From: Bacteroidota bacterium
Lineage (GTDB): Bacteria > Bacteroidota > Bacteroidia > M30B66
Reading direction: 5' to 3'
Assembly: GCA_947460255.1 (NCBI GenBank)
Contig: CANHIS010000020.1
Coordinates: 1-47,128, forward strand
Length of the DNA stretch: 47,128 nt
The notes beneath the pieces were generated by a model. That model did not search any database, was not told where the DNA came from, and saw only the letters and a program-made list of their open reading frames with translations. The position numbers and the translations under genes were made by a program. This document shows positions 1 to 47,128 of this stretch, piece by piece; the first letter of the stretch is position 1; each line of letters starts with the position of its first letter.

Positions 1-349
1 AACTAGCCTTTGCTTTCTGAAAGGAAGTGTAATTTGTTACTGAAACGGTAACATCTGTTAATGCTTCTATAATTTCTCGACTTGGCTTTTGCAAGGCATA
101 ACTGTCGAAGGATACAGCTAGGTCTTTTTCAAAATATAACTCTGTTGTTATTTCTTTGCCATTGTCTAAATAATATTTACGTGCAATTCCATCAATGAGT
201 AAAAAACTTCTGTTACATATCTCACTTTGTCTTAAGAGTAACTCTCCCTTATTATACTTTTTCACTGTTGAAATACTATTCAAAACAGTCAAAGTATCAG
301 CATCTAGCGTATCGATATAATTGTATATTTTATCAATGTAAGATATCAT
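1..349 (-). CDS. Crp/Fnr-type regulator, N-terminal part (cut by window edge)
   Basis: The reading frame is open on the minus strand from an ATG at 349 to the window edge, giving about 116 residues. The pattern is that of the cyclic-nucleotide-binding domain of Crp/Fnr regulators common in Bacteroidota: an N-terminal helix, a KYNKGELLLRQ stretch, a beta-roll with FLLIDGIARKYY, and TELYFEKDLAVSF. The C-terminal winged helix lies outside the window. Such one-component regulators usually act on nearby or stress-related genes, but the target cannot be read here. The next gene upstream (495-995) is on the same strand, 145 bp away. Confidence 0.75.
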   Translation of the reverse strand, partial: MISYIDKIYNYIDTLDADTLTVLNSISTVKKYNKGELLLRQSEICNRSFLLIDGIARKYYLDNGKEITTELYFEKDLAVSFDSYALQKPSREIIEALTDVTVSVTNYTSFQKAKAS

Positions 350-494
350 TGTTTCAATTCTTAAGTTCGAGCAAATAATTCACAGTTATTCTCTTTAAAG
401 ACATTAGAATTGATCAAATATAACTTGCAAGACTGAAATGACAAGCAACCAATGTAGAACCCAGGTACAAATAATTCCTGCACGCTATCCATAT

Positions 495-995
495 TTACAA
501 TTTCGAAAGGAACAACTTGCAAGCATTGAATTCACCAATAAAATCCTTGTCATCTATTGAATAACTCTTGCAAAGTATTGGTCCACCTGAATAATCGAAA
601 GCATATTGATAAACTATGGCATTGTTTCTCATATAGAACCTATAAGTTTTAGATGGGGGACCTTCTGAGTGGACATCGGGATCTGAAATGATGTATTCAA
701 TCAAAACCAATTCATCATTAAACAAATGAAATACCGTGCTTTCACAATCACCATAGAGCGAATAATAAGCAATATCTATAGTTTCTCCATTCTTATATCT
801 TCCAACAACCGATCTAAATTTTACGGTATCGTCTTTCTGTTTTTGAATTAAATCTTTATCATAAAATCTGACTTCTCTTCTTGAAAGTAATATAGAATCT
901 ACCCTTGAAACATAGGCGCTATCAAAGGAAATCTGAGAGATTCCATCAGCTGAAAAAAATAACAAGGATATAATAATGGAAAAGAAATATTTCAT
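495..995 (-). CDS. secreted protein of unknown function
   Basis: This 166-residue protein has a clear N-terminal signal peptide (MKYFFSIIISLLFF, then small residues and Q), so it is exported to the periplasm or outer membrane. I prefer the ATG at 995, where the signal peptide begins, to the longer frame starting at 1025. The mature part is rich in aromatic and charged residues, and no family is recognised. The region from 350 to 494 between its end and the Crp-like gene is plain AT-rich DNA. It lies 130 bp after the desaturase gene on the same strand, so a shared transcript is possible but not shown. Confidence 0.6.
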   Translation of the reverse strand: MKYFFSIIISLLFFSADGISQISFDSAYVSRVDSILLSRREVRFYDKDLIQKQKDDTVKFRSVVGRYKNGETIDIAYYSLYGDCESTVFHLFNDELVLIEYIISDPDVHSEGPPSKTYRFYMRNNAIVYQYAFDYSGGPILCKSYSIDDKDFIGEFNACKLFLSKL

Positions 996-1124
996 GTGCA
1001 TGATCTTCGATTCGAATAAAACCAATGCAGTTACTAAACCAATGTAAAGGACAGTTAAAATATGCAGAATATTCGAAAGAGAAAATACATTGAAAATTAT
1101 TGCACAAAAAATTAAGAAAGGAAT

Positions 1125-2246
1125 TTACGATTCCATTGCCAAGTGATAAACAGGCTCTTTAATGCCCAGTTTCTTCAGTAGGCGAACATGAGATCCGACA
1201 GCGCCAACAAAAGTTTCATTTTCTAAATAATCGATGCCATATTCTTCAGCTGTTGCCTTTACAATGGGCGATATAGCCTTGTAGTGCACATGCGAAATCC
1301 TTGGAAACAAGTGGTGCTCAACTTGAAAATTCAATCCTCCAACATACCAATTTATAAATGGATTGTTTCGTGAAAAATTTACAGTTGTTTGCAATTGATG
1401 TATCGCCCAATCGTTTTCGATTTCGCCTTTGCTATTGGGTTGTGGGTGAGATGTCCCTTCAACTGTATGCGCCAATTGAAAAATCAAACTCAAAATAACA
1501 CCAGAAACAGCGAGCATAGTTATATACCCTAGAAACCAATGAATTCCTGATACATTGAAGAACGCAATTGGAATAACCAACATAAATCCAAAATAACATA
1601 CCTTCAAAACAATCATTTTGAGAAGCGTAATTGAATTTTGTCTCCTGCTCTGGTTATTCACTCCTTTGCGAATGTGAAAATTAAATTGAATGAAATCCTT
1701 GGCAACCATCCAATAAATTGTCAGCAATGAATAGAAGGCAATTGCAAACGTCCATTGATGTTTATGAAACGATTTCACTTTCGAATGCGGTGAAAATTTC
1801 AGAAGCACTTTGTCATTAATATCTTCATCCAATGGCGACACATTGGTGTAGGTATGATGCATGATGTTGTGCTGATTTTTCCAATTAAAGATAGATGCAC
1901 CAAGTAAATTTAAGGAGTATCCAACTAGTTTATTGATCTTCTTGTTGGCAGAATAAGACTCATGAATAGCATCATGCATTACACTCATACCAACACCTGC
2001 AAGACCAAAACCGCCAATTATCCAAATCAAATACTGCGCACCAAGGGAAGTTTCAGGGAAAAATGGCAAATAGAAATAAGGGAACAAATACAATCCAATG
2101 AGTATAAATGTCTTGAAATACAAAGTAGCGTTTCCGTTTTTACTGATGTTATTGTCGGTAAAATACTGATCGACTCTCGATTTTAAAGTTGGGAAAAAAT
2201 CAGTTTTGTTAGGATTAACAAACTTAACTTGACCTTTATGACGCAT
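1125..2246 (-). CDS. membrane fatty-acid desaturase (acyl-lipid/linoleoyl-CoA type)
   Basis: A membrane di-iron desaturase that would insert a double bond into acyl chains. All three histidine boxes are visible: HDAIH, then HNIMHH in the second loop, and QVEHHLFP near the C-terminus, where Q replaces the first His as in front-end (delta-5/delta-6-like) desaturases. Hydrophobic segments flank the boxes. No cytochrome b5 domain is present. The longest frame begins at 2285, but the family usually starts just before the KVKFVNPNKTDFF-like segment, so the ATG at 2246 (373 residues) is preferred. It is a stand-alone gene, and the 500 bp upstream may hold its promoter. Regiospecificity cannot be told from sequence. 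Confidence 0.88.
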   Translation of the reverse strand: MRHKGQVKFVNPNKTDFFPTLKSRVDQYFTDNNISKNGNATLYFKTFILIGLYLFPYFYLPFFPETSLGAQYLIWIIGGFGLAGVGMSVMHDAIHESYSANKKINKLVGYSLNLLGASIFNWKNQHNIMHHTYTNVSPLDEDINDKVLLKFSPHSKVKSFHKHQWTFAIAFYSLLTIYWMVAKDFIQFNFHIRKGVNNQSRRQNSITLLKMIVLKVCYFGFMLVIPIAFFNVSGIHWFLGYITMLAVSGVILSLIFQLAHTVEGTSHPQPNSKGEIENDWAIHQLQTTVNFSRNNPFINWYVGGLNFQVEHHLFPRISHVHYKAISPIVKATAEEYGIDYLENETFVGAVGSHVRLLKKLGIKEPVYHLAMES

Positions 2247-2753
2247 GCACTGGATTTTGATCTGTAATAATACGCCATTTTTCAAAGCAACTAATAATAT
2301 TGCAAAACATTATTCGCAATATGTAAGAATAATGTCACTTATATCATTACGAAATGAGATGAATCATTGAAACATCACTAGCGATTCCATCAAGCCAATT
2401 CTTACATTAACTTTAGCATTTACTGGACATTAGACTCTTTTTAACTCGAAAAAAACACAATTACAATTCAAATAAAACACTTTGAATTGCGCCAAAAAAT
2501 CAAATACTTAATCAAACAAAATTTGATTCAGCGGTTTAAATAGCTAATAATTTATAGAATACACTTTAACATTAAACAGCCTTCATCATTCAAAGAAGAA
2601 AAGTAATTGAATAAGACGAAACAAAGTCCTATTCTTATCGATGCATAAAATAATCGAAGAACAAACAATTATTTAATCAACAACAATGAATTAGAAGAAA
2701 AAGTGTGTTTGTCTTTCACTAACACGCATCATCCTTCAATGCATGCAATGCGG
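2247..2753. other. AT-rich intergenic region
   Basis: About 500 bp without a supported gene between the desaturase start and the end of the decayed 2754-4061 gene. It probably holds the desaturase promoter. No hairpin repeat or RNA gene was recognised. Confidence 0.5.
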
Positions 2754-4061
2754 TTAAAAAGTACGAACTGCTCGAACTCTGTAATAGCCATTCTTGCCTC
2801 CATTTCCATTGTAGCCAGTTCCAAAGTCCCTCACCCAAGCAAAACTCGCATTGTTGTTATACTCAGTTGAACTCCAATAATACTCAAACCCACCACCGAA
2901 ATTGGTATTGGCAAATCCGCCGATGGCTACGCGGTTTTGGTATAGAATGGTTAATTCATCACGACTATGCAAGTACCAATCATTGTAACAACCGTAAACT
3001 AAATTCAGGCAAGCACTTGCTGCTTCAGCTAAACCACAACCATTGATGATATCCAATGAATTTTGAGCTCCTGTTCCATAAGAAGTTAAATCTGCACCAC
3101 TGATCAACGTTCCTCCGCAGCCCCAGCGCAAGGTGCCGCTAATGTCAGTAGGCGTCGTCATTAATCCGTGTGGAACATTTGGATCGTATCCTTGATCTCC
3201 TGTTTGTAAAATATAAGCTAAAATCCAACCTTGATTAGGTTGGCCGATGGCAGGCAATGTGGAAATTGTCAACACCAATACTTCAGTCAATCAATTGGTT
3301 GTAGTTCCAGTGTAGGTGCCTGAAGTGGTGTACGTTTGACCGATATTTGCCCAGGTGTAAGAGCCTGTAGCATCCACCGTTGTGGTATTGGTTGAACTAG
3401 GTGTAATGGTGAGATTTAAAGTGGGTGTAATCCCTCCAACTGAATTGCCCGTGTAAGTTCCAGAAGTAGTATTGTTCGCCCAAACATAGCTGTCGCATGC
3501 TGTTACACTGATGGTTCCCGAAGGACAAGGCCCCCAAGTTGGAACGCCATTGCAAAATGTTAAGGTTTGATTGTTCTCCCCCGCTGCAACTGCGACCCAT
3601 GCACTTCCATTCCAATAAAGCATTTCTCCGGTTGTTAAACCTGCTGGTAGGTTGGAGTTGGTGCTGAACAATGCATAAGGAACACTCATGAGTTCAGTGG
3701 TTCCGATGATGGTATAATTTGAACCTCCTTGTGGATCTGTTTCAGTTTTGATGAAAAACGGCCCGTTCGACCAATTGATGCTTGCAATGCTTCCGCTGAT
3801 GTTTGAACCAGTTCCAATTTGAAGGGAAATCAAACCGTTGGCATTTGTGGTTGGTGTATGCAATTCAGAAAACACGGTGCTGCCTGATGCATTTCCTTGC
3901 AAAATGCTCACTCTCACGCCCACTTGTTGATTGCTCAATAATTGATCGGCAGAATTGCGAATCACTGCTTGATAAGATAACTTCTGCGGAACTTGGGAAA
4001 AAAGGGTGATATTGATAGAAAACAAAAGCACTGCAAGGGTAAATCTTAATGAATATCTCAT
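2754..4061 (-). pseudogene. secreted DUF1566 (Lcl C-terminal domain) protein with in-frame stop
   Basis: Two frames, 3291-4061 and 2754-3290, are in the same phase and separated only by a TGA codon at 3293-3291; the second has just a TTG after the stop. Joined, they make one protein of about 434 residues. It has a signal peptide, a Bacteroidota N-terminal domain of the SYQAVIRN type, a Thr-rich linker (TTSGTYTG) and a C-terminal DUF1566-like domain ending in YYWSSTE and YRVRAVRTF. The stop falls inside the linker, where related proteins read N-C-V-T-E-V, so TGT to TGA is the simplest change (family comparison from memory). The neighbouring 4065-4537 gene is also broken, which favours decay over recoding. 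Confidence 0.72.
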
Positions 4062-4064
4062 GGC

Positions 4065-4537
4065 CTATTTTATCGTTTTGATGATGCGAAATGACTTGAT
4101 GATTTGGTTTGAATCCTGAACATTCAGGAAATAAATACCACTGGAATTCCTACTTAATTGAATAGGATTCTCGAAGTTATTCAGTGCAGATGTTTGGATC
4201 AAACGACCAGCTTCATCGAAAAGAGAGAAGATTAACAAACCGATGAATTCAGGCTCTACTTTCAGGACCGCCAATTCATTGGTAGGATTGGGAAACAATT
4301 GAAGCGTCACTTCCTTTAATTAAATTCCAGTGATGATTTCAGCAGTGTAGGACTGTTGAACTCCTTGATTGATAGATCTATTCTCACCTTCAGCACTGCT
4401 GTAGAAAACTTGACCGATGGTATATGAAATGCTTCCAGTAGCATTGGAGACGCTTCCTCCATTGACAACGGTATTTTCCTGCCCAAAAACAGGATTTAAA
4501 ATTCCGTTAAAAAGTACAAAAAAAGAATGTATTTCAT
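4065..4537 (-). pseudogene. small T9SS-secreted protein, broken by frameshift and stop
   Basis: The intact form would be a short secreted protein with a beta-rich body (GSISYTIGQVFYSS, then QGVQQ) and a T9SS sorting domain starting LFPNPTNELAVLKVE. An in-frame TAA at 4322-4320 separates body (ending ITGI) from sorting domain. At the 5' end, an ATG at 4537 opens a good signal peptide (MKYILFLYFL), but the frame shifts at the seven-T run (plus-strand A run at 4518-4524) before joining the body frame. Two lesions in about 470 bp make a functional product unlikely. It lies 3 bp upstream of the broken 2754-4061 gene, so the two probably formed one operon. Confidence 0.68.
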
Positions 4538-4837
4538 TGAGCAAATTCAACAATTGATGGATACATTAGTAAGAAAATGTAATTTTAATAAGCGTAATAA
4601 AGCAATAAGAACAAACTTAGAATTTCACTAAATATCTTAAAACAGGTGATCTAAAGAAAATATTTAAAATCAATAATATAAAATATATCTTCAACTATAA
4701 ATCAAATAATTTCTGATCAAAATAATTTACATCTTAATTTAAGCTGCAGCTATTAAATGAGCAAAAGATGCACTGTAAATAAATTTGAGCGCAAACAATT
4801 CATAACTTAATAAAAGCCGCAAGATAGAGCTACATAT

Positions 4838-5419
4838 CTATACTTGAATATGACCCCAGTTTTCACCTGTTTTGATACGGTGCAATGTCATTTCACTCAC
4901 ACCGAAATTTTTGGCGATTATTTTTAAACGAGTTTTGCGATTGGGATCTAGCAACTGCTTCTTTAACCTCATGACTTCAGTAACGGTTAACTTATTACCG
5001 TCTGATTTAATTTTGTGTTCTATGAGTTTTTTCTTTGCAGCAATTACATACGGACTTGCCTTAGCATGTGCTAACATCTCTGCTCTAGTGGCCCATTGAA
5101 GATTGTCTTCATGGTCGTTGGCACGATTTCGATCGAGATGTAGAACATATACTTGATCCTCTGATTCCATAGGGAGAAAATACTCAGCCACCAATTTATA
5201 AAAGAAATAGTGCTTATACTTTACTTTGTTCTCTTCGCCACGTATTTTATAACGAAAAATTCTATAGCCATTTATTTTAGTACCTTTTACAAAACGCCCA
5301 TCTCTTGGTTCTTCTTTGAAACTTACGAGTCTTCCATAATTAGATATGGCATAACGTTTTTTAAGTTTACCTTCAATGGAAATTTCCTCAAAGGTTTCTG
5401 ATACGAAAAAGTGAAGCAT
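4838..5419 (-). CDS. NUMOD4/HNH-type homing-endonuclease-like protein
   Basis: This 193-residue protein has an N-terminal NUMOD4-like motif (YAISNYGRLVSF), a central HNH-like segment (YVLHLDRNRANDHEDNLQW), and a C-terminal helix-turn-helix resembling Hin-type resolvase DNA-binding regions (IIAKNFGVSEMTLHRI). This combination is typical of free-standing HNH endonuclease relatives from phages and mobile introns. Catalytic competence is uncertain because only part of the HNH pattern is obvious. It stands alone between two gene-free stretches, which fits a mobile gene. The ATG at 5419 is the only good start. Confidence 0.75.
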   Translation of the reverse strand: MLHFFVSETFEEISIEGKLKKRYAISNYGRLVSFKEEPRDGRFVKGTKINGYRIFRYKIRGEENKVKYKHYFFYKLVAEYFLPMESEDQVYVLHLDRNRANDHEDNLQWATRAEMLAHAKASPYVIAAKKKLIEHKIKSDGNKLTVTEVMRLKKQLLDPNRKTRLKIIAKNFGVSEMTLHRIKTGENWGHIQV

Positions 5420-5869
5420 GCAATAATTTCTTTCTTATTGGCGGTAAATATAATTAAATTTTCAAGGTAAAATCCCAACATTTAAACAAAGGAAACAAGC
5501 ATACTAAAGGCGAATACTAATATTATTTCGCAATTGTAAAACATTTAAAGAAAACCGAATAAATCCATTTAATCTATTCATTTAGTATTTTACTACAATC
5601 CGATTAAAATCCCATACTAATCCTATAAGGCCCTTGAACAAACTAGTTTTCAAAATATCATGTCAAAGCAATCAAATTTAATAAACCTACAAAGATTTCG
5701 AAATTCTTAAGATACTTATCGAATGGATAATTATCAGGAAACAATTGATACCATTAAATTATGTTTAAACCATAAATAAAACTAACAATCAAAGAAATCT
5801 ATTCATTGAAATTGGTATGATCCTATTAAAAAGATTAAGTGTTTCAATTTACTTCAGGTGGTATTAAGT
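5420..5869. other. gene-free AT-rich stretch
   Basis: About 450 bp between the HNH-type gene and the VIT gene. It is low in GC, with no open frame, hairpin or repeat recognised. It must hold the promoter of the minus-strand HNH-type gene. Confidence 0.5.
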
Positions 5870-6571
5870 TTAAACATTAACACCAAACAGATAACCTACA
5901 AATGCAGATATTCCCATAGCCAAAGAGCCCCAAATGGTTACTCGAAGAATTGCTTTCAGGATGTTTGAACCACCAGTTTTAGCGGATGTAGCTCCCAATA
6001 TCACAAGAAAAATAATGGTAAATCCATATAACCAGTATTCCATTCCTTTGATTGGCGCAAAAAGAATGATCAACAATGGTAGCAAGCCTCCCACACTAAA
6101 TGACGCACCTGAAGCAATTGAAGCTTGAATTGGATTGGCCTGACTGATTTCGTTGATACCTAATTCATCTCTAATATGAGTACCTAAAGCATCTTTTTCT
6201 GTTAGTTCAATGGCAACTTGCATTGCTGTTTCTTTCTTCAATCCTCGCTTTTCATAAATTTGAGCTAGAATATTCAACTCTTCAATTGGCATTTCCTTAA
6301 GCTCTTTTCTTTCTCTTTCAATATCTGCCTTTTCAGTATCGGTTTGTGAACTTACCGAAACATATTCGCCAGCAGCCATAGACAATGCACCGGCAACAAG
6401 ACCAGCAACTGTAGCCAAAATAATCGGTTCTCTGGATGTGCTTGCTGCAGCAATTCCAATTGCAAGACTGGATATAGAAATTATTCCATCATTTGCACCC
6501 AAAACAGCCGCTCTCAACCAATTGCTTCTGTGTATATAGTGGCTGTCTAAATAGTTATCAATTGTTAACAT
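5870..6571 (-). CDS. VIT1/CCC1-family metal transporter
   Basis: This 233-residue inner-membrane protein belongs to the VIT1/CCC1 (vacuolar iron transporter-like) family, which moves Fe(II) or Mn(II) across membranes. Signatures are HRSNWLRAAVLGANDGIIS at the start of TM1, the AGALSMAAGEYVSVSSQ segment of TM2, a charged cytoplasmic helical region (about residues 75-135) that binds metal in the family, and three further hydrophobic helices. Length and five-TM layout match the family. The gene is monocistronic. Whether it exports or sequesters metal cannot be decided from sequence. Confidence 0.87.
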   Translation of the reverse strand: MLTIDNYLDSHYIHRSNWLRAAVLGANDGIISISSLAIGIAAASTSREPIILATVAGLVAGALSMAAGEYVSVSSQTDTEKADIERERKELKEMPIEELNILAQIYEKRGLKKETAMQVAIELTEKDALGTHIRDELGINEISQANPIQASIASGASFSVGGLLPLLIILFAPIKGMEYWLYGFTIIFLVILGATSAKTGGSNILKAILRVTIWGSLAMGISAFVGYLFGVNV

Positions 6572-7201
6572 AATTTCTCCGGTTATGTAAAAATATATGA
6601 AACCACAGAGAAATCTAATGTTATCCGTAGTATTGTTTACCTAAGCAAGGTACATATTTAAAACAAGCACACAATACTAAAATCGATATTGACCACCAAG
6701 CAACCTTGGTTTTTAGATTGGAATTTCAGTTAATTATCTTAGCAAGTGAAATTTCAAAACACTTGCGACAGCTTAAGTAGGATGGAATAAAAATTATCTA
6801 TTTAAATGAAGACTTAATTTGCAATTAATTATTAATGGCGAATCGAGCAATCAATGCTATCGTTTTCATGCATTTTAATACTGTTTAGAGTTGATACATT
6901 TGAACGGAAAAAGAGTTAAGCTTTAATTCACTAAAGAATAAAACAAAGTATAAAACATTACGACAAAGCCAAAATTAGAATTCTAAAGATGGCTCCTTTC
7001 TAGAATCAAACTTTTTAAAATGGTTATATTGAAAACTGTGGCAAATCTTTATCAATCTAGAAAAATGCAATGGCTCAAAGCGTTGGGCTTCTATTTAAGT
7101 CTGGAGACTTAAGCTATTTGCCGCCATAAGATATCAACGAAAAAGTTGAAACGGTAGAAGAATGAGCACCACTAAGACAAAAGCTTTAAGTCTTTTATTA
7201 A
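6572..7201. other. gene-free stretch with one AAGTC-GACTT hairpin
   Basis: About 630 bp without a supported gene. It is AT-rich, and its only clear structure is the hairpin at 7095-7112. The part nearest 6572 should contain the VIT gene promoter. Confidence 0.5.
7095..7112. terminator. TTAAGTC-TGGA-GACTTAA hairpin
   Basis: A perfect 7-bp stem (TTAAGTC with GACTTAA) and a TGGA loop, about 90 bp past the stop of the minus-strand barrel gene at 7202. The same AAGTC-TGGA-GACTT core recurs after the T9SS gene at 17611 and at 17696, so it is a dispersed hairpin that may end transcription. Confidence 0.45.
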
Positions 7202-7819
7202 CTATTTAAAATTCAAGACAAGCGATATATTCTGATATTTTAATGTTTGAAAAGTTGGATTCTCATTTACGTTTAAAAGCCCCAAGGAATATCGAATCTC
7301 GGGTGCAAAAACAAAATCTTTAAATCTGTTTTCTAGCCCTATTCCAAAGTCAATGGCTAAATCTGATCTATTACTAAACTCTGAACTTGTTACAGGTCTA
7401 TTTCCTATTGGGAGTCTTAAATTCGGGCCCAAAAGTAAATAAGGAACTGTTTTGCTTTCTCCAATCTTGTAAACAAAATGGGTCATGATGTCTAAAGAAA
7501 TCGGGAATACCTTATAAGTTGTTATCGAATTGTCTGTATTTCTTCTGTCCACTCCACTTTTGTTAAATGCTAGCTCAGCTTTCGGTGAGAACAAAAATTT
7601 CTTCGAAATCGAATAGTCCATGAAGACTCCCAATTTAGCGCCTACTCCATTATATATTTCTGTATTCTGAGGTAAAGACTCTAATGACTGTAAAAATGAA
7701 TAATTTGCTCCAACATTGAAGCCAAATCGAAATTTACTATCAAGGTTAGCGCTCTCATTCTGAGAAAAACCAACGAATGTGCAGAAGATAAATGCAATTG
7801 TTGAAATGAACGTTTTCAT
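7202..7819 (-). CDS. outer-membrane beta-barrel (PorT/OmpW-like) protein
   Basis: This roughly 205-residue protein starts at the ATG at 7819, which opens a signal peptide (MKTFISTIAFIFCTFVGFSQ); the longer frame to 7864 lacks support. The rest alternates hydrophobic and polar residues in strands (FGFNVGANYSFL, LGVFMDYSIS, FLFSPKAELAFN), ending in a strand with terminal F-K. This is the look of the outer-membrane beta-barrel domain family common in Bacteroidota. The ligand is unknown. It is monocistronic, with gene-free DNA on both sides. Confidence 0.75.
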   Translation of the reverse strand: MKTFISTIAFIFCTFVGFSQNESANLDSKFRFGFNVGANYSFLQSLESLPQNTEIYNGVGAKLGVFMDYSISKKFLFSPKAELAFNKSGVDRRNTDNSITTYKVFPISLDIMTHFVYKIGESKTVPYLLLGPNLRLPIGNRPVTSSEFSNRSDLAIDFGIGLENRFKDFVFAPEIRYSLGLLNVNENPTFQTLKYQNISLVLNFK

Positions 7820-8298
7820 GTATTGGGTTTTAGGTTTAAAAAGTATAATTAATTGGTCAACCATTGCGATTATGAAAAAACACTCACTTGAAACGGAAGT
7901 ACTTTAATAAAATTGTGAACATGTTTGATTTACTAAATCGCTGATTTTAAATGAACAAGGCAATAATTTCTCTTATTCAAACAAATAATCGGATACCTTC
8001 TAACTTATGCTTTATCTCAAACCAATATTTTGGATAATTTATTTTTCAATAAAGTGTGATAAAAATCAATCTTAAATCTCTTCCAACCAATAAGATTTAT
8101 TGGCTTAAGTGTACACGAGAATAGAAATACTTAATCAAGATGTGAAATTCCCTCTTAAAAGGCACATTAATTCCAAGGTCCATTCCGTGAAACATTCATG
8201 TTTGAATATCCTTGGAGTTGAAAAAATCCTTCTGAATATCAAAACCTAATATTTCCCTTTTTGTCTTCTAGGAGACTTTGAATTGGGTTTGGTTTTGG
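7820..8298. other. gene-free stretch
   Basis: About 480 bp, AT-rich, between the barrel gene and the DUF4190 lipoprotein pair. No open frame, repeat or RNA structure was recognised. Confidence 0.45.
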
Positions 8299-8733
8299 CT
8301 AACCTGTTTGTTTTAGTCCTTGGTTGTAAACGCGAATGGCCTTATTGACTTTTATTCTTTTGACGATTATCAGTGGAATTGTGGCGGAAAGTAAAACCGT
8401 ACCAACAGGCATCAAATTGGTCGGAAACCCCGTATTGAAAAAGTATTGGTGTAAGGAATAGACGAATACACTCGTACCCAAGATGCCTGTATTTAAAGCA
8501 AATATTCTAGCATTGTAGGCTTCGTCGGCAATGGTTTGACTAGCTTCAGTGCTGGAAAGCAGTGCATTAAATTCTTTTCGTTTGATGGATTTACCACCTT
8601 GGTAATAATGGTTTTTGAAAAAACCGCGCTCAATGCTTAAGGTATCGCTAGCATTCTGCGCCATGGCTGATGTAATGGTTACTAAGGCCAATAGACCAAC
8701 AAGGAAATTTATTTTACTAACAAACATAAGCAT
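8299..8733 (-). CDS. small membrane protein of unknown function
   Basis: This 144-residue protein has an N-terminal signal or anchor ending in AMAQ and two hydrophobic segments near the middle and C-terminus, followed by a short basic tail (VKRIKVNKAIRVYNQGLKQ). No family is recognised. Its start overlaps the stop of the upstream lipoprotein gene (TAATG arrangement at 8731-8735), which indicates translational coupling; an ATG two codons later (8727) is the alternative start. The coupling suggests the two products act together in the envelope. Confidence 0.6.
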   Translation of the reverse strand: MLMFVSKINFLVGLLALVTITSAMAQNASDTLSIERGFFKNHYYQGGKSIKRKEFNALLSSTEASQTIADEAYNARIFALNTGILGTSVFVYSLHQYFFNTGFPTNLMPVGTVLLSATIPLIIVKRIKVNKAIRVYNQGLKQTG

Positions 8734-9548
8734 TACAATATAAGTAAGATGGCGATATATGCCCCTAAAGCGCTCAACGCTCCTAGAGATATGGAGGCAA
8801 TGGCCCAGCCTTTCCCCCTGTGCTTTTCTGGATTTCTCTTTATTTTATCTAAGCTCAAACTACCGAGTGCCATAGCTACAAGTCCGAGGGGAATTCCGAA
8901 AGCGAAGGCGCCCACTAAGGCTAATACACTTCCTATAACGCCCATGGGCTCTACGCTACGGTCTTTATCGTAAGACTTTGGAGCGGGTTTGGGACTAATG
9001 ATTTTATTGGTCCCGTCAGCATACTGAACTAAGAAAATGAGCGATTTCGGGAGCACATAATCAGGACCACTGGGGTTTTCGCAACGCTTGTAGCGAATTT
9101 CGGTGCTACTGATTTCCAGGATCATTGCACTAATTTCATTCCCATTATTCATAATCAGTTTTTGGCAAGGCTTAGTGGAGTCAGCTAAAGCCAGGGTCTG
9201 CACTGAACGAATAGTAAAAGGCGAGGAAGCTCTCTCCGTTACAAAGGGCTGAACAGTATTTTCCAGCGAAACGCTCAATGTGTTTTCCAAAAAACTATCG
9301 GGCTTTTCAATGTTCTTTTGTTGAGTGTTTGCTAAACGAGAATCTGTATCCCTTATTCTAACTGGAATTAACGATTGTGCAATTTGGTGATTTCGCTCAA
9401 CGTAAAAGCCGGAATTATATCGCCGATTTTGAATATTGCATGATGGCAAAAGAAAAGCAATGAAAATCACGATTAAATTAATGCCTAAATCTAACTTCCT
9501 GAATAGTTTTCTGGTGTTCACAAGAGTTATTTTACTGCAAATATACAT
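8733..9548 (-). CDS. DUF4190-type lipoprotein
   Basis: This 271-residue protein has an N-terminal hydrophobic segment ending in a lipobox-like LLPSC, so a lipoprotein is likely. Residues after the Cys (NIQNRRYNSGFYVERN) match a motif often seen in flavobacterial lipoproteins. A middle beta-rich segment (MNNGNEISAMILEISSTEIRYK region) resembles small SH3-like domains. Two C-terminal hydrophobic helices around a short basic linker (KIKRNPEKHRGKGWAIASI) fit DUF4190. The start is uncertain, as the true initiator may lie inside the first 15 codons. It forms an operon with the overlapping downstream gene. Function unknown. Confidence 0.62.
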   Translation of the reverse strand: MYICSKITLVNTRKLFRKLDLGINLIVIFIAFLLPSCNIQNRRYNSGFYVERNHQIAQSLIPVRIRDTDSRLANTQQKNIEKPDSFLENTLSVSLENTVQPFVTERASSPFTIRSVQTLALADSTKPCQKLIMNNGNEISAMILEISSTEIRYKRCENPSGPDYVLPKSLIFLVQYADGTNKIISPKPAPKSYDKDRSVEPMGVIGSVLALVGAFAFGIPLGLVAMALGSLSLDKIKRNPEKHRGKGWAIASISLGALSALGAYIAILLIL

Positions 9549-9700
9549 TTAACTACATCGAGTGGCTAAATTATTTTTCAATTAAAACTTAATGAACTAG
9601 GTTAACTTAAAAAAAAAACATGTTTCCAAACAAATGAACCAAAATGATTTGGTTTTTATACATGTCTGAGTTCTGAATACGAAATACAGCAAAAAAATAT

Positions 9701-9833
9701 TGTTAACGCTCCGAAAACTTTAGCTTCGAGGGTTTCAGGATTCGAATGTATCAAACAACAGAACACTGACTTCCAAACAACTTGATGACTTCAGAAACAC
9801 AAATGCCAGCGTTACGCAAAGCAGTTGTTAGCA
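9701..9833 (-). repeat. attC-like palindromic repeat, solo copy
   Basis: Reading on the minus strand it begins with the core GTGCTAAC, then an arm CTTTGCGTAACGC. The shared centre (CATCAAGTTG, then TTTGATACATT) and a tail CCTGAAACCC follow, and it closes with GCGTTAACA (a GTTRRRY-like core). The two ends are imperfectly complementary. It lies 120 bp past the stop of 9955-11238 in the same orientation, like the array copies at 24.7-38.1 kb. Confidence 0.7.
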
Positions 9834-9954
9834 CCTGCAACTTTTCGAAATTCTTCATGAGCGAATTCAACAACTGTTTGATGTTCAATCTTTTTTCGTT
9901 TCCAATTTCAGATAAAATTCGACAAGTTTATATTTACTTGGATGCCACAGAACA

Positions 9955-11238
9955 CTACAGAAATTGCATTGGATGTCTGAAGTTAAGACCACGAATTCCC
10001 CATTCAATTCTCAATCCTACTGATAAGTGAAACAAATTTCCAGAGACAAGTGTTGGTTGGTAGAAAAGATTATGAATATAACCCATATTAATTTGCAGAT
10101 AATAATTGCTAAAATCTTTGTTCCCATAGACTAATGTTGGATGCATTGTAACATCCTTTCCTAGTAAAATGGACATTGAAAGTCCGGCATCAATATTTAA
10201 TCGAAATCTATTGAAATCAGGAGTTTCAATGGTATCCGTTTCATTCTGAATGTTATTTAAACTACTCGCGTTAAGTCCAAAAATTGTGTTTAACAAGAAT
10301 TTGTCTGAATTGATTGCTAAGAAACTTGGCCTTAAGGAAAACAAAAACAGACTCACTCTATCACTGCTTGTGATATCTATCTGCTCGATTGCCTGAAGTT
10401 GTTTCGATCCATTTCCGAGATCTCCAATATTCATTCTTGCTGAAAGGCTCCATCTGTTCCATTTACATCCAGCCTCTAATGAAAAGTAGAATCCTGAATT
10501 TAAATACTCGGTGATTTGCCCTCCTAAAAAATAACGTCCTATGGAAAAATCAAGAAAATCAGTGTGGTTAGGAAAAAAAGAAACCTTAATACTTGACATT
10601 CTATTAAGAAAAACTTTACATCCACATTCTTCATAGCTTCTTACTAATAATCCTTGAGATTCATTAACTAAAGTCATCAATTCGCTTGGTTTATCCTCTA
10701 TAGTTAACAAAATTGCCTTCCAATAGAAGATTAACAATTCTTTTTCCGAAGGCCGTAAGCCAGCATATTGAATATCATAAATAACACGTTCTGAAGCACT
10801 TTGCCATTTACTTAACAAATCTTGTCCAACTAGACCACAATTGAAGTTTGGCTGATGAATATTAAATTCCTGAACATCAAAATTAAAGAAGTCTTTGCCA
10901 TTTCGAAGATCATCTAAAATCAAATCGAATTTACCAATGATGAAAAATGATAGGTGTTTCTCACCGTTAGATATTAAATTATTCACACTTTGTAAATGAC
11001 CAAAATGATAATTTGCCGTAACTGTATTGACCGCCTTTTTTAATGCATCTGTATCATCTTCTAAGATGATTTCAATTAATTTCTTTCGTTCCTCACAAGT
11101 AAAATCAAGGTAACTTCTTTCATTTCCTTTAAAAATTATAGTGTCAGGGATTTCTGCCTGTGAAAAAATTATTGATGGACAGAAAAGTATTGCGGTTAAG
11201 GCGATGTTATATTTTAATAGATTATTCTTTATTTTCAT
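9955..11238 (-). CDS. secreted protein with C-terminal barrel-like region, unknown function
   Basis: This roughly 427-residue protein has an N-terminal signal peptide, a helical first half (about residues 35-210, with Cys at SYEECGCKVF), and a strand-rich second half with alternating patterns and a closing LSVGLRIEWGIRGLNF segment. That suggests an outer-membrane beta-barrel at the C-terminus. No named family is recognised. The ATG at 11238 (MKIKNNLLKYN) is as good as the one at 11244. An attC-like repeat follows it in the same direction, so it may be a cassette gene separated from the main array. Confidence 0.6.
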   Translation of the reverse strand: MKIKNNLLKYNIALTAILFCPSIIFSQAEIPDTIIFKGNERSYLDFTCEERKKLIEIILEDDTDALKKAVNTVTANYHFGHLQSVNNLISNGEKHLSFFIIGKFDLILDDLRNGKDFFNFDVQEFNIHQPNFNCGLVGQDLLSKWQSASERVIYDIQYAGLRPSEKELLIFYWKAILLTIEDKPSELMTLVNESQGLLVRSYEECGCKVFLNRMSSIKVSFFPNHTDFLDFSIGRYFLGGQITEYLNSGFYFSLEAGCKWNRWSLSARMNIGDLGNGSKQLQAIEQIDITSSDRVSLFLFSLRPSFLAINSDKFLLNTIFGLNASSLNNIQNETDTIETPDFNRFRLNIDAGLSMSILLGKDVTMHPTLVYGNKDFSNYYLQINMGYIHNLFYQPTLVSGNLFHLSVGLRIEWGIRGLNFRHPMQFL

Positions 11239-11588
11239 ATCCAACTACAAATTAACGCAACAGATTCAATAGGTTAAAACCATGAACCCCAAAACTATAA
11301 AAATGTCTAATACAAACCTTTATGTATTTCTTGAACTTGTCTTGGAAAACATACAAATATTGAGCAGTAGTAATACAAACAGTTGTTTCCGCTAAAGTTT
11401 TGCAGTATACCCGAAGATTTGGATTGGTGAACGAAACCTTTCAATTTGCAAAATCTCCAAATTTCGTTTAGCTGCATTTATAAGCTGCCGTTCGTCAAAA
11501 TGGTTTCGCAACTTTGTTATTGATTATCTAAAATAATTCTGATTATTCGATCATTTTCCAATGATACCATTTAAAGAAGAACCCAGCT
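11239..11588. other. gene-free stretch
   Basis: About 350 bp between two minus-strand genes. A weak inverted arrangement around 11400-11530 recalls the attC-like repeats but lacks their conserved centre, so it is not called. Confidence 0.4.
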
Positions 11589-12533
11589 TTATTTAATAAC
11601 GACGACTTTATGAGTTTTAACGCCACTTAATGCAGGTATTACAAGATAATAGATGCCGCTTTCCAAGTCTGGTAAATAATCGACATGGGCTTCTCCGTTC
11701 TGGTTTAAATCGACATTACAAATTTGCTGCCCAATTGAATTAAATAAAGCCACCCTTAATAAATTTGGTTGAACCATGCAGCTCGTCAATTTAACATGAA
11801 AATCTCCATTATTAGGATTGGGGAACAAAGAGAACAAATTGCATATGGTATCGGTTTCAGGAATTAATGTAGAGAAATTTATTGTTTGTTGGATGAATTC
11901 TGTGTCGCAAGGGCAAAAAGCAGTGATGCTCAACATAAAGCTATCGGAAGACGAATATGAATAAGTAATTGAATCGGACGAATAAGCAGGAACCGAATTA
12001 TCGCCAAAGTCAATTTCTGAAAAACACTTCAAATAAATAACTATCTCTTTGTCATTGATTTTTTTGATGCGAAAAAAAGTTTCTGGCAAGTATCTATTGA
12101 TACAATCTTGTGTTACTTGATGAGAAATCAAATAACCAAGAGGAATATTTGAATATTGTCCTCCGCTTAACAGTAAACCGTTGCAATCCACTCTGCCATG
12201 GTTTAAAAAATAACCTTGCACACTGATGAATGCGGTGAACAGTTCTCCTTGATTGTAAACCGAAACATTCTGACCGACAAACAAATCAGAATTCCCACAT
12301 AGGTAACCACAAAATTTAATATTGAGATACGTAGATCCCGAAAGGTAAATGTCTTGATCAAAGCTAAGATGATGTTCAATAATAATGGTGTCTTCGGCAA
12401 GATCCGGAATCTGATTATTTACCCAGGTATCTGGTGAGAAAAAATCACCGTCCTGAGCGGATACTACCGATGCAGCTTCAATACTAGGCTTACAGAAGGC
12501 AATGAAAATAAGAATGAGAAGCCAATTTTTCAT
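11589..12533 (-). CDS. T9SS-secreted protein of unknown function
   Basis: This roughly 314-residue protein has a signal peptide starting at the ATG at 12533. The longer frame to 12605 adds an unlikely 24-residue leader, so the later start is chosen. The body has a G8-like opening (GDFFSPDTWVNNQIPD, then IIEHHLSFDQDIYLSG) suggesting a beta-helix. The last 75 residues form a type A T9SS sorting domain (LFPNPNNGDFHVKL, then LESGIYYLVI). It is predicted to be exported through the type IX system and attached or released at the cell surface. Function of the body is not known. Confidence 0.75.
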   Translation of the reverse strand: MKNWLLILIFIAFCKPSIEAASVVSAQDGDFFSPDTWVNNQIPDLAEDTIIIEHHLSFDQDIYLSGSTYLNIKFCGYLCGNSDLFVGQNVSVYNQGELFTAFISVQGYFLNHGRVDCNGLLLSGGQYSNIPLGYLISHQVTQDCINRYLPETFFRIKKINDKEIVIYLKCFSEIDFGDNSVPAYSSDSITYSYSSSDSFMLSITAFCPCDTEFIQQTINFSTLIPETDTICNLFSLFPNPNNGDFHVKLTSCMVQPNLLRVALFNSIGQQICNVDLNQNGEAHVDYLPDLESGIYYLVIPALSGVKTHKVVVIK

Positions 12534-13134
12534 GTTGTTAATATATGCATTTTCCTCTTGTGATTTCCCAGCCGTATTAACATCCGACAAGGAATTCTGT
12601 TTCATTTAATCGTTCTTCTATTAAAAGTATCAAATATGATGAAGTTGATTTTCAAAGGTTGCTAATAGCTATTTGCCAGCCGACTTTTGTTAACACCCAA
12701 ACATTAGGTACCACCAAAAATAGAAATAAAATCGCTCAGGATCTTCTGCTGGTTCTACTTACACTTTGCCGCCTCAACTACCTCTCAACTCAAGCAACCT
12801 GTGCGCCGTTAAAAACTGTTAAGCCTTCAGAAAACTTGCAACTTCAGCAGTTTAGAGAATTACGTTTAATACGCTCCTATTAATCTTGAACCATCTCGCC
12901 TATAGTATTCCTCGGAACTTTTTTCATAACCAAAAAGTATCGCAAAAAAGTCTAGGGAAATGTAATGCTTCCCCGGAGCCATTTCAAGTCAGAAACTCGA
13001 ACTACTTATCGTCACAAATGCCCTGCAGAACACCTGCGACAGCAAAAGAGACTGCAAAGGAAAAATCTTGGTAAAAAGCCTGATTGTTTCTTCGATGGAT
13101 GCCCTATTTTTGCCCAATAATCCTCACATCAAGA
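12534..13134. other. intergenic region with dispersed repeats
   Basis: About 600 bp between divergently transcribed T9SS genes; short open frames here look spurious. It contains a CTTTTTTCATAAC-type repeat (12911-12985) whose relative lies at 19533-19600, and a CAAATG/CACCTG hairpin (13015-13036) related to those at 17631 and 17727. Promoters for both flanking genes should lie here. Confidence 0.55.
12911..12985. repeat. dispersed repeat with ACTTTTTTCATAAC palindrome
   Basis: GGAACTTTTTTCATAACC, AAAAAGTATCGC, then AAAAAGTCTAGGGAAAT and AATGCTTCCCCGGAGCC. The copy at 19533-19600 shows the same order of blocks with substitutions. It is a short dispersed intergenic repeat of unknown role. Confidence 0.5.
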
Positions 13135-16100
13135 ATGAAGAATTTAGTTTTAATTATTTCGGTATTTATTACCATTCAACTATCTGCCCAATTAACGGTT
13201 CCCCAATCAGGTGTCAATAATTACACAGTTTGTGCAGGTTCTTTGTACGATTCTGGTGGAGAATTTGGGAATTACGGTAATAACTCAAATGGATATACGG
13301 TGCTTAATCCGAGTACTCCAGGAAATATGGTACAGATCGGTGGTACGCTCAATGGGGAGAACTGCTGCGATTTCATGCAAATATTCAATGGTGCAGGATT
13401 GGGTGGGAATTTACTTTGGTCGGGAAATACTTCCGTTGGAACGGTGCCAATAATTACATCCACAGTAGGGCCATTAACGGTGCAGTTTATTTCCAATGGT
13501 AGTGTCGTTGGAACTGGCTTCGTCTTGGATATTATTTGTGTTCCACCAGCAACACTCACCGTACCTGAAACAGGAGTGAATAATTACACAGTGTGTTCAG
13601 GTACTTTATACGATTCTGGTGGACCATCAGGCGGTTACGCCAACAATTCTAATGGATATACAATTCTCAACCCGAGCAATCCGGGCTATATGATGAGAGT
13701 AAATGGAAGTTCCCTCGGGGAAAGTACCTTCGACGTTATCCAAATCTACAATGGAGCTGGATTAACAGGCAACTTGCTCTGGGAGGGTAGTCCCGGTATT
13801 GGCTCTATTCCGACCATTACATCCACCGCAGGGCCATTAACAGTGAAATTCACCTCGAATTCAAGCAATACAGGAAATGGATTTGCCCTAGATCTCATCT
13901 GTTTACCTCCAACAACCTTCACAGTTCCAACATCAGGCGTCAATACCTATACTGTTTGTTCGGGTACTTTATATGATTCGGGTGGTCCTTTTGGAAATTA
14001 CAGCGACAATACAAGCGGATATACAGTGCTCAATCCAAGCAATCCAGGAAACATGGTGCAGATCGGTGGTACGTTCAATGGACAGAACTGCTGCGATTTC
14101 ATGCAGATATTCAATGGCGCTGGATTGGGTGGGAATTTACTTTGGTCGGGAATAGCATCTCTTGAAGGCGTCCCAACTATCACATCCACGGTAGGGCCGT
14201 TAACTGTGCAATTTATTTCCAACGGGAACACGGTTGGAGCAGGCTTCGCTTTGGATATAAACTGCTTACCTCCTGCGACTTTAACAGTACCTGTATCAGG
14301 AGTAAACTCTTACACAGTTTGCTCAGGTACTTTATACGATTCGGGTGGACCATCAGGCTCTTATGCCAACAATTCTAATGGATATACGATTCTCAATCCG
14401 AGCAATCCGGGTTACATGATGAGGTTAAGCGGAAGTTCCATCGGAGAAAATGTATTCGACGTTATCCAAATCTACAATGGAGCTGGCCTTACTGGAAACT
14501 TGCTCTGGGAAGGCAGTCCAGGCTTGGGTTCTATTCCAACCATCACATCCACCGCAGGGCCATTAACAGTGAAATTCACCTCAAATTCTAGCACTACAGG
14601 AAACGGTTTCGCTTTGGATTTGATTTGTTTACCTCCAACAACCTTCACCGTTCCAACATCAGGCGTGAATACCTATACAGTTTGCTCGGGTACTTTATAT
14701 GATTCGGGTGGTCCTTTGGGAAATTACAGCGACAATTCAAGCGGATATACAGTGCTTAATCCAAGCAATCCCGGAAATATGGTGCAGATTGGTGGCACGT
14801 TCACCGGACAGAATTGCTGCGATTTCATGCAGATATTCAACGGAGAAGGATTGGGTGGAAATTTACTTTGGTCGGGAAACACATCCGTTGGGACGGTACC
14901 AACCATTACATCCACGGCAGGGCCGTTAACTGTGCAGTTTTCTTCCAATGGAAATATCGTTGGAACGGGCTTCGCTTTAGATATTAACTGTTTACCTCCT
15001 GCGACTTTCACGGTTCCGGCAACAGGTAACAATGAATACACGGTATGTTCAGGTATTTTATACGATTCGGGTGGACCATCGGGCTCATACGCCAACAATT
15101 CTAATGGTTATACGATCCTCTACCCTAGTAATCCGGGCTATATGATGAGGGTAAACGGAAGTTCCATCGGGGAAAATGTATTCGACGTTATCCAAATTTA
15201 CAATGGAGCCGGACTTACAGGAAACCTACTCTGGGAAGGCAGTCCAGGCTTGGGCTCTATTCCAACCATCACATCCACCGCAGGGCCATTAACAGTGAAA
15301 TTCACATCGAATTCAAGCACTACAGGAAATGGATTCGCCTTGGATTTGATTTGCTTACCTCCAACTACCTTCACCGTTCCAACATCAGGCGTCAATAGTT
15401 ATACAGTTTGCTCGGGCACTTTATATGATTCGGGTGGACCGCTTGGAAATTACAGCGACAATTCAAGCGGATATACAGTGCTTAATCCAAGCAATCCGGG
15501 AAACATGGTGCAGATAGGTGGTACTTTCACCGGACAGAGCTGCTGCGATTTCATGCAGATATTCAACGGAGAAGGATTGGGTGGAAATTTACTTTGGTCT
15601 GGAAATACTTCCGTTGGGTCGGTACCAACCATTACATCCACGGCAGGGCCTTTAACCGTGCAGTTTATTTCCAGTGGAAGTATCGTTGGAGCAGGCTTCG
15701 CCTTGGATATTAATTGTGTACCTCCGACAACTTTCATCGTACCAGCATCAGGCAACAATGAATACACGGTGTGTTCGGGTACCTTATATGATTCGGGTGG
15801 ACCATCAGGCTCTTACGCCAACAATTCTAATGGATATACGATTCTTTATCCAAGCAATCCGGGCTATATGATGCGGGTAAGCGGAATTTCCTTGGGAGAA
15901 AGTGCCTCCGATGTTATCCAAATTTACAACGGAGCCGGACTTTCAGGAAACTTGCTCTGGGAAGGAAGCCCTGGCTTGGGCTCTATCCCAACCATCACAT
16001 CCACCGCAGGGCCTTTAACAGTAAAATTCACTTCAAATTCCAATACAGTAGGAAATGGATTTGCCTTGGATCTCATTTGTATTGCTCCAACTAACTTCAC

Positions 16101-17604
16101 CGTTCCAACATCTGGAGTCAATAGCTACTCAGTTTGCTCGGGTACTTTGTATGATTCGGGCGGTCCATTTGGAAATTACAGCGACGATTCAAATGGATAT
16201 ACAGTGCTCAATCCCAGCAATCCTGGAAGTTTGATGCAAATCGGTGGAACGTTCACGGGACAGAACTGCTGCGATTTTTTGAATATATTCAATGGCGTAG
16301 GATTGGGTGGAAATTTACTTTGGTCTGGAAATGCTTCCGTAGGATCGGTACCTACCATCACATCCACGTCGGGGCCGTTAACGGTGCAGTTTCTATCCAA
16401 TGGAAGTGTTGTTGGAACGGGCTTCGCCTTGGATATTAACTGTTTACAAACATCGAGCTGCACGCCCACTATTTTCATCAGCAGCAGCCAAGGCACGAGT
16501 ATTTGTGTGGGCCAGGAAGTAGTTTATTCTGCATCCATCAACAATGGAGGTACAAGCCCCACTTACCAATGGAAACGCAACGGCAACATTGTAGGCACCT
16601 CACCTACTTACACCAGCAGTTCGATCATCAATGGCGATGTAATCACCTGCGAACTCACCAGCAATGCATCCTGCGCCAGTGTTAACGTGGTTGTTAGCAA
16701 TTCGCTCAATATGGTCGTAAACAGCTTCGCAACGCCAAGTTTCACCCAAGTAACAGCCATCTGCGCAGGCGCAACACTGCTACCATTGCCCACCACATCG
16801 AACAACGGGATTTCCGGATCATGGACGCCATCCATGAACAACAACACAACCACGACTTACACCTTTTCCCCTAACGGGGGACAATGTGGCACGACCGCAA
16901 CAATGACCATTGGAGTAAATCCGAATACAACGCCAAACTTCACACCAGTGGGGCCTTTCTGCGCAGGACAGTTCATTGCGCCACTTCCCGCTACATCGCT
17001 CAACGGGATTACGGGCAACTGGTCGCCGGCCATAAACAATTCAGTAACTACCACTTACACCTTTACCCCTAGCGGGGGACAATGTGCCTCTCCAACAACC
17101 ACGAGCATCGGAATTAATACAAACCCTTCGGTAGCCATTACATTCGATGGGGCGCTGCTCACAACGGAAGCTGGATTCACTGATTATGCTTGGACCATCA
17201 ACGGAAACACCATTCTGGGAGCCAATACAAACGAAACCTTTGTGGGTGAAGTTGGACTTTACACCGTTACAGTGACCGATGCCAATGGATGCACTGCAAC
17301 AGCTTCGTTTGATGTACAAATTGTTGGATTAGCCGACCTTGGTTTAGGCGATGCAATTGCCATTTTCCCTAATCCGAGCAATGGAAGTACGACATTAAGC
17401 ATTCAATTGTTGGAAGCACAACAAGTAAGCCTCATGATTCTTGACATCCAAGGAAAAATTCAATTCCAACATAATTACGCCTTCAAATCAGGCAAAAACG
17501 AGGTGCTCATCGACCTCAGCACATTGGCTGATGGGGTGTATTTTGTGCAATTAGAAAATTCGAATTTCAAACACACAAAACGGTTGGTGAAGTTGGAGAA
17601 TTAA
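13135..17604 (+). CDS. giant T9SS-secreted protein with nine CUB-like repeats
   Basis: This 1489-residue surface or secreted protein starts at the ATG at 13135, which opens a signal peptide (the frame to 13084 begins at a TTG). From 13195 to 16461 there are nine repeats of exactly 363 bp (121 residues), alternating type A (CCDFMQIFNGAGLGGNLLW) and type B (FDVIQIYNGAGLTGNLLW). Each has VCSGTLYDSGG, GYTVLNPSNPG, TITSTAGPLTV and GFALD, a CUB-domain-like pattern. An Ig/PKD-like segment, two CAGA-LPATSNGITG-type repeats and a final Ig-like domain follow. The C-terminal type A sorting domain (IFPNPSNGSTTLSIQLLEAQ) directs type IX export. A role in adhesion or binding at the cell surface is inferred. 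Confidence 0.85.
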   Translation: MKNLVLIISVFITIQLSAQLTVPQSGVNNYTVCAGSLYDSGGEFGNYGNNSNGYTVLNPSTPGNMVQIGGTLNGENCCDFMQIFNGAGLGGNLLWSGNTSVGTVPIITSTVGPLTVQFISNGSVVGTGFVLDIICVPPATLTVPETGVNNYTVCSGTLYDSGGPSGGYANNSNGYTILNPSNPGYMMRVNGSSLGESTFDVIQIYNGAGLTGNLLWEGSPGIGSIPTITSTAGPLTVKFTSNSSNTGNGFALDLICLPPTTFTVPTSGVNTYTVCSGTLYDSGGPFGNYSDNTSGYTVLNPSNPGNMVQIGGTFNGQNCCDFMQIFNGAGLGGNLLWSGIASLEGVPTITSTVGPLTVQFISNGNTVGAGFALDINCLPPATLTVPVSGVNSYTVCSGTLYDSGGPSGSYANNSNGYTILNPSNPGYMMRLSGSSIGENVFDVIQIYNGAGLTGNLLWEGSPGLGSIPTITSTAGPLTVKFTSNSSTTGNGFALDLICLPPTTFTVPTSGVNTYTVCSGTLYDSGGPLGNYSDNSSGYTVLNPSNPGNMVQIGGTFTGQNCCDFMQIFNGEGLGGNLLWSGNTSVGTVPTITSTAGPLTVQFSSNGNIVGTGFALDINCLPPATFTVPATGNNEYTVCSGILYDSGGPSGSYANNSNGYTILYPSNPGYMMRVNGSSIGENVFDVIQIYNGAGLTGNLLWEGSPGLGSIPTITSTAGPLTVKFTSNSSTTGNGFALDLICLPPTTFTVPTSGVNSYTVCSGTLYDSGGPLGNYSDNSSGYTVLNPSNPGNMVQIGGTFTGQSCCDFMQIFNGEGLGGNLLWSGNTSVGSVPTITSTAGPLTVQFISSGSIVGAGFALDINCVPPTTFIVPASGNNEYTVCSGTLYDSGGPSGSYANNSNGYTILYPSNPGYMMRVSGISLGESASDVIQIYNGAGLSGNLLWEGSPGLGSIPTITSTAGPLTVKFTSNSNTVGNGFALDLICIAPTNFTVPTSGVNSYSVCSGTLYDSGGPFGNYSDDSNGYTVLNPSNPGSLMQIGGTFTGQNCCDFLNIFNGVGLGGNLLWSGNASVGSVPTITSTSGPLTVQFLSNGSVVGTGFALDINCLQTSSCTPTIFISSSQGTSICVGQEVVYSASINNGGTSPTYQWKRNGNIVGTSPTYTSSSIINGDVITCELTSNASCASVNVVVSNSLNMVVNSFATPSFTQVTAICAGATLLPLPTTSNNGISGSWTPSMNNNTTTTYTFSPNGGQCGTTATMTIGVNPNTTPNFTPVGPFCAGQFIAPLPATSLNGITGNWSPAINNSVTTTYTFTPSGGQCASPTTTSIGINTNPSVAITFDGALLTTEAGFTDYAWTINGNTILGANTNETFVGEVGLYTVTVTDANGCTATASFDVQIVGLADLGLGDAIAIFPNPSNGSTTLSIQLLEAQQVSLMILDIQGKIQFQHNYAFKSGKNEVLIDLSTLADGVYFVQLENSNFKHTKRLVKLEN
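13195..16461 (+). repeat. tandem array: 9 x 363 bp (4.5 x 726 bp) coding repeat
   Basis: Repeat starts fall at 13195, 13558, 13921, 14284, 14647, 15010, 15373, 15736 and 16099, always 363 bp apart with no indel. Odd and even units form two subtypes, so the true unit is an A-B pair of 726 bp; units of the same subtype are near-identical at the DNA level. This points to recent duplication of pairs or ongoing homogenisation. Confidence 0.9.
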
Positions 17605-17610
17605 TAGCAA

Positions 17611-17628
17611 AAAAGTCTGGAGACTTTT
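17611..17628 (+). terminator. AAAAGTC-TGGA-GACTTTT hairpin, likely terminator
   Basis: A perfect 7-bp stem with a TGGA loop begins 7 bp past the stop of the CUB-repeat gene and ends in a short T run. A second copy of the core lies at 17696-17711. Confidence 0.6.
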
Positions 17629-17630
17629 CA

Positions 17631-17652
17631 CAAGTGACCTGCGGAACACTTG
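17631..17652. repeat. CAAGTG/CACTTG hairpin repeat, copy 1
   Basis: CAAGTG and CACTTG arms enclose ACCTGCGGAA, followed by CGACTGC. Copy 2 is at 17727-17748; diverged copies are at 13015-13036, near 19470 and near 19790. All lie in non-coding DNA around the T9SS genes. Confidence 0.6.
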
Positions 17653-17726
17653 CGACTGCTGAGAATTAAAACAGACTTGAAATTGATAGCATTTTAAAGT
17701 CTGGAGACTTTAACTACTTATCGTCA

Positions 17727-17748
17727 CAAGTGCCCTGTGGAACACTTG
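17727..17748. repeat. CAAGTG/CACTTG hairpin repeat, copy 2
   Basis: Same arms as copy 1 with CCCTGTGGAA in the loop, followed by CAACAGC. The block ACTACTTATCGTCA just before it is also found before the copy at 13015. Confidence 0.6.
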
Positions 17749-17867
17749 CAACAGCATAGAAAATCGTTAATAATCAATACACAAATCTGTAGGCTTGCAA
17801 ACAGAAAAAAAACAGGGCGAAACCGAAAAGCCAAATGAGTAGGACAATAATTAATTAAAATAATAAA

Positions 17868-19433
17868 ATGAAGTTTTTCTTAAGCTTTTTACTGATTGCA
17901 TTGTGTAGTACAAAAACGGATGCGCAAGCGTGTTTTTCTGCGGCTACGAACTTTCCAGCAGGTTCGAGCCCTTGGATTGCTACCAGCGCCGATTTTAATG
18001 GAGACGGTTTTATGGATGTTGCAGTTGCGAATTTTAGTTCTGGCAATTCTATTTCGGTTTTGTTAGGCAGTGGATCGGGCAGCTTTTCTGCACCCTCTAA
18101 TTTCACAGCTGGAACAGATCCTTCTTCAATTACAAGTTCTGATTTTAATGATGATGGCAATATGGATTTAGCAGTTGCGAATCTAACTTCCAATAATGTT
18201 TCAATATTATTAGGGAATGGTTCAGGGAATTTTGCAGCCAGCACTAATTTCTCAGCAGGAATAAATCCAAGTGGCATAACCAGTGCCGATTTTAATGGAG
18301 ATGGGAAGAAAGATTTAGCTGTTGCTAATTTCACTTCAAACAATGTTTCAATATTGCTCGGCAACGGATTGGGAAGTTTCGCCGCAGCAACAAATTTTGC
18401 TGTAGGAACATCACCACAAACTATTGTTAGTACTGATTTTAATGCAGATGGAAATATGGATTTAGCAACTGATGGTAGCAATGTATCTGTAATAATTGGG
18501 AATGGACTTGGGAGTTTTGCAGATTTTACCACCTACACTGTAACTGGTGGAGCATATTCAATTGTGAGTGGCGATTTTAATGGAGATAATGCGATTGATT
18601 TAGCTGCAGCTGAAAAACCATCAAATAATATCTCTGTATTCATAGGAAATGGATCGGGCAGTTTTGATCCGGCAATCAATTTTACAGTTGGCACAGGACC
18701 AGAGTCGGTTATAGCTGCCGATTTTAATGGAGATGGCAATTTGGATTTAGCAACAGCAAATTATACATCAAATAACTTATCGGTATTGATGAACAATGGA
18801 TTAGGAAGTTTTGCTCCAGCCACTAATTTTTCTGTCGGAATAGCACCCACATCAATTGTAAGTGCTGATTTTAATGAAGATGGTAAAATGGATTTATTGA
18901 CAACGAATGCAAATTCAAATAACGTAAGCGTATTGCTTAATTTTATTCCAATTGTAACAGCTACAGTGAATGATGCTACAATTACGGCAGACCAAAATGA
19001 AGCCTCATACCAATGGTTAGATTGCAATGGATTTTCACCTATTTCTGGAGAAACAAATCAAAGTTTTAACCTAACTGCCACAGGAACCTATGCTGTTATT
19101 GTAACTCAAAACGGCTGTTCTGATACTTCAGCTTGTTACAGCATCAATACTGTTGGAATTGTTGAAAATAGTACTTCCGATGCTATTGACATTTTCCCTA
19201 ATCCGAGCAATGGTAACACTACCTTAAGCATTCAATTGTTGGATGCACAACAGGTAAACCTCATGATTCTTGACATCCAAGGAAAAATTCAATTCAAACA
19301 AAATTACTCCTTCAAATCAGGCAAAAACGAAGTGCTCATCGACCTCAGCAAATTGGCCGATGGGGTGTATTTTGTTCAATTAGAAAATTCGAATTTCAAA
19401 CACACAAAACGGTTAGTGAAGTTGGAGAATTAA
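17868..19433 (+). CDS. T9SS-secreted VCBS/FG-GAP repeat protein
   Basis: This 521-residue protein has a signal peptide (ATG at 17868) and seven repeats of about 48 residues from residue 25 to about 360. Each carries a calcium-loop motif of the DFNGDGxxD type followed by LAVANxxSNNVSVLLGNGxGSF, which is the VCBS/FG-GAP pattern and predicts a beta-propeller. A short Ig-like segment (about residues 365-420) precedes a type A T9SS sorting domain. The sorting domain is almost the same as that of the upstream 1489-residue protein, and the DNA match continues to the stop codon. Surface display with a binding role is inferred; no enzyme domain is seen. Confidence 0.85.
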   Translation: MKFFLSFLLIALCSTKTDAQACFSAATNFPAGSSPWIATSADFNGDGFMDVAVANFSSGNSISVLLGSGSGSFSAPSNFTAGTDPSSITSSDFNDDGNMDLAVANLTSNNVSILLGNGSGNFAASTNFSAGINPSGITSADFNGDGKKDLAVANFTSNNVSILLGNGLGSFAAATNFAVGTSPQTIVSTDFNADGNMDLATDGSNVSVIIGNGLGSFADFTTYTVTGGAYSIVSGDFNGDNAIDLAAAEKPSNNISVFIGNGSGSFDPAINFTVGTGPESVIAADFNGDGNLDLATANYTSNNLSVLMNNGLGSFAPATNFSVGIAPTSIVSADFNEDGKMDLLTTNANSNNVSVLLNFIPIVTATVNDATITADQNEASYQWLDCNGFSPISGETNQSFNLTATGTYAVIVTQNGCSDTSACYSINTVGIVENSTSDAIDIFPNPSNGNTTLSIQLLDAQQVNLMILDIQGKIQFKQNYSFKSGKNEVLIDLSKLADGVYFVQLENSNFKHTKRLVKLEN

Positions 19434-19868
19434 TAGCCTTTTAAAATCTGAAAACTTGATCTAATTGATTTTACAATTGCCCTGGGGAAACTTGCGATAA
19501 TTGGTTTATTGAACTCACTCCTACTCTGTTTTTTGGGTACTTTTTTCATAACAAAAAAGCACCCGAAAAGTCGAGGAAAATTTAATGCTGCCCCGTGCTC
19601 TTAAAAACTTCAAGAAAGACTTACAAACTATCATGTAGGATTTTGTTGTCTTTCTAAGCAGTTTGGAATTCACCCCTGCGCACCCTCGCGCATTTTCCAA
19701 AGCCACCGCTCTTTGGATCTCGGTAAAGGTGTTTTTTTGGGTGGCAAGTTGGGCATGCAATCAAGTCAGAGAATTGAAATACATGCCATCAAAAATGTCC
19801 TGCGGAACACTAGCGATAAAAATGATTGATAAAAAAGATAAATTTGAATAAATTAAATTGATGTTATC
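19434..19868. other. intergenic repeats
   Basis: About 435 bp of repeat-like DNA after the VCBS gene. It holds a diverged CAAGTG-type hairpin near 19470, the second ACTTTTTTCATAAC-type repeat (19533-19600), a GC-richer block (about 19670-19760) and another TGTCCTGCGGAACAC copy near 19795. The minus-strand open frame across 19521-19760 follows repeat DNA and is not called. Confidence 0.5.
19533..19600. repeat. second copy of ACTTTTTTCATAAC repeat
   Basis: GGGTACTTTTTTCATAAC, AAAAAAGCACCCG, AAAAGTCGAGGAAAAT and AATGCTGCCCCG occur in the same order as in 12911-12985. The centre is an imperfect palindrome (GTACTTTTTT with AAAAAAGCAC). Confidence 0.5.
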
Positions 19869-20027
19869 TTGAAAAATTCTGAAATAAAGGAAATTCGAAA
19901 TCAAATAATTGAGGCCATGAAAATTTCAGCTCAGAAATTGATTGCTAAAAAGAAAAGTTTAGGCCAAAGTATTGTTATTAGTGAAGATGGCAAAATTCAA
20001 GTTATTGAAGGCAATGATTTGAATTAG
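19869..20027 (+). CDS. small cassette-like ORF, about 52 residues, unknown
   Basis: The reading frame runs from a TTG at 19869 (no ATG upstream in frame before a TAA at 19854) to a TAG at 20025. The product is basic and helical in its first two thirds, with KISAQKLIAKKKSLGQS followed by a short strand-like tail (IVISEDGKIQVIEG). I do not know the family. An attC-like repeat begins right after the stop in the same orientation, which supports a real cassette gene. An internal ATG at 19917 would give only about 36 residues. Confidence 0.5.
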   Translation: MKNSEIKEIRNQIIEAMKISAQKLIAKKKSLGQSIVISEDGKIQVIEGNDLN

Positions 20028-20032
20028 ATTAT

Positions 20033-20163
20033 AAGGTCAGCCGGCAAAAGCAGATTTCGTCATGTGCACTTGGGAAAATCAAGTTGCTAGGAGATTTACG
20101 TTTCATTTGATACATTGTAGCACTTAAACCCACGCTGCACTATGCCTCAAAACGCCATTAGCT
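20033..20163 (+). repeat. attC-like palindromic repeat, plus orientation
   Basis: It starts 5 bp past the stop of the small ORF. The conserved centre is clear (AATCAAGTTGCTAGGAGATT, then CATTTGATACATT), with tail ACCCACGCTGCA and an end CGCCATTAGCT. The first core is poorly conserved. Orientation is opposite to that of the 24.7-38.1 kb copies and matches the plus-strand gene. Confidence 0.6.
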
Positions 20164-20238
20164 AGCATAACTGCCATCAATGGAATATCTACTTAAAACC
20201 CAAAAAATAAAGTAATACGAAATCAAATTTAAATCAGT

Positions 20239-20736
20239 ATGAAGACAGAGCATCAGTATAGTGCAACAATTAAGTGGACTGGAAACAATGGAACAGGAAC
20301 AGATAATTATAAAAATTATCAGAGAAGCCATCAGATATTAATAGAAAATAAATCGATTACTTTGGGTTCGTCAGACTCTGCATTTAGAGGTGATAAAACA
20401 AAACACAATCCAGAAGATTTATTGGTCGCTTCATTGTCTTCTTGTCACATGCTTTGGTATTTACATTTGTGTTCAGAAGCAGGTGTTATAGTTCTGGAGT
20501 ATGAAGACAACGCAACAGGTACGATGACTGAAACAAAAAATGGAGGTGGGAAATTTACCGAGGTAACACTTAATCCAATTGTAATTGTAAAGGAACCTTC
20601 AATTTTTGATAAAGCCATTGAATTACATCAAAAAGCAAACGAATTGTGTTTTATTGCAAATTCTGTAAATTTCCCGGTTCACCACAAACCTACTATTCAA
20701 GTAATTAACGACCATGACAATCAAGAAAATCATTGA
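20239..20736 (+). CDS. OsmC-family protein (peroxide-reducing thiol enzyme relative)
   Basis: This 165-residue cytoplasmic protein of the OsmC/Ohr superfamily includes members that reduce organic hydroperoxides with two cysteines. Both expected cysteines are present: C69 in LVASLSSCHMLWYLHLC and C137 in ANELCFIANSVNFPVHHKP. The layout, with an N-terminal beta region, a central helix at the first Cys and C-terminal KPTIQV, fits. It lacks the exact Ohr motifs, so the YhfA/OsmC branch is likelier. It overlaps the downstream DUF2834 gene by 23 bp. The pair sits between two attC-like repeats in one orientation, like a two-gene cassette. Confidence 0.85.
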   Translation: MKTEHQYSATIKWTGNNGTGTDNYKNYQRSHQILIENKSITLGSSDSAFRGDKTKHNPEDLLVASLSSCHMLWYLHLCSEAGVIVLEYEDNATGTMTETKNGGGKFTEVTLNPIVIVKEPSIFDKAIELHQKANELCFIANSVNFPVHHKPTIQVINDHDNQENH

Positions 20737-21067
20737 TAACAAGCATTATTTCTATCTTCTACTAACATTAATTGGTGGCGGATTTACCTTTTATTATGCC
20801 ATGCTTGGTATAATTGAGCATAAAGGAAAATTCGACAGTATAGAATTCATTACCAGTACCTGGACAAATAATTACTATGCTAAAAGCTTAACCTTAGATT
20901 TTTGGACAGGAGCAATAGCTGGAACATTTTTCATTGTTTTGGAGGGCTTTCGTTTAAAAATGAAACGAATTTGGTTGTATATAATCTTAACCATTTTTGT
21001 TGCATTTGCTTTCGGTTTCCCATTGTTCTTATACATAAGAGAGCTTCATTTAAAAAGAAAATCCTGA
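20714..21067 (+). CDS. DUF2834-type membrane protein
   Basis: This 117-residue protein has about three hydrophobic helices (residues 13-33, 59-79, 85-108) and the LDFWTGAIAGTFFIVLEGFR pattern that I associate with DUF2834. It ends in a basic tail, LHLKRKS. The function of the family is unknown. Its start lies inside the OsmC gene (23-bp overlap), so it is translationally coupled and probably part of the same cassette. Confidence 0.65.
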   Translation: MTIKKIIDNKHYFYLLLTLIGGGFTFYYAMLGIIEHKGKFDSIEFITSTWTNNYYAKSLTLDFWTGAIAGTFFIVLEGFRLKMKRIWLYIILTIFVAFAFGFPLFLYIRELHLKRKS

Positions 21068-21111
21068 TTCGATTAATTTATCTAGGCTATAAACATTTTG
21101 AAAAGCAGTAG

Positions 21112-21242
21112 AGACTTATGCAAGCCAGAAAAGCGATTTTCGCTACGCAGACATAGGAAGATCAAGCTGCTTGGAGATCTCTATGCATTGTGATACATTA
21201 GAGATCTGATTGATGCTTAGCTTAAACTGCATTCAGTTATTG
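21112..21242 (+). repeat. attC-like palindromic repeat, plus orientation
   Basis: It follows the OsmC/DUF2834 pair by about 45 bp. The centre ATCAAGCTGCTTGGAGATC and GTGATACATTAGAG are conserved. It ends in CAGTTATTGC, close to the GTTATGC-like cores of the array. The next gene starts 45 nt later. Confidence 0.65.
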
Positions 21243-21287
21243 CAAATTACCAGTGAAAACCAATTAATAATAAACTAATAAATAAAT

Positions 21288-22697
21288 ATGAAACACCTTT
21301 TTCTACTTGTAATCATTTTAATTTCTCAATTAACTTTTGCACAAACAAACCCATATGCTGAAGTGGTAAACTACTACAACAGCGAAAAGAATTTTAATGG
21401 TGCGGTTCTGGTTGCAACAAATGGACAGATAGATTACTTGGCTGGAATAGGTGTATCGAACAGACAGTCAGGGACAAACATGAGCCCGAAAACGAAGTTT
21501 AAAATTGCTTCAATCACCAAAACGTTTACAGCTGTTCTTATTTTACAACTTTATCAGCAAGGTAAAATCGATTTGAAAGCAAATTTTGGAAAGTACTTCC
21601 CAGGATACAAGGGTGAAGCCAAAGACAAAGTAACTATCGAACAGTTGCTTACTTACAGCTCTGGCATTCCGAATATGGTAGAGAATTTAGGAATGAGGCC
21701 TTATCAGGAACCTCTAACACTTGATGAATTTATAGATAAATATTGCAGCGGTAATTTAGTGTTCACGCCAGGAGAAAAAAGCTATTACAGCAATACCGAA
21801 TACACCATATTGCACAAGATCATTGAGAATGTTTCCCAAAAATCTTATGCGCGTCTATTGCAAGAGAACATTCTAACGCCGCTAAAAATGGAGAACACTG
21901 GCTTGCTAAACTCAAAAGATATCATTGCAGGCCTTACAAGTTCTTATACCATTCAAGATTCTACCAAACAAATCACTTCCGACGAACCTCATTTCATAGA
22001 GAACTATTTTGGTTCGGCAGCGATGTACTCAACGGTTGAGGATTTACTCAAGTTTAACAATGCCATTTTCGATTACAGTTTATTCAACGAGGCTACCACT
22101 GAGTTAATGCTTAAGCCCAATACAAAATTAGATGGTGCAGCCTTAGGCGGATTGTGGTATTCGGATGGTTATGGCATATTGAACAAGCCTTTTATCTACA
22201 GAACTGGCGGCCTTTTAGGTTCTTGTTCCAATTGGATACATTCTATTGACGATAAAAAAACGATCATTGTGTTTAACAATACCGACGGAACAAATCTGTA
22301 TGAATTTTCGGAGCAATTGTATCTGGTAAGCACAGGACAAAAAGCAACAACACCATCAATTAAAAAACAAGAAAATAGCAGCAATGCACAAAACCTCGAT
22401 CAAGTGAAAGGTACTTGGCAGCTCGACCTTCGCCCCGACCCCAACAGCGAACCCTATTTGAAAGATTTTATCCTCACTCCAACCAAAGACAAGGAATTTG
22501 AAGGTGAATTCTATGGATCTAAATTCACAGGTGGTTACTTGAACACCGATTGGGAAAACATCTATTTTGCCTTCACCACCGGCGACAAAGACAACATCTA
22601 TTACCATTCAGGGTACATAACGAACAACAAGATATACGGCATCTCATACAGTGAAGGCCGAAAATTCACTTCCCACTGGACTGGCATCAAAAAATAA
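21288..22697 (+). CDS. serine hydrolase of the beta-lactamase/penicillin-binding fold
   Basis: This 469-residue exported enzyme has a signal peptide ending in FAQ. It carries the class C beta-lactamase/DD-peptidase motifs: S75-I-T-K78 (nucleophile and general base), YYSNTEY (the Tyr-x-Asn motif), and RTGG near residue 305 in place of the KTG box. A C-terminal domain of about 120 residues (QVKGTWQLDLRPD onward) looks like a lipocalin-like barrel seen in related esterases. This family also includes esterases and D-aminopeptidases, so antibiotic resistance should not be assumed. It starts 45 nt after an attC-like repeat but is not followed by one. Confidence 0.85.
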   Translation: MKHLFLLVIILISQLTFAQTNPYAEVVNYYNSEKNFNGAVLVATNGQIDYLAGIGVSNRQSGTNMSPKTKFKIASITKTFTAVLILQLYQQGKIDLKANFGKYFPGYKGEAKDKVTIEQLLTYSSGIPNMVENLGMRPYQEPLTLDEFIDKYCSGNLVFTPGEKSYYSNTEYTILHKIIENVSQKSYARLLQENILTPLKMENTGLLNSKDIIAGLTSSYTIQDSTKQITSDEPHFIENYFGSAAMYSTVEDLLKFNNAIFDYSLFNEATTELMLKPNTKLDGAALGGLWYSDGYGILNKPFIYRTGGLLGSCSNWIHSIDDKKTIIVFNNTDGTNLYEFSEQLYLVSTGQKATTPSIKKQENSSNAQNLDQVKGTWQLDLRPDPNSEPYLKDFILTPTKDKEFEGEFYGSKFTGGYLNTDWENIYFAFTTGDKDNIYYHSGYITNNKIYGISYSEGRKFTSHWTGIKK

Positions 22698-23083
22698 GCA
22701 CGGCTTTTAAAACTGCATAGCCTTTTCGAATTCTCCCGAATGACCAAAGACTGGGAATTTGTAATTCAAATGACTTATAGCGCCAAGCCTTATGAAAAGT
22801 AGGAACTGATGAAGCGGTTTGCTTTGTACCCTCTTTTCAGAAAATTAAAAACCCCGTACAGGTTTTGTACAGGGTTTTCAGAATATTGAAAAAGGGGTAC
22901 AGGCGTGTTTTGATATGCCATTAACAAAACCTAGATTTCTTAAGACGCAACCTTTTAATGCATTGCCGTTTATCTCGGGAAGCTAAGCCTAATTAAAACA
23001 CATCAAAGCGAACAAAGAACACCTAACAATATGACGAGTACTAGAGCTTCAAACTCCCGCTTAATGATAAGCGCAAGGACATA
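22698..23083. other. convergent intergenic region with terminator
   Basis: About 385 bp between the plus-strand hydrolase and the minus-strand T9SS gene, which end towards each other. It holds one strong hairpin (22848-22878); the rest shows no gene or attC-like repeat. Confidence 0.55.
22848..22878. terminator. strong hairpin, likely bidirectional terminator
   Basis: AAAACCCCGTAC pairs with GTACAGGGTTTT across a 7-nt loop (one mismatch). It has A-rich and T-rich flanks and lies between convergent genes. Confidence 0.7.
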
Positions 23084-23731
23084 CTATTCCTTCACTACTT
23101 TAAATACATTTCCTAAATTATTACCAATTTTAATTAAATACATTCCTTTAGAAAAACTACTCATATCAACGGACGTGCTTTCAGACATTAGCTTTCCCGT
23201 AAGCATTAACTTGCCTGTAAAATCATATACAAAGAAGCTGTTTCCAACTTGGCTTAGTTTTGTTTGAATTTGAACCTGATCTACTGCCGGGTTGGGATAA
23301 ATGGAAATTTTATCTAATCGTTGAGACAATTGAGCAGAAGCTGTGTTTTCGCCGAATACTAACAAGCATGTATCGTTATTTAAATTCTCGTCACCATATA
23401 CAAATGCTATTGTTAATGGCTCACAAGCTAAAGATCCACTCATGGTGATTGGATAAGCTAAGGTTGATTGCCCCACTTGACCAAAAACAAAAATATCTCC
23501 AGTCGCTACAGTATCTCCATTGCAGTCGAGTACTGCTGCAACAAATGGGTAATTAATGAAAACACTTTCCGCTGCATTAAATTGAATGCTCACAGAATAC
23601 TCGTTTGGGTTAAGCGTATCTGGATTTACTTCTATCACAGAAAAATCAGAGCAATTCGCCAATTGCCCCCAAAATGTGGAACAGCTGTTTAAAATGATAA
23701 ACACTGTAAGAATGAAGGATTTATTTTTCAT
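23084..23731 (-). CDS. T9SS-secreted protein of unknown function
   Basis: This 215-residue protein has a signal peptide (MKNKSFILTVFIILNSC), a single beta-sandwich-like domain of about 110 residues with two Cys-containing turns (LDCNGDTVATGD, SLACEPLTIAF), and a C-terminal type A sorting domain (ISIYPNPAVDQVQIQT, then FSKGMYLIKIG). It is predicted to be exported by the type IX system. No function is recognised. It lies 110 bp past the AraC-type gene on the same strand. Confidence 0.7.
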   Translation of the reverse strand: MKNKSFILTVFIILNSCSTFWGQLANCSDFSVIEVNPDTLNPNEYSVSIQFNAAESVFINYPFVAAVLDCNGDTVATGDIFVFGQVGQSTLAYPITMSGSLACEPLTIAFVYGDENLNNDTCLLVFGENTASAQLSQRLDKISIYPNPAVDQVQIQTKLSQVGNSFFVYDFTGKLMLTGKLMSESTSVDMSSFSKGMYLIKIGNNLGNVFKVVKE

Positions 23732-23840
23732 AATCTTTTCAATTTTAAATGAAGGAAATTAATCGGCTTTCCGGCTTGCCTTTTTTGTTGAGACAAAGCT
23801 AATCTTAATGATTTGAGCAGATGTTTTGAAAAACCGACAA

Positions 23841-24725
23841 TTACTTATGAATTCCAGCCAATTGTTTGGTCAACTCTAAAGGGGCTAATCCTGTTTTGGA
23901 TTTTATAAAGCTTGAAAATGAAGCTGGTGAATCAAAACCAAGCTGATAGGCTATTTCCTTGTGTGCTCTGTCTTCAAACAACATTAAACGTTTCGCTTCA
24001 AGCAAAACTCTGTTGTGTATGACTTGCAGCGGACTCAATCCAGTATGCTTTTTTGTTGCTTCAGCAAGTTTCTTCTCGGTTGTGCCAAGATTATCAATAT
24101 AAAATTGAACGCCTACATTTTCTGAATAATGTGCTTCTATTAAAAGATAGAAATCAATTAATAACTTCTTTACAGGATTCTTTTCGGAATTATCTTGTAA
24201 ATCACTATTGTCAAGCATTATTGAAATTATACTTTGCAGCAAATGAGTTACAACTTGATTGTTAGCATCGTCTTTTCTAACAAGATACTTTCTCAACACA
24301 TTGATGAGCAATTGAATTTCGTCAAATAAATCTGGTCGTTCTTCAAATATTATTGCTGATTTTTCATAAAACAAAAGCTGCCTTAAAGATGCACGCAATT
24401 CGGTTGATTCAACACGGTCTTCCGTAAATTGAAAAACAGTGCCTGATGCATTATTCCTGTTCATTAAATGAATTTGCTGCGGACAAATAATATAACAGCT
24501 GTAGTCTCTTCCAGGATAATTTATAAAATCAATCAACTGATTACATCCACCGTCTTGTATGAGTATAATTTCGAAATATGTATGTCGATGCTCTCTTTTA
24601 AAATCATAGGGATTGGTATGATCAAGTGGCAAAATATTAATTTGCATTGAACCATTGTCAAGAGAATGTAAGGGAAGGATTCCCTTCTCTGTTTTCTTTG
24701 ATTTTGTATGATTCGTTTCTTTCAT
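23841..24725 (-). CDS. AraC-family transcriptional regulator
   Basis: This 294-residue regulator has an N-terminal cupin-like sensing domain (HRHTYFEIILIQDGGCNQLIDF) and a C-terminal double helix-turn-helix. The latter shows the usual signature: LSPLQVIHNRVLLEAKRLML, then KEIAYQLGFDSPASFSSFIK and TGLAPLE. The effector is not known. The start codon at 24725 is 32 nt past the edge of the attC-like repeat at 24757, as for cassette genes, but no such repeat follows its stop. It may therefore be the gene flanking the array, or its last cassette with a lost site. Confidence 0.87.
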   Translation of the reverse strand: MKETNHTKSKKTEKGILPLHSLDNGSMQINILPLDHTNPYDFKREHRHTYFEIILIQDGGCNQLIDFINYPGRDYSCYIICPQQIHLMNRNNASGTVFQFTEDRVESTELRASLRQLLFYEKSAIIFEERPDLFDEIQLLINVLRKYLVRKDDANNQVVTHLLQSIISIMLDNSDLQDNSEKNPVKKLLIDFYLLIEAHYSENVGVQFYIDNLGTTEKKLAEATKKHTGLSPLQVIHNRVLLEAKRLMLFEDRAHKEIAYQLGFDSPASFSSFIKSKTGLAPLELTKQLAGIHK

Positions 24726-24756
24726 TCAGTGATTAAAGTTTATCTATTTAGGTTGC

Positions 24757-24887
24757 TCTAAATCTTTAATGGCTTTGCGCATCCCAGATTTCAGAGTCTG
24801 CATCAAAAGTAAGGTAAACTTCCTAGCAACTTGATGGCCTTTAGCACCTCAAATGTACGCGTTGTGCAAAACCGCAGTTTTAGTTAT
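24757..24887 (-). repeat. attC-like repeat after barrel gene (array end)
   Basis: Minus-strand reading: AAATAACT core at the barrel gene's stop codon, arm GCGGTTTTGCACAACGCG, centre CATCAAGTTGCTAGGAAG and TTTTGATGCA, arm ATGCGCAAAGCC, and end GATTTAGAGC (diverged from GTTRRRY). Confidence 0.7.
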
Positions 24888-25559
24888 TTATTGTTTTGTG
24901 AGTGCACATTTCATTCCTATCGTTAAATTCATTCCGTTATGTTGTAATTTACTATTTGCAAGGTAGTCGGAATTTGAAATTGTCGTAAAGCTATATTGAT
25001 ATGAAAACGAGGTAAACAACCAATATCGGCCACCAAATTTATAACCACCACCAATTTCAACTAAACCCGCAAAATCGAATTTCGAAGCACGATTGGTCAC
25101 GTCAAAAGTTTCTTTTCCCGATAACTTTCCGACGGTGTCGAAAACTGGTATTGTTGTCTTGGCGTCAACGAGCAAGGATGGAATAACTCCGATATTTGTA
25201 AACCCATAAAACTTAGTTCCAATATTTAATCCAGTCTTTATTGGAAGTGAAACGTAGTCATAGTTGAAAGTCATAATAAATATTTCACCTGTTGGGTTTC
25301 CTAAATTGTCGGTGAATACAATGTCGTTTGAAAAACCCCGCTGATTGTAAATCAAGTCAGCACCAATTGAAAAATGTTTCTTAATTAAAAATTCGTAGGT
25401 CAGTCCCGCAGTCAGACCTGTCCTTGAGTAGTTTTGACTTGAAAAATTACTCGAAGTAATATTTGTCGAGTTAGCACCACCCTTCAATCCAATAAGGTGA
25501 TTTTGTCCAGCAACTTTTATAGTTGAGAATGTCAAAATGATTAATACTATAATTTTCAT
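24888..25559 (-). CDS. outer-membrane beta-barrel (PorT-type) protein, cassette gene
   Basis: This 223-residue protein has a signal peptide ending VAGQ and strand-rich sequence through to the end (LIGLKGGANSTNI, then LTAGLTYEFLIKKHFSIGADL and GMNLTIGMKCAL). This is the outer-membrane beta-barrel/PorT-type pattern of Bacteroidota. Its ligand is unknown. The stop codon abuts the attC-like repeat at 24757-24887, and the start is about 30 nt from the preceding repeat, leaving no room for much of a promoter. Confidence 0.75.
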   Translation of the reverse strand: MKIIVLIILTFSTIKVAGQNHLIGLKGGANSTNITSSNFSSQNYSRTGLTAGLTYEFLIKKHFSIGADLIYNQRGFSNDIVFTDNLGNPTGEIFIMTFNYDYVSLPIKTGLNIGTKFYGFTNIGVIPSLLVDAKTTIPVFDTVGKLSGKETFDVTNRASKFDFAGLVEIGGGYKFGGRYWLFTSFSYQYSFTTISNSDYLANSKLQHNGMNLTIGMKCALTKQ

Positions 25560-25589
25560 TGTCAGTAGTTATTTGATTTCATTTTATAA

Positions 25590-25718
25590 TTGGCTATAAT
25601 GGTCCACTGCTTAGCGTAGCTAATGCATCAATGCATCAAAAGTAACGGCAATCTCCATGCAATTTGATGACTTATAGAACCACAAATCCGAGCGTTGAAA
25701 AATATCGCTTTATGTGGC
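25590..25718 (-). repeat. attC-like repeat after OmpA-domain gene
   Basis: Minus-strand reading: GCCACAT core, CAACGC, centre GTCATCAAATTGCATGGAG and CTTTTGATGCATT, ending in GCCAATT. Cores and arms are weaker than in other copies but the centre is clear. Confidence 0.6.
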
Positions 25719-25731
25719 ATGTTACTTTCAT

Positions 25732-26205
25732 TTAGCGAACCATGGTCACTTTAAATTCTATTCGTCGATTAATGGCATGTGCATTTTCCGATTTACTAAT
25801 GTCCATATTTTCAATTGTCTTTTCATCAATAATTGGTTTAGTTTTCCAATATCCTTTGGCTGACAATCTATCAGACTCGATCCCTTTAGAAATGAGATAA
25901 TTCACAATACTTTCAGCTCTTCGCTGATCAAAACGAAGGCTGGATTTATCACTTGCTCTTGCATCAACGTGCACACCAACTTCGATTTCGAGTTGGTTAT
26001 TTAATTTCAAAAAATCTGCAATGCTGTCTAAATACAAAAAACTTTCGGGCCGCAAAACAGACGAATTCAGTTCAAAGCAAACGCAATTAGTGACTCTATA
26101 AACATTGCCAACTAGAAATTTGGTATCACTTAGCTTATAAGTTTGTCCATTTGCAAAATTTGACAGAAAAAGCAGCCCTAGAAATACAATAATTGATCTG
26201 AGCAT
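25732..26205 (-). CDS. OmpA-C-terminal-domain protein, cassette gene
   Basis: This roughly 157-residue periplasmic protein starts at the ATG at 26205, which opens a signal peptide (MLRSIIVFLGLLFLSNF). The longer frame to 26295 would read through the attC-like repeat, so it is rejected; an ATG at 26226 is a weaker alternative. The body is an OmpA-like peptidoglycan-binding domain with FELNSSVLRPESFLYLDSIA, VGVHVDARASD, and FDQRRAESIVNYLISKGI then INRRIEFKV. It would tether the envelope to peptidoglycan. It has the compact spacing of the other cassette genes. Confidence 0.8.
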   Translation of the reverse strand: MLRSIIVFLGLLFLSNFANGQTYKLSDTKFLVGNVYRVTNCVCFELNSSVLRPESFLYLDSIADFLKLNNQLEIEVGVHVDARASDKSSLRFDQRRAESIVNYLISKGIESDRLSAKGYWKTKPIIDEKTIENMDISKSENAHAINRRIEFKVTMVR

Positions 26206-26222
26206 TGCTGCTTTAAAATAGT

Positions 26223-26353
26223 ACATAACGTTTTGCTGGATGGATCTGTTCGGGATAGCTGTCTCAAATGTATCAAAGTGAACGGAGATTTCCAATTAAC
26301 TTGATGATCATGAGAACTTGAGATGACTGAATTGCGTTAACCACTTGTTAGCG
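26223..26353 (-). repeat. attC-like repeat after metallopeptidase-like gene
   Basis: Minus-strand reading: CGCTAAC core, arm GTGGTTAACGCAATTC, centre GATCATCAAGTTAATTGG and TTTGATACATTTGAG, and end ACGTTATGT. Length 131 bp. It is about 95 percent identical to the copy at 27698-27828. Confidence 0.78.
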
Positions 26354-26362
26354 GTAGTAATT

Positions 26363-27670
26363 TTATCTTTTTTTAGTTTTAAACTTAATTGAATACGGTA
26401 CTATCCTGTTACCTCCATCTTCTTTTGCGAAATTTGAAATTATTAATTCGTAAGTTTTATTTGGTTGTAGGTCTTCTACTTCAAAAGTGTATCGTTTTTT
26501 GTCATCAGACCAACCAATGTGCTTTTTAATAACCAAGCGCTCTACCCCTTTTGCTTCACCATAATCAATGCTTCTACAACAATTACTCATTGGTTCAGAA
26601 AATTCTATTGTAATTGTTTTGAGTTTGGATGAGACCTTTTTACTTCCGTTTTCAAATTCCACCAATCGTTTAACAGTTGGTCTCATTGATTCGTACTTGA
26701 TTTCGATTTCTTTTATTGTCAATGGTAAAAAGTTCATACCGTCAACCAACTTTGCAAATTTTTCTTCATCGTTATAATCAAGTTCTATCAAGTCTTTAAT
26801 TGCTGCCTTCTTATCTGCTGCATTGTTATAATACCTTTCACAAATTTCATAGCCGATATAGTAGCCTAAATCATTTACTTTTAATTCGTTCTGGTTTTTA
26901 TTCCATATCCAATTCCAAACATCTTCATTTCTGAATATTTCTACCATATATCTTCTCAGAACTTTTTCAGCGTTTTGTTTACCATAAATTACAGGTGGTG
27001 ATAAAGGCTTTTCTGTAATCAAAGTTGAAATAAACTCCGCAACACCTTCTGCTACACAAAGATGTATTATACTTTGATTTTCCCAACTTTTTTGTTGAGT
27101 ATGAATATATTCGTGAATTGTCGTTAGTGGAATGTCATAAGGTGCATATTCTTTAATTGTATTTTTAATACGTTCGGGAAGTTCTTCTAAAACCGCATTT
27201 TTTTGAGCAAGCATAAATTCAGCACCAAGAAGAACTTTGTTGCCATCATAAGTTCCCCCGGTTCTAAATGCACCTATTGAAAAATAAATAGTAGCAGGTT
27301 TAAGTTCTGGATAAATTTCTTTCAACTTATTGAGGTACTTTTCAATTTGCTCTCTATTTTCTAAGATAAATGATGAATTACCTCTGATAGAGTTCCAATA
27401 TTTCGGATAATTTATAATGTTGCTAATAAATTCATAATCCTGATAATGCCTCACAGATATTAAACCTTTTAAACCTTCTGTTGCTTTGTTAATATATAGT
27501 TCGTTTATAATTTTAATTCTTTCTAAACTGTCAGATGATTTATTTATTTGGTCAAAAGCGAACCAAAAATTGTCTATGTCTGAAGTAACAATCTGTTTTT
27601 TGAAGTCTTGTCCAATAATTGTATTATATCCAAGAATCAAAGTAAATATAATATAAGCAATTCTTATCAT
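26363..27670 (-). CDS. HExxH metallopeptidase-like protein with Ig-like domain, cassette gene
   Basis: This 435-residue exported protein (signal peptide ending IIGQ) has a zinc-peptidase motif H186-E-Y-I-H190 followed by VAEGVAEF (E208 and E212 are candidate third ligands). That is the gluzincin arrangement. Residues about 330-432 form an SbsA/Big_5-like Ig domain (LKTITIEFSEPM, then DLQPNKTYELIISN). The substrate is unknown. The gene lies between two almost identical attC-like repeats, 9 bp from the downstream one and 28 nt from the upstream one, so it is a textbook single-gene cassette in layout. A true peptidase role is likely but unproven. Confidence 0.72.
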   Translation of the reverse strand: MIRIAYIIFTLILGYNTIIGQDFKKQIVTSDIDNFWFAFDQINKSSDSLERIKIINELYINKATEGLKGLISVRHYQDYEFISNIINYPKYWNSIRGNSSFILENREQIEKYLNKLKEIYPELKPATIYFSIGAFRTGGTYDGNKVLLGAEFMLAQKNAVLEELPERIKNTIKEYAPYDIPLTTIHEYIHTQQKSWENQSIIHLCVAEGVAEFISTLITEKPLSPPVIYGKQNAEKVLRRYMVEIFRNEDVWNWIWNKNQNELKVNDLGYYIGYEICERYYNNAADKKAAIKDLIELDYNDEEKFAKLVDGMNFLPLTIKEIEIKYESMRPTVKRLVEFENGSKKVSSKLKTITIEFSEPMSNCCRSIDYGEAKGVERLVIKKHIGWSDDKKRYTFEVEDLQPNKTYELIISNFAKEDGGNRIVPYSIKFKTKKR

Positions 27671-27697
27671 CTATTCTGTGGTTGTAGTGAGTATCAC

Positions 27698-27828
27698 CGC
27701 AAACGTTTTGCTGGATGGAGCTGTTCGGGAAAGCTGTCTCAAATGTATCAAAGTGAACGGAGATTTCCAATTAACTTGATGATTATGAGAACTTCAGATG
27801 ACTGAATTGCGTTGACCAGTTGTTAGAA
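27698..27828 (-). repeat. attC-like repeat after MORN-repeat gene
   Basis: Minus-strand reading: TTCTAAC core four bases past the stop of the gene, arm ACTGGTCAACGCAATTC, the same centre as 26223-26353, and end ACGTTTGCG. Length 131 bp. Confidence 0.78.
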
Positions 27829-27832
27829 GTAG

Positions 27833-28384
27833 TTAATAATTCTCCTGTCTTATTATCTCGTTGGTCTTTGCGTTGTAATATTTCCATAAACCAAATTTGT
27901 TCCCTTGCTTATATTCACCTTCAAACAAAATATTTCCATTATTGAACCACTCATACCATTTTCCGCTTTTCTGACCATTGAAATACATTTCAATCTTCCA
28001 GAGTTGTCCATTTGGATGCCACCAAATAGATTGTTTTAGAGTATTGTTATTGTCAAGGTAGATGTCTTCCAGAAATTTATTTCCTTTATTATCGAAAAGA
28101 AACCTGTCTGTAGCTATGTTGTTTTTATATCGAATTACGGCTTTTAGTTTTTGTGTCGAATAGAAACTACTATCCACATGCAGAAATCCATCTTTGTAAT
28201 GAGAAAATTTAACTTCATTTTCAGATGTTGTTTTAACAATACCGTTAAATAGTTTATCTCCTTTTTGGGTAAAAGTTGTGTCGTGTCGAACTGCCAACAT
28301 ACTATCCCGTTGAGAAAACTCAATTGTTTGTCCATTTAACTGAACCAGTATGATGGTTAATATTATGGTTATTGTCGTCTTCAT
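27833..28384 (-). CDS. MORN-repeat (YwqK-like) protein, cassette gene
   Basis: This 183-residue protein has a signal peptide and several MORN_2-type repeats in its second half (WWHPNGQLWKIEMYFNGQKSG, KWYEWFNNGNILFEGEY, KQGNKFGLWKYYN). Such proteins are called YwqK-family antitoxins in annotation, but here the signal peptide points to export, so the toxin-antitoxin label is doubtful. The start codon lies about 10 nt from the upstream attC-like repeat and the stop 4 nt from the downstream one, the tightest cassette in the window. Confidence 0.72.
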   Translation of the reverse strand: MKTTITIILTIILVQLNGQTIEFSQRDSMLAVRHDTTFTQKGDKLFNGIVKTTSENEVKFSHYKDGFLHVDSSFYSTQKLKAVIRYKNNIATDRFLFDNKGNKFLEDIYLDNNNTLKQSIWWHPNGQLWKIEMYFNGQKSGKWYEWFNNGNILFEGEYKQGNKFGLWKYYNAKTNEIIRQENY

Positions 28385-28393
28385 TAAATTACT

Positions 28394-28524
28394 GCTAAAG
28401 GTCCTGCGGCTTTTCGCAGCGAGGGTTTCAGGGCTCTAATGTATCAAAAGAGACGGGATTTTCCAAGCAACGCGATGACTCTTTGAAACACAAAACCCCG
28501 CGTTGCGCAAAGCCGATGTTAACG
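28394..28524 (-). repeat. attC-like repeat after DUF6688-like gene
   Basis: Minus-strand reading: CGTTAAC core, arm CGGCTTTGCGCAACGCGG, centre GTCATCGCGTTGCTTGGA and TTTTGATACATTAGAG, arm CGCTGCGAAAAGCCG, end CTTTAGC. The arms are nearly perfect complements, giving the clearest hairpin of the set. Length 131 bp. Confidence 0.8.
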
Positions 28525-28536
28525 GGAGGTTTGCGT

Positions 28537-29622
28537 TCAATTCATTATTTTAATGTCTTTACTATTTAAGTATTGCTTTGCAATTCTATTTTCTGGTTTC
28601 CTGTCAAATGTATACAGTATCACTAAGAAAAACATTTCTAGAGGCTTCATTATTATGTATATCATGTCTGATATAAATTTATTATTGAAAATATGGTAGT
28701 GTTTGTGAATCAATTTACCAATTTTATTGTATTGAGAACGGATAATTCGGTGCGTTTTTGGTAGGTTTTGTTGAATAATTTCTTCAAATGCATTTGCAAC
28801 TAAAAGCTGCCTGTTACAAATTATTTTACTCCCGTTTCGTTCACCGTATCTGATTGGACTTACAACTTTTTTGTGGCCATTCGCAGCTACTGAACAGAGA
28901 AAATGCTCGCCGCATTGAACATTGTAACACATGTAGTTAAGCTGCGAAAAACCATGTTTATAAGTGTCAGTAAATGCACGAACTATAGAGTCAGCCTTCT
29001 GTCCAAAGAGTAATAGCAATGATGACATAATAGTTAAAATAGGAAGACATAACGCTAAAAGAAATGGCATTTTGATAAATGGATTTAAATTTAAAATCCT
29101 CCAAGCGAATTTCTCAAAGTAATTTTCAGGTTCATATTGATTTATTTTATTTGACTCGATAAAGATTTTATGGTTTTCAATAAGACGAAACATAAATAGC
29201 AGACCAACTGGTATGCAGCCCCAAGGCCATAGTATTCCTGAAATATGAATTGCAATGAAAATATTTAGGACAAGCCCGAGAAGAAGAATTGAATTGGTTA
29301 GCACCTCTACTACAGGAGTGGAAAAGTTACGCTTGTAACTAGAGTAGAAGTATGTTATAATACAGACTGATATCAGAGTGTAAATTGTCAATTTATGTTC
29401 TGGTGAAAAAGTAGCACTGTCACCACAACAGTCATTTTTACTTTCATCAAATAGCAATAAGTAAAGAAGTGGTAACACAATCATACCTGCCACTTCTATA
29501 ATTCCACATTGAATTTTATTGTACAGTCTTCTCCCTGTGAGTATAAAAGATAGAAAATCGATTGACAACAATAAGGTAGGTAGTCCGCATAAGAGTATTA
29601 TAAGATAAAATAGAGCTGTCAT
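28537..29622 (-). CDS. multi-pass membrane protein, DUF6688-like, cassette gene
   Basis: This 361-residue protein has about five or six hydrophobic helices in the first 220 residues. A conserved-looking soluble segment follows, CGEHFLCSVAANGHKKVV then RYGERNGSKIICNRQLLVANAFEE, with a further hydrophobic helix near the C-terminus. I link this pattern to DUF6688 from memory. Biochemical role unknown; the Cys/His-containing segment could bind metal. It is bounded by attC-like repeats on both sides. Confidence 0.6.
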   Translation of the reverse strand: MTALFYLIILLCGLPTLLLSIDFLSFILTGRRLYNKIQCGIIEVAGMIVLPLLYLLLFDESKNDCCGDSATFSPEHKLTIYTLISVCIITYFYSSYKRNFSTPVVEVLTNSILLLGLVLNIFIAIHISGILWPWGCIPVGLLFMFRLIENHKIFIESNKINQYEPENYFEKFAWRILNLNPFIKMPFLLALCLPILTIMSSLLLLFGQKADSIVRAFTDTYKHGFSQLNYMCYNVQCGEHFLCSVAANGHKKVVSPIRYGERNGSKIICNRQLLVANAFEEIIQQNLPKTHRIIRSQYNKIGKLIHKHYHIFNNKFISDMIYIIMKPLEMFFLVILYTFDRKPENRIAKQYLNSKDIKIMN

Positions 29623-29688
29623 TTTTATTAATCTACGTTCATTGATATGTACATGATTTAAGGCTTATTAATGTCTTCTAAACTTGCC

Positions 29689-29819
29689 GTTAAAGGACCG
29701 GCGCTTGGCAGCGTTCGAGATAAGGTTTCTCAAATGTACATTTGGAAACGCAAACTTCCAAGCAACTTGATGATTATAGGTACTTCAGATGCACGAATTG
29801 CGCTAACCAATTGTTAGGC
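29689..29819 (-). repeat. attC-like repeat after frameshifted gene
   Basis: Minus-strand reading: GCCTAAC core (which contains the gene's TAA stop), arm TTGGTTAGCGCAATTCG, centre ATCATCAAGTTGCTTGG and ACATTTGAG, arm CGCTGCCAAGCGC, end CTTTAAC. Length 131 bp. Confidence 0.78.
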
Positions 29820-30331
29820 ATAGTATTTTTTACTCAGTTGTCTGTATTTTATTGGGGCATAAAGCTTTAATTTACTGTAAACTAAATATTTTAATAATTT
29901 ATCATAAGTCCTAAATGATTTTCTGAATTCAATATGTCGTCTGTCAACGAAAATATATTCAAATCCTTTGTCATTTTTATTAATGAAAAATCCGTCGGTC
30001 AAATTCTGAGGGTCAAATCGCATTTTATTTTGTAAATCCTTTGTCGCGAGATGTTGATAGTAATTGTCGGGGGCAATATTTATATAGTGATCTAAAAGTC
30101 CTGTCGGAATGAATTTAAATTGGGTTAAGGTCGACAGATAGCTTGTATTTTCATTGTCAAGAATTTCAAATTGTTGAATGTCTGTTAAGTTTGGATAACC
30201 AATGAGTTTGTGGGCGGTAATATGTCTTTGTATTTAATTTCGTATTTTTTATGGAAAAAGTAAATAACAACTTTAATGTATAAAAAGAGCGCCAGCACAA
30301 GTGAAAGAAATATGATTACTATAGTCCACAT
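29814..30331 (-). pseudogene. single-TM protein of unknown function, frameshifted cassette gene
   Basis: The ATG at 30331 opens a frame with a strong N-terminal membrane helix (MWTIVIIFLSLVLALFLYI), then a basic stretch to KYKDILPPT. Around 30210-30217 (CCGCCCAC on the minus strand) the frame must change, and the following frame runs without a stop from HKLIGYPNLTDIQQF to the stop at 29816. A one-base deletion is the simplest explanation. The joined product would be about 172 residues, with a cytoplasmic or periplasmic tail of unknown family. The stop TAA is part of the GCCTAAC core of the following attC-like repeat. A sequencing error is possible. Confidence 0.62.
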
Positions 30332-30339
30332 AACATTAC

Positions 30340-30388
30340 GCCTAACTTACTTATTGCCAAATTTATTGCTAACAATTACCAAACTTAA
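30340..30388 (-). repeat. three GTTRRRY-like cores in 49 bp, possible attC remnant
   Basis: Minus-strand reading gives GTTAAGT, GTTAGCA and GTTAGGC within 49 bp, ending 9 nt before the ATG of the frameshifted gene. No full palindrome is present. It sits where an upstream attC end would be expected, next to the inserted segment at 30385-31659. Confidence 0.45.
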
Positions 30389-30450
30389 CCCACCTCTCCT
30401 TATTCTCCAAATTCAAATTGCATTTCTGGGTGAAGTAATTTACGGTATTG

Positions 30451-30632
30451 AGTCTTTAGTCCTTAGTCTTGAGTCCTTAGTCTTGAGTCTAAAGTAGAAT
30501 GTTTAAAGTTGAAAGTATAAAGTAGAAAGTTGAAAGTATAATGCAGAAAGCTGAATGTAGAAAGTAGAAAGTAGAATGTAGAATGTAGTCTAAGAACTGT
30601 AGACTAAAGACTATAGACTAAAGACTAAAGAC
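30451..30632. repeat. 26 consecutive degenerate heptamers in three blocks
   Basis: In strict 7-bp register: AGTCTTT-like units (6), then AGTAGAA-like units (about 13), then TAAAGAC-like units (about 6). The first and last blocks are complementary, so the array can form a long hairpin. Related arrays lie at 38831-39033 and 45077-45167. The open frame 30276-30497 runs into it and is not called. Confidence 0.85.
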
Positions 30633-30864
30633 TAATATCTCGAAATGGTATTTAAAGTAACACTGAAACAATCGGAGCAATGCAAATTTGAAATTTTGAT
30701 AAACGACTCTAGCGTGTTTAAAATAAGCATTAATGCTCATTTTACGACTATAGATGCAATTAAAGTGACTTAATTACTATATTGACGCCCACAGGATGCT
30801 ATGAAAACAGCCTAATCGGTGATTGTTATAGCGCAAGATTTACCATTTCGAAACTACATAGTGC

Positions 30865-31416
30865 ATGACACCCAAGAAACTTAAAGAACTTCTAGGCCTT
30901 AGCCAAAAAAGCATGGCGATCTTGATGAATGAAGAGTATTTGAAGTATAGGTCTTTACAACGTAGAACAGGGAAGCCTCTGCGAGATTCTCAACTTTTGT
31001 ATGAATATATAGGTCAATATCGCCTCACTCAAAGATCATTAGAGACGCCACTGTCAATTTCTGCTAGCCTTGAGCCTCAACATCTTAGTATTTATGTAAT
31101 AGAGGATCTCCAGAAGCGTGTTAGAGCTTGTGAAAAAGATAAAATGATCTACCAAAACAATCTTAACAAGTTGGAGGCGCAACTCTCTCGTTACAACAAA
31201 GAATTTGCTGTGGTGATAGAACTACAAGCCGTCGTACCTGAAGAAGAACTAAACCTGCATGACCAAATTACCTTGCTAAAAAGACTACTCACTGAAAGCT
31301 ACATCAGTTTATATTACTCAATACTCGAGCGAAAACTCGCGCTCAACTGGAAAGAAGCAGAATACAATACATTGGTAAAGGAAATAGAAATGCTTAATAT
31401 TCAAAAGACTGTATAG
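30865..31416 (+). CDS. HTH-like N-terminus plus coiled-coil protein, unknown
   Basis: This 183-residue protein has an opening segment (TPKKLKELLGLSQKSMAILMNE) that looks like a helix-turn-helix with a LSQKSM recognition turn. A long helical stretch with heptad-like spacing follows from about residue 85 to the end (LQKRVRACEKDKMIYQNNLNK, then LNLHDQITLLKRLL), which suggests dimerisation by a coiled coil. No family is recognised. It is the only plus-strand gene within the minus-strand array and is followed 15 bp later by four spaced hairpins. It might bind those hairpins, or be an accessory protein of the element; both are guesses. Confidence 0.6.
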   Translation: MTPKKLKELLGLSQKSMAILMNEEYLKYRSLQRRTGKPLRDSQLLYEYIGQYRLTQRSLETPLSISASLEPQHLSIYVIEDLQKRVRACEKDKMIYQNNLNKLEAQLSRYNKEFAVVIELQAVVPEEELNLHDQITLLKRLLTESYISLYYSILERKLALNWKEAEYNTLVKEIEMLNIQKTV

Positions 31417-31430
31417 ACAAACCATTATAA

Positions 31431-31633
31431 CTGCACCACTTTTAAAAATTCCGAAAAGTGGTGCAGTTTTCAAAAAAATAAAAAAGCGTACCAGTTTTCA
31501 AAATTCTGAAAAGTGGTACAGATTTCAAAAAAATAAAAAAAACGTACCAGTTTTTGGAATTCCGAAAAGTGGTGCAGGTTTCAAAAAAAATAAAAAAGCG
31601 TACCAGTTTTTAGAATTCCGAAAAGTGGTGCAG
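31431..31633. repeat. four hairpins at 56-bp spacing
   Basis: Hairpins at 31431-31466, 31488-31519, 31544-31575 and 31600-31631. The first has perfect 13-bp arms CTGCACCACTTTT/AAAAGTGGTGCAG; the others have GTACCAGTTTT against AAAAGTGGTAC or AAAAGTGGTGC. A-rich spacers separate them. Starts (taking 31432 for the first) are 56 bp apart. Repeated GTGGTRCAG-type ends recall the multi-repeat ends of IS21-type elements, from memory. Confidence 0.85.
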
Positions 31634-31653
31634 ATAGCGAAATTGGGGAGGTG

Positions 31654-31784
31654 GGCTAACTGTCCGAGGCATTGCGCTGCGTAAGATTCAGAGAACTACG
31701 AAATCAATCAAAACTCAAATCTTCTAGTAACTTGATGAAATTCAGAACCACAAAGCCCCACTTTGCTCAAAACCGCTGTAATCA
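31654..31784 (-). repeat. attC-like repeat after beta-lactamase-fold gene
   Basis: Minus-strand reading: TGATTAC core (diverged), arm CGGTTTTGAGCAAAG, centre TTCATCAAGTTACTAG, arm CGCAGCGCAATGCC, end AGTTAGCCC, a good GTTRRRY-type core. Length 131 bp. Confidence 0.72.
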
Positions 31785-31791
31785 GAAGTTG

Positions 31792-33279
31792 TTATTTCAT
31801 TTCAATATTCAAAATTCCTTCTCCGTCTTTACCTAAATATTTAACAAGTATTTCCGCAAAGGCCTCTGCTCCGTTGTCGCTATTTGTAAAAATTAATAGT
31901 GCTTGTTTGGTTTTTGGAACAATAAAGGCGATTATATGAACTCCTATATCGTCACCTCCATGAACAAGAGCAAAGTCTTTATTTTCGTTAATACTTTCAT
32001 CAACCCACCAACCTAAGCCGAAATGCTTGTAATCATTAATTTTAGCTTGGTCAGATATCATTTCTTTATATAATTTATCCGATAATCCGGCACCATTCAG
32101 TATATGAACTAAAAACTTAGAGTAATCTTCAACTGTTGTAAGCAAATTGTCAGCTGCATTAACAGTAGTGTTTTTAAGGGTTTCATAAAGTCCACCTTTT
32201 TCATTATGCCACTTTGCGAACTTAGTTGAGTCTATTTTGTCATTCCAAATAAATCTGGTGTCTTCCATTTTTAAAGGACTAAAAATCAATTCTCTTGCTA
32301 ACTGATCTAGTGACTTCTTAAACTTAATTTCTAAGGCTTTTCGCAAGTACTCGTAACCTTCGCCTGAGTATTGGTATTTTTTTCCCGGCTCAAATTCAAA
32401 TGATAATTTACTGTTTTCATTATTTCCTCTCCAATTTGGGAAACCTGTTTGGTGACTTAATATGATTCTTGTAGTTAATAATTTGGATCTCGGGTCGTTC
32501 AAAACATCATTGTCTGTATAATATTTATAAATAGGTTCATCTAGATCCCATTTCCCCGCATTGATTAATTTTAAAGCAACAATGGCAGTAATTGGTTTGG
32601 TCAATGATGCAACATTCCATATTGTATTAACAGGTGCAGGTTTGTTCTTCTGTAACTCTCCAAACACACTAATTTGTTCAATTCTGCCATCCTTAATAAA
32701 ACCAATGCCCAGTGCTGGAATTTGTTTTTGTTTAAGCCATCTTTCCGTTTCGCTTTTGTCCGTAAATAAAAGTTCTTGATTAAATGGCTTCTCAAAATCT
32801 TTATGGTTGTAGCTTAATCCCTTTGAAAATTTAAAATCACCATTATCCAATATCCAAACGTGAGTAAAATTGGCAATGCTTGTGAGATACTCAGATTTAT
32901 TATCCTCTACAGCGTAAAAATTATGTATTCCTGTTTGAATTGCACCATACATTACACCATTTCTTTCCAATGGAAAAACTTCCATTTCGTTCTCTGATAA
33001 AATTCTTCTAGGCTTATAGGGTAATTTACAAAGTCCGTTCTCAATTCCAGAAATAAATTCTGCCTTTGAATTTATAATCCCTGATTGGTCGTGATAGAAT
33101 TCAAAATTTTCATTTAAAAGATTTTCAAATTGCTTGATGTCACAGTTGTTAAACCCAAGATTAAAAAGAAGGCTGTCTTTTTCTTTGATAGTTCTATACA
33201 ATGCAGATGTTTTATTAACCTGTCCAAATGTGATCAAACTTGAAATTAGTAAGAAGAGAATAAATACTTGTCTAATCAT
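31792..33279 (-). CDS. beta-lactamase-fold serine hydrolase with NTF2-like N-domain, cassette gene
   Basis: This 495-residue exported protein has a signal peptide ending TFGQ. Residues about 24-155 form an NTF2/DUF4440-like domain (LLNENFEFYHDQSG, then THVWILDNGDFKFSKGLSY). The C-terminal serine hydrolase has S225-L-T-K228, YQYSGEGY (Tyr-x-Gly in place of Tyr-x-Asn) and HGGDD for the third motif. Such enzymes include esterases, D-peptidases and beta-lactamases; the substrate is open. It lies 35 nt past one attC-like repeat and 7 bp before another. Unlike the 21288-22697 enzyme it has the added N-domain, so the two are not recent copies. Confidence 0.82.
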   Translation of the reverse strand: MIRQVFILFLLISSLITFGQVNKTSALYRTIKEKDSLLFNLGFNNCDIKQFENLLNENFEFYHDQSGIINSKAEFISGIENGLCKLPYKPRRILSENEMEVFPLERNGVMYGAIQTGIHNFYAVEDNKSEYLTSIANFTHVWILDNGDFKFSKGLSYNHKDFEKPFNQELLFTDKSETERWLKQKQIPALGIGFIKDGRIEQISVFGELQKNKPAPVNTIWNVASLTKPITAIVALKLINAGKWDLDEPIYKYYTDNDVLNDPRSKLLTTRIILSHQTGFPNWRGNNENSKLSFEFEPGKKYQYSGEGYEYLRKALEIKFKKSLDQLARELIFSPLKMEDTRFIWNDKIDSTKFAKWHNEKGGLYETLKNTTVNAADNLLTTVEDYSKFLVHILNGAGLSDKLYKEMISDQAKINDYKHFGLGWWVDESINENKDFALVHGGDDIGVHIIAFIVPKTKQALLIFTNSDNGAEAFAEILVKYLGKDGEGILNIEMK

Positions 33280-33313
33280 TTAGGTATATTATCTGCTGTC
33301 ATGTAACAATTAC

Positions 33314-33443
33314 TCCCAACGATCCGAGACTTTACTTAGCGAGGGTTACTGGGCTCTAATGTATCAAAAATTACGGCAATCTCCATGGAATTTGATGTCT
33401 TTAGAATCACATTTACCCGCGTTACTTAAAACCGCTTCTAGCT
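33314..33443 (-). repeat. attC-like repeat after 33459-34100 gene
   Basis: Minus-strand reading: AGCTAGA core, arm GCGGTTTTAAGTAACGCGGG, centre GACATCAAATTCCATGGAG and TTTTTGATACATTAGAG, arm CCTCGCTAAGTAAAG, end CGTTGGGAG. Length 130 bp. Confidence 0.76.
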
Positions 33444-33458
33444 AAATATTTTCTTCAA

Positions 33459-34100
33459 CTAATGCAAGCTGGTTTTTCTAACAAATTCCTTGATAATTTT
33501 ATCGTCAGTTTTCCTGTTTTTAAGAATTTGAAGTATTAAATCATAAGGCACTTTCTTCTCCTTCATTCGATATAAAATATTAAATTCAAGATTTGTGTTG
33601 TCGACACTTAAAAGAATTCCAAAGTCTGGACTGAAATACGTTTCTCCAGTAACAAAGGTTGTGTGATTATGCTTGGTTCCACAATGCGGATCATAACAGT
33701 TGTAGTCAATGTGTTTATACACTATGTATGAGGTATTACCTATTCTATAGGTAAGTTTCTCTGAAACGTAGTTGTCGATTTTTGATTTAGTAAGTAAGAA
33801 TGATTGCTTCTCATTCTTAATCGACTTAGCACTTGTTTCTATTTCATGCTTGGTAAGTGGAACTGTCCATGGATAAATTTTCTTTTTGCCTGAAGTTGCT
33901 TCAATAAGAAAATCCTTCTCTCTTCGCTGGATTACATACTTATCGTAATAGTTAACTCCTGAGCTTAATTCATGTGAATAATTGATGAGAAGCAAACATT
34001 CTACATTTGAGAACGTGATAATTTGTTTCGGTTTTAATTGTTCTTGCGAGAAACCGTGAAATTGCCACGATAGTAAGATAATAATGATTGAAGCTCTCAT
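33459..34100 (-). CDS. secreted protein of unknown function, cassette gene
   Basis: This roughly 213-residue protein starts at the ATG at 34100, which opens a signal peptide (MRASIIIILLSWQFHGFSQ). The frame to 34223 would read through the attC-like repeat and is rejected. The body contains YNCYDPHCGTKHNHTT, a Cys/His-rich stretch that might bind metal, and a basic C-terminus. No family is recognised. The start is 10 nt from the repeat core at 34110-34116, so translation must depend on a transcript that enters through the repeat. Confidence 0.65.
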   Translation of the reverse strand: MRASIIIILLSWQFHGFSQEQLKPKQIITFSNVECLLLINYSHELSSGVNYYDKYVIQRREKDFLIEATSGKKKIYPWTVPLTKHEIETSAKSIKNEKQSFLLTKSKIDNYVSEKLTYRIGNTSYIVYKHIDYNCYDPHCGTKHNHTTFVTGETYFSPDFGILLSVDNTNLEFNILYRMKEKKVPYDLILQILKNRKTDDKIIKEFVRKTSLH

Positions 34101-34109
34101 AAAATTGCT

Positions 34110-34237
34110 GCTAAATGTCTGTGGCTTTAGGATGCTGGGGTTGTAGGTCTCTAATGTATGAACGAAACGCAAATATCCTAGAAATTTGATGACTTTAGGA
34201 ACACATTTACCCGCGTAGAGCAAAACCGATGTTAACT
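34110..34237 (-). repeat. attC-like repeat after the four-gene block
   Basis: Minus-strand reading: AGTTAAC core, arm CGGTTTTGCTCTACGCGGG, centre GTCATCAAATTTCTAGGA and CATACATTAGAG, arm AGCATCCTAAAGCC, end ATTTAGC. Length 128 bp. Confidence 0.76.
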
Positions 34238-34271
34238 GCTGAAATTATTCCGTCTGGATTATCAATTGTTG

Positions 34272-34667
34272 TCAATAATAAGAAATAGTCAAAAAAATGA
34301 AACTTAGATATGTCCAAAGTAATGAAAACATTATGTGAATAAACGTTTCAAATTTCTTTCCTTTCCAAAGCTCAGTCGAGTAGCCAATAAATTGAATGAC
34401 AAGCCTAACTATCCAGAATACACCAAGTCCAAGCGATACTTTTTTGCCTAAGTTCGTTTCAATGAGTTCATTAGAAGATGTTAAGCAAAGCAAACCCATT
34501 AGTAATACAGTTAATGCGATAAAAAAGGTATGTACAGTCATCATTTGGCGATTAATCAAGCTCAATGATTTAAGTTCTTTTTCCCAATTAAAATATTTTG
34601 GAAAAACAATGTGTACCAATGCCAAAGCAATTAATATAATACCAATTATTTTTAAATGTATTTCCAT
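34272..34667 (-). CDS. four-helix membrane protein of unknown function, cassette block
   Basis: This 131-residue protein has four hydrophobic helices (about 6-26, 43-64, 78-100, 106-128) joined by short polar loops (FPKYFNWEKELKSLSLINRQMM between the first two). The family is not recognised. Its ATG overlaps the stop codon of the upstream methyltransferase (TAATG at 34665-34669), so it is coupled to it. It is the last gene of a four-gene minus-strand operon that lies within one cassette-like interval. Confidence 0.65.
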   Translation of the reverse strand: MEIHLKIIGIILIALALVHIVFPKYFNWEKELKSLSLINRQMMTVHTFFIALTVLLMGLLCLTSSNELIETNLGKKVSLGLGVFWIVRLVIQFIGYSTELWKGKKFETFIHIMFSLLWTYLSFIFLTISYY

Positions 34668-35416
34668 TAGTTGCAGCTAAATATTGACATAAAAGGTGTA
34701 AACTTTGTTTCTTTAAATGAAGTAAATCCAGCTTCTTCAAATGCCTTTTTCAAAGTAGCTCTTGAGAAAAAATGAGTAAAGCCTATTGTGAATGCTACAA
34801 AGTTTGGGAAATCTCTCAAGTGTTCTACCATAATAACATTACCGTTTGGTTTACAAACTCTGCGACATTCCTTTAAAAAATGCACTTTTTCCTCATGTAT
34901 GCGAATTTCGTGGATTGCTGATAATAAAAAGATATTATCAACTGAATTGTCATTTAGTGGAATTGAATTTGATTTGATTTGTTGTGTATTTGGATAAACT
35001 AGACTAACTTTTCTAGCTCGGATAATTGCTTGTTCTGTATGCTGATTGGCGTTATAGAAGTCATACGCTTGTAGTTTAGAATTGGGCAAAATACTTTCCA
35101 AAATAAAGCTTGTTTCGTCAAAGCCTGCGTTGATGTTCAAATTAAATTTTTCTTTTGTGTCTTCTATTTTCATTGTCTTAAGCCAATCAAAATTGTAAAA
35201 CCCAGAAAAATCATAAATATATGCGGAAACAAATAATGGCATTGTTAAACCATAAATGAATACCAAAATTACCAACGAAAACAAGCCGTTATGCCAATTG
35301 AAAATAAATTTACTTCCTATAGTTAAGGCCAAAGCCACAACCCCTGCAACATAAAAGTGTCGGTTGAAACTTAAAATATTTAATACTCCCTGAAAATTTC
35401 GTCTCTTTACTTCCAT
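34667..35416 (-). CDS. membrane-anchored class I SAM-dependent methyltransferase
   Basis: This 249-residue protein has two N-terminal membrane helices (about 19-72), then a Rossmann methyltransferase domain. A degenerate first motif region (INAGFDETSFILESILP) is followed by AIIRARKVSLVYPNTQQI, VDNIFLLSAIHEIR (motif IV-like), and LKECRRVCKPNGNVIMVEHLRD (post-motif region), matching the methyltransferase type 11 family. The canonical GxGxG is weak, so activity is less sure. It overlaps the upstream DUF2071 gene by 10 bp and the downstream membrane gene by 3 bp. The substrate is probably a membrane lipid or quinone-like molecule, an inference from the anchors. Confidence 0.78.
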   Translation of the reverse strand: MEVKRRNFQGVLNILSFNRHFYVAGVVALALTIGSKFIFNWHNGLFSLVILVFIYGLTMPLFVSAYIYDFSGFYNFDWLKTMKIEDTKEKFNLNINAGFDETSFILESILPNSKLQAYDFYNANQHTEQAIIRARKVSLVYPNTQQIKSNSIPLNDNSVDNIFLLSAIHEIRIHEEKVHFLKECRRVCKPNGNVIMVEHLRDFPNFVAFTIGFTHFFSRATLKKAFEEAGFTSFKETKFTPFMSIFSCN

Positions 35417-36144
35417 TGTTCAATTTTGCCTTTTTTCCAATAGTATGGAATGTTTTTAATTAAGAATGCATTTGCCAAAACTGAATTTTCAAGTTTTAAC
35501 ATATTTAAAAAATCGAACTCATAATCAATCACTTTTACTGGAGTGGGTGTCCAGTTTTCTCTTACTCCCTCTATGATTAAAACTTCTTTGGATGCTTTAT
35601 TATAAGAAAACGTAAAAGGCAAAGGCCCTGCAAACCTTCTTGCTTCCTTCCAGTCTGCAAAAGGTGAATTTTCAGGCAAAGAAATTGGTTCTTCTGTATT
35701 TTCTACTATGATTTTGAACTTTGATTTAATCGATGATATTTCCCTCATTTTTTGTTTTTCAATTTGGGTTATATCTGTTGTGGTATAGTTGTAGTGCGTA
35801 AATATATTTCCCAGGAATTCCATTTTCATTTTGTCGGTCTCTGATTTCAGAATATACAAACCGCGCAAACTTTTACCTGCCATATTCGTGTAGCGAACAA
35901 AAACACGGTAACCTATAAGAAAGAAATCGTTACCCATAAATTTCGGAAAACCTTTTGGTCGCAACTCTTTGGTTTGAACCATTGCAACTGCAACAAAAGC
36001 CCATTTGTCTTGAAATGTATCAAGCTGCAAACATTCTGGAATAAGATTTTGCAATTGTTCTTTTGGAACTGCAAAAGTCATAACAAGCGAACTTTTAAAA
36101 TACGCTTCAACTGCAAATGGATGGTTTTTCAAAAATGATAGCAT
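35407..36144 (-). CDS. DUF2071 (YqjF-like) protein
   Basis: This 245-residue protein has the DUF2071 pattern: AYFKSSLVMTFAVPKEQLQNL near the N-terminus, then FLIGYRVFVRYTNMAGKSLRGLYILKSETDK in the middle (quoted in parts), and a C-terminal ANAFLIKNIPYYWKKGKI. The family fold is acetoacetate-decarboxylase-like and its role unknown. No signal peptide or membrane helix is seen. It sits second in the four-gene operon: 4 bp after the DoxX-like gene and overlapping the methyltransferase by 10 bp. In other Bacteroidota this combination is familiar, from memory. Confidence 0.78.
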   Translation of the reverse strand: MLSFLKNHPFAVEAYFKSSLVMTFAVPKEQLQNLIPECLQLDTFQDKWAFVAVAMVQTKELRPKGFPKFMGNDFFLIGYRVFVRYTNMAGKSLRGLYILKSETDKMKMEFLGNIFTHYNYTTTDITQIEKQKMREISSIKSKFKIIVENTEEPISLPENSPFADWKEARRFAGPLPFTFSYNKASKEVLIIEGVRENWTPTPVKVIDYEFDFLNMLKLENSVLANAFLIKNIPYYWKKGKIEQWK

Positions 36145-36148
36145 CGAG

Positions 36149-36532
36149 TTATTTCAATTGTTTGCTGTTAAGATAAAATTCGTTGTAATAAACAATCAAT
36201 ATAAAAATAAATGCAAAAAGTGAGTTTAGCTTCCCCCAAAGCAACAAATCTGGAACAAGAATAAATTCAAGTGTGTTCATTATTGCAACTACAACTATTT
36301 GTGCTACAGTATTTAACTTTGTCTTATAGCGACTTACAACCCAAGCCGCCATAATGATTTCTGAAAGACCGATTATAATTGTCAATAGTCGAGAATATTG
36401 ATCGCCTAAAATTCTTGCAACAATTTGTTCGTGTCTTGAAACAAGATTTAGAACCTTACAAAAAAGTCCGTTTGCGATCCAAACTGCCGCAATACAATAG
36501 GTCAATATTTTGTAAATTCTTGTCTTCGTCAT
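36149..36532 (-). CDS. DoxX-like membrane protein
   Basis: This 127-residue protein has four hydrophobic helices and the DoxX-like pattern: YCIAAVWIANGLFCKVLNLV in helix 1, then a short loop with RHEQIVARILG and GLSEIIMAAWV in helix 2. DoxX relatives are often tied to redox or quinone chemistry in membranes, but the role here is unknown. It is the first gene of the operon that continues through DUF2071, methyltransferase and a membrane protein. The upstream 36540-36700 stretch holds a degenerate repeat. Confidence 0.75.
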   Translation of the reverse strand: MTKTRIYKILTYCIAAVWIANGLFCKVLNLVSRHEQIVARILGDQYSRLLTIIIGLSEIIMAAWVVSRYKTKLNTVAQIVVVAIMNTLEFILVPDLLLWGKLNSLFAFIFILIVYYNEFYLNSKQLK

Positions 36533-36547
36533 TGTTGGTTGTTCGGT

Positions 36548-36697
36548 CAGCTAAGCTTGAAGGTATCGTTCACTCATAGCCTAAGGTGGGGTGTAGAATT
36601 GCTAATGTGCAATTATTACTCAAAAGAAACTATAATGTCCTAATGTTCAATAAAGCAGAGAAGCCACGCTTTGGCCAATTTCATTCTGCCTTTAGGC
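36548..36697 (-). repeat. degenerate attC-like repeat candidate
   Basis: Minus-strand reading begins ATGCCTAAAGGCAG, then TTGGCCAAAGCGTGGC, CTTTTGAGTAATAATTG and CATTAGC. Position (between the TSUP gene and the DoxX-like gene) and direction fit, but the conserved centre is mostly lost. Confidence 0.35.
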
Positions 36698-36718
36698 ATA
36701 TTTACTGGTCATTCTTCC

Positions 36719-37516
36719 CTACTTTTTAATAAAAATGTCGTAGCCATATCTAAAAGTCATTAAGATTGTTATAAACAAAAATATTGTCCTAACAAAAGTA
36801 TTCCCTTTCATTAATGCGAGTCTTGTTCCAATTAAATTTCCTGTAATGTTACATACTGACATTATGATTGCAAGTTCTAACAAATAATTTCCTTGTCTGA
36901 TAAAAACGATAAGCGCCGAAATATTTGTCATACAGTTTATGACTTTGGAATAGGCAGACGCTTGAACAAATTCAAATCCCATAATCACAACGAAACCCAA
37001 AACAAAAAAGCTTCCTGTTCCTGGTCCGAAAAAGCCGTCATAAAAACCAACACTAAGCCCAATGAGTGAGCCATAAATTAATTGTTTGTGAAATAACAAA
37101 TTCTTTGTCTGCAATGAACCCAAGTCCTTTTTCAGAAATGTGTAAACTAAAATAACTATTAGCACAACTAAAATGACAGGTTTCAAGGTGTTTACATTAA
37201 TAAAGCTTACTGCTTTTGCACCTAAAAATGAAGCAAGCCCAGCACAAATTGAAATAGTAATAAGTAATTTATAGTTGAACTTTATTCGTTTAGAATATTG
37301 TAATGCCGAAATACTTGTTCCAGCTAAAGCTGCGATTTTATTTGTCCCAAAGATTGTCGGCAAAGGTGTCTTTGGCAGTGAGATAAGTAATGCAGGAATT
37401 TGAATAAGTCCGCCACCACCTACAACTGAGTCAATAAAACCTGCAACAAAAGATAGAATAATTAATGAAATAACTGTTACCGTCCCATAATCTGCAAATA
37501 TGTTTAAAAAGTCCAT
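36719..37516 (-). CDS. TSUP-family (TauE/SafE) transporter, cassette gene
   Basis: This 265-residue inner-membrane protein has about eight hydrophobic helices. It shows the family's duplicated motif: GFIDSVVGGGGLIQIPALL near the N-terminus and GFYDGFFGPGTGSFFVLGF in the second half. TSUP proteins export sulfite, sulfonates or related organic anions; substrate is open. The start lies 45 nt from the preceding attC-like repeat. Downstream is the degenerate repeat at 36548-36697, so this looks like a cassette with an eroded recombination site. Confidence 0.87.
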   Translation of the reverse strand: MDFLNIFADYGTVTVISLIILSFVAGFIDSVVGGGGLIQIPALLISLPKTPLPTIFGTNKIAALAGTSISALQYSKRIKFNYKLLITISICAGLASFLGAKAVSFINVNTLKPVILVVLIVILVYTFLKKDLGSLQTKNLLFHKQLIYGSLIGLSVGFYDGFFGPGTGSFFVLGFVVIMGFEFVQASAYSKVINCMTNISALIVFIRQGNYLLELAIIMSVCNITGNLIGTRLALMKGNTFVRTIFLFITILMTFRYGYDIFIKK

Positions 37517-37560
37517 TCTTATTTGTCTAATCTTTTAGTCTAGGGTGTTTAAAATGCTTG

Positions 37561-37690
37561 CAGGAACTGTTCACGGCTTTGCGCAGCGCGGATTTCAGGG
37601 CTCTAATATATCAAAAGTACAGCAATCCCCAAGCAACTTGATGCCTTTTAGAAACACAAATACCTGAGTTTCGCAAAAACGCTATTAGCA
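37561..37690 (-). repeat. attC-like repeat after 37703-37936 gene
   Basis: Minus-strand reading: TGCTAAT core, arm AGCGTTTTTGCGAAAC, centre GGCATCAAGTTGCTTGGGG and CTTTTGATATATTAGAG, arm CGCGCTGCGCAAAGCCG, end AGTTCCTG. Length 130 bp. Confidence 0.76.
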
Positions 37691-37702
37691 GTAATTGTTT
37701 CT

Positions 37703-37936
37703 CTATTCATGCACTTTATTGAAGTTTGTAAATCCATTCAGTTCCTTCTCCCAGCGAATTGTCTTGATAAGTAACCAATTCCCAACCAAACTGTCAGCCA
37801 AGATTGAAATTTTCTTCTCTGTTTCAGGGTGAAGTTTAATCTCTTTTCCGTTTTCTTTTATCGTCTGTCCGACAACCAAGTTAACAACGAAAAAGGTCAA
37901 TGCAAAAGCTGTGTATATGTTGTTTTTTTTGGTCAT
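37703..37936 (-). CDS. short secreted protein, cassette gene, possibly truncated
   Basis: This 77-residue protein has a signal peptide (TAFALTFFVVNLVVGQ). The mature part of about 50 residues ends in SLVGNWLLIKTIRWEKELNGF, which resembles the first strand of lipocalin-like domains (GxWxLxKT). A full lipocalin-like domain would need about 80 more residues, so the gene may be a shortened form. The stop lies 13 bp before the attC-like repeat and the start 15 nt after the preceding one. Family not certain. Confidence 0.55.
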   Translation of the reverse strand: MTKKNNIYTAFALTFFVVNLVVGQTIKENGKEIKLHPETEKKISILADSLVGNWLLIKTIRWEKELNGFTNFNKVHE

Positions 37937-37950
37937 TCTTTTATAACTAT

Positions 37951-38082
37951 TGCCAACGTTTCGTTATTTAAAGCTTTTCAGGACAGCTTACTCAAATGCA
38001 TCAATTGAATATCGATTTTCCAAGCTTCCTTGATCTTTCTAAAGACCTCAAATTCCCAAATAGCATTAAATAAATGTTATGC
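37951..38082 (-). repeat. attC-like repeat after 38097-38783 gene (first of the array)
   Basis: Minus-strand reading: GCATAAC core, centre AGATCAAGGAAGCTTGG and TTGATGCATTTGAG, end AACGTTGGCA. Both cores are good (GCATAAC and GTTGGCA); the arms are weaker. Length 132 bp. Confidence 0.72.
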
Positions 38083-38096
38083 CCAGCACTTTTATT

Positions 38097-38783
38097 TTAT
38101 TTATCTTCTTTGCTAAATACTATGTCAAGCACAAAAACAGGTTTAGAGCGATCAAAAGGTGTGACTGATATGCATGATATAGCTACCCTATAGTATGGAT
38201 CAAAGTGATCGAAGATTTTTCCAATACATTTTTCTTTGCTTTTTGAGAATTGCGCTTCCCATTTATCATCTTGTATTGAACTAGTGTCTGTGTAAATAGG
38301 TTGTACTAAATTTAATAATCTTCGATACTCTAGTTCAACGCGATCTTTATTGGAGAAGAAATATTTATACTCTAAAAACAAAGGATGTTTAGTTGTGTCT
38401 TCTTGTCCCCCTTTTTCAGTAACCAAAGCAGCGTTCCCATAAGCCAATAGAACTTTTATTGAGTCAGGGTTAGATCTAATAATACCTTTGTCTGCTGTAA
38501 TACCTTTGAAAAAAGTATTGGCTGGGTAGTCATTGAAAGATGTGTCAGTTAAAATATATCTCTTGTCTTTTACAATTATTTCACGAAGGTCTAAACGGGA
38601 TTTTTCAAGAGGTAAGTTGTAAAAAATATTTTCAATAACAGAATGAACTTGACTGGCTTTCACTGTGTCAGCCGTTCGAGTTATTTCTAGGTTTTGTGGA
38701 TTCTTAGCCCCAGAGTTACTAGCTTTCGACGCTAATACTGCTGTTAAAACGGTAACAGTTAAAATAAAAAGTGCTTTCTTCAT
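38097..38783 (-). CDS. secreted protein of unknown function, first array gene
   Basis: This 228-residue protein has a signal peptide (MKKALFILTVTVLTAVLASKA). The body is mixed, with FKGITADKGIIRSNPDS and HPLFLEYKYFFSNKDRVELE. No family is recognised. It is the gene nearest the heptamer array at 38831-39033, which covers its probable promoter region. The attC-like repeat begins 14 bp past its stop. If the array is transcribed from this side, the promoter should lie in or before the heptamers. Confidence 0.6.
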   Translation of the reverse strand: MKKALFILTVTVLTAVLASKASNSGAKNPQNLEITRTADTVKASQVHSVIENIFYNLPLEKSRLDLREIIVKDKRYILTDTSFNDYPANTFFKGITADKGIIRSNPDSIKVLLAYGNAALVTEKGGQEDTTKHPLFLEYKYFFSNKDRVELEYRRLLNLVQPIYTDTSSIQDDKWEAQFSKSKEKCIGKIFDHFDPYYRVAISCISVTPFDRSKPVFVLDIVFSKEDK

Positions 38784-38830
38784 TGTCTTTTCATTTTTAA
38801 GTTCCAGATTCGAAGTTGTTGTGTCGTCAA

Positions 38831-39033
38831 AGTATGGAGTAACTAGTACTGAGTATTTAGTCCTTAGTGTTTAGTATAAAGGAGAAAGGTGAAAGGTGAA
38901 AGGAGAAAGGTGAAAGGAGAAAGGTGAAAGGAGAAAGGAGAAAGAAGAAAGAAGAAAGAAGAAAGAAGAAAGAAGTCCTTAGTCTAAAGACTCTAGACTA
39001 AGGACTTCAGACTAACGACTAAGCACTTCAAAC
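38831..39033. repeat. 29 consecutive degenerate heptamers in three blocks
   Basis: In strict 7-bp register: AGTATTT/AGTCCTT-like units (7), then AGGTGAA/AGGAGAA (9) and AGAAGAA (4), then TAAAGAC/TAAGGAC-like units. The last units run into the paaZ stop codon. Block order and complementarity of the outer blocks match 30451-30632. Confidence 0.88.
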
Positions 39034-41526
39034 TAAAATATCAAACTGCTCGAAATGGTGGTTGAAATGTTTGATGTTGAGCAAATCCCATTCGAATTTA
39101 TCGAGCATGCCAAAGACTGCATTTTTGGTGGTAGCGTCGGGGTTGGCTTTGAAGAAAGCATCAAAGGCATCCCAAGCTTCGAGGAGTTTCGCTTTTGCCG
39201 ATTTTAGGTCGCTGTGGCGAAGTGGCTCTAAGCTTTCCTTCGACATCAATGGATGCTTGAAATCGCGCGGCATCGCTTTGAAATTGTACACCGAATCGTG
39301 GTATTTCTCGATGTGCTCGGCTGGTGTAGAGAACTCAAAATCCTGAATCTCACCTGCTGCAATACGCAAACTAAATTCCATGTGCTCCACCATGTGCTGA
39401 GGCGTTAAATTGCCCCACACCGGTTGCGCTGTTTCCTTCAATTTTGCAAGGTAACCTTCCACATTCGAGCGATTAATCTGCACAAATGGAGATTTCTTTT
39501 GCACCATGGTCAGAATGGTCGCAATCGCCACCAATTCGTCGTTCTGGTCGAACACTTCCACGAACCATTTCACAATGCCACAAGGGATTTCCTTGCCCAC
39601 ACTGTCGCGCTCGATCTTCTGCTTGCACGTTAATCGCACATAAATGGTGTCGTTGTGGTAAATCGGACGAATAAATCTGCATTCTTCCAATCCATAATTC
39701 GCCGCCACTGGCCCTTTGTTCGGGTAGACGAATAATCCGGCAGCTGCCGAAAGAATAAAATACCCGTGCGCCGTGCGTTTTTCGAAAATGCTTCCCTTGA
39801 GAGACGTAATGTCGGTGTGCGCGTAGAAATGGTCCCAGCTCACATTGGCAAAACTGATAATGTCGGAATCTGTAACCGTGCGCTTGTGGGTTTTGAGCGA
39901 CATCCCCGGAAGGATATCTTCCCAATGGTATTTAAACGGATGCTCAGGCGCTTCCTTGTATGCTGCATTGGGCTGATAAATGCCCGTAATCTCTGTTAAA
40001 GTCGTTGGACTACCTTGGATAGCACATCGCTGCATGTAGTGCTTTATACCGCGCACTCCGCCCATCTCCTCGCCTCCTCCGGCACGTCCCGGACCACCAT
40101 GCACCAACAATGGAAGCGGCGATCCATGTCCTGTACTTTGTTTCGCATTTTCGCGGTTCAGCACAAGGATTCGGCCGTGGTGGGTTGCCGATTGAATTAC
40201 ATAGTCTTTTGCCAAGTGATCATCGTTCGTAACGATAGATGAAACCAACGATCCTTTCCCCAAACGCGCCAAATCAACAGCCTCGTCGATGGTGTTGTAA
40301 GGCATCAAGGTAGAAACTGGTCCAAAGGCTTCGGTTTCGTGCACGCACATGTTCTCGAAAGGCTTTTCCTCGCGGAGAAGGATAGGCGCTATAAAGGCAC
40401 CTTTTTCGGCATCTGCACCAACCAATTCCAACACATCCACATTTCCATAAACGATGGAAGCAGTTTGCGCAATTTCAGCCACGCGTTCCTTCACTTCACG
40501 CACTTGGTCTTTGCTCACTAGTGAACCCATGCGCACTTCTTTCAAGCGTGGATCGCCCACACTCACTTTATCGAGGGCTTTTCCGAGCGCAACTTGCACA
40601 TCATCGATGTAATTTGCTGGAACTATCAAACGGCGAATAGCGGTGCACTTCTGCCCTGCTTTCACGGTGATTTCGGAACGCGCCTGACTGATAAACAGAT
40701 CGAATTCGGGGGTTCCTGGCGCTGCATCGAGCCCTAATACTGAACTATTGAGCGAGTCGGCTTCCATGTTAAACGGCACCGATTCGGCGATGATGCGCGG
40801 ATGTGCTTTGAGTTTTCTACCTGTAGATGCAGAACCTGTGAAGGTAACCACATCTTGGTCGTTCAAATGATCGAGCATGTTGCCAGCAGATCCGCAAATT
40901 AGCTGCAATGCCCCTTCTGGAAGAATGTTAGACGCTATAATTTCACGTACAACAGCTTCTGTTAAATACGAGGTTGATGTAGCAGGTTTCACAACGGCAG
41001 GAACGCCCGCCATCCAGTTTACTGCACATTTTTCGAGCATCCCCCAAATGGGGAAATTGAAGGCATTGATGTGCACGGCAACTCCACGTTTCGGAACCAA
41101 AATATGGTGAGCCATGAAGCGTCCACCGCGGGAAAGATCGATCGGATCACCTTCCACATGGTAGGGCTGATTGGGAAATAATTTACGCAAGGAAGCATTG
41201 GCAAAAAGGTTCCCAAAACCTCCTTCAATATCAATCCAACTATCTACACGTGTAGCTCCGGTGCGGTAGGAAACTTCGTAGAACTGTTCTTTGCGTTTGG
41301 TCAGGTACAGCGCGAGTTTCTTGATCATGTTTCCACGTTCCTGAAAGGTCATACGGCGCAATTTCTCCCCGCCTTTGGTGCGACCATAATGGAGGATTTC
41401 GCCAAAATTCAATCCTTCGGCAGTTGCGTGGCAAATCACTTCACCCGTCACCGAATCGATGAGTGGTACACCTTCACCTTGTCCGTCGGTCCAATGACCG
41501 TTTACATAATTTTGAAGCTTCGTCAT
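39028..41526 (-). CDS. paaZ: PaaZ: oxepin-CoA hydrolase / semialdehyde dehydrogenase, with extra C-terminal domain
   Basis: This 832-residue bifunctional enzyme of aerobic phenylacetate catabolism opens the oxepin-CoA ring and oxidises the resulting semialdehyde to 3-oxo-5,6-dehydrosuberyl-CoA. Residues 1-510 are the aldehyde dehydrogenase, with E255 in [11 protein letters not shown] and catalytic C294 in GQKCTA. Residues about 525-680 are the MaoC-type hydratase, with WDHFYAHTD (D565, H566, H570) and [10 protein letters not shown]. coli PaaZ ends here at about 680. This one has about 150 more residues with [14 protein letters not shown], resembling DUF1569/DinB-like domains. It follows paaJ by 29 bp, so they are co-transcribed. 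GC is visibly higher than in the cassette region. Confidence 0.93.
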
Positions 41527-41555
41527 GATGTTTTTCTTGAAAGATTATGGGAAAA

Positions 41556-42758
41556 TCAAGCGCGTTCTATGATGGCTGCATAGCCTTGTCCAACACCAAT
41601 ACACATGGTGATAAGGGCATAGCGTTTTCCAGTCAATTGCAATTCGAGGGCGGCAGAATACGCGATGCGTGCACCGGTAACACCAAGCGGATGACCGATG
41701 GCTATACTTCCACCATTGGGGTTTAACCGCGGATCATTATCGGCAATCCCCCAAGCGCGGGTGCAAGCCAAAGCCTGAGCTGCAAAGGCTTCGTTGAGCT
41801 CGATGATGTCGATATCGGCCATAGTTAAACCAGCTTTTGCCAATGCGCGGTTGCTGGCTTCTACAGGTCCGATGCCCATGATTCGAGGCTCTACGCCTAC
41901 CACAGCCGAACTTACGATACGTGCCAATGGTTTGAGGTTGTATTTTTTTACCGCGTCCGCGGAAGCGATGAGCGTAGCTGCTGCACCATCATTCAATCCA
42001 GAAGCATTTCCAGCTGTAACTGTTCCATTCTTGCGAAATGCAGCGCGCAACTTGGATAATCCTTCAAGGGTGGAAGATGGTTTCACAAATTCGTCTTTGC
42101 TGAAAACGATCGGATCGCCCTTGCGCTGTGGGATAAGCACTGGAACGATCTCCTTGGCCAATCGCCCGGATGCTTGTGCAGCCGTAGCTTTCAATTGAGA
42201 ATTGAGTGCAAATGCATCTTGGTCTTCTCGAGAAATGTGGTACATATCGACCAGATTTTCGGCAGTTTCGCCCATGGCATCAGTACCGTACATCTCGTGC
42301 ATTTTCGGATTTACGAAACGCCAGCCGAAACTGGAGTCGTACATTTTGGAATCGGTTCCGTAAGCACTGGAAGGCTTAGAAACCACCAGCGGACCGCGGG
42401 TCATATTCTCCACACCACCAGCAATAAAGAGGTGGCCATCGCCCGCTTTAATGGCTCGGTTTGCACCGATGATGGCAGCCAAACCAGAACTGCAAAGGCG
42501 GTTCACTGTTTCGCCAGGCACAGTAACAGGCAACCCTGCAAGCAGAGCCGACATGCGTGCTACGTTTCGGTTGTCTTCTCCGGCCTGATTGGCACATCCG
42601 AGAATGACATCGTCGTATGCGTCGGTCGGGATGTTTGGATTTTTCTCAACGAGTGATTTTATAACAAGGGCACCAAGATCGTCGGTGCGAACAGCTGATA
42701 GCGTTCCTTGGTAACTTCCGATGGGAGTACGAACGCCATCGATGATATATGCTTCCAT
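41556..42758 (-). CDS. paaJ: PaaJ-type thiolase (3-oxoadipyl-CoA / 3-oxo-5,6-dehydrosuberyl-CoA)
   Basis: This 400-residue thiolase has all catalytic positions: C89 in NRLCSSGLAA (acyl-enzyme), H356 in GHPLGVTGAR and C386 in MCIGVGQG. Phenylacetate-type thiolases of this group cleave 3-oxo-5,6-dehydrosuberyl-CoA and later 3-oxoadipyl-CoA. It is assigned to PaaJ because paaZ follows at 29 bp on the same strand; by sequence alone it could be another acetyl-CoA acyltransferase. The monooxygenase genes paaABCDE and the ligase paaK are not in the window. Codon third positions are richer in G and C than in the cassette genes. Confidence 0.88.
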   Translation of the reverse strand: MEAYIIDGVRTPIGSYQGTLSAVRTDDLGALVIKSLVEKNPNIPTDAYDDVILGCANQAGEDNRNVARMSALLAGLPVTVPGETVNRLCSSGLAAIIGANRAIKAGDGHLFIAGGVENMTRGPLVVSKPSSAYGTDSKMYDSSFGWRFVNPKMHEMYGTDAMGETAENLVDMYHISREDQDAFALNSQLKATAAQASGRLAKEIVPVLIPQRKGDPIVFSKDEFVKPSSTLEGLSKLRAAFRKNGTVTAGNASGLNDGAAATLIASADAVKKYNLKPLARIVSSAVVGVEPRIMGIGPVEASNRALAKAGLTMADIDIIELNEAFAAQALACTRAWGIADNDPRLNPNGGSIAIGHPLGVTGARIAYSAALELQLTGKRYALITMCIGVGQGYAAIIERA

Positions 42759-42907
42759 GCAAGATTAGCAAAAAGGAGATGGTGAATGGCCTTTTGCGAG
42801 GCTCAAAAGTAGGAAGAAAAATGAAAGAAGGCAGGACCTCAAACTGAAGTTTAAATCCAAGTAAAACTTCGATTATTGCAGGGGAATTTCAGGTAATAAT
42901 TAGATAG

Positions 42908-42942
42908 TTTGAATGCATTCTAACACTTCGGAAGCATTCAAA
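42908..42942 (+). promoter_or_regulatory. candidate operator of the toxin-antitoxin genes
   Basis: TTTGAATGC at 42908-42916 and GCATTCAAA at 42934-42942 are perfect 9-bp inverted repeats, and GAATGCATTC at 42911-42920 is itself a palindrome. They lie 20 bp before the antitoxin ATG, where autoregulated modules bind. Confidence 0.5.
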
Positions 42943-42950
42943 GAAACACT

Positions 42951-42958
42951 TATATTTG
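42951..42958 (+). promoter_or_regulatory. TATATTTG, Bacteroidota-type -7 element
   Basis: Matches TAnnTTTG exactly and ends 4 nt before the antitoxin ATG at 42963. If used, the transcript would begin at or beside the start codon (leaderless). No clear -33 TTG element is seen. Confidence 0.4.
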
Positions 42959-42962
42959 CTAT

Positions 42963-43184
42963 ATGAAATCCTATCAGATAGATATATTGAACCCTAAAGC
43001 TGAAAAGTTGCTTCAGGATTTGGCTGATTTAGAGTTAATTTCCTTCAGGAAAACAGAAGAAAATCTACAAAGTGTTATCAAGAGATTGAGAAAAAAGGCT
43101 TCAGCAAATCCACCATCCTTAGAAGAAATCACAAAGGAAGTGGAAATTGTTAGAGCCAAAAGATATGCGACGAAGAAAAGATAG
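42963..43184 (+). CDS. antitoxin of a PIN-type toxin-antitoxin pair
   Basis: This 73-residue small, charged, helical protein includes ILNPKAEKLLQDLADLELI near the start and a Lys/Arg-rich C-terminus. The opening NPKAxxLLxDLADLxLI resembles antitoxins found in front of PIN toxins in Bacteroidota, from memory. It overlaps the toxin gene by 20 bp. A palindromic site lies just upstream, consistent with autorepression. The DNA-binding fold is not evident from the sequence. Confidence 0.72.
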   Translation: MKSYQIDILNPKAEKLLQDLADLELISFRKTEENLQSVIKRLRKKASANPPSLEEITKEVEIVRAKRYATKKR

Positions 43185-43578
43185 GATTATAATTGATACT
43201 AATCTTTGGATCAGTTTCATTTTAACTGGTGATTCTTCAAAGCTTGACGAAGTTATCAATGAGGATTCAAGTGTTTTGTTGTTCAGTATTGAATTGCTCG
43301 AAGAGCTTATCGATGTTGCAAGTCGGCCAAAATTCAGAAAATACTTTCCTACTGAAGATTTGATTAGTCTCCTTTATCAAATCGAGAAAAATGCTGAATT
43401 CATTAACGTTGTAAGTTCAGTTGAGATTTGCAGGGATCCAAAGGATAATTTTCTACTTTCTTTGGCCCAAGATGGACAAGCAACACATCTTATTTCAGGT
43501 GATAAAGATTTAACTGAGATAGAAAAATTTGGAGAAACGGTAATTCTAACAATTGCTGAATATTTAAAAGAAAAATAA
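43165..43578 (+). CDS. PIN-domain toxin
   Basis: This 137-residue protein of the PIN-domain ribonuclease family is annotated in other genomes as a putative TA-system toxin. The start is the ATG at 43165 (the frame to 43147 begins at TTG). It shows the first acidic residue in IIIDTNLWISF (D11) and conserved acidic residues in ELLEEL, RDPKDNFLL and SGDKDL, typical of the Mg-binding site of these RNases. It overlaps the antitoxin gene by 20 bp. A partly degraded attC-like repeat follows in the same orientation; toxin-antitoxin cassettes are common in large integron arrays. Confidence 0.85.
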   Translation: MRRRKDRIIIDTNLWISFILTGDSSKLDEVINEDSSVLLFSIELLEELIDVASRPKFRKYFPTEDLISLLYQIEKNAEFINVVSSVEICRDPKDNFLLSLAQDGQATHLISGDKDLTEIEKFGETVILTIAEYLKEK

Positions 43579-43589
43579 TTGTAGCACCT

Positions 43590-43719
43590 GCTCACATCGA
43601 TTTTGATCGATACTGGCATTTAATGCTCAATGAGTCATCAAGTTGCTTGGGAAAAATCAACAGTGTTTTAAAAACAACACTGTACAAAGCGGCGGAACGA
43701 TGATACACTCTTGATGCCT
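43590..43719 (+). repeat. degenerate attC-like repeat after toxin gene
   Basis: The centre AGTCATCAAGTTGCTTGGGA at 43632-43651 is a clear match in plus orientation, and GATGATACACTCTTGATG near the end is partly like the shared centre. Cores are not clear. It lies just past the toxin gene. Confidence 0.4.
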
Positions 43720-43786
43720 CATGAATTAATCAATTTGGTCGAATTGCATAACCGAATATATGCACTTCAATTTAACGGAATGCTTT

Positions 43787-43886
43787 GCGTGAGGGATTGC
43801 AGCGAAAAGTCCGCAATGACATCGAGCCGGAGGCTGGTGGCATGCGGACTTGCAGCGAAAAGCCCGACTCCTTTGGAGGCACGCCC
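43787..43886. repeat. GC-richer intergenic repeat with GCAGCGAAAAG pair
   Basis: A block of about 100 bp with two copies of GCAGCGAAAAG (43799-43809 and 43852-43862), ending in CTTTGGAGGCACGCCC. Similar blocks occur between genes in many Bacteroidota, from memory. The open frame 43711-43971 crosses it and is not called. Confidence 0.45.
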
Positions 43887-43958
43887 AAATCATGAAATTA
43901 ATAAATTGTTTAAAGTGGAAATAATTTACAAGAAAATGAATTCTAAAATATTTAATTA

Positions 43959-44588
43959 CTATGGAAATTGAATAAACAACTTCTCCTTGTCGCGCCTTAC
44001 TTTCTTGAGTTTTACCAAATAATCGGTCTTGATATCACGATAACCAAGGGTCATTAAAACGGAACTTTGTAAGCCCAATTCTTTTAGATTTAATAATTCA
44101 TCCAATTGTTTTTTATCGAAACCTTCCATCGGTGTGCTGTCGATTTCGAGTTCAGCAGCAGCGACTAATGCAACACCTAAAGCAATATAGGTCTGTTTTG
44201 AATTCCAAATAAAATTATCGGCGTCGCTATGTTTGAGTTGTTCTTCAATGGTTGATTTCATTGGTTTCATGCTTTCAACCGTTACGTTTCTTTGCTTCGC
44301 AATATTTTCAAAATAGAGATCAATTTTTTCGGAAGTTAATTTATCCCATGTAGCAAAAACGAGCAAAGCAGAGGCTTCGGTAACTTGCGGTTGCATCATG
44401 GCAATTGGCTTAATTTTTTCTAATAATTGTTCATTTTCAATTACCAAAACAGAATAAGGCTGAAGTCCAAAAGAGGATGGCGCTAAAGAAATAGCATCTA
44501 AAATAACATCCAATTTTTGTTTCGGAATTTTCGTTCCATTCATTCTTTTGGTGGCATAGCGCCAGTGAAGAGCTGTTGTAATAGACAT
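43959..44588 (-). CDS. nitroreductase-family NAD(P)H oxidoreductase
   Basis: This 209-residue FMN enzyme of the nitroreductase family (NfsB-like) has an N-terminal HWRYATKRMNG, the SLAPSSFGLQPYSVLVIEN segment, QTYIALGVALVAAAELEIDSTPMEGFD and LMTLGYRDIKTDYL. The pattern fits the NAD(P)H-dependent oxidoreductases that reduce quinones or nitro compounds. It starts 4 bp past the stop of dps and so is in its operon, which suggests a stress role. Confidence 0.88.
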   Translation of the reverse strand: MSITTALHWRYATKRMNGTKIPKQKLDVILDAISLAPSSFGLQPYSVLVIENEQLLEKIKPIAMMQPQVTEASALLVFATWDKLTSEKIDLYFENIAKQRNVTVESMKPMKSTIEEQLKHSDADNFIWNSKQTYIALGVALVAAAELEIDSTPMEGFDKKQLDELLNLKELGLQSSVLMTLGYRDIKTDYLVKLKKVRRDKEKLFIQFP

Positions 44589-44592
44589 ATAA

Positions 44593-45069
44593 TTAATCTT
44601 TTAAATGTGAACGTAAAAACCAAGCCATTTTCTCGTGGGTTTCCATGAGTCCGGTGATAAAATCGCTTGAACCTAAATCGTGAAAATCGTTTGTAAATGG
44701 CTTGATATGCTCACGTAAAATGATAATAATACTTTCGTGATCCTGTAGAAGTTCATTAATAAAACCTTGACTAGTATTGGCTTGATTTGATTGCTCGGTT
44801 AGATGTGTAAGTGAGAGGTAGGATTTCAACGTAGCTGGCGCAAAATGTCCAATTGAACGGATCCTTTCAGCTACATTATCAATCATTTCATCCAATTGTC
44901 CGAATTGTGTTTCAAAAAACTTGTGCTTATCATAAAAATCAGTTCCAACAATATTCCAATGTGCGTTTTTTGTTTTAATGTACAATACAGTTTCATCAGC
45001 CAGTACTTTAAATAATTCTACAGCAACCGCAAGGCGATTGGCATCGTTTATTCCTATTTCAGTTTTCAT
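44593..45069 (-). CDS. dps: Dps-type ferritin-like DNA-protection protein
   Basis: This 158-residue protein has the Dps/ferritin-like four-helix bundle pattern: KTKNAHWNIVGTDFYDKHKFFETQFGQLDEMIDNVAERI with the interface iron ligands (His in AHWNIVG, Asp and Glu in the DEMID region), quoted in parts. It would oxidise iron with peroxide and shield DNA. The start is the ATG at 45069. An array of 12 perfect AGTATTT heptamers lies between 45084 and 45167, directly upstream, so the promoter or leader may depend on repeat number. The nitroreductase gene follows by 4 bp. Confidence 0.9.
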   Translation of the reverse strand: MKTEIGINDANRLAVAVELFKVLADETVLYIKTKNAHWNIVGTDFYDKHKFFETQFGQLDEMIDNVAERIRSIGHFAPATLKSYLSLTHLTEQSNQANTSQGFINELLQDHESIIIILREHIKPFTNDFHDLGSSDFITGLMETHEKMAWFLRSHLKD

Positions 45070-45076
45070 ATGTTTT

Positions 45077-45167
45077 AGTCTTGAGTATTTAGTATTTAGT
45101 ATTTAGTATTTAGTATTTAGTATTTAGTATTTAGTATTTAGTATTTAGTATTTAGTATTTAGTATTT
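45077..45167. repeat. heptamer array: AGTCTTG + 12 x AGTATTT
   Basis: One AGTCTTG (45077-45083) then 12 identical AGTATTT units from 45084 to 45167, in register. It starts 8 bp past the dps ATG on the minus-strand upstream side. Heptamers of the same AGTNTTN type form the arrays at 30451 and 38831. Confidence 0.93.
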
Positions 45168-45210
45168 AAAAATAATAAACTAATCTCATTAACCTGATTA
45201 AAATTAAGCT

Positions 45211-45819
45211 TTATTTAATTTGAATATCCTTTTCATTCACAGAGACAATCACTTCATTTCTTCTGTCGAATAGCTGATAAGGTGGATTGTATCCTAAATA
45301 ACGGAAGTTGCCATAGTAAGAAATATTGTATGCTTTTAATGCATTTCCAAGCAGTGCGGTGTGCTTTTCAATGTTGTCGTTGGTACTAAAACCTCCAAAG
45401 GTGATTGCAGCAACATATTCATCTGGTGTGGTTTGAATATTTACTTCTGCATTATTGGGTATTGGCAAATTGTCTTTTGTGTAATTGGAAGGCATTACAA
45501 AGCTCATACTGGCAGTGCTGTCGTTAATTTCCATGTGCACTGGAGAAGTCATTGCTATTTTTTTGTTTTCCTTATTTCCACCAAAGATGTAACCTGCCAA
45601 TTTTGTGAAGCCAGAACTTCCTAATTCTTTGTAGGTTTTGGCTGTGGATGAAATTATTGCCATGGTTGCAGAAGGATAGAATCGAATTTCAAATTCCTTT
45701 TCCTTTCGAATCACCTTATAAGGATGAGTTTCTGATTTATTGGTTGACATACTTGTATAGAACTGAAATGCGGAAAACAATATAGTTGCTACTCCGATTG
45801 CGATCAAAGCTATTTTCAT
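45211..45819 (-). CDS. SOUL-family heme-binding-like protein
   Basis: This 202-residue protein has an N-terminal signal or anchor helix (MKIALIAIGVATILFSAF) followed by a SOUL/HBP domain: YKVIRKEKEFEIRFYPSATM, FTKLAGYIFGGNKENKKIAM, VHMEIN and FGGFSTNDNI. Animal relatives bind heme, while bacterial ones are of unknown function. The start lies 21 bp after the aldehyde dehydrogenase gene, so co-transcription is likely and the IS insertion in that gene may affect it. Downstream on the same strand is dps, separated by the heptamer array. Confidence 0.85.
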   Translation of the reverse strand: MKIALIAIGVATILFSAFQFYTSMSTNKSETHPYKVIRKEKEFEIRFYPSATMAIISSTAKTYKELGSSGFTKLAGYIFGGNKENKKIAMTSPVHMEINDSTASMSFVMPSNYTKDNLPIPNNAEVNIQTTPDEYVAAITFGGFSTNDNIEKHTALLGNALKAYNISYYGNFRYLGYNPPYQLFDRRNEVIVSVNEKDIQIK

Positions 45820-45839
45820 AATTATTTCTAATCTTTATA

Positions 45840-46979
45840 TTAAAAAGGATCACTTAACTCGCTAATTCGGATGAGCTTTTTATTTACAAATTCATCCAAG
45901 CCCAATTGTGCCATTTCCCTGCCATAACCGGAGCCTTTTGTGCCTCCAAATGGAAGATCAGCTTGTGTCCACGTAGGGTGGTTGATGAAAACCATTCCAG
46001 TATCCATTTGATTGGCTACACGCTTGCCTCTTTCAATGTCTTGTGTAAATACCGAACCACCTAATCCGAAGGGAGAATTGTTGGCCAAGGCGATGGCTTC
46101 TTCTTCATTTTTAACTCTAAAGAATAAGGCAACAGGGCCGAAAAACTCTTCATAAAAAATAGGATTATCTGTGGTTATATCGGTTAGAATAGTGGGCAAC
46201 ATATATGCTCCTTCACGTTCAGCTCTGTTGCCTCCCATGAGAATTTTAGCCCCAGCTTTAACTGCCCTATTCACTTGGTCAACAATGTTAACTACTGCAT
46301 CTTCAGAGCAAAGTGGGCCTAAATGCGTGGCATCTTCCATAGGATCGCCTACAACCAATTCGGCCATTTTGGCTTTAAACTTCTCGACAAAAGAATCTGC
46401 AATACTTTCCACGGCAATAAATCTTTTTGAAGCAACGCAGCATTGTCCGTTGTTATTGATTCTGCCTACAACTGCCCAATCAACAGCCTTATCTATATCA
46501 GCATCTTCGAGAATAATAAATGCATCGCTGCCACCCAATTCCAATACAGACTTTTTGATGTGCTTGCCAGCCACTTCTGCTATACTTGCACCTGCTTTTT
46601 CACTTCCGGTAAGCGAAACGCCTTTAATACGTTTGTCGGCTACTATGTCGGCAATTCGATCACTTGATACCAAGAGATTGGTATAAAGTCCGCTTGGTGC
46701 ACCTGCTTCTGCAAAAATTTCTTCAATAGCAATAGCGCATTGTGGCACATTTGAAGCATGTTTGATTAATACAGTATTTCCGATCATGATATTTGGAGCA
46801 GCAAATCGTGCTACTTGATAAAACGGGAAATTCCAAGGTTGAATACCAAGCAAAACACCAATTGGACTGTGACGAATAAGGGCCTTTCCGTGAACTGGAT
46901 TTAATATTATGTCTGCTAAAAACGCTTCAGCATTCTTTGCATAATAATCGAATATTTCGGCACTGAGTTTTATTTCACC
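45840..46979 (-). pseudogene. aldehyde dehydrogenase (succinate-semialdehyde type), 5' end lost to IS
   Basis: The reading frame is open from 46979 (GEIKLSAEIFDYYAKNAE) to the stop at 45840, about 379 residues. Normal relatives have about 450, with another roughly 90 residues before the GEI motif, from memory. NAD-type features remain: IGVLLGIQPWNFP, SGSEKAGAS-like LTGSEKAGAS, Glu in LELGGSDAF, and the catalytic Cys in NNNGQCCVASKRF. The reading frame is cut at the point where an IS3-type end begins (TG at 46980). Translation from an internal site at about 46853 would lack part of the fold, so the gene is probably dead. The downstream SOUL gene is likely affected. Confidence 0.75.
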
Positions 46980-47128
46980 TGTAAATACCCCTAAAATCTG
47001 GACTGGTTAGAATTAGGAATAAATCTTAATTTTAATCAACGATGAAAAAGACCAAATTCACAGAGACACAAATTGTCAAAGCTATCAAGGAAGCCGAAGG
47101 TGGCAGATCGATAGCAGATATTAGCCGC
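46980..47128 (+). mobile_element. IS3-family element, left end (continues past window)
   Basis: Starts with TGTAAATACCCC exactly at the break in the aldehyde dehydrogenase gene, then GGACTGGTTAGAATTAGG and a transposase reading frame 62 nt from the end. The order and spacing fit the left end of an IS3-family element. The right end and any target duplication lie outside the window. Confidence 0.7.
47042..47128 (+). CDS. IS3-type transposase OrfA, N-terminal fragment at window edge
   Basis: The ATG at 47042 opens a frame to the window end reading KKTKFTETQIVKAIKEAEG, then GRSIADISR. This is the N-terminal helix-turn-helix of IS3-family OrfA (KxxFTExQIxxxLKEAExG, from memory). Only 29 codons are visible. 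It lies 62 nt inside the element's start. Confidence 0.78.
   Translation, partial: MKKTKFTETQIVKAIKEAEGGRSIADISR

Follow-up and report, generated by a model that had tools for sequence, protein, structure and literature searches.

Chromosomal integrons, among them the Vibrio superintegron with its VCR sites, are arrays in which one gene alternates with one attC site, and the attC sites are similar within a genome. The locus described here shares both traits. A domain specific to the integrase IntI is described as necessary for integron recombination in PMC9668308. In Treponema, an integrase and an array that point in the same direction are known (PMC4909258, PMC3607928). Complete integrons are described as nearly absent from the Bacteroidetes. 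A 2022 survey names Salinibacter ruber as the one member of this group with a complete integron, and reports Chlorobi and Ignavibacteriae as further carriers (PMC9024848); a review counts Bacteroidota among the phyla with integrons (PMC8618304). A literature search, mainly of open-licence PMC papers without preprints, found no account of an integrase lacking the IntI-specific domain together with attC arrays.

The stretch of DNA analysed here (the window, 47,128 nucleotides from a Bacteroidota bacterium) carries a repeat of about 120-135 nt, each copy of which begins just 3' of a same-strand gene's stop codon. The repeats are very probably the attC sites of a chromosomal integron, in which a gene or small operon together with its repeat forms a cassette, and which is served by a non-canonical recombinase found across the Bacteroidia.

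Direction and anatomy of the repeats

In the window, a profile seeded with six repeat copies detected 14, with E values from 3.7e-41 to 3e-7. A wider profile set raised this to 17, three on the plus strand (20042, 21123 and a partial copy at 43588) and 14 on the minus strand (Table 1). Sixteen of the 17 share the strand of the gene ending just 5' of them, and no copy lies on the opposite strand. The last (33317-33442 in this set, 33313-33445 in Table 1) is 16 nt from a gene on its own strand (33459-34223, minus) that the gene caller had missed. The initial annotation had proposed that the repeats flip with gene orientation, citing a small plus-strand ORF (52 aa, 19869-20027) and the OsmC/DUF2834 pair (20239-21067, plus), each followed by a plus-strand repeat (20042-20163 and 21123-21244). 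Both examples are as described, and with the missed gene counted the rule holds for every copy in the window.

Copies also occur elsewhere in the genome. A sequence-only model built from 13 window copies was matched 41 times at E<=1e-3, and the matches are spread over 12 of the 246 contigs that make up the 4.13-Mb assembly. Repeat direction was then compared with that of the upstream gene within 150 nt, the count that the annotation had proposed genome-wide, here in 14 stretches around these matches, the window included, and with genes taken as simple longest-ORF calls. For 50 copies the 5' neighbour was on the same strand in 41 cases and on the opposite strand in one; eight had none. The sole opposite-strand neighbour is a 61-aa ORF, perhaps no real gene. 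About equal numbers in the two directions, which would have spoken against the proposal, are far from what these stretches hold. Where the flanking genes differ in direction, five copies agree with the 5' gene and one disagrees. The median distance from stop codon to repeat is 15 nt in the same 50 copies. Orientation by itself is no proof of a moving unit, because an element of the 3'-UTR would track genes too. The further suggestion that gene plus repeat is what moves draws its support from the attC anatomy and covariation, from an integrase platform in which attI lies ahead of the arrays, and from a cassette common to two contigs.

The repeat is bounded by CTAACA at the gene side, where TAAC corresponds to the R'' box, and by CGTTAG at the far side, where GTTA corresponds to R'; complementary, imperfect arms lie between them. 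At least five arm subfamilies occur, which differ in sequence and keep their complementarity. The C before GTT is invariant in the alignment of sites (A4) and matches a feature of known attC bottom strands, the conserved spacer G beside the R' box described in PMC2727003. Thirty sites from this genome and its relatives gave an 18-pair hairpin in which 98% of arm cells are standard pairs. With the partner slid by 1 to 3 columns at most 43% are paired, a comparison that favours the hairpin since it was derived from the same 30 sequences. Compensatory cells, in which both sides are changed, numbered 88 compared to 23.8 in shuffles, and 0 of 500 shuffles reached as high; this count does not depend on the derivation alone, with the caveat that the sequence subfamilies may represent few independent compensatory events. 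With these boxes and arms, the repeats are predicted to be attC-type integron sites.

State of preservation varies. Better preserved copies than those of the window are found on contigs C136, C180, C166, C63 and C2, where both R boxes are intact in 18 of 22 copies, as against 5 of 17 in the window and 3 of 11 elsewhere in the genome. Because so few window copies have both boxes, the window is probably a decayed array, an old and mostly degraded part of the cassette repertoire. Single window copies mostly fold no better than shuffles; the arms show interruptions, and single sites fold ambiguously. RNAalifold gave no consensus pairs for 13 decayed window copies, so the search model made from them was kept to sequence only; structure emerged only from the intact copies of the arrays.

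Table 1. Predicted cassette genes and attC-like sites of the window
Positions	Strand	Feature	Remarks
9699..9834	-	attC-like site	R boxes both intact
11391..11449	-	partial attC-like remnant	subfamily s4; 26 bits
19869..20027	+	52-aa ORF, TTG start, plus-strand cassette	no Pfam match
20042..20163	+	attC-like site	degenerate R boxes; internal deletion
20239..20736	+	OsmC gene, plus-strand cassette	homologue in relative G004, then attC of other subfamily
20714..21067	+	DUF2834 gene	cassette shared with OsmC
21123..21244	+	attC-like site	internal deletion of same kind as 20042-20163
22949..23072	-	decayed attC-like site	3' of T9SS-tail gene 23084-23731
24754..24885	-	attC-like site	3' of OMP beta-barrel gene 24888-25559
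25592..25716	-	attC-like site	3' of OmpA-domain gene 25732-26295
26221..26354	-	attC-like site	subfamily s2; R boxes both intact; 3' of gene 26363-27670
27696..27829	-	attC-like site	subfamily s2; 3' of gene 27833-28384
28391..28524	-	attC-like site	subfamily s1; 3' of DUF6688 gene 28537-29622; strongest hairpin among six window sites folded
29686..29820	-	attC-like site	subfamily s3; 3' of ORF 29814-30023
31652..31785	-	attC-like site	3' of beta-lactamase-fold gene 31792-33279
33313..33445	-	attC-like site	3' of gene 33459-34223
34107..34237	-	attC-like site	3' of gene 34272-34667
37559..37691	-	attC-like site	3' of ORF 37703-37936
37953..38079	-	attC-like site	3' of gene 38097-38783
43588..43707	+	partial attC-like site	3' of PIN-domain gene 43147-43578 (+)

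Several other features of the window were observed. No Rfam family matches the repeat; the sole match in the window is a DUF805 RNA (RF03081, 66.4 bits) at 17782-17849 (+), just 5' of a repeat-containing ORF (17868-19433). Nine tandem units of 363 nt, of two alternating similarity classes, occupy 13192-16395 within a 1506-aa ORF (13084-17604). Two 287-nt stretches, 17322-17608 and 19151-19437, are 89% identical and form the ends of neighboring ORFs; they are probably copied secretion-tail domains. A second short repeat (CCTGCGGAACACTTGCGA-like) has three clear copies, at 12992, 17704 and 19769 (+), between genes for secreted proteins, and shows no match to the attC-like profiles. Arrays of 7- and 14-nt units (TTTAGTA, AAAGGTG) are found near the edges of the cassette region at 30441-30588, 38828-38982 and 45060-45189. 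Homology with the close relative G001 ends within the second of these, and the contig of G001 stops about 0.8 kb past the aldehyde-dehydrogenase/MaoC gene that flanks the window array, with no homology in that part.

The recombinase and its platform

A Pfam scan of 40 window proteins revealed no recognisable integrase. The protein of this genome that comes closest to the integron-integrase family is a recombinase of 373 aa on contig C2 (2159-3280, minus). Recombinase, two genes, an attC site (141-269) and the contig end follow one another there in one direction. Arrays of such sites are found on other contigs, with nine sites in 8.5 kb on C136, six in 6.2 kb on C166 and four in 4.8 kb on C180. 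Because the C2 platform carries one attC before its contig ends, it is the site subfamilies in common that tie it to these arrays and to the window. Relatives show more of the arrangement. In G004 the recombinase is followed by a site, an aminotransferase gene, a site, another gene, a site, a gene with a T9SS tail, and a site at the contig end; in G003 and G001 a site follows the recombinase. XerC, XerD and two further recombinases encoded in this genome (on C10, C43, C97 and C233) were passed over as candidates for the integrase, attC and attI adjoining the C2 recombinase. Contig C233 of G000 (L052) is short, its ORFs look G+C-rich, and its recombinase lies beside a second long ORF, which we take to be an IS91-type transposase; the contig is possibly contamination of the draft.

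Comparison of relatives points to the putative sites of exchange. Between G000 and G001, homology past the recombinase stop codon runs to AAGTAAGTTAG and then diverges. G004, G003 and G009 match one another up to ACAAACTAGTTA, a sequence overlapping the stop codon of the recombinase, and diverge from there on. These breakpoints at a GTT core behind the recombinase are read as attI sites. A further 28 related pairs were compared, some of them sharing a member, and in 19 homology extended more than 40 nt past the recombinase stop. It ended within 5 nt of GTT in both members of seven of these pairs and within 7 nt in one more; in the remaining 11 it ended away from GTT even by the loosest reading. 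Movement of cassettes is suggested by a gene end plus site present on both C136 and C63, identical at 156 of 162 positions up to the GTT of R' and at 29 of 49 beyond. This is one cassette in two contexts, with different followers and a break at the expected GTT. The OsmC gene of the window has a counterpart in G004 (74.7% DNA identity), which is followed at a distance of 35 nt by a site from another subfamily.

The recombinase itself carries the tyrosine recombinase domain PF00589 (Pfam E 2.3e-38 for the C2 protein), which is matched by all 14 members of alignment A3, and the R, K, HxxR, H and Y positions are conserved (alignment A2). Its score against TIGR02249, the IntI family, is 201.8 bits, below the curated cut-off of 265. 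The spacing from KGxxDR to LRHS (box II-III) is 64-70 residues in 73 family proteins (from 80 named loci, two without a usable ORF and 5 of the other 78 proteins without a spacing) versus 106 in six IntI (that of G147 and five others). IntI4 residues ~180-243 have no full counterpart in the recombinase, and the IntI-specific additional domain (patch III region) was not found in the family. The recombinase has not been filed as IntI because two defining features, the cut-off score and the domain, were looked for and neither is present; on these grounds it is considered no canonical IntI. In a tree, six IntI rows (5 of 25 fetched IntI loci plus G147) form one clade (100/100), 77 Bacteroidota-type rows stand beside them, and XerC and XerD are apart. 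IntI may lie inside or beside the recombinase family in this tree, which counts two changes for the Bacteroidota group and carries a warning of long branches. Records labelled as Bacillota and Spirochaetota (L150, L155, L159, L169) also hold relatives of the recombinase, and these relatives form a group in the tree.

In an AlphaFold2 model of a relative (mean pLDDT 79), the core is preceded by three modules of the form beta-beta-alpha-beta-beta-alpha, and the structures nearest the core are IntI4 (2a3v) and XerA (5hxy), along with 4a8e. HARP (PF07443) is matched by 4 of the 14 members, with a best E of 1.7e-5; member 1, at 22.5 bits, stays below the cut-off of 25. By sequence the HARP domain of SMARCAL1 (4o66) is the top structure at E 0.096, with a VIA Z of 4.6 and 3.7 A over 66 residues, and the comparison of XPB (5tnu) with the N-terminal modules gives Z 6.4 and 2.2 A over 57 residues; all of these values fall within what chance would give. 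MutS, CASTOR1 and eIF1-type proteins match the modules as well, and all of the fold matches are weak. Both HARP and the XPB domain bind DNA that is distorted or forked. The N-terminal modules might recognise attC hairpins.

The locus and its relatives show attC boxes with complementary arms, one co-directional site per cassette gene, and an attI at the integrase with GTT breakpoints, as integrons do. In the mechanism proposed, the recombinase would fold one attC strand into a hairpin, the folded attC would be exchanged with attI at G^TT, and whole cassettes would thereby be inserted behind the recombinase gene, in the recombinase's direction. That this protein carries out the recombination is what the position of sites and breakpoints suggests. 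The reversed cassettes of the window (19.9-21.2 kb) would have been inserted off-array or inverted later. IntI1 is described as inserting cassettes at non-classical genomic sites (PMC12901181), and off-site insertion of that sort could account for the window's reversed, scattered cassettes.

Distribution in the Bacteroidia and the question of a missing IntI

Matches to a profile of the recombinase family occur in 147 of 295 genomes of the class at E<=1e-55. Canonical IntI (TIGR02249 over its cut-off) was detected in 1 of the 295 and in 0 of 10 genomes of the family. It is common elsewhere, with 105 of 395 genomes in a sample of the phylum; among the matches listed, G147 is the only carrier from the Bacteroidia, the same as the one in 295. 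Genomes without matches were kept in the denominators.

Sites near these recombinases were sought with a detector based solely on TAAC, GTTA and arm pairing. Applied to 80 named records, it detected 29 sites over 305 kb on the downstream side of the recombinase; 523 kb on the upstream side yielded 6, and 903 kb of shuffled sequence yielded 3. Downstream sites occur at 14 of the named loci and are mostly 122-129 or 169-184 nt long; upstream sites occur at four, three of which have upstream sites only. For example, sites were found in Flavobacterium selenitireducens (6), a Flavobacterium MAG (5), Pedobacter glucosidilyticus (3) and Belliella kenyensis (2). No downstream site was detected at 66 of the 80 loci, in many cases because the contig stops there. 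Some of the siteless loci may be unrelated recombinases, and not every member of the family need be an integron integrase. In Sphingobacterium sp. CZ-2 (L161) and Empedobacter brevis (L166) the recombinase segment is 98.7% identical and attC-like sites lie on the upstream side only. A further 19 genomes, picked from the best profile matches and possibly overlapping the named records (e.g., G114/L167), yielded 34 sites from the 104 kb downstream and one from the 78 kb upstream, the sites lying at 12 of the 19 loci; the IntI control L208 was left out of these totals. The ORFs abutting 63 sites in other genomes are co-directional with the recombinase in 40 cases and reversed in three, and 20 sites have none. 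Among the 52 contigs of at least 20 kb, 13 stop no more than 1 kb past the recombinase on its downstream side and none does so on its upstream side, as would be expected if a repeat-rich array broke assembly. From these counts, the integron type with a domain-less recombinase appears to be spread across the Bacteroidia.

The same observations bear on an alternative in which the sites are true attC and the arrays were made by a canonical IntI, missed in draft genomes or since lost, with the domain-less recombinase as a bystander. The genome is a 246-contig draft of 97% completeness, IntI is frequent in the phylum at large, and the IntI-specific domain is the part reported in PMC9668308 as needed for known integron recombination. 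However, this alternative is improbable given the near-absence of IntI from family and class, the attI breakpoints directly behind the domain-less recombinase (two subtypes in the family and seven further pairs), the concentration of sites downstream of it, and the contigs that end on that side.

An integron worked by the domain-less recombinase remains the preferred reading. A more far-reaching version of it is offered tentatively, namely that the Bacteroidia own a separate integron class, widespread and overlooked by searches for the IntI domain, in which the domain-less recombinase recognises folded attC and N-terminal modules related to HARP/XPB replace the domain. An integrase without the defining part of IntI may explain why integrons look nearly absent from Bacteroidota. 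If true, gene capture in a major phylum relies on a separate system that has stayed hidden, its integrase not having the domain used to recognise IntI. The system would also allow the mobile gene pool of the Bacteroidota to be catalogued, and it poses a testable question, whether the IntI domain is essential for attC recombination or can be replaced by another module.

Site-only explanations and known systems

Less probable again is an explanation in which genes stay put, the repeat being a dispersed non-autonomous element of the REP/MITE type that inserts behind stop codons, or a selected 3'-UTR hairpin. The copies do lie 3' of genes, are palindromic and are partly dispersed over several contigs, but mobility of the site alone predicts neither attI breakpoints beside an integrase, nor a shared gene end and site with a break at GTT, nor one-site-per-gene arrays beside the integrase. 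The least probable reading, that hairpins placed right after stop codons in gene direction are transcription terminators, was dropped, as 12 terminator-like sites occur in window 19.5-38.5 kb against 9.9 in shuffles, just one of the 12 (28514-28494) has its G+C-rich stem and T run within a repeat, and neither TAAC/GTTA box conservation nor a length of ~126 nt is a terminator trait.

The putative attC sites and their recombinase can be set beside several known systems. The window resembles a CALIN, a cluster of attC sites lacking an integrase, in having many attC-like sites and no integrase recognised in its Pfam scan; it differs in that most of its sites are decayed and an integrase lies on another contig of the same genome. 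XerA and archaeal Xer proteins share the catalytic core and box spacing of the recombinase, and 5hxy and 4a8e are among its nearest structures, but the family described here is distinguished by adjoining attI and attC-like arrays and by its N-terminal modules. Compared to integrons of the Vibrio type, the integrase has no IntI-specific domain, carries N-terminal modules and is co-directional with the cassettes, and the classical extrahelical bases of attC, which set strand choice, were not identified in the sites. The co-direction of integrase and array is shared with the 'reverse' integron of Treponema denticola as described in the Treponema papers cited above. With the Vibrio superintegron the system has in common the R''/R' boxes, a hairpin conserved as structure, attI beside the integrase, and breakpoints at GTT.

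Follow-up and report, generated by a model that had tools for sequence, protein, structure and literature searches.

Integrons are described as nearly absent from Bacteroidetes: according to IntegronFinder 2, previous records were of In0 elements only, in addition to one complete integron in Salinibacter (PMC9024848). We found no description in the open-licence literature of the cassette system that we report here from a stretch of 47,128 nucleotides (the window; contig CANHIS010000020.1 of the Bacteroidota assembly GCA_947460255.1). The row of genes at 24.7-38.1 kb in this stretch is very probably a cassette array of an integron-like system with a wide distribution in the class Bacteroidia and with its own tyrosine recombinase, here called TRn, a relative of IntI without the defining insert of the latter. 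The basis of this reading is comparative sequence analysis, namely the structure of the sites, the layout of the cassettes, the association with the recombinase, the attI motif and a breakpoint at GTT.

The array (24756-38083) comprises eleven sites of ~130 nt, all on the minus strand and all recovered by both a sequence-only model of the site (R1; 70-97 bits) and a structure model (R2; 37-117 bits, E 4e-6 to 5e-24). Ten of the eleven start 4-34 bp past the stop codon of the ORF before them on the same strand, and the remaining one overlaps a short ORF by 6 bp. The initial annotation had listed twelve copies of a palindrome behind minus-strand genes; eleven are borne out and indeed tied to gene ends, whereas the degenerate twelfth, behind the TSUP gene, is matched by neither model and was placed by eye, so we count it as unproven. 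The TSUP gene product is a permease; the other array genes encode DoxX, DUF2071 and methyltransferase proteins, a serine hydrolase, a DUF6688 protein, an OmpA-domain protein and a beta-barrel protein. The block at 29.8-31.4 kb is not a single clean cassette: it holds minus-strand genes in decay, an ORF on the plus strand and tandem repeats. For the gene at 38097-38783, homology to the counterpart in genome G003 is kept only as far as GGCATAAC. Further copies lie outside the array, at 9.7, 20.1, 21.1 and 43.6 kb and weakly at 23.0 kb, and all share the strand of the ORF that precedes them; in genome G004, the OsmC homologue has a site directly behind it. The window contains no recombinase, and a motif scan found no attI-like motif in it. 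The array is, as the initial annotation had it, a gene-cassette array in a Bacteroidota genome with no integrase beside it and with sites unlike known attC.

Table 1. Sites, genes and array boundaries in the window (forward-strand positions) and, in the last row, on contig C2 of the same genome.
Feature	Position	Strand	Context	Model score (bits)
Isolated attC-like site	9700..9834	-	121 bp past gene 9955-11244	R2 79.5
Partial attC-like site	20078..20128	+	upstream of OsmC gene	R2 29.8, R1 50.1
Degenerate attC-like site	21126..21243	+	after OsmC-DUF2834 pair	R2 27.2
Weak attC-like site	22952..23078	-	6 bp past gene 23084-23731	R1 21.9, R2 14.5
attC-like site	24756..24884	-	after beta-barrel gene 24888-25559; final copy of the array	R2 52.3
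attC-like site	25593..25716	-	after OmpA-domain gene	R2 36.6
attC-like site	26222..26354	-	after gene 26363-27670 (GldB/DUF2268-like, Pfam)	R2 98.9
attC-like site	27697..27829	-	after MORN-repeat gene 27833-28384	R2 101.8
attC-like site	28392..28525	-	best palindrome of the window; fold z -2.08; 86% identity to a G004 site	R2 117.4
Cassette gene	28537..29622	-	DUF6688	
attC-like site	29687..29820	-	80% identity to a G007 site	R2 96.4
attC-like site	31653..31785	-		R2 84.9
Cassette gene	31792..33279	-	serine hydrolase/beta-lactamase fold (PF00144)	
attC-like site	33313..33444	-		R2 93.6
attC-like site	34108..34238	-		R2 86.2
Four-gene block	34272..36532	-	DoxX-like, DUF2071, methyltransferase, small membrane protein (Pfam and ORFs)	
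Putative degenerate site	36551..36691	-	after TSUP gene 36719-37516; placed by eye	no R1 or R2 match
attC-like site	37565..37691	-	after decayed short ORF 37703-37936	R2 84.5
attC-like site	37950..38083	-	after gene 38097-38783 (no Pfam match); ends GCATAAC...CGTTGGC	R2 92.5
Upstream array edge	38784..39027	.	low-complexity repeats adjoining PaaZ-type gene	
Isolated attC-like site	43588..43704	+	10 bp past PIN-domain gene 43147-43578	R2 22.8, R1 29.5
TRn gene of the source genome	C2:2159-3280	-	with an attI-like site and, at C2:139-271, an attC-like site on the same contig	

An alignment of 47 sites, drawn from the source genus and ten other genomes, has ends of the form GCTAAC...GTTAGC, and the arms inside this box pair as a covarying stem of 20 bp. 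AAC occupies the box columns in 41/47 sites and GTT in 38/47; GCTAAC/GTTAGC is the usual form, so that the RYYYAAC/GTTRRRY boxes are present but with outer letters off the strict consensus. The highest-ranking covarying column pairs all fall in one register, with a covariation score of 0.353 vs 0.05-0.09 with slid partners and 0.124 ± 0.010 after shuffling (equalled in 0/500 shuffles). A conserved A.C mismatch (42/47 sites) reads as G.T on the bottom strand; over the alignment there are 103 A.C vs 39 G.T cells, and 35/47 sites fold better as the bottom strand, a preference in predicted folding that matches the strand used by attC. The complementary arms noted in the initial annotation are real, the copy at 28392..28525 being the best, but taken singly, most of the window copies show only weak folding (z -2.1 to +1.1), and RNAalifold returned no hairpin from the 11 window copies alone; the stem became visible only once sites of other contigs and genomes were added, so the structure is demonstrated by comparison alone. 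Of the attC-type cores and bulges looked for, the cores are present, but the 20-bp outer stem, i.e. the part of the site flanking the inner 82 nt, has no extrahelical bulge and no symmetrical unpaired central spacer, its spacers measuring 1 and 5 nt. An Rfam search gave no match to an attC-like family.

The structure model finds sites in 221 of 395 Bacteroidia genomes, with counts per genome that are lower bounds because only eight candidates were scored in each, and none in 761 kb of DNA from elsewhere, most of it proteobacterial. The source genome has 41 matches to the sequence model. Several contigs (C136, C180, C166, C145) consist of little besides cassettes, bearing Fic, PIN, DUF433-DUF5615, AbiJ and HsdR-like genes, and many contigs terminate at a site, as would be predicted for repeats. 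A search of 84,980 genomes with the TSUP cassette gene as bait found no R1 site next to its relatives and only two distant R2 matches.

When the sites and every PF00589 recombinase were mapped in ten near-complete genomes, the majority of arrays proved to adjoin such a recombinase, which is codirectional with the array in G197, G142, G217, G270 (contig C4), G213, G116 and G299, and divergent as well as shorter in G043 and G048. The enzyme adjoining the arrays, TRn, has ~350-400 aa and is related to IntI and XerA; it possesses the usual catalytic residues and mostly an additional N-terminal domain with a WSxxxKxW motif. The IntI-specific insert is lacking: its motif occurs in 0/77 TRn, and the spacing from KGxKDR to HxLRH is 58-61 residues vs 100 in IntI. 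Ten aligned members have the catalytic residues in common; one G270 copy has lost the tyrosine. The conservation of these residues in nearly all TRn is as expected of an enzyme under selection. Scores against NCBIfam models are 206-228 bits for XerA (NF040815; cut-off 220) and 186-211 bits for IntI (TIGR02249; cut-off 265), and our tree groups IntI and TRn apart from two Xer proteins, with a branching that leaves it undecided whether the two are sisters. TRn may be a member of the integron-like subgroup of simple tyrosine recombinases (PMC8138268), for which the portion of that article considered here describes no Bacteroidota cassette arrays or sites.

A profile of the ten members (E <= 1e-75) detects TRn in 196/395 Bacteroidia genomes. 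TRn and sites occur together in 149 genomes, sites only in 72, TRn only in 47 and neither in 127 (odds ratio 5.6, Fisher p 1e-15, a value that overstates independence, as the genomes are related); thresholds and the fragmentation of MAGs, which make up many of the compared genomes, may partly explain the 72 and the 47. Where TRn and sites are close together, the sites are downstream and codirectional in 14/15 pairs. The integrase of contig C69, suspected at first with a site 2 kb off, is a different enzyme of the mobile-element type with a far lower score (49 bits), and the IS91-linked recombinase of C233 was likewise set aside as a candidate cassette recombinase, as were Xer proteins.

About 100 bp past the TRn stop (median 103 bp) lies an attI-like site ending in TATAARYRAGTTAG, in 42 of 67 TRn genes, the other 25 being without the pattern used. 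The source genome (G000) and its relative G001 have TRn genes 95% identical and nearly identical attI up to ...AAGTAAGTTAG, with no homology beyond; two Chryseobacterium plasmids share ~90% identity across the backbone and the recombinase up to ...ATATAAACAAGTT and are unrelated beyond, one of them carrying cassette sites downstream of the attI-like site. The break in homology falls at GTT(AG) in both pairs. Moreover, 6/16 contigs that end just past TRn do so at GTT or GTTN (p 6e-6), as expected if the sequenced cells differ in their first cassette. These three comparisons mark GTT as the putative insertion point. Cassettes that share one orientation and close with a site are seen in the window, in G197 and on the Chryseobacterium plasmid.

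A search for intI or another tyrosine recombinase, suggested in the initial annotation, leads in the source genome to contig C2, where TRn is followed first by the attI-like site and then by two genes of secretion-tail or related type, the attC-like site and the contig end. The array in the window forms a second cluster, remote from this one and with no recombinase of its own. Relatives differ in cassette content, as that annotation had proposed to check. G001 has the PaaZ locus in common with the window at 97%, but other DNA replaces the cassette genes, none of which was found at this locus, an absence that is not absolute since the G001 contig ends soon after. The Fic cassette of the source genome is present in G001 at another locus, and the Fic and OsmC cassettes are found in relatives at other loci or beside other neighbours. 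Identity to G001 is 95-97% for contigs C20 and C2 and 74-76% for other contigs, a difference that may stem from transfer or mixed binning.

The layout, the GTT/AAC cores and the cassette-type genes (toxin-antitoxin, defence) would also suit ordinary integron cassettes, i.e. a CALIN that a canonical IntI, absent from the assemblies, left behind or serves in trans; MAGs break at repeats, and intI could hence be missed. Yet no canonical IntI above the curated cut-off was found in the source genome or its order, and only one of the 395 Bacteroidia genomes, complete genomes included, has a canonical integron integrase. That genome, G147, is outside the 221 with sites, its IntI has no sites within 20 kb, and the recombinase at the arrays is another one, accompanied by an attI of its own. 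We consider this explanation quite improbable, and the integron or CALIN proposed in the initial annotation is not supported in its standard form. TRn and the attI-like site could not be seen in that annotation, as both are on another contig; the evidence favours the last option it had offered, namely that the class of site is new or the cassette mechanism another one.

The sites might instead belong to a transposable or repeat family, non-autonomous and akin to MITEs, REPs or terminators, whose copies settle behind genes, with cassettes that are not mobile units. Single and sometimes degenerate copies fit such a family, and the close placement behind gene ends is terminator-like, but we give this explanation very little credence: the copies are not dispersed independently of gene ends and orientation but sit a few bp past same-strand stops, uniformly oriented relative to the genes, arrays begin at one type of recombinase, GTTAG is common to site and attI, homology stops sharply at GTT in related loci, and cassette genes recur at other loci. 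Equally far-fetched to us is the idea that cassette movement is due to another recombinase, e.g. XerC/XerD, with TRn a mere passenger beside the arrays. Xer proteins are generally present, and 72 genomes have sites but no TRn above the cut-off; against this stand the contiguity of TRn and arrays in many families, the attI motif directly behind TRn and the catalytic residues nearly always conserved in TRn.

Under the integron-like reading, a cassette comprises a single gene or a few genes together with a ~130-nt site that has GCTAAC and GTTAGC ends and whose arms form the 20-bp stem. TRn would join the folded bottom strand of this site to attI at G|TT, and newcomers would consequently be inserted beside the recombinase gene, so that the array would grow away from it; cassettes could be excised or land elsewhere. 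We infer the catalysis by TRn, the use of the folded bottom strand, the entry at attI and the direction of insertion from the sequence features. The system is likely to be an integron class of the Bacteroidia's own, pairing an IntI-related recombinase that has no domain for reading extrahelical bases with cassette sites that have no such bases, and hence a second solution for folded-site capture, present in about half of the sampled genomes and on plasmids. If so, a large phylum holds an unrecognized cassette-capture system with toxin-antitoxin, defence and enzyme genes, which search tools based on the IntI domain would overlook, and the TRn system offers a natural test of the purpose of the IntI insert and the extrahelical bases, as both are absent together.

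XerA is, to our knowledge, not a cassette integrase, and TRn is unlike it in adjoining cassette arrays and having an attI. The XerA type nevertheless provides the closest NCBIfam model to TRn (NF040815) and, by sequence, the closest solved structures (PDB 4a8e, 5hxy). The window array resembles a CALIN in having no recombinase beside it, and its layout of at least two sites fits, but its sites are those of the TRn system rather than of the IntI-attC family, and another contig of the genome carries the recombinase. From integrons (IntI1, Vibrio IntI4/IntIA, TIGR02249) the system differs in that TRn is without the IntI insert, falls below the IntI cut-off and usually has an additional N-terminal domain, in an outer stem with a conserved A.C mismatch, 1-nt vs 5-nt spacers and no extrahelical base, and in a recombinase gene that is usually codirectional with the array. 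With the same integrons it shares a tyrosine recombinase gene, an adjacent attI and a one-way cassette array, as well as palindromic sites with AAC/GTT boxes, a better-folding bottom strand and a breakpoint at G|TT.

Compared with the same-genus relative G001, window positions 38962-43900 and contig C2 of the window's own genome, which carries the array-family tyrosine recombinase (TRn), are 95-97% identical, whereas contigs C63, C43 and C97 reach just 74-76%, a split that may reflect either recent transfer or a mixed bin. A repeat of about 200 bp at window positions 19518-19761 recurs in more than 10 places in same-genus genomes (74-86% identity).

Three arrays on contig C1 of another Bacteroidia genome, G048 (L258-L260), each come with a divergent, shorter recombinase that has no N-terminal domain, and some of their sites, several in number, measure about 195 nt; this is a possible second subtype. 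The recombinase of locus L254, in which asparagine replaces the catalytic tyrosine, is probably inactive.

Coordinates of individual features
Feature	Location	Strand	Note
Tandem repeats: 56-bp with GTGGTGCAG/GTACCAG; 14-bp AAAGTNG-type arrays	window 31411-31642; 30491-30592; 38864-38979
DUF805 RNA motif	window 17782-17849	+	Rfam, 66 bits
Array-family recombinase, catalytic tyrosine to asparagine	L254 (G270:C6) 5091-6191	-
attC-like site	L340 (Flagellimonas plasmid NZ_CP092416) 7647-7782	-	75 bits

The attC-like site on the Flagellimonas plasmid, which is mobilizable, lies near erm(F) and a XerA-like recombinase. A canonical integron integrase, IntI (422 bits), is encoded at L173 (G147:C40), and no attC-like repeat lies closer than 20 kb to it; this locus is an In0-type element in Bacteroidia.
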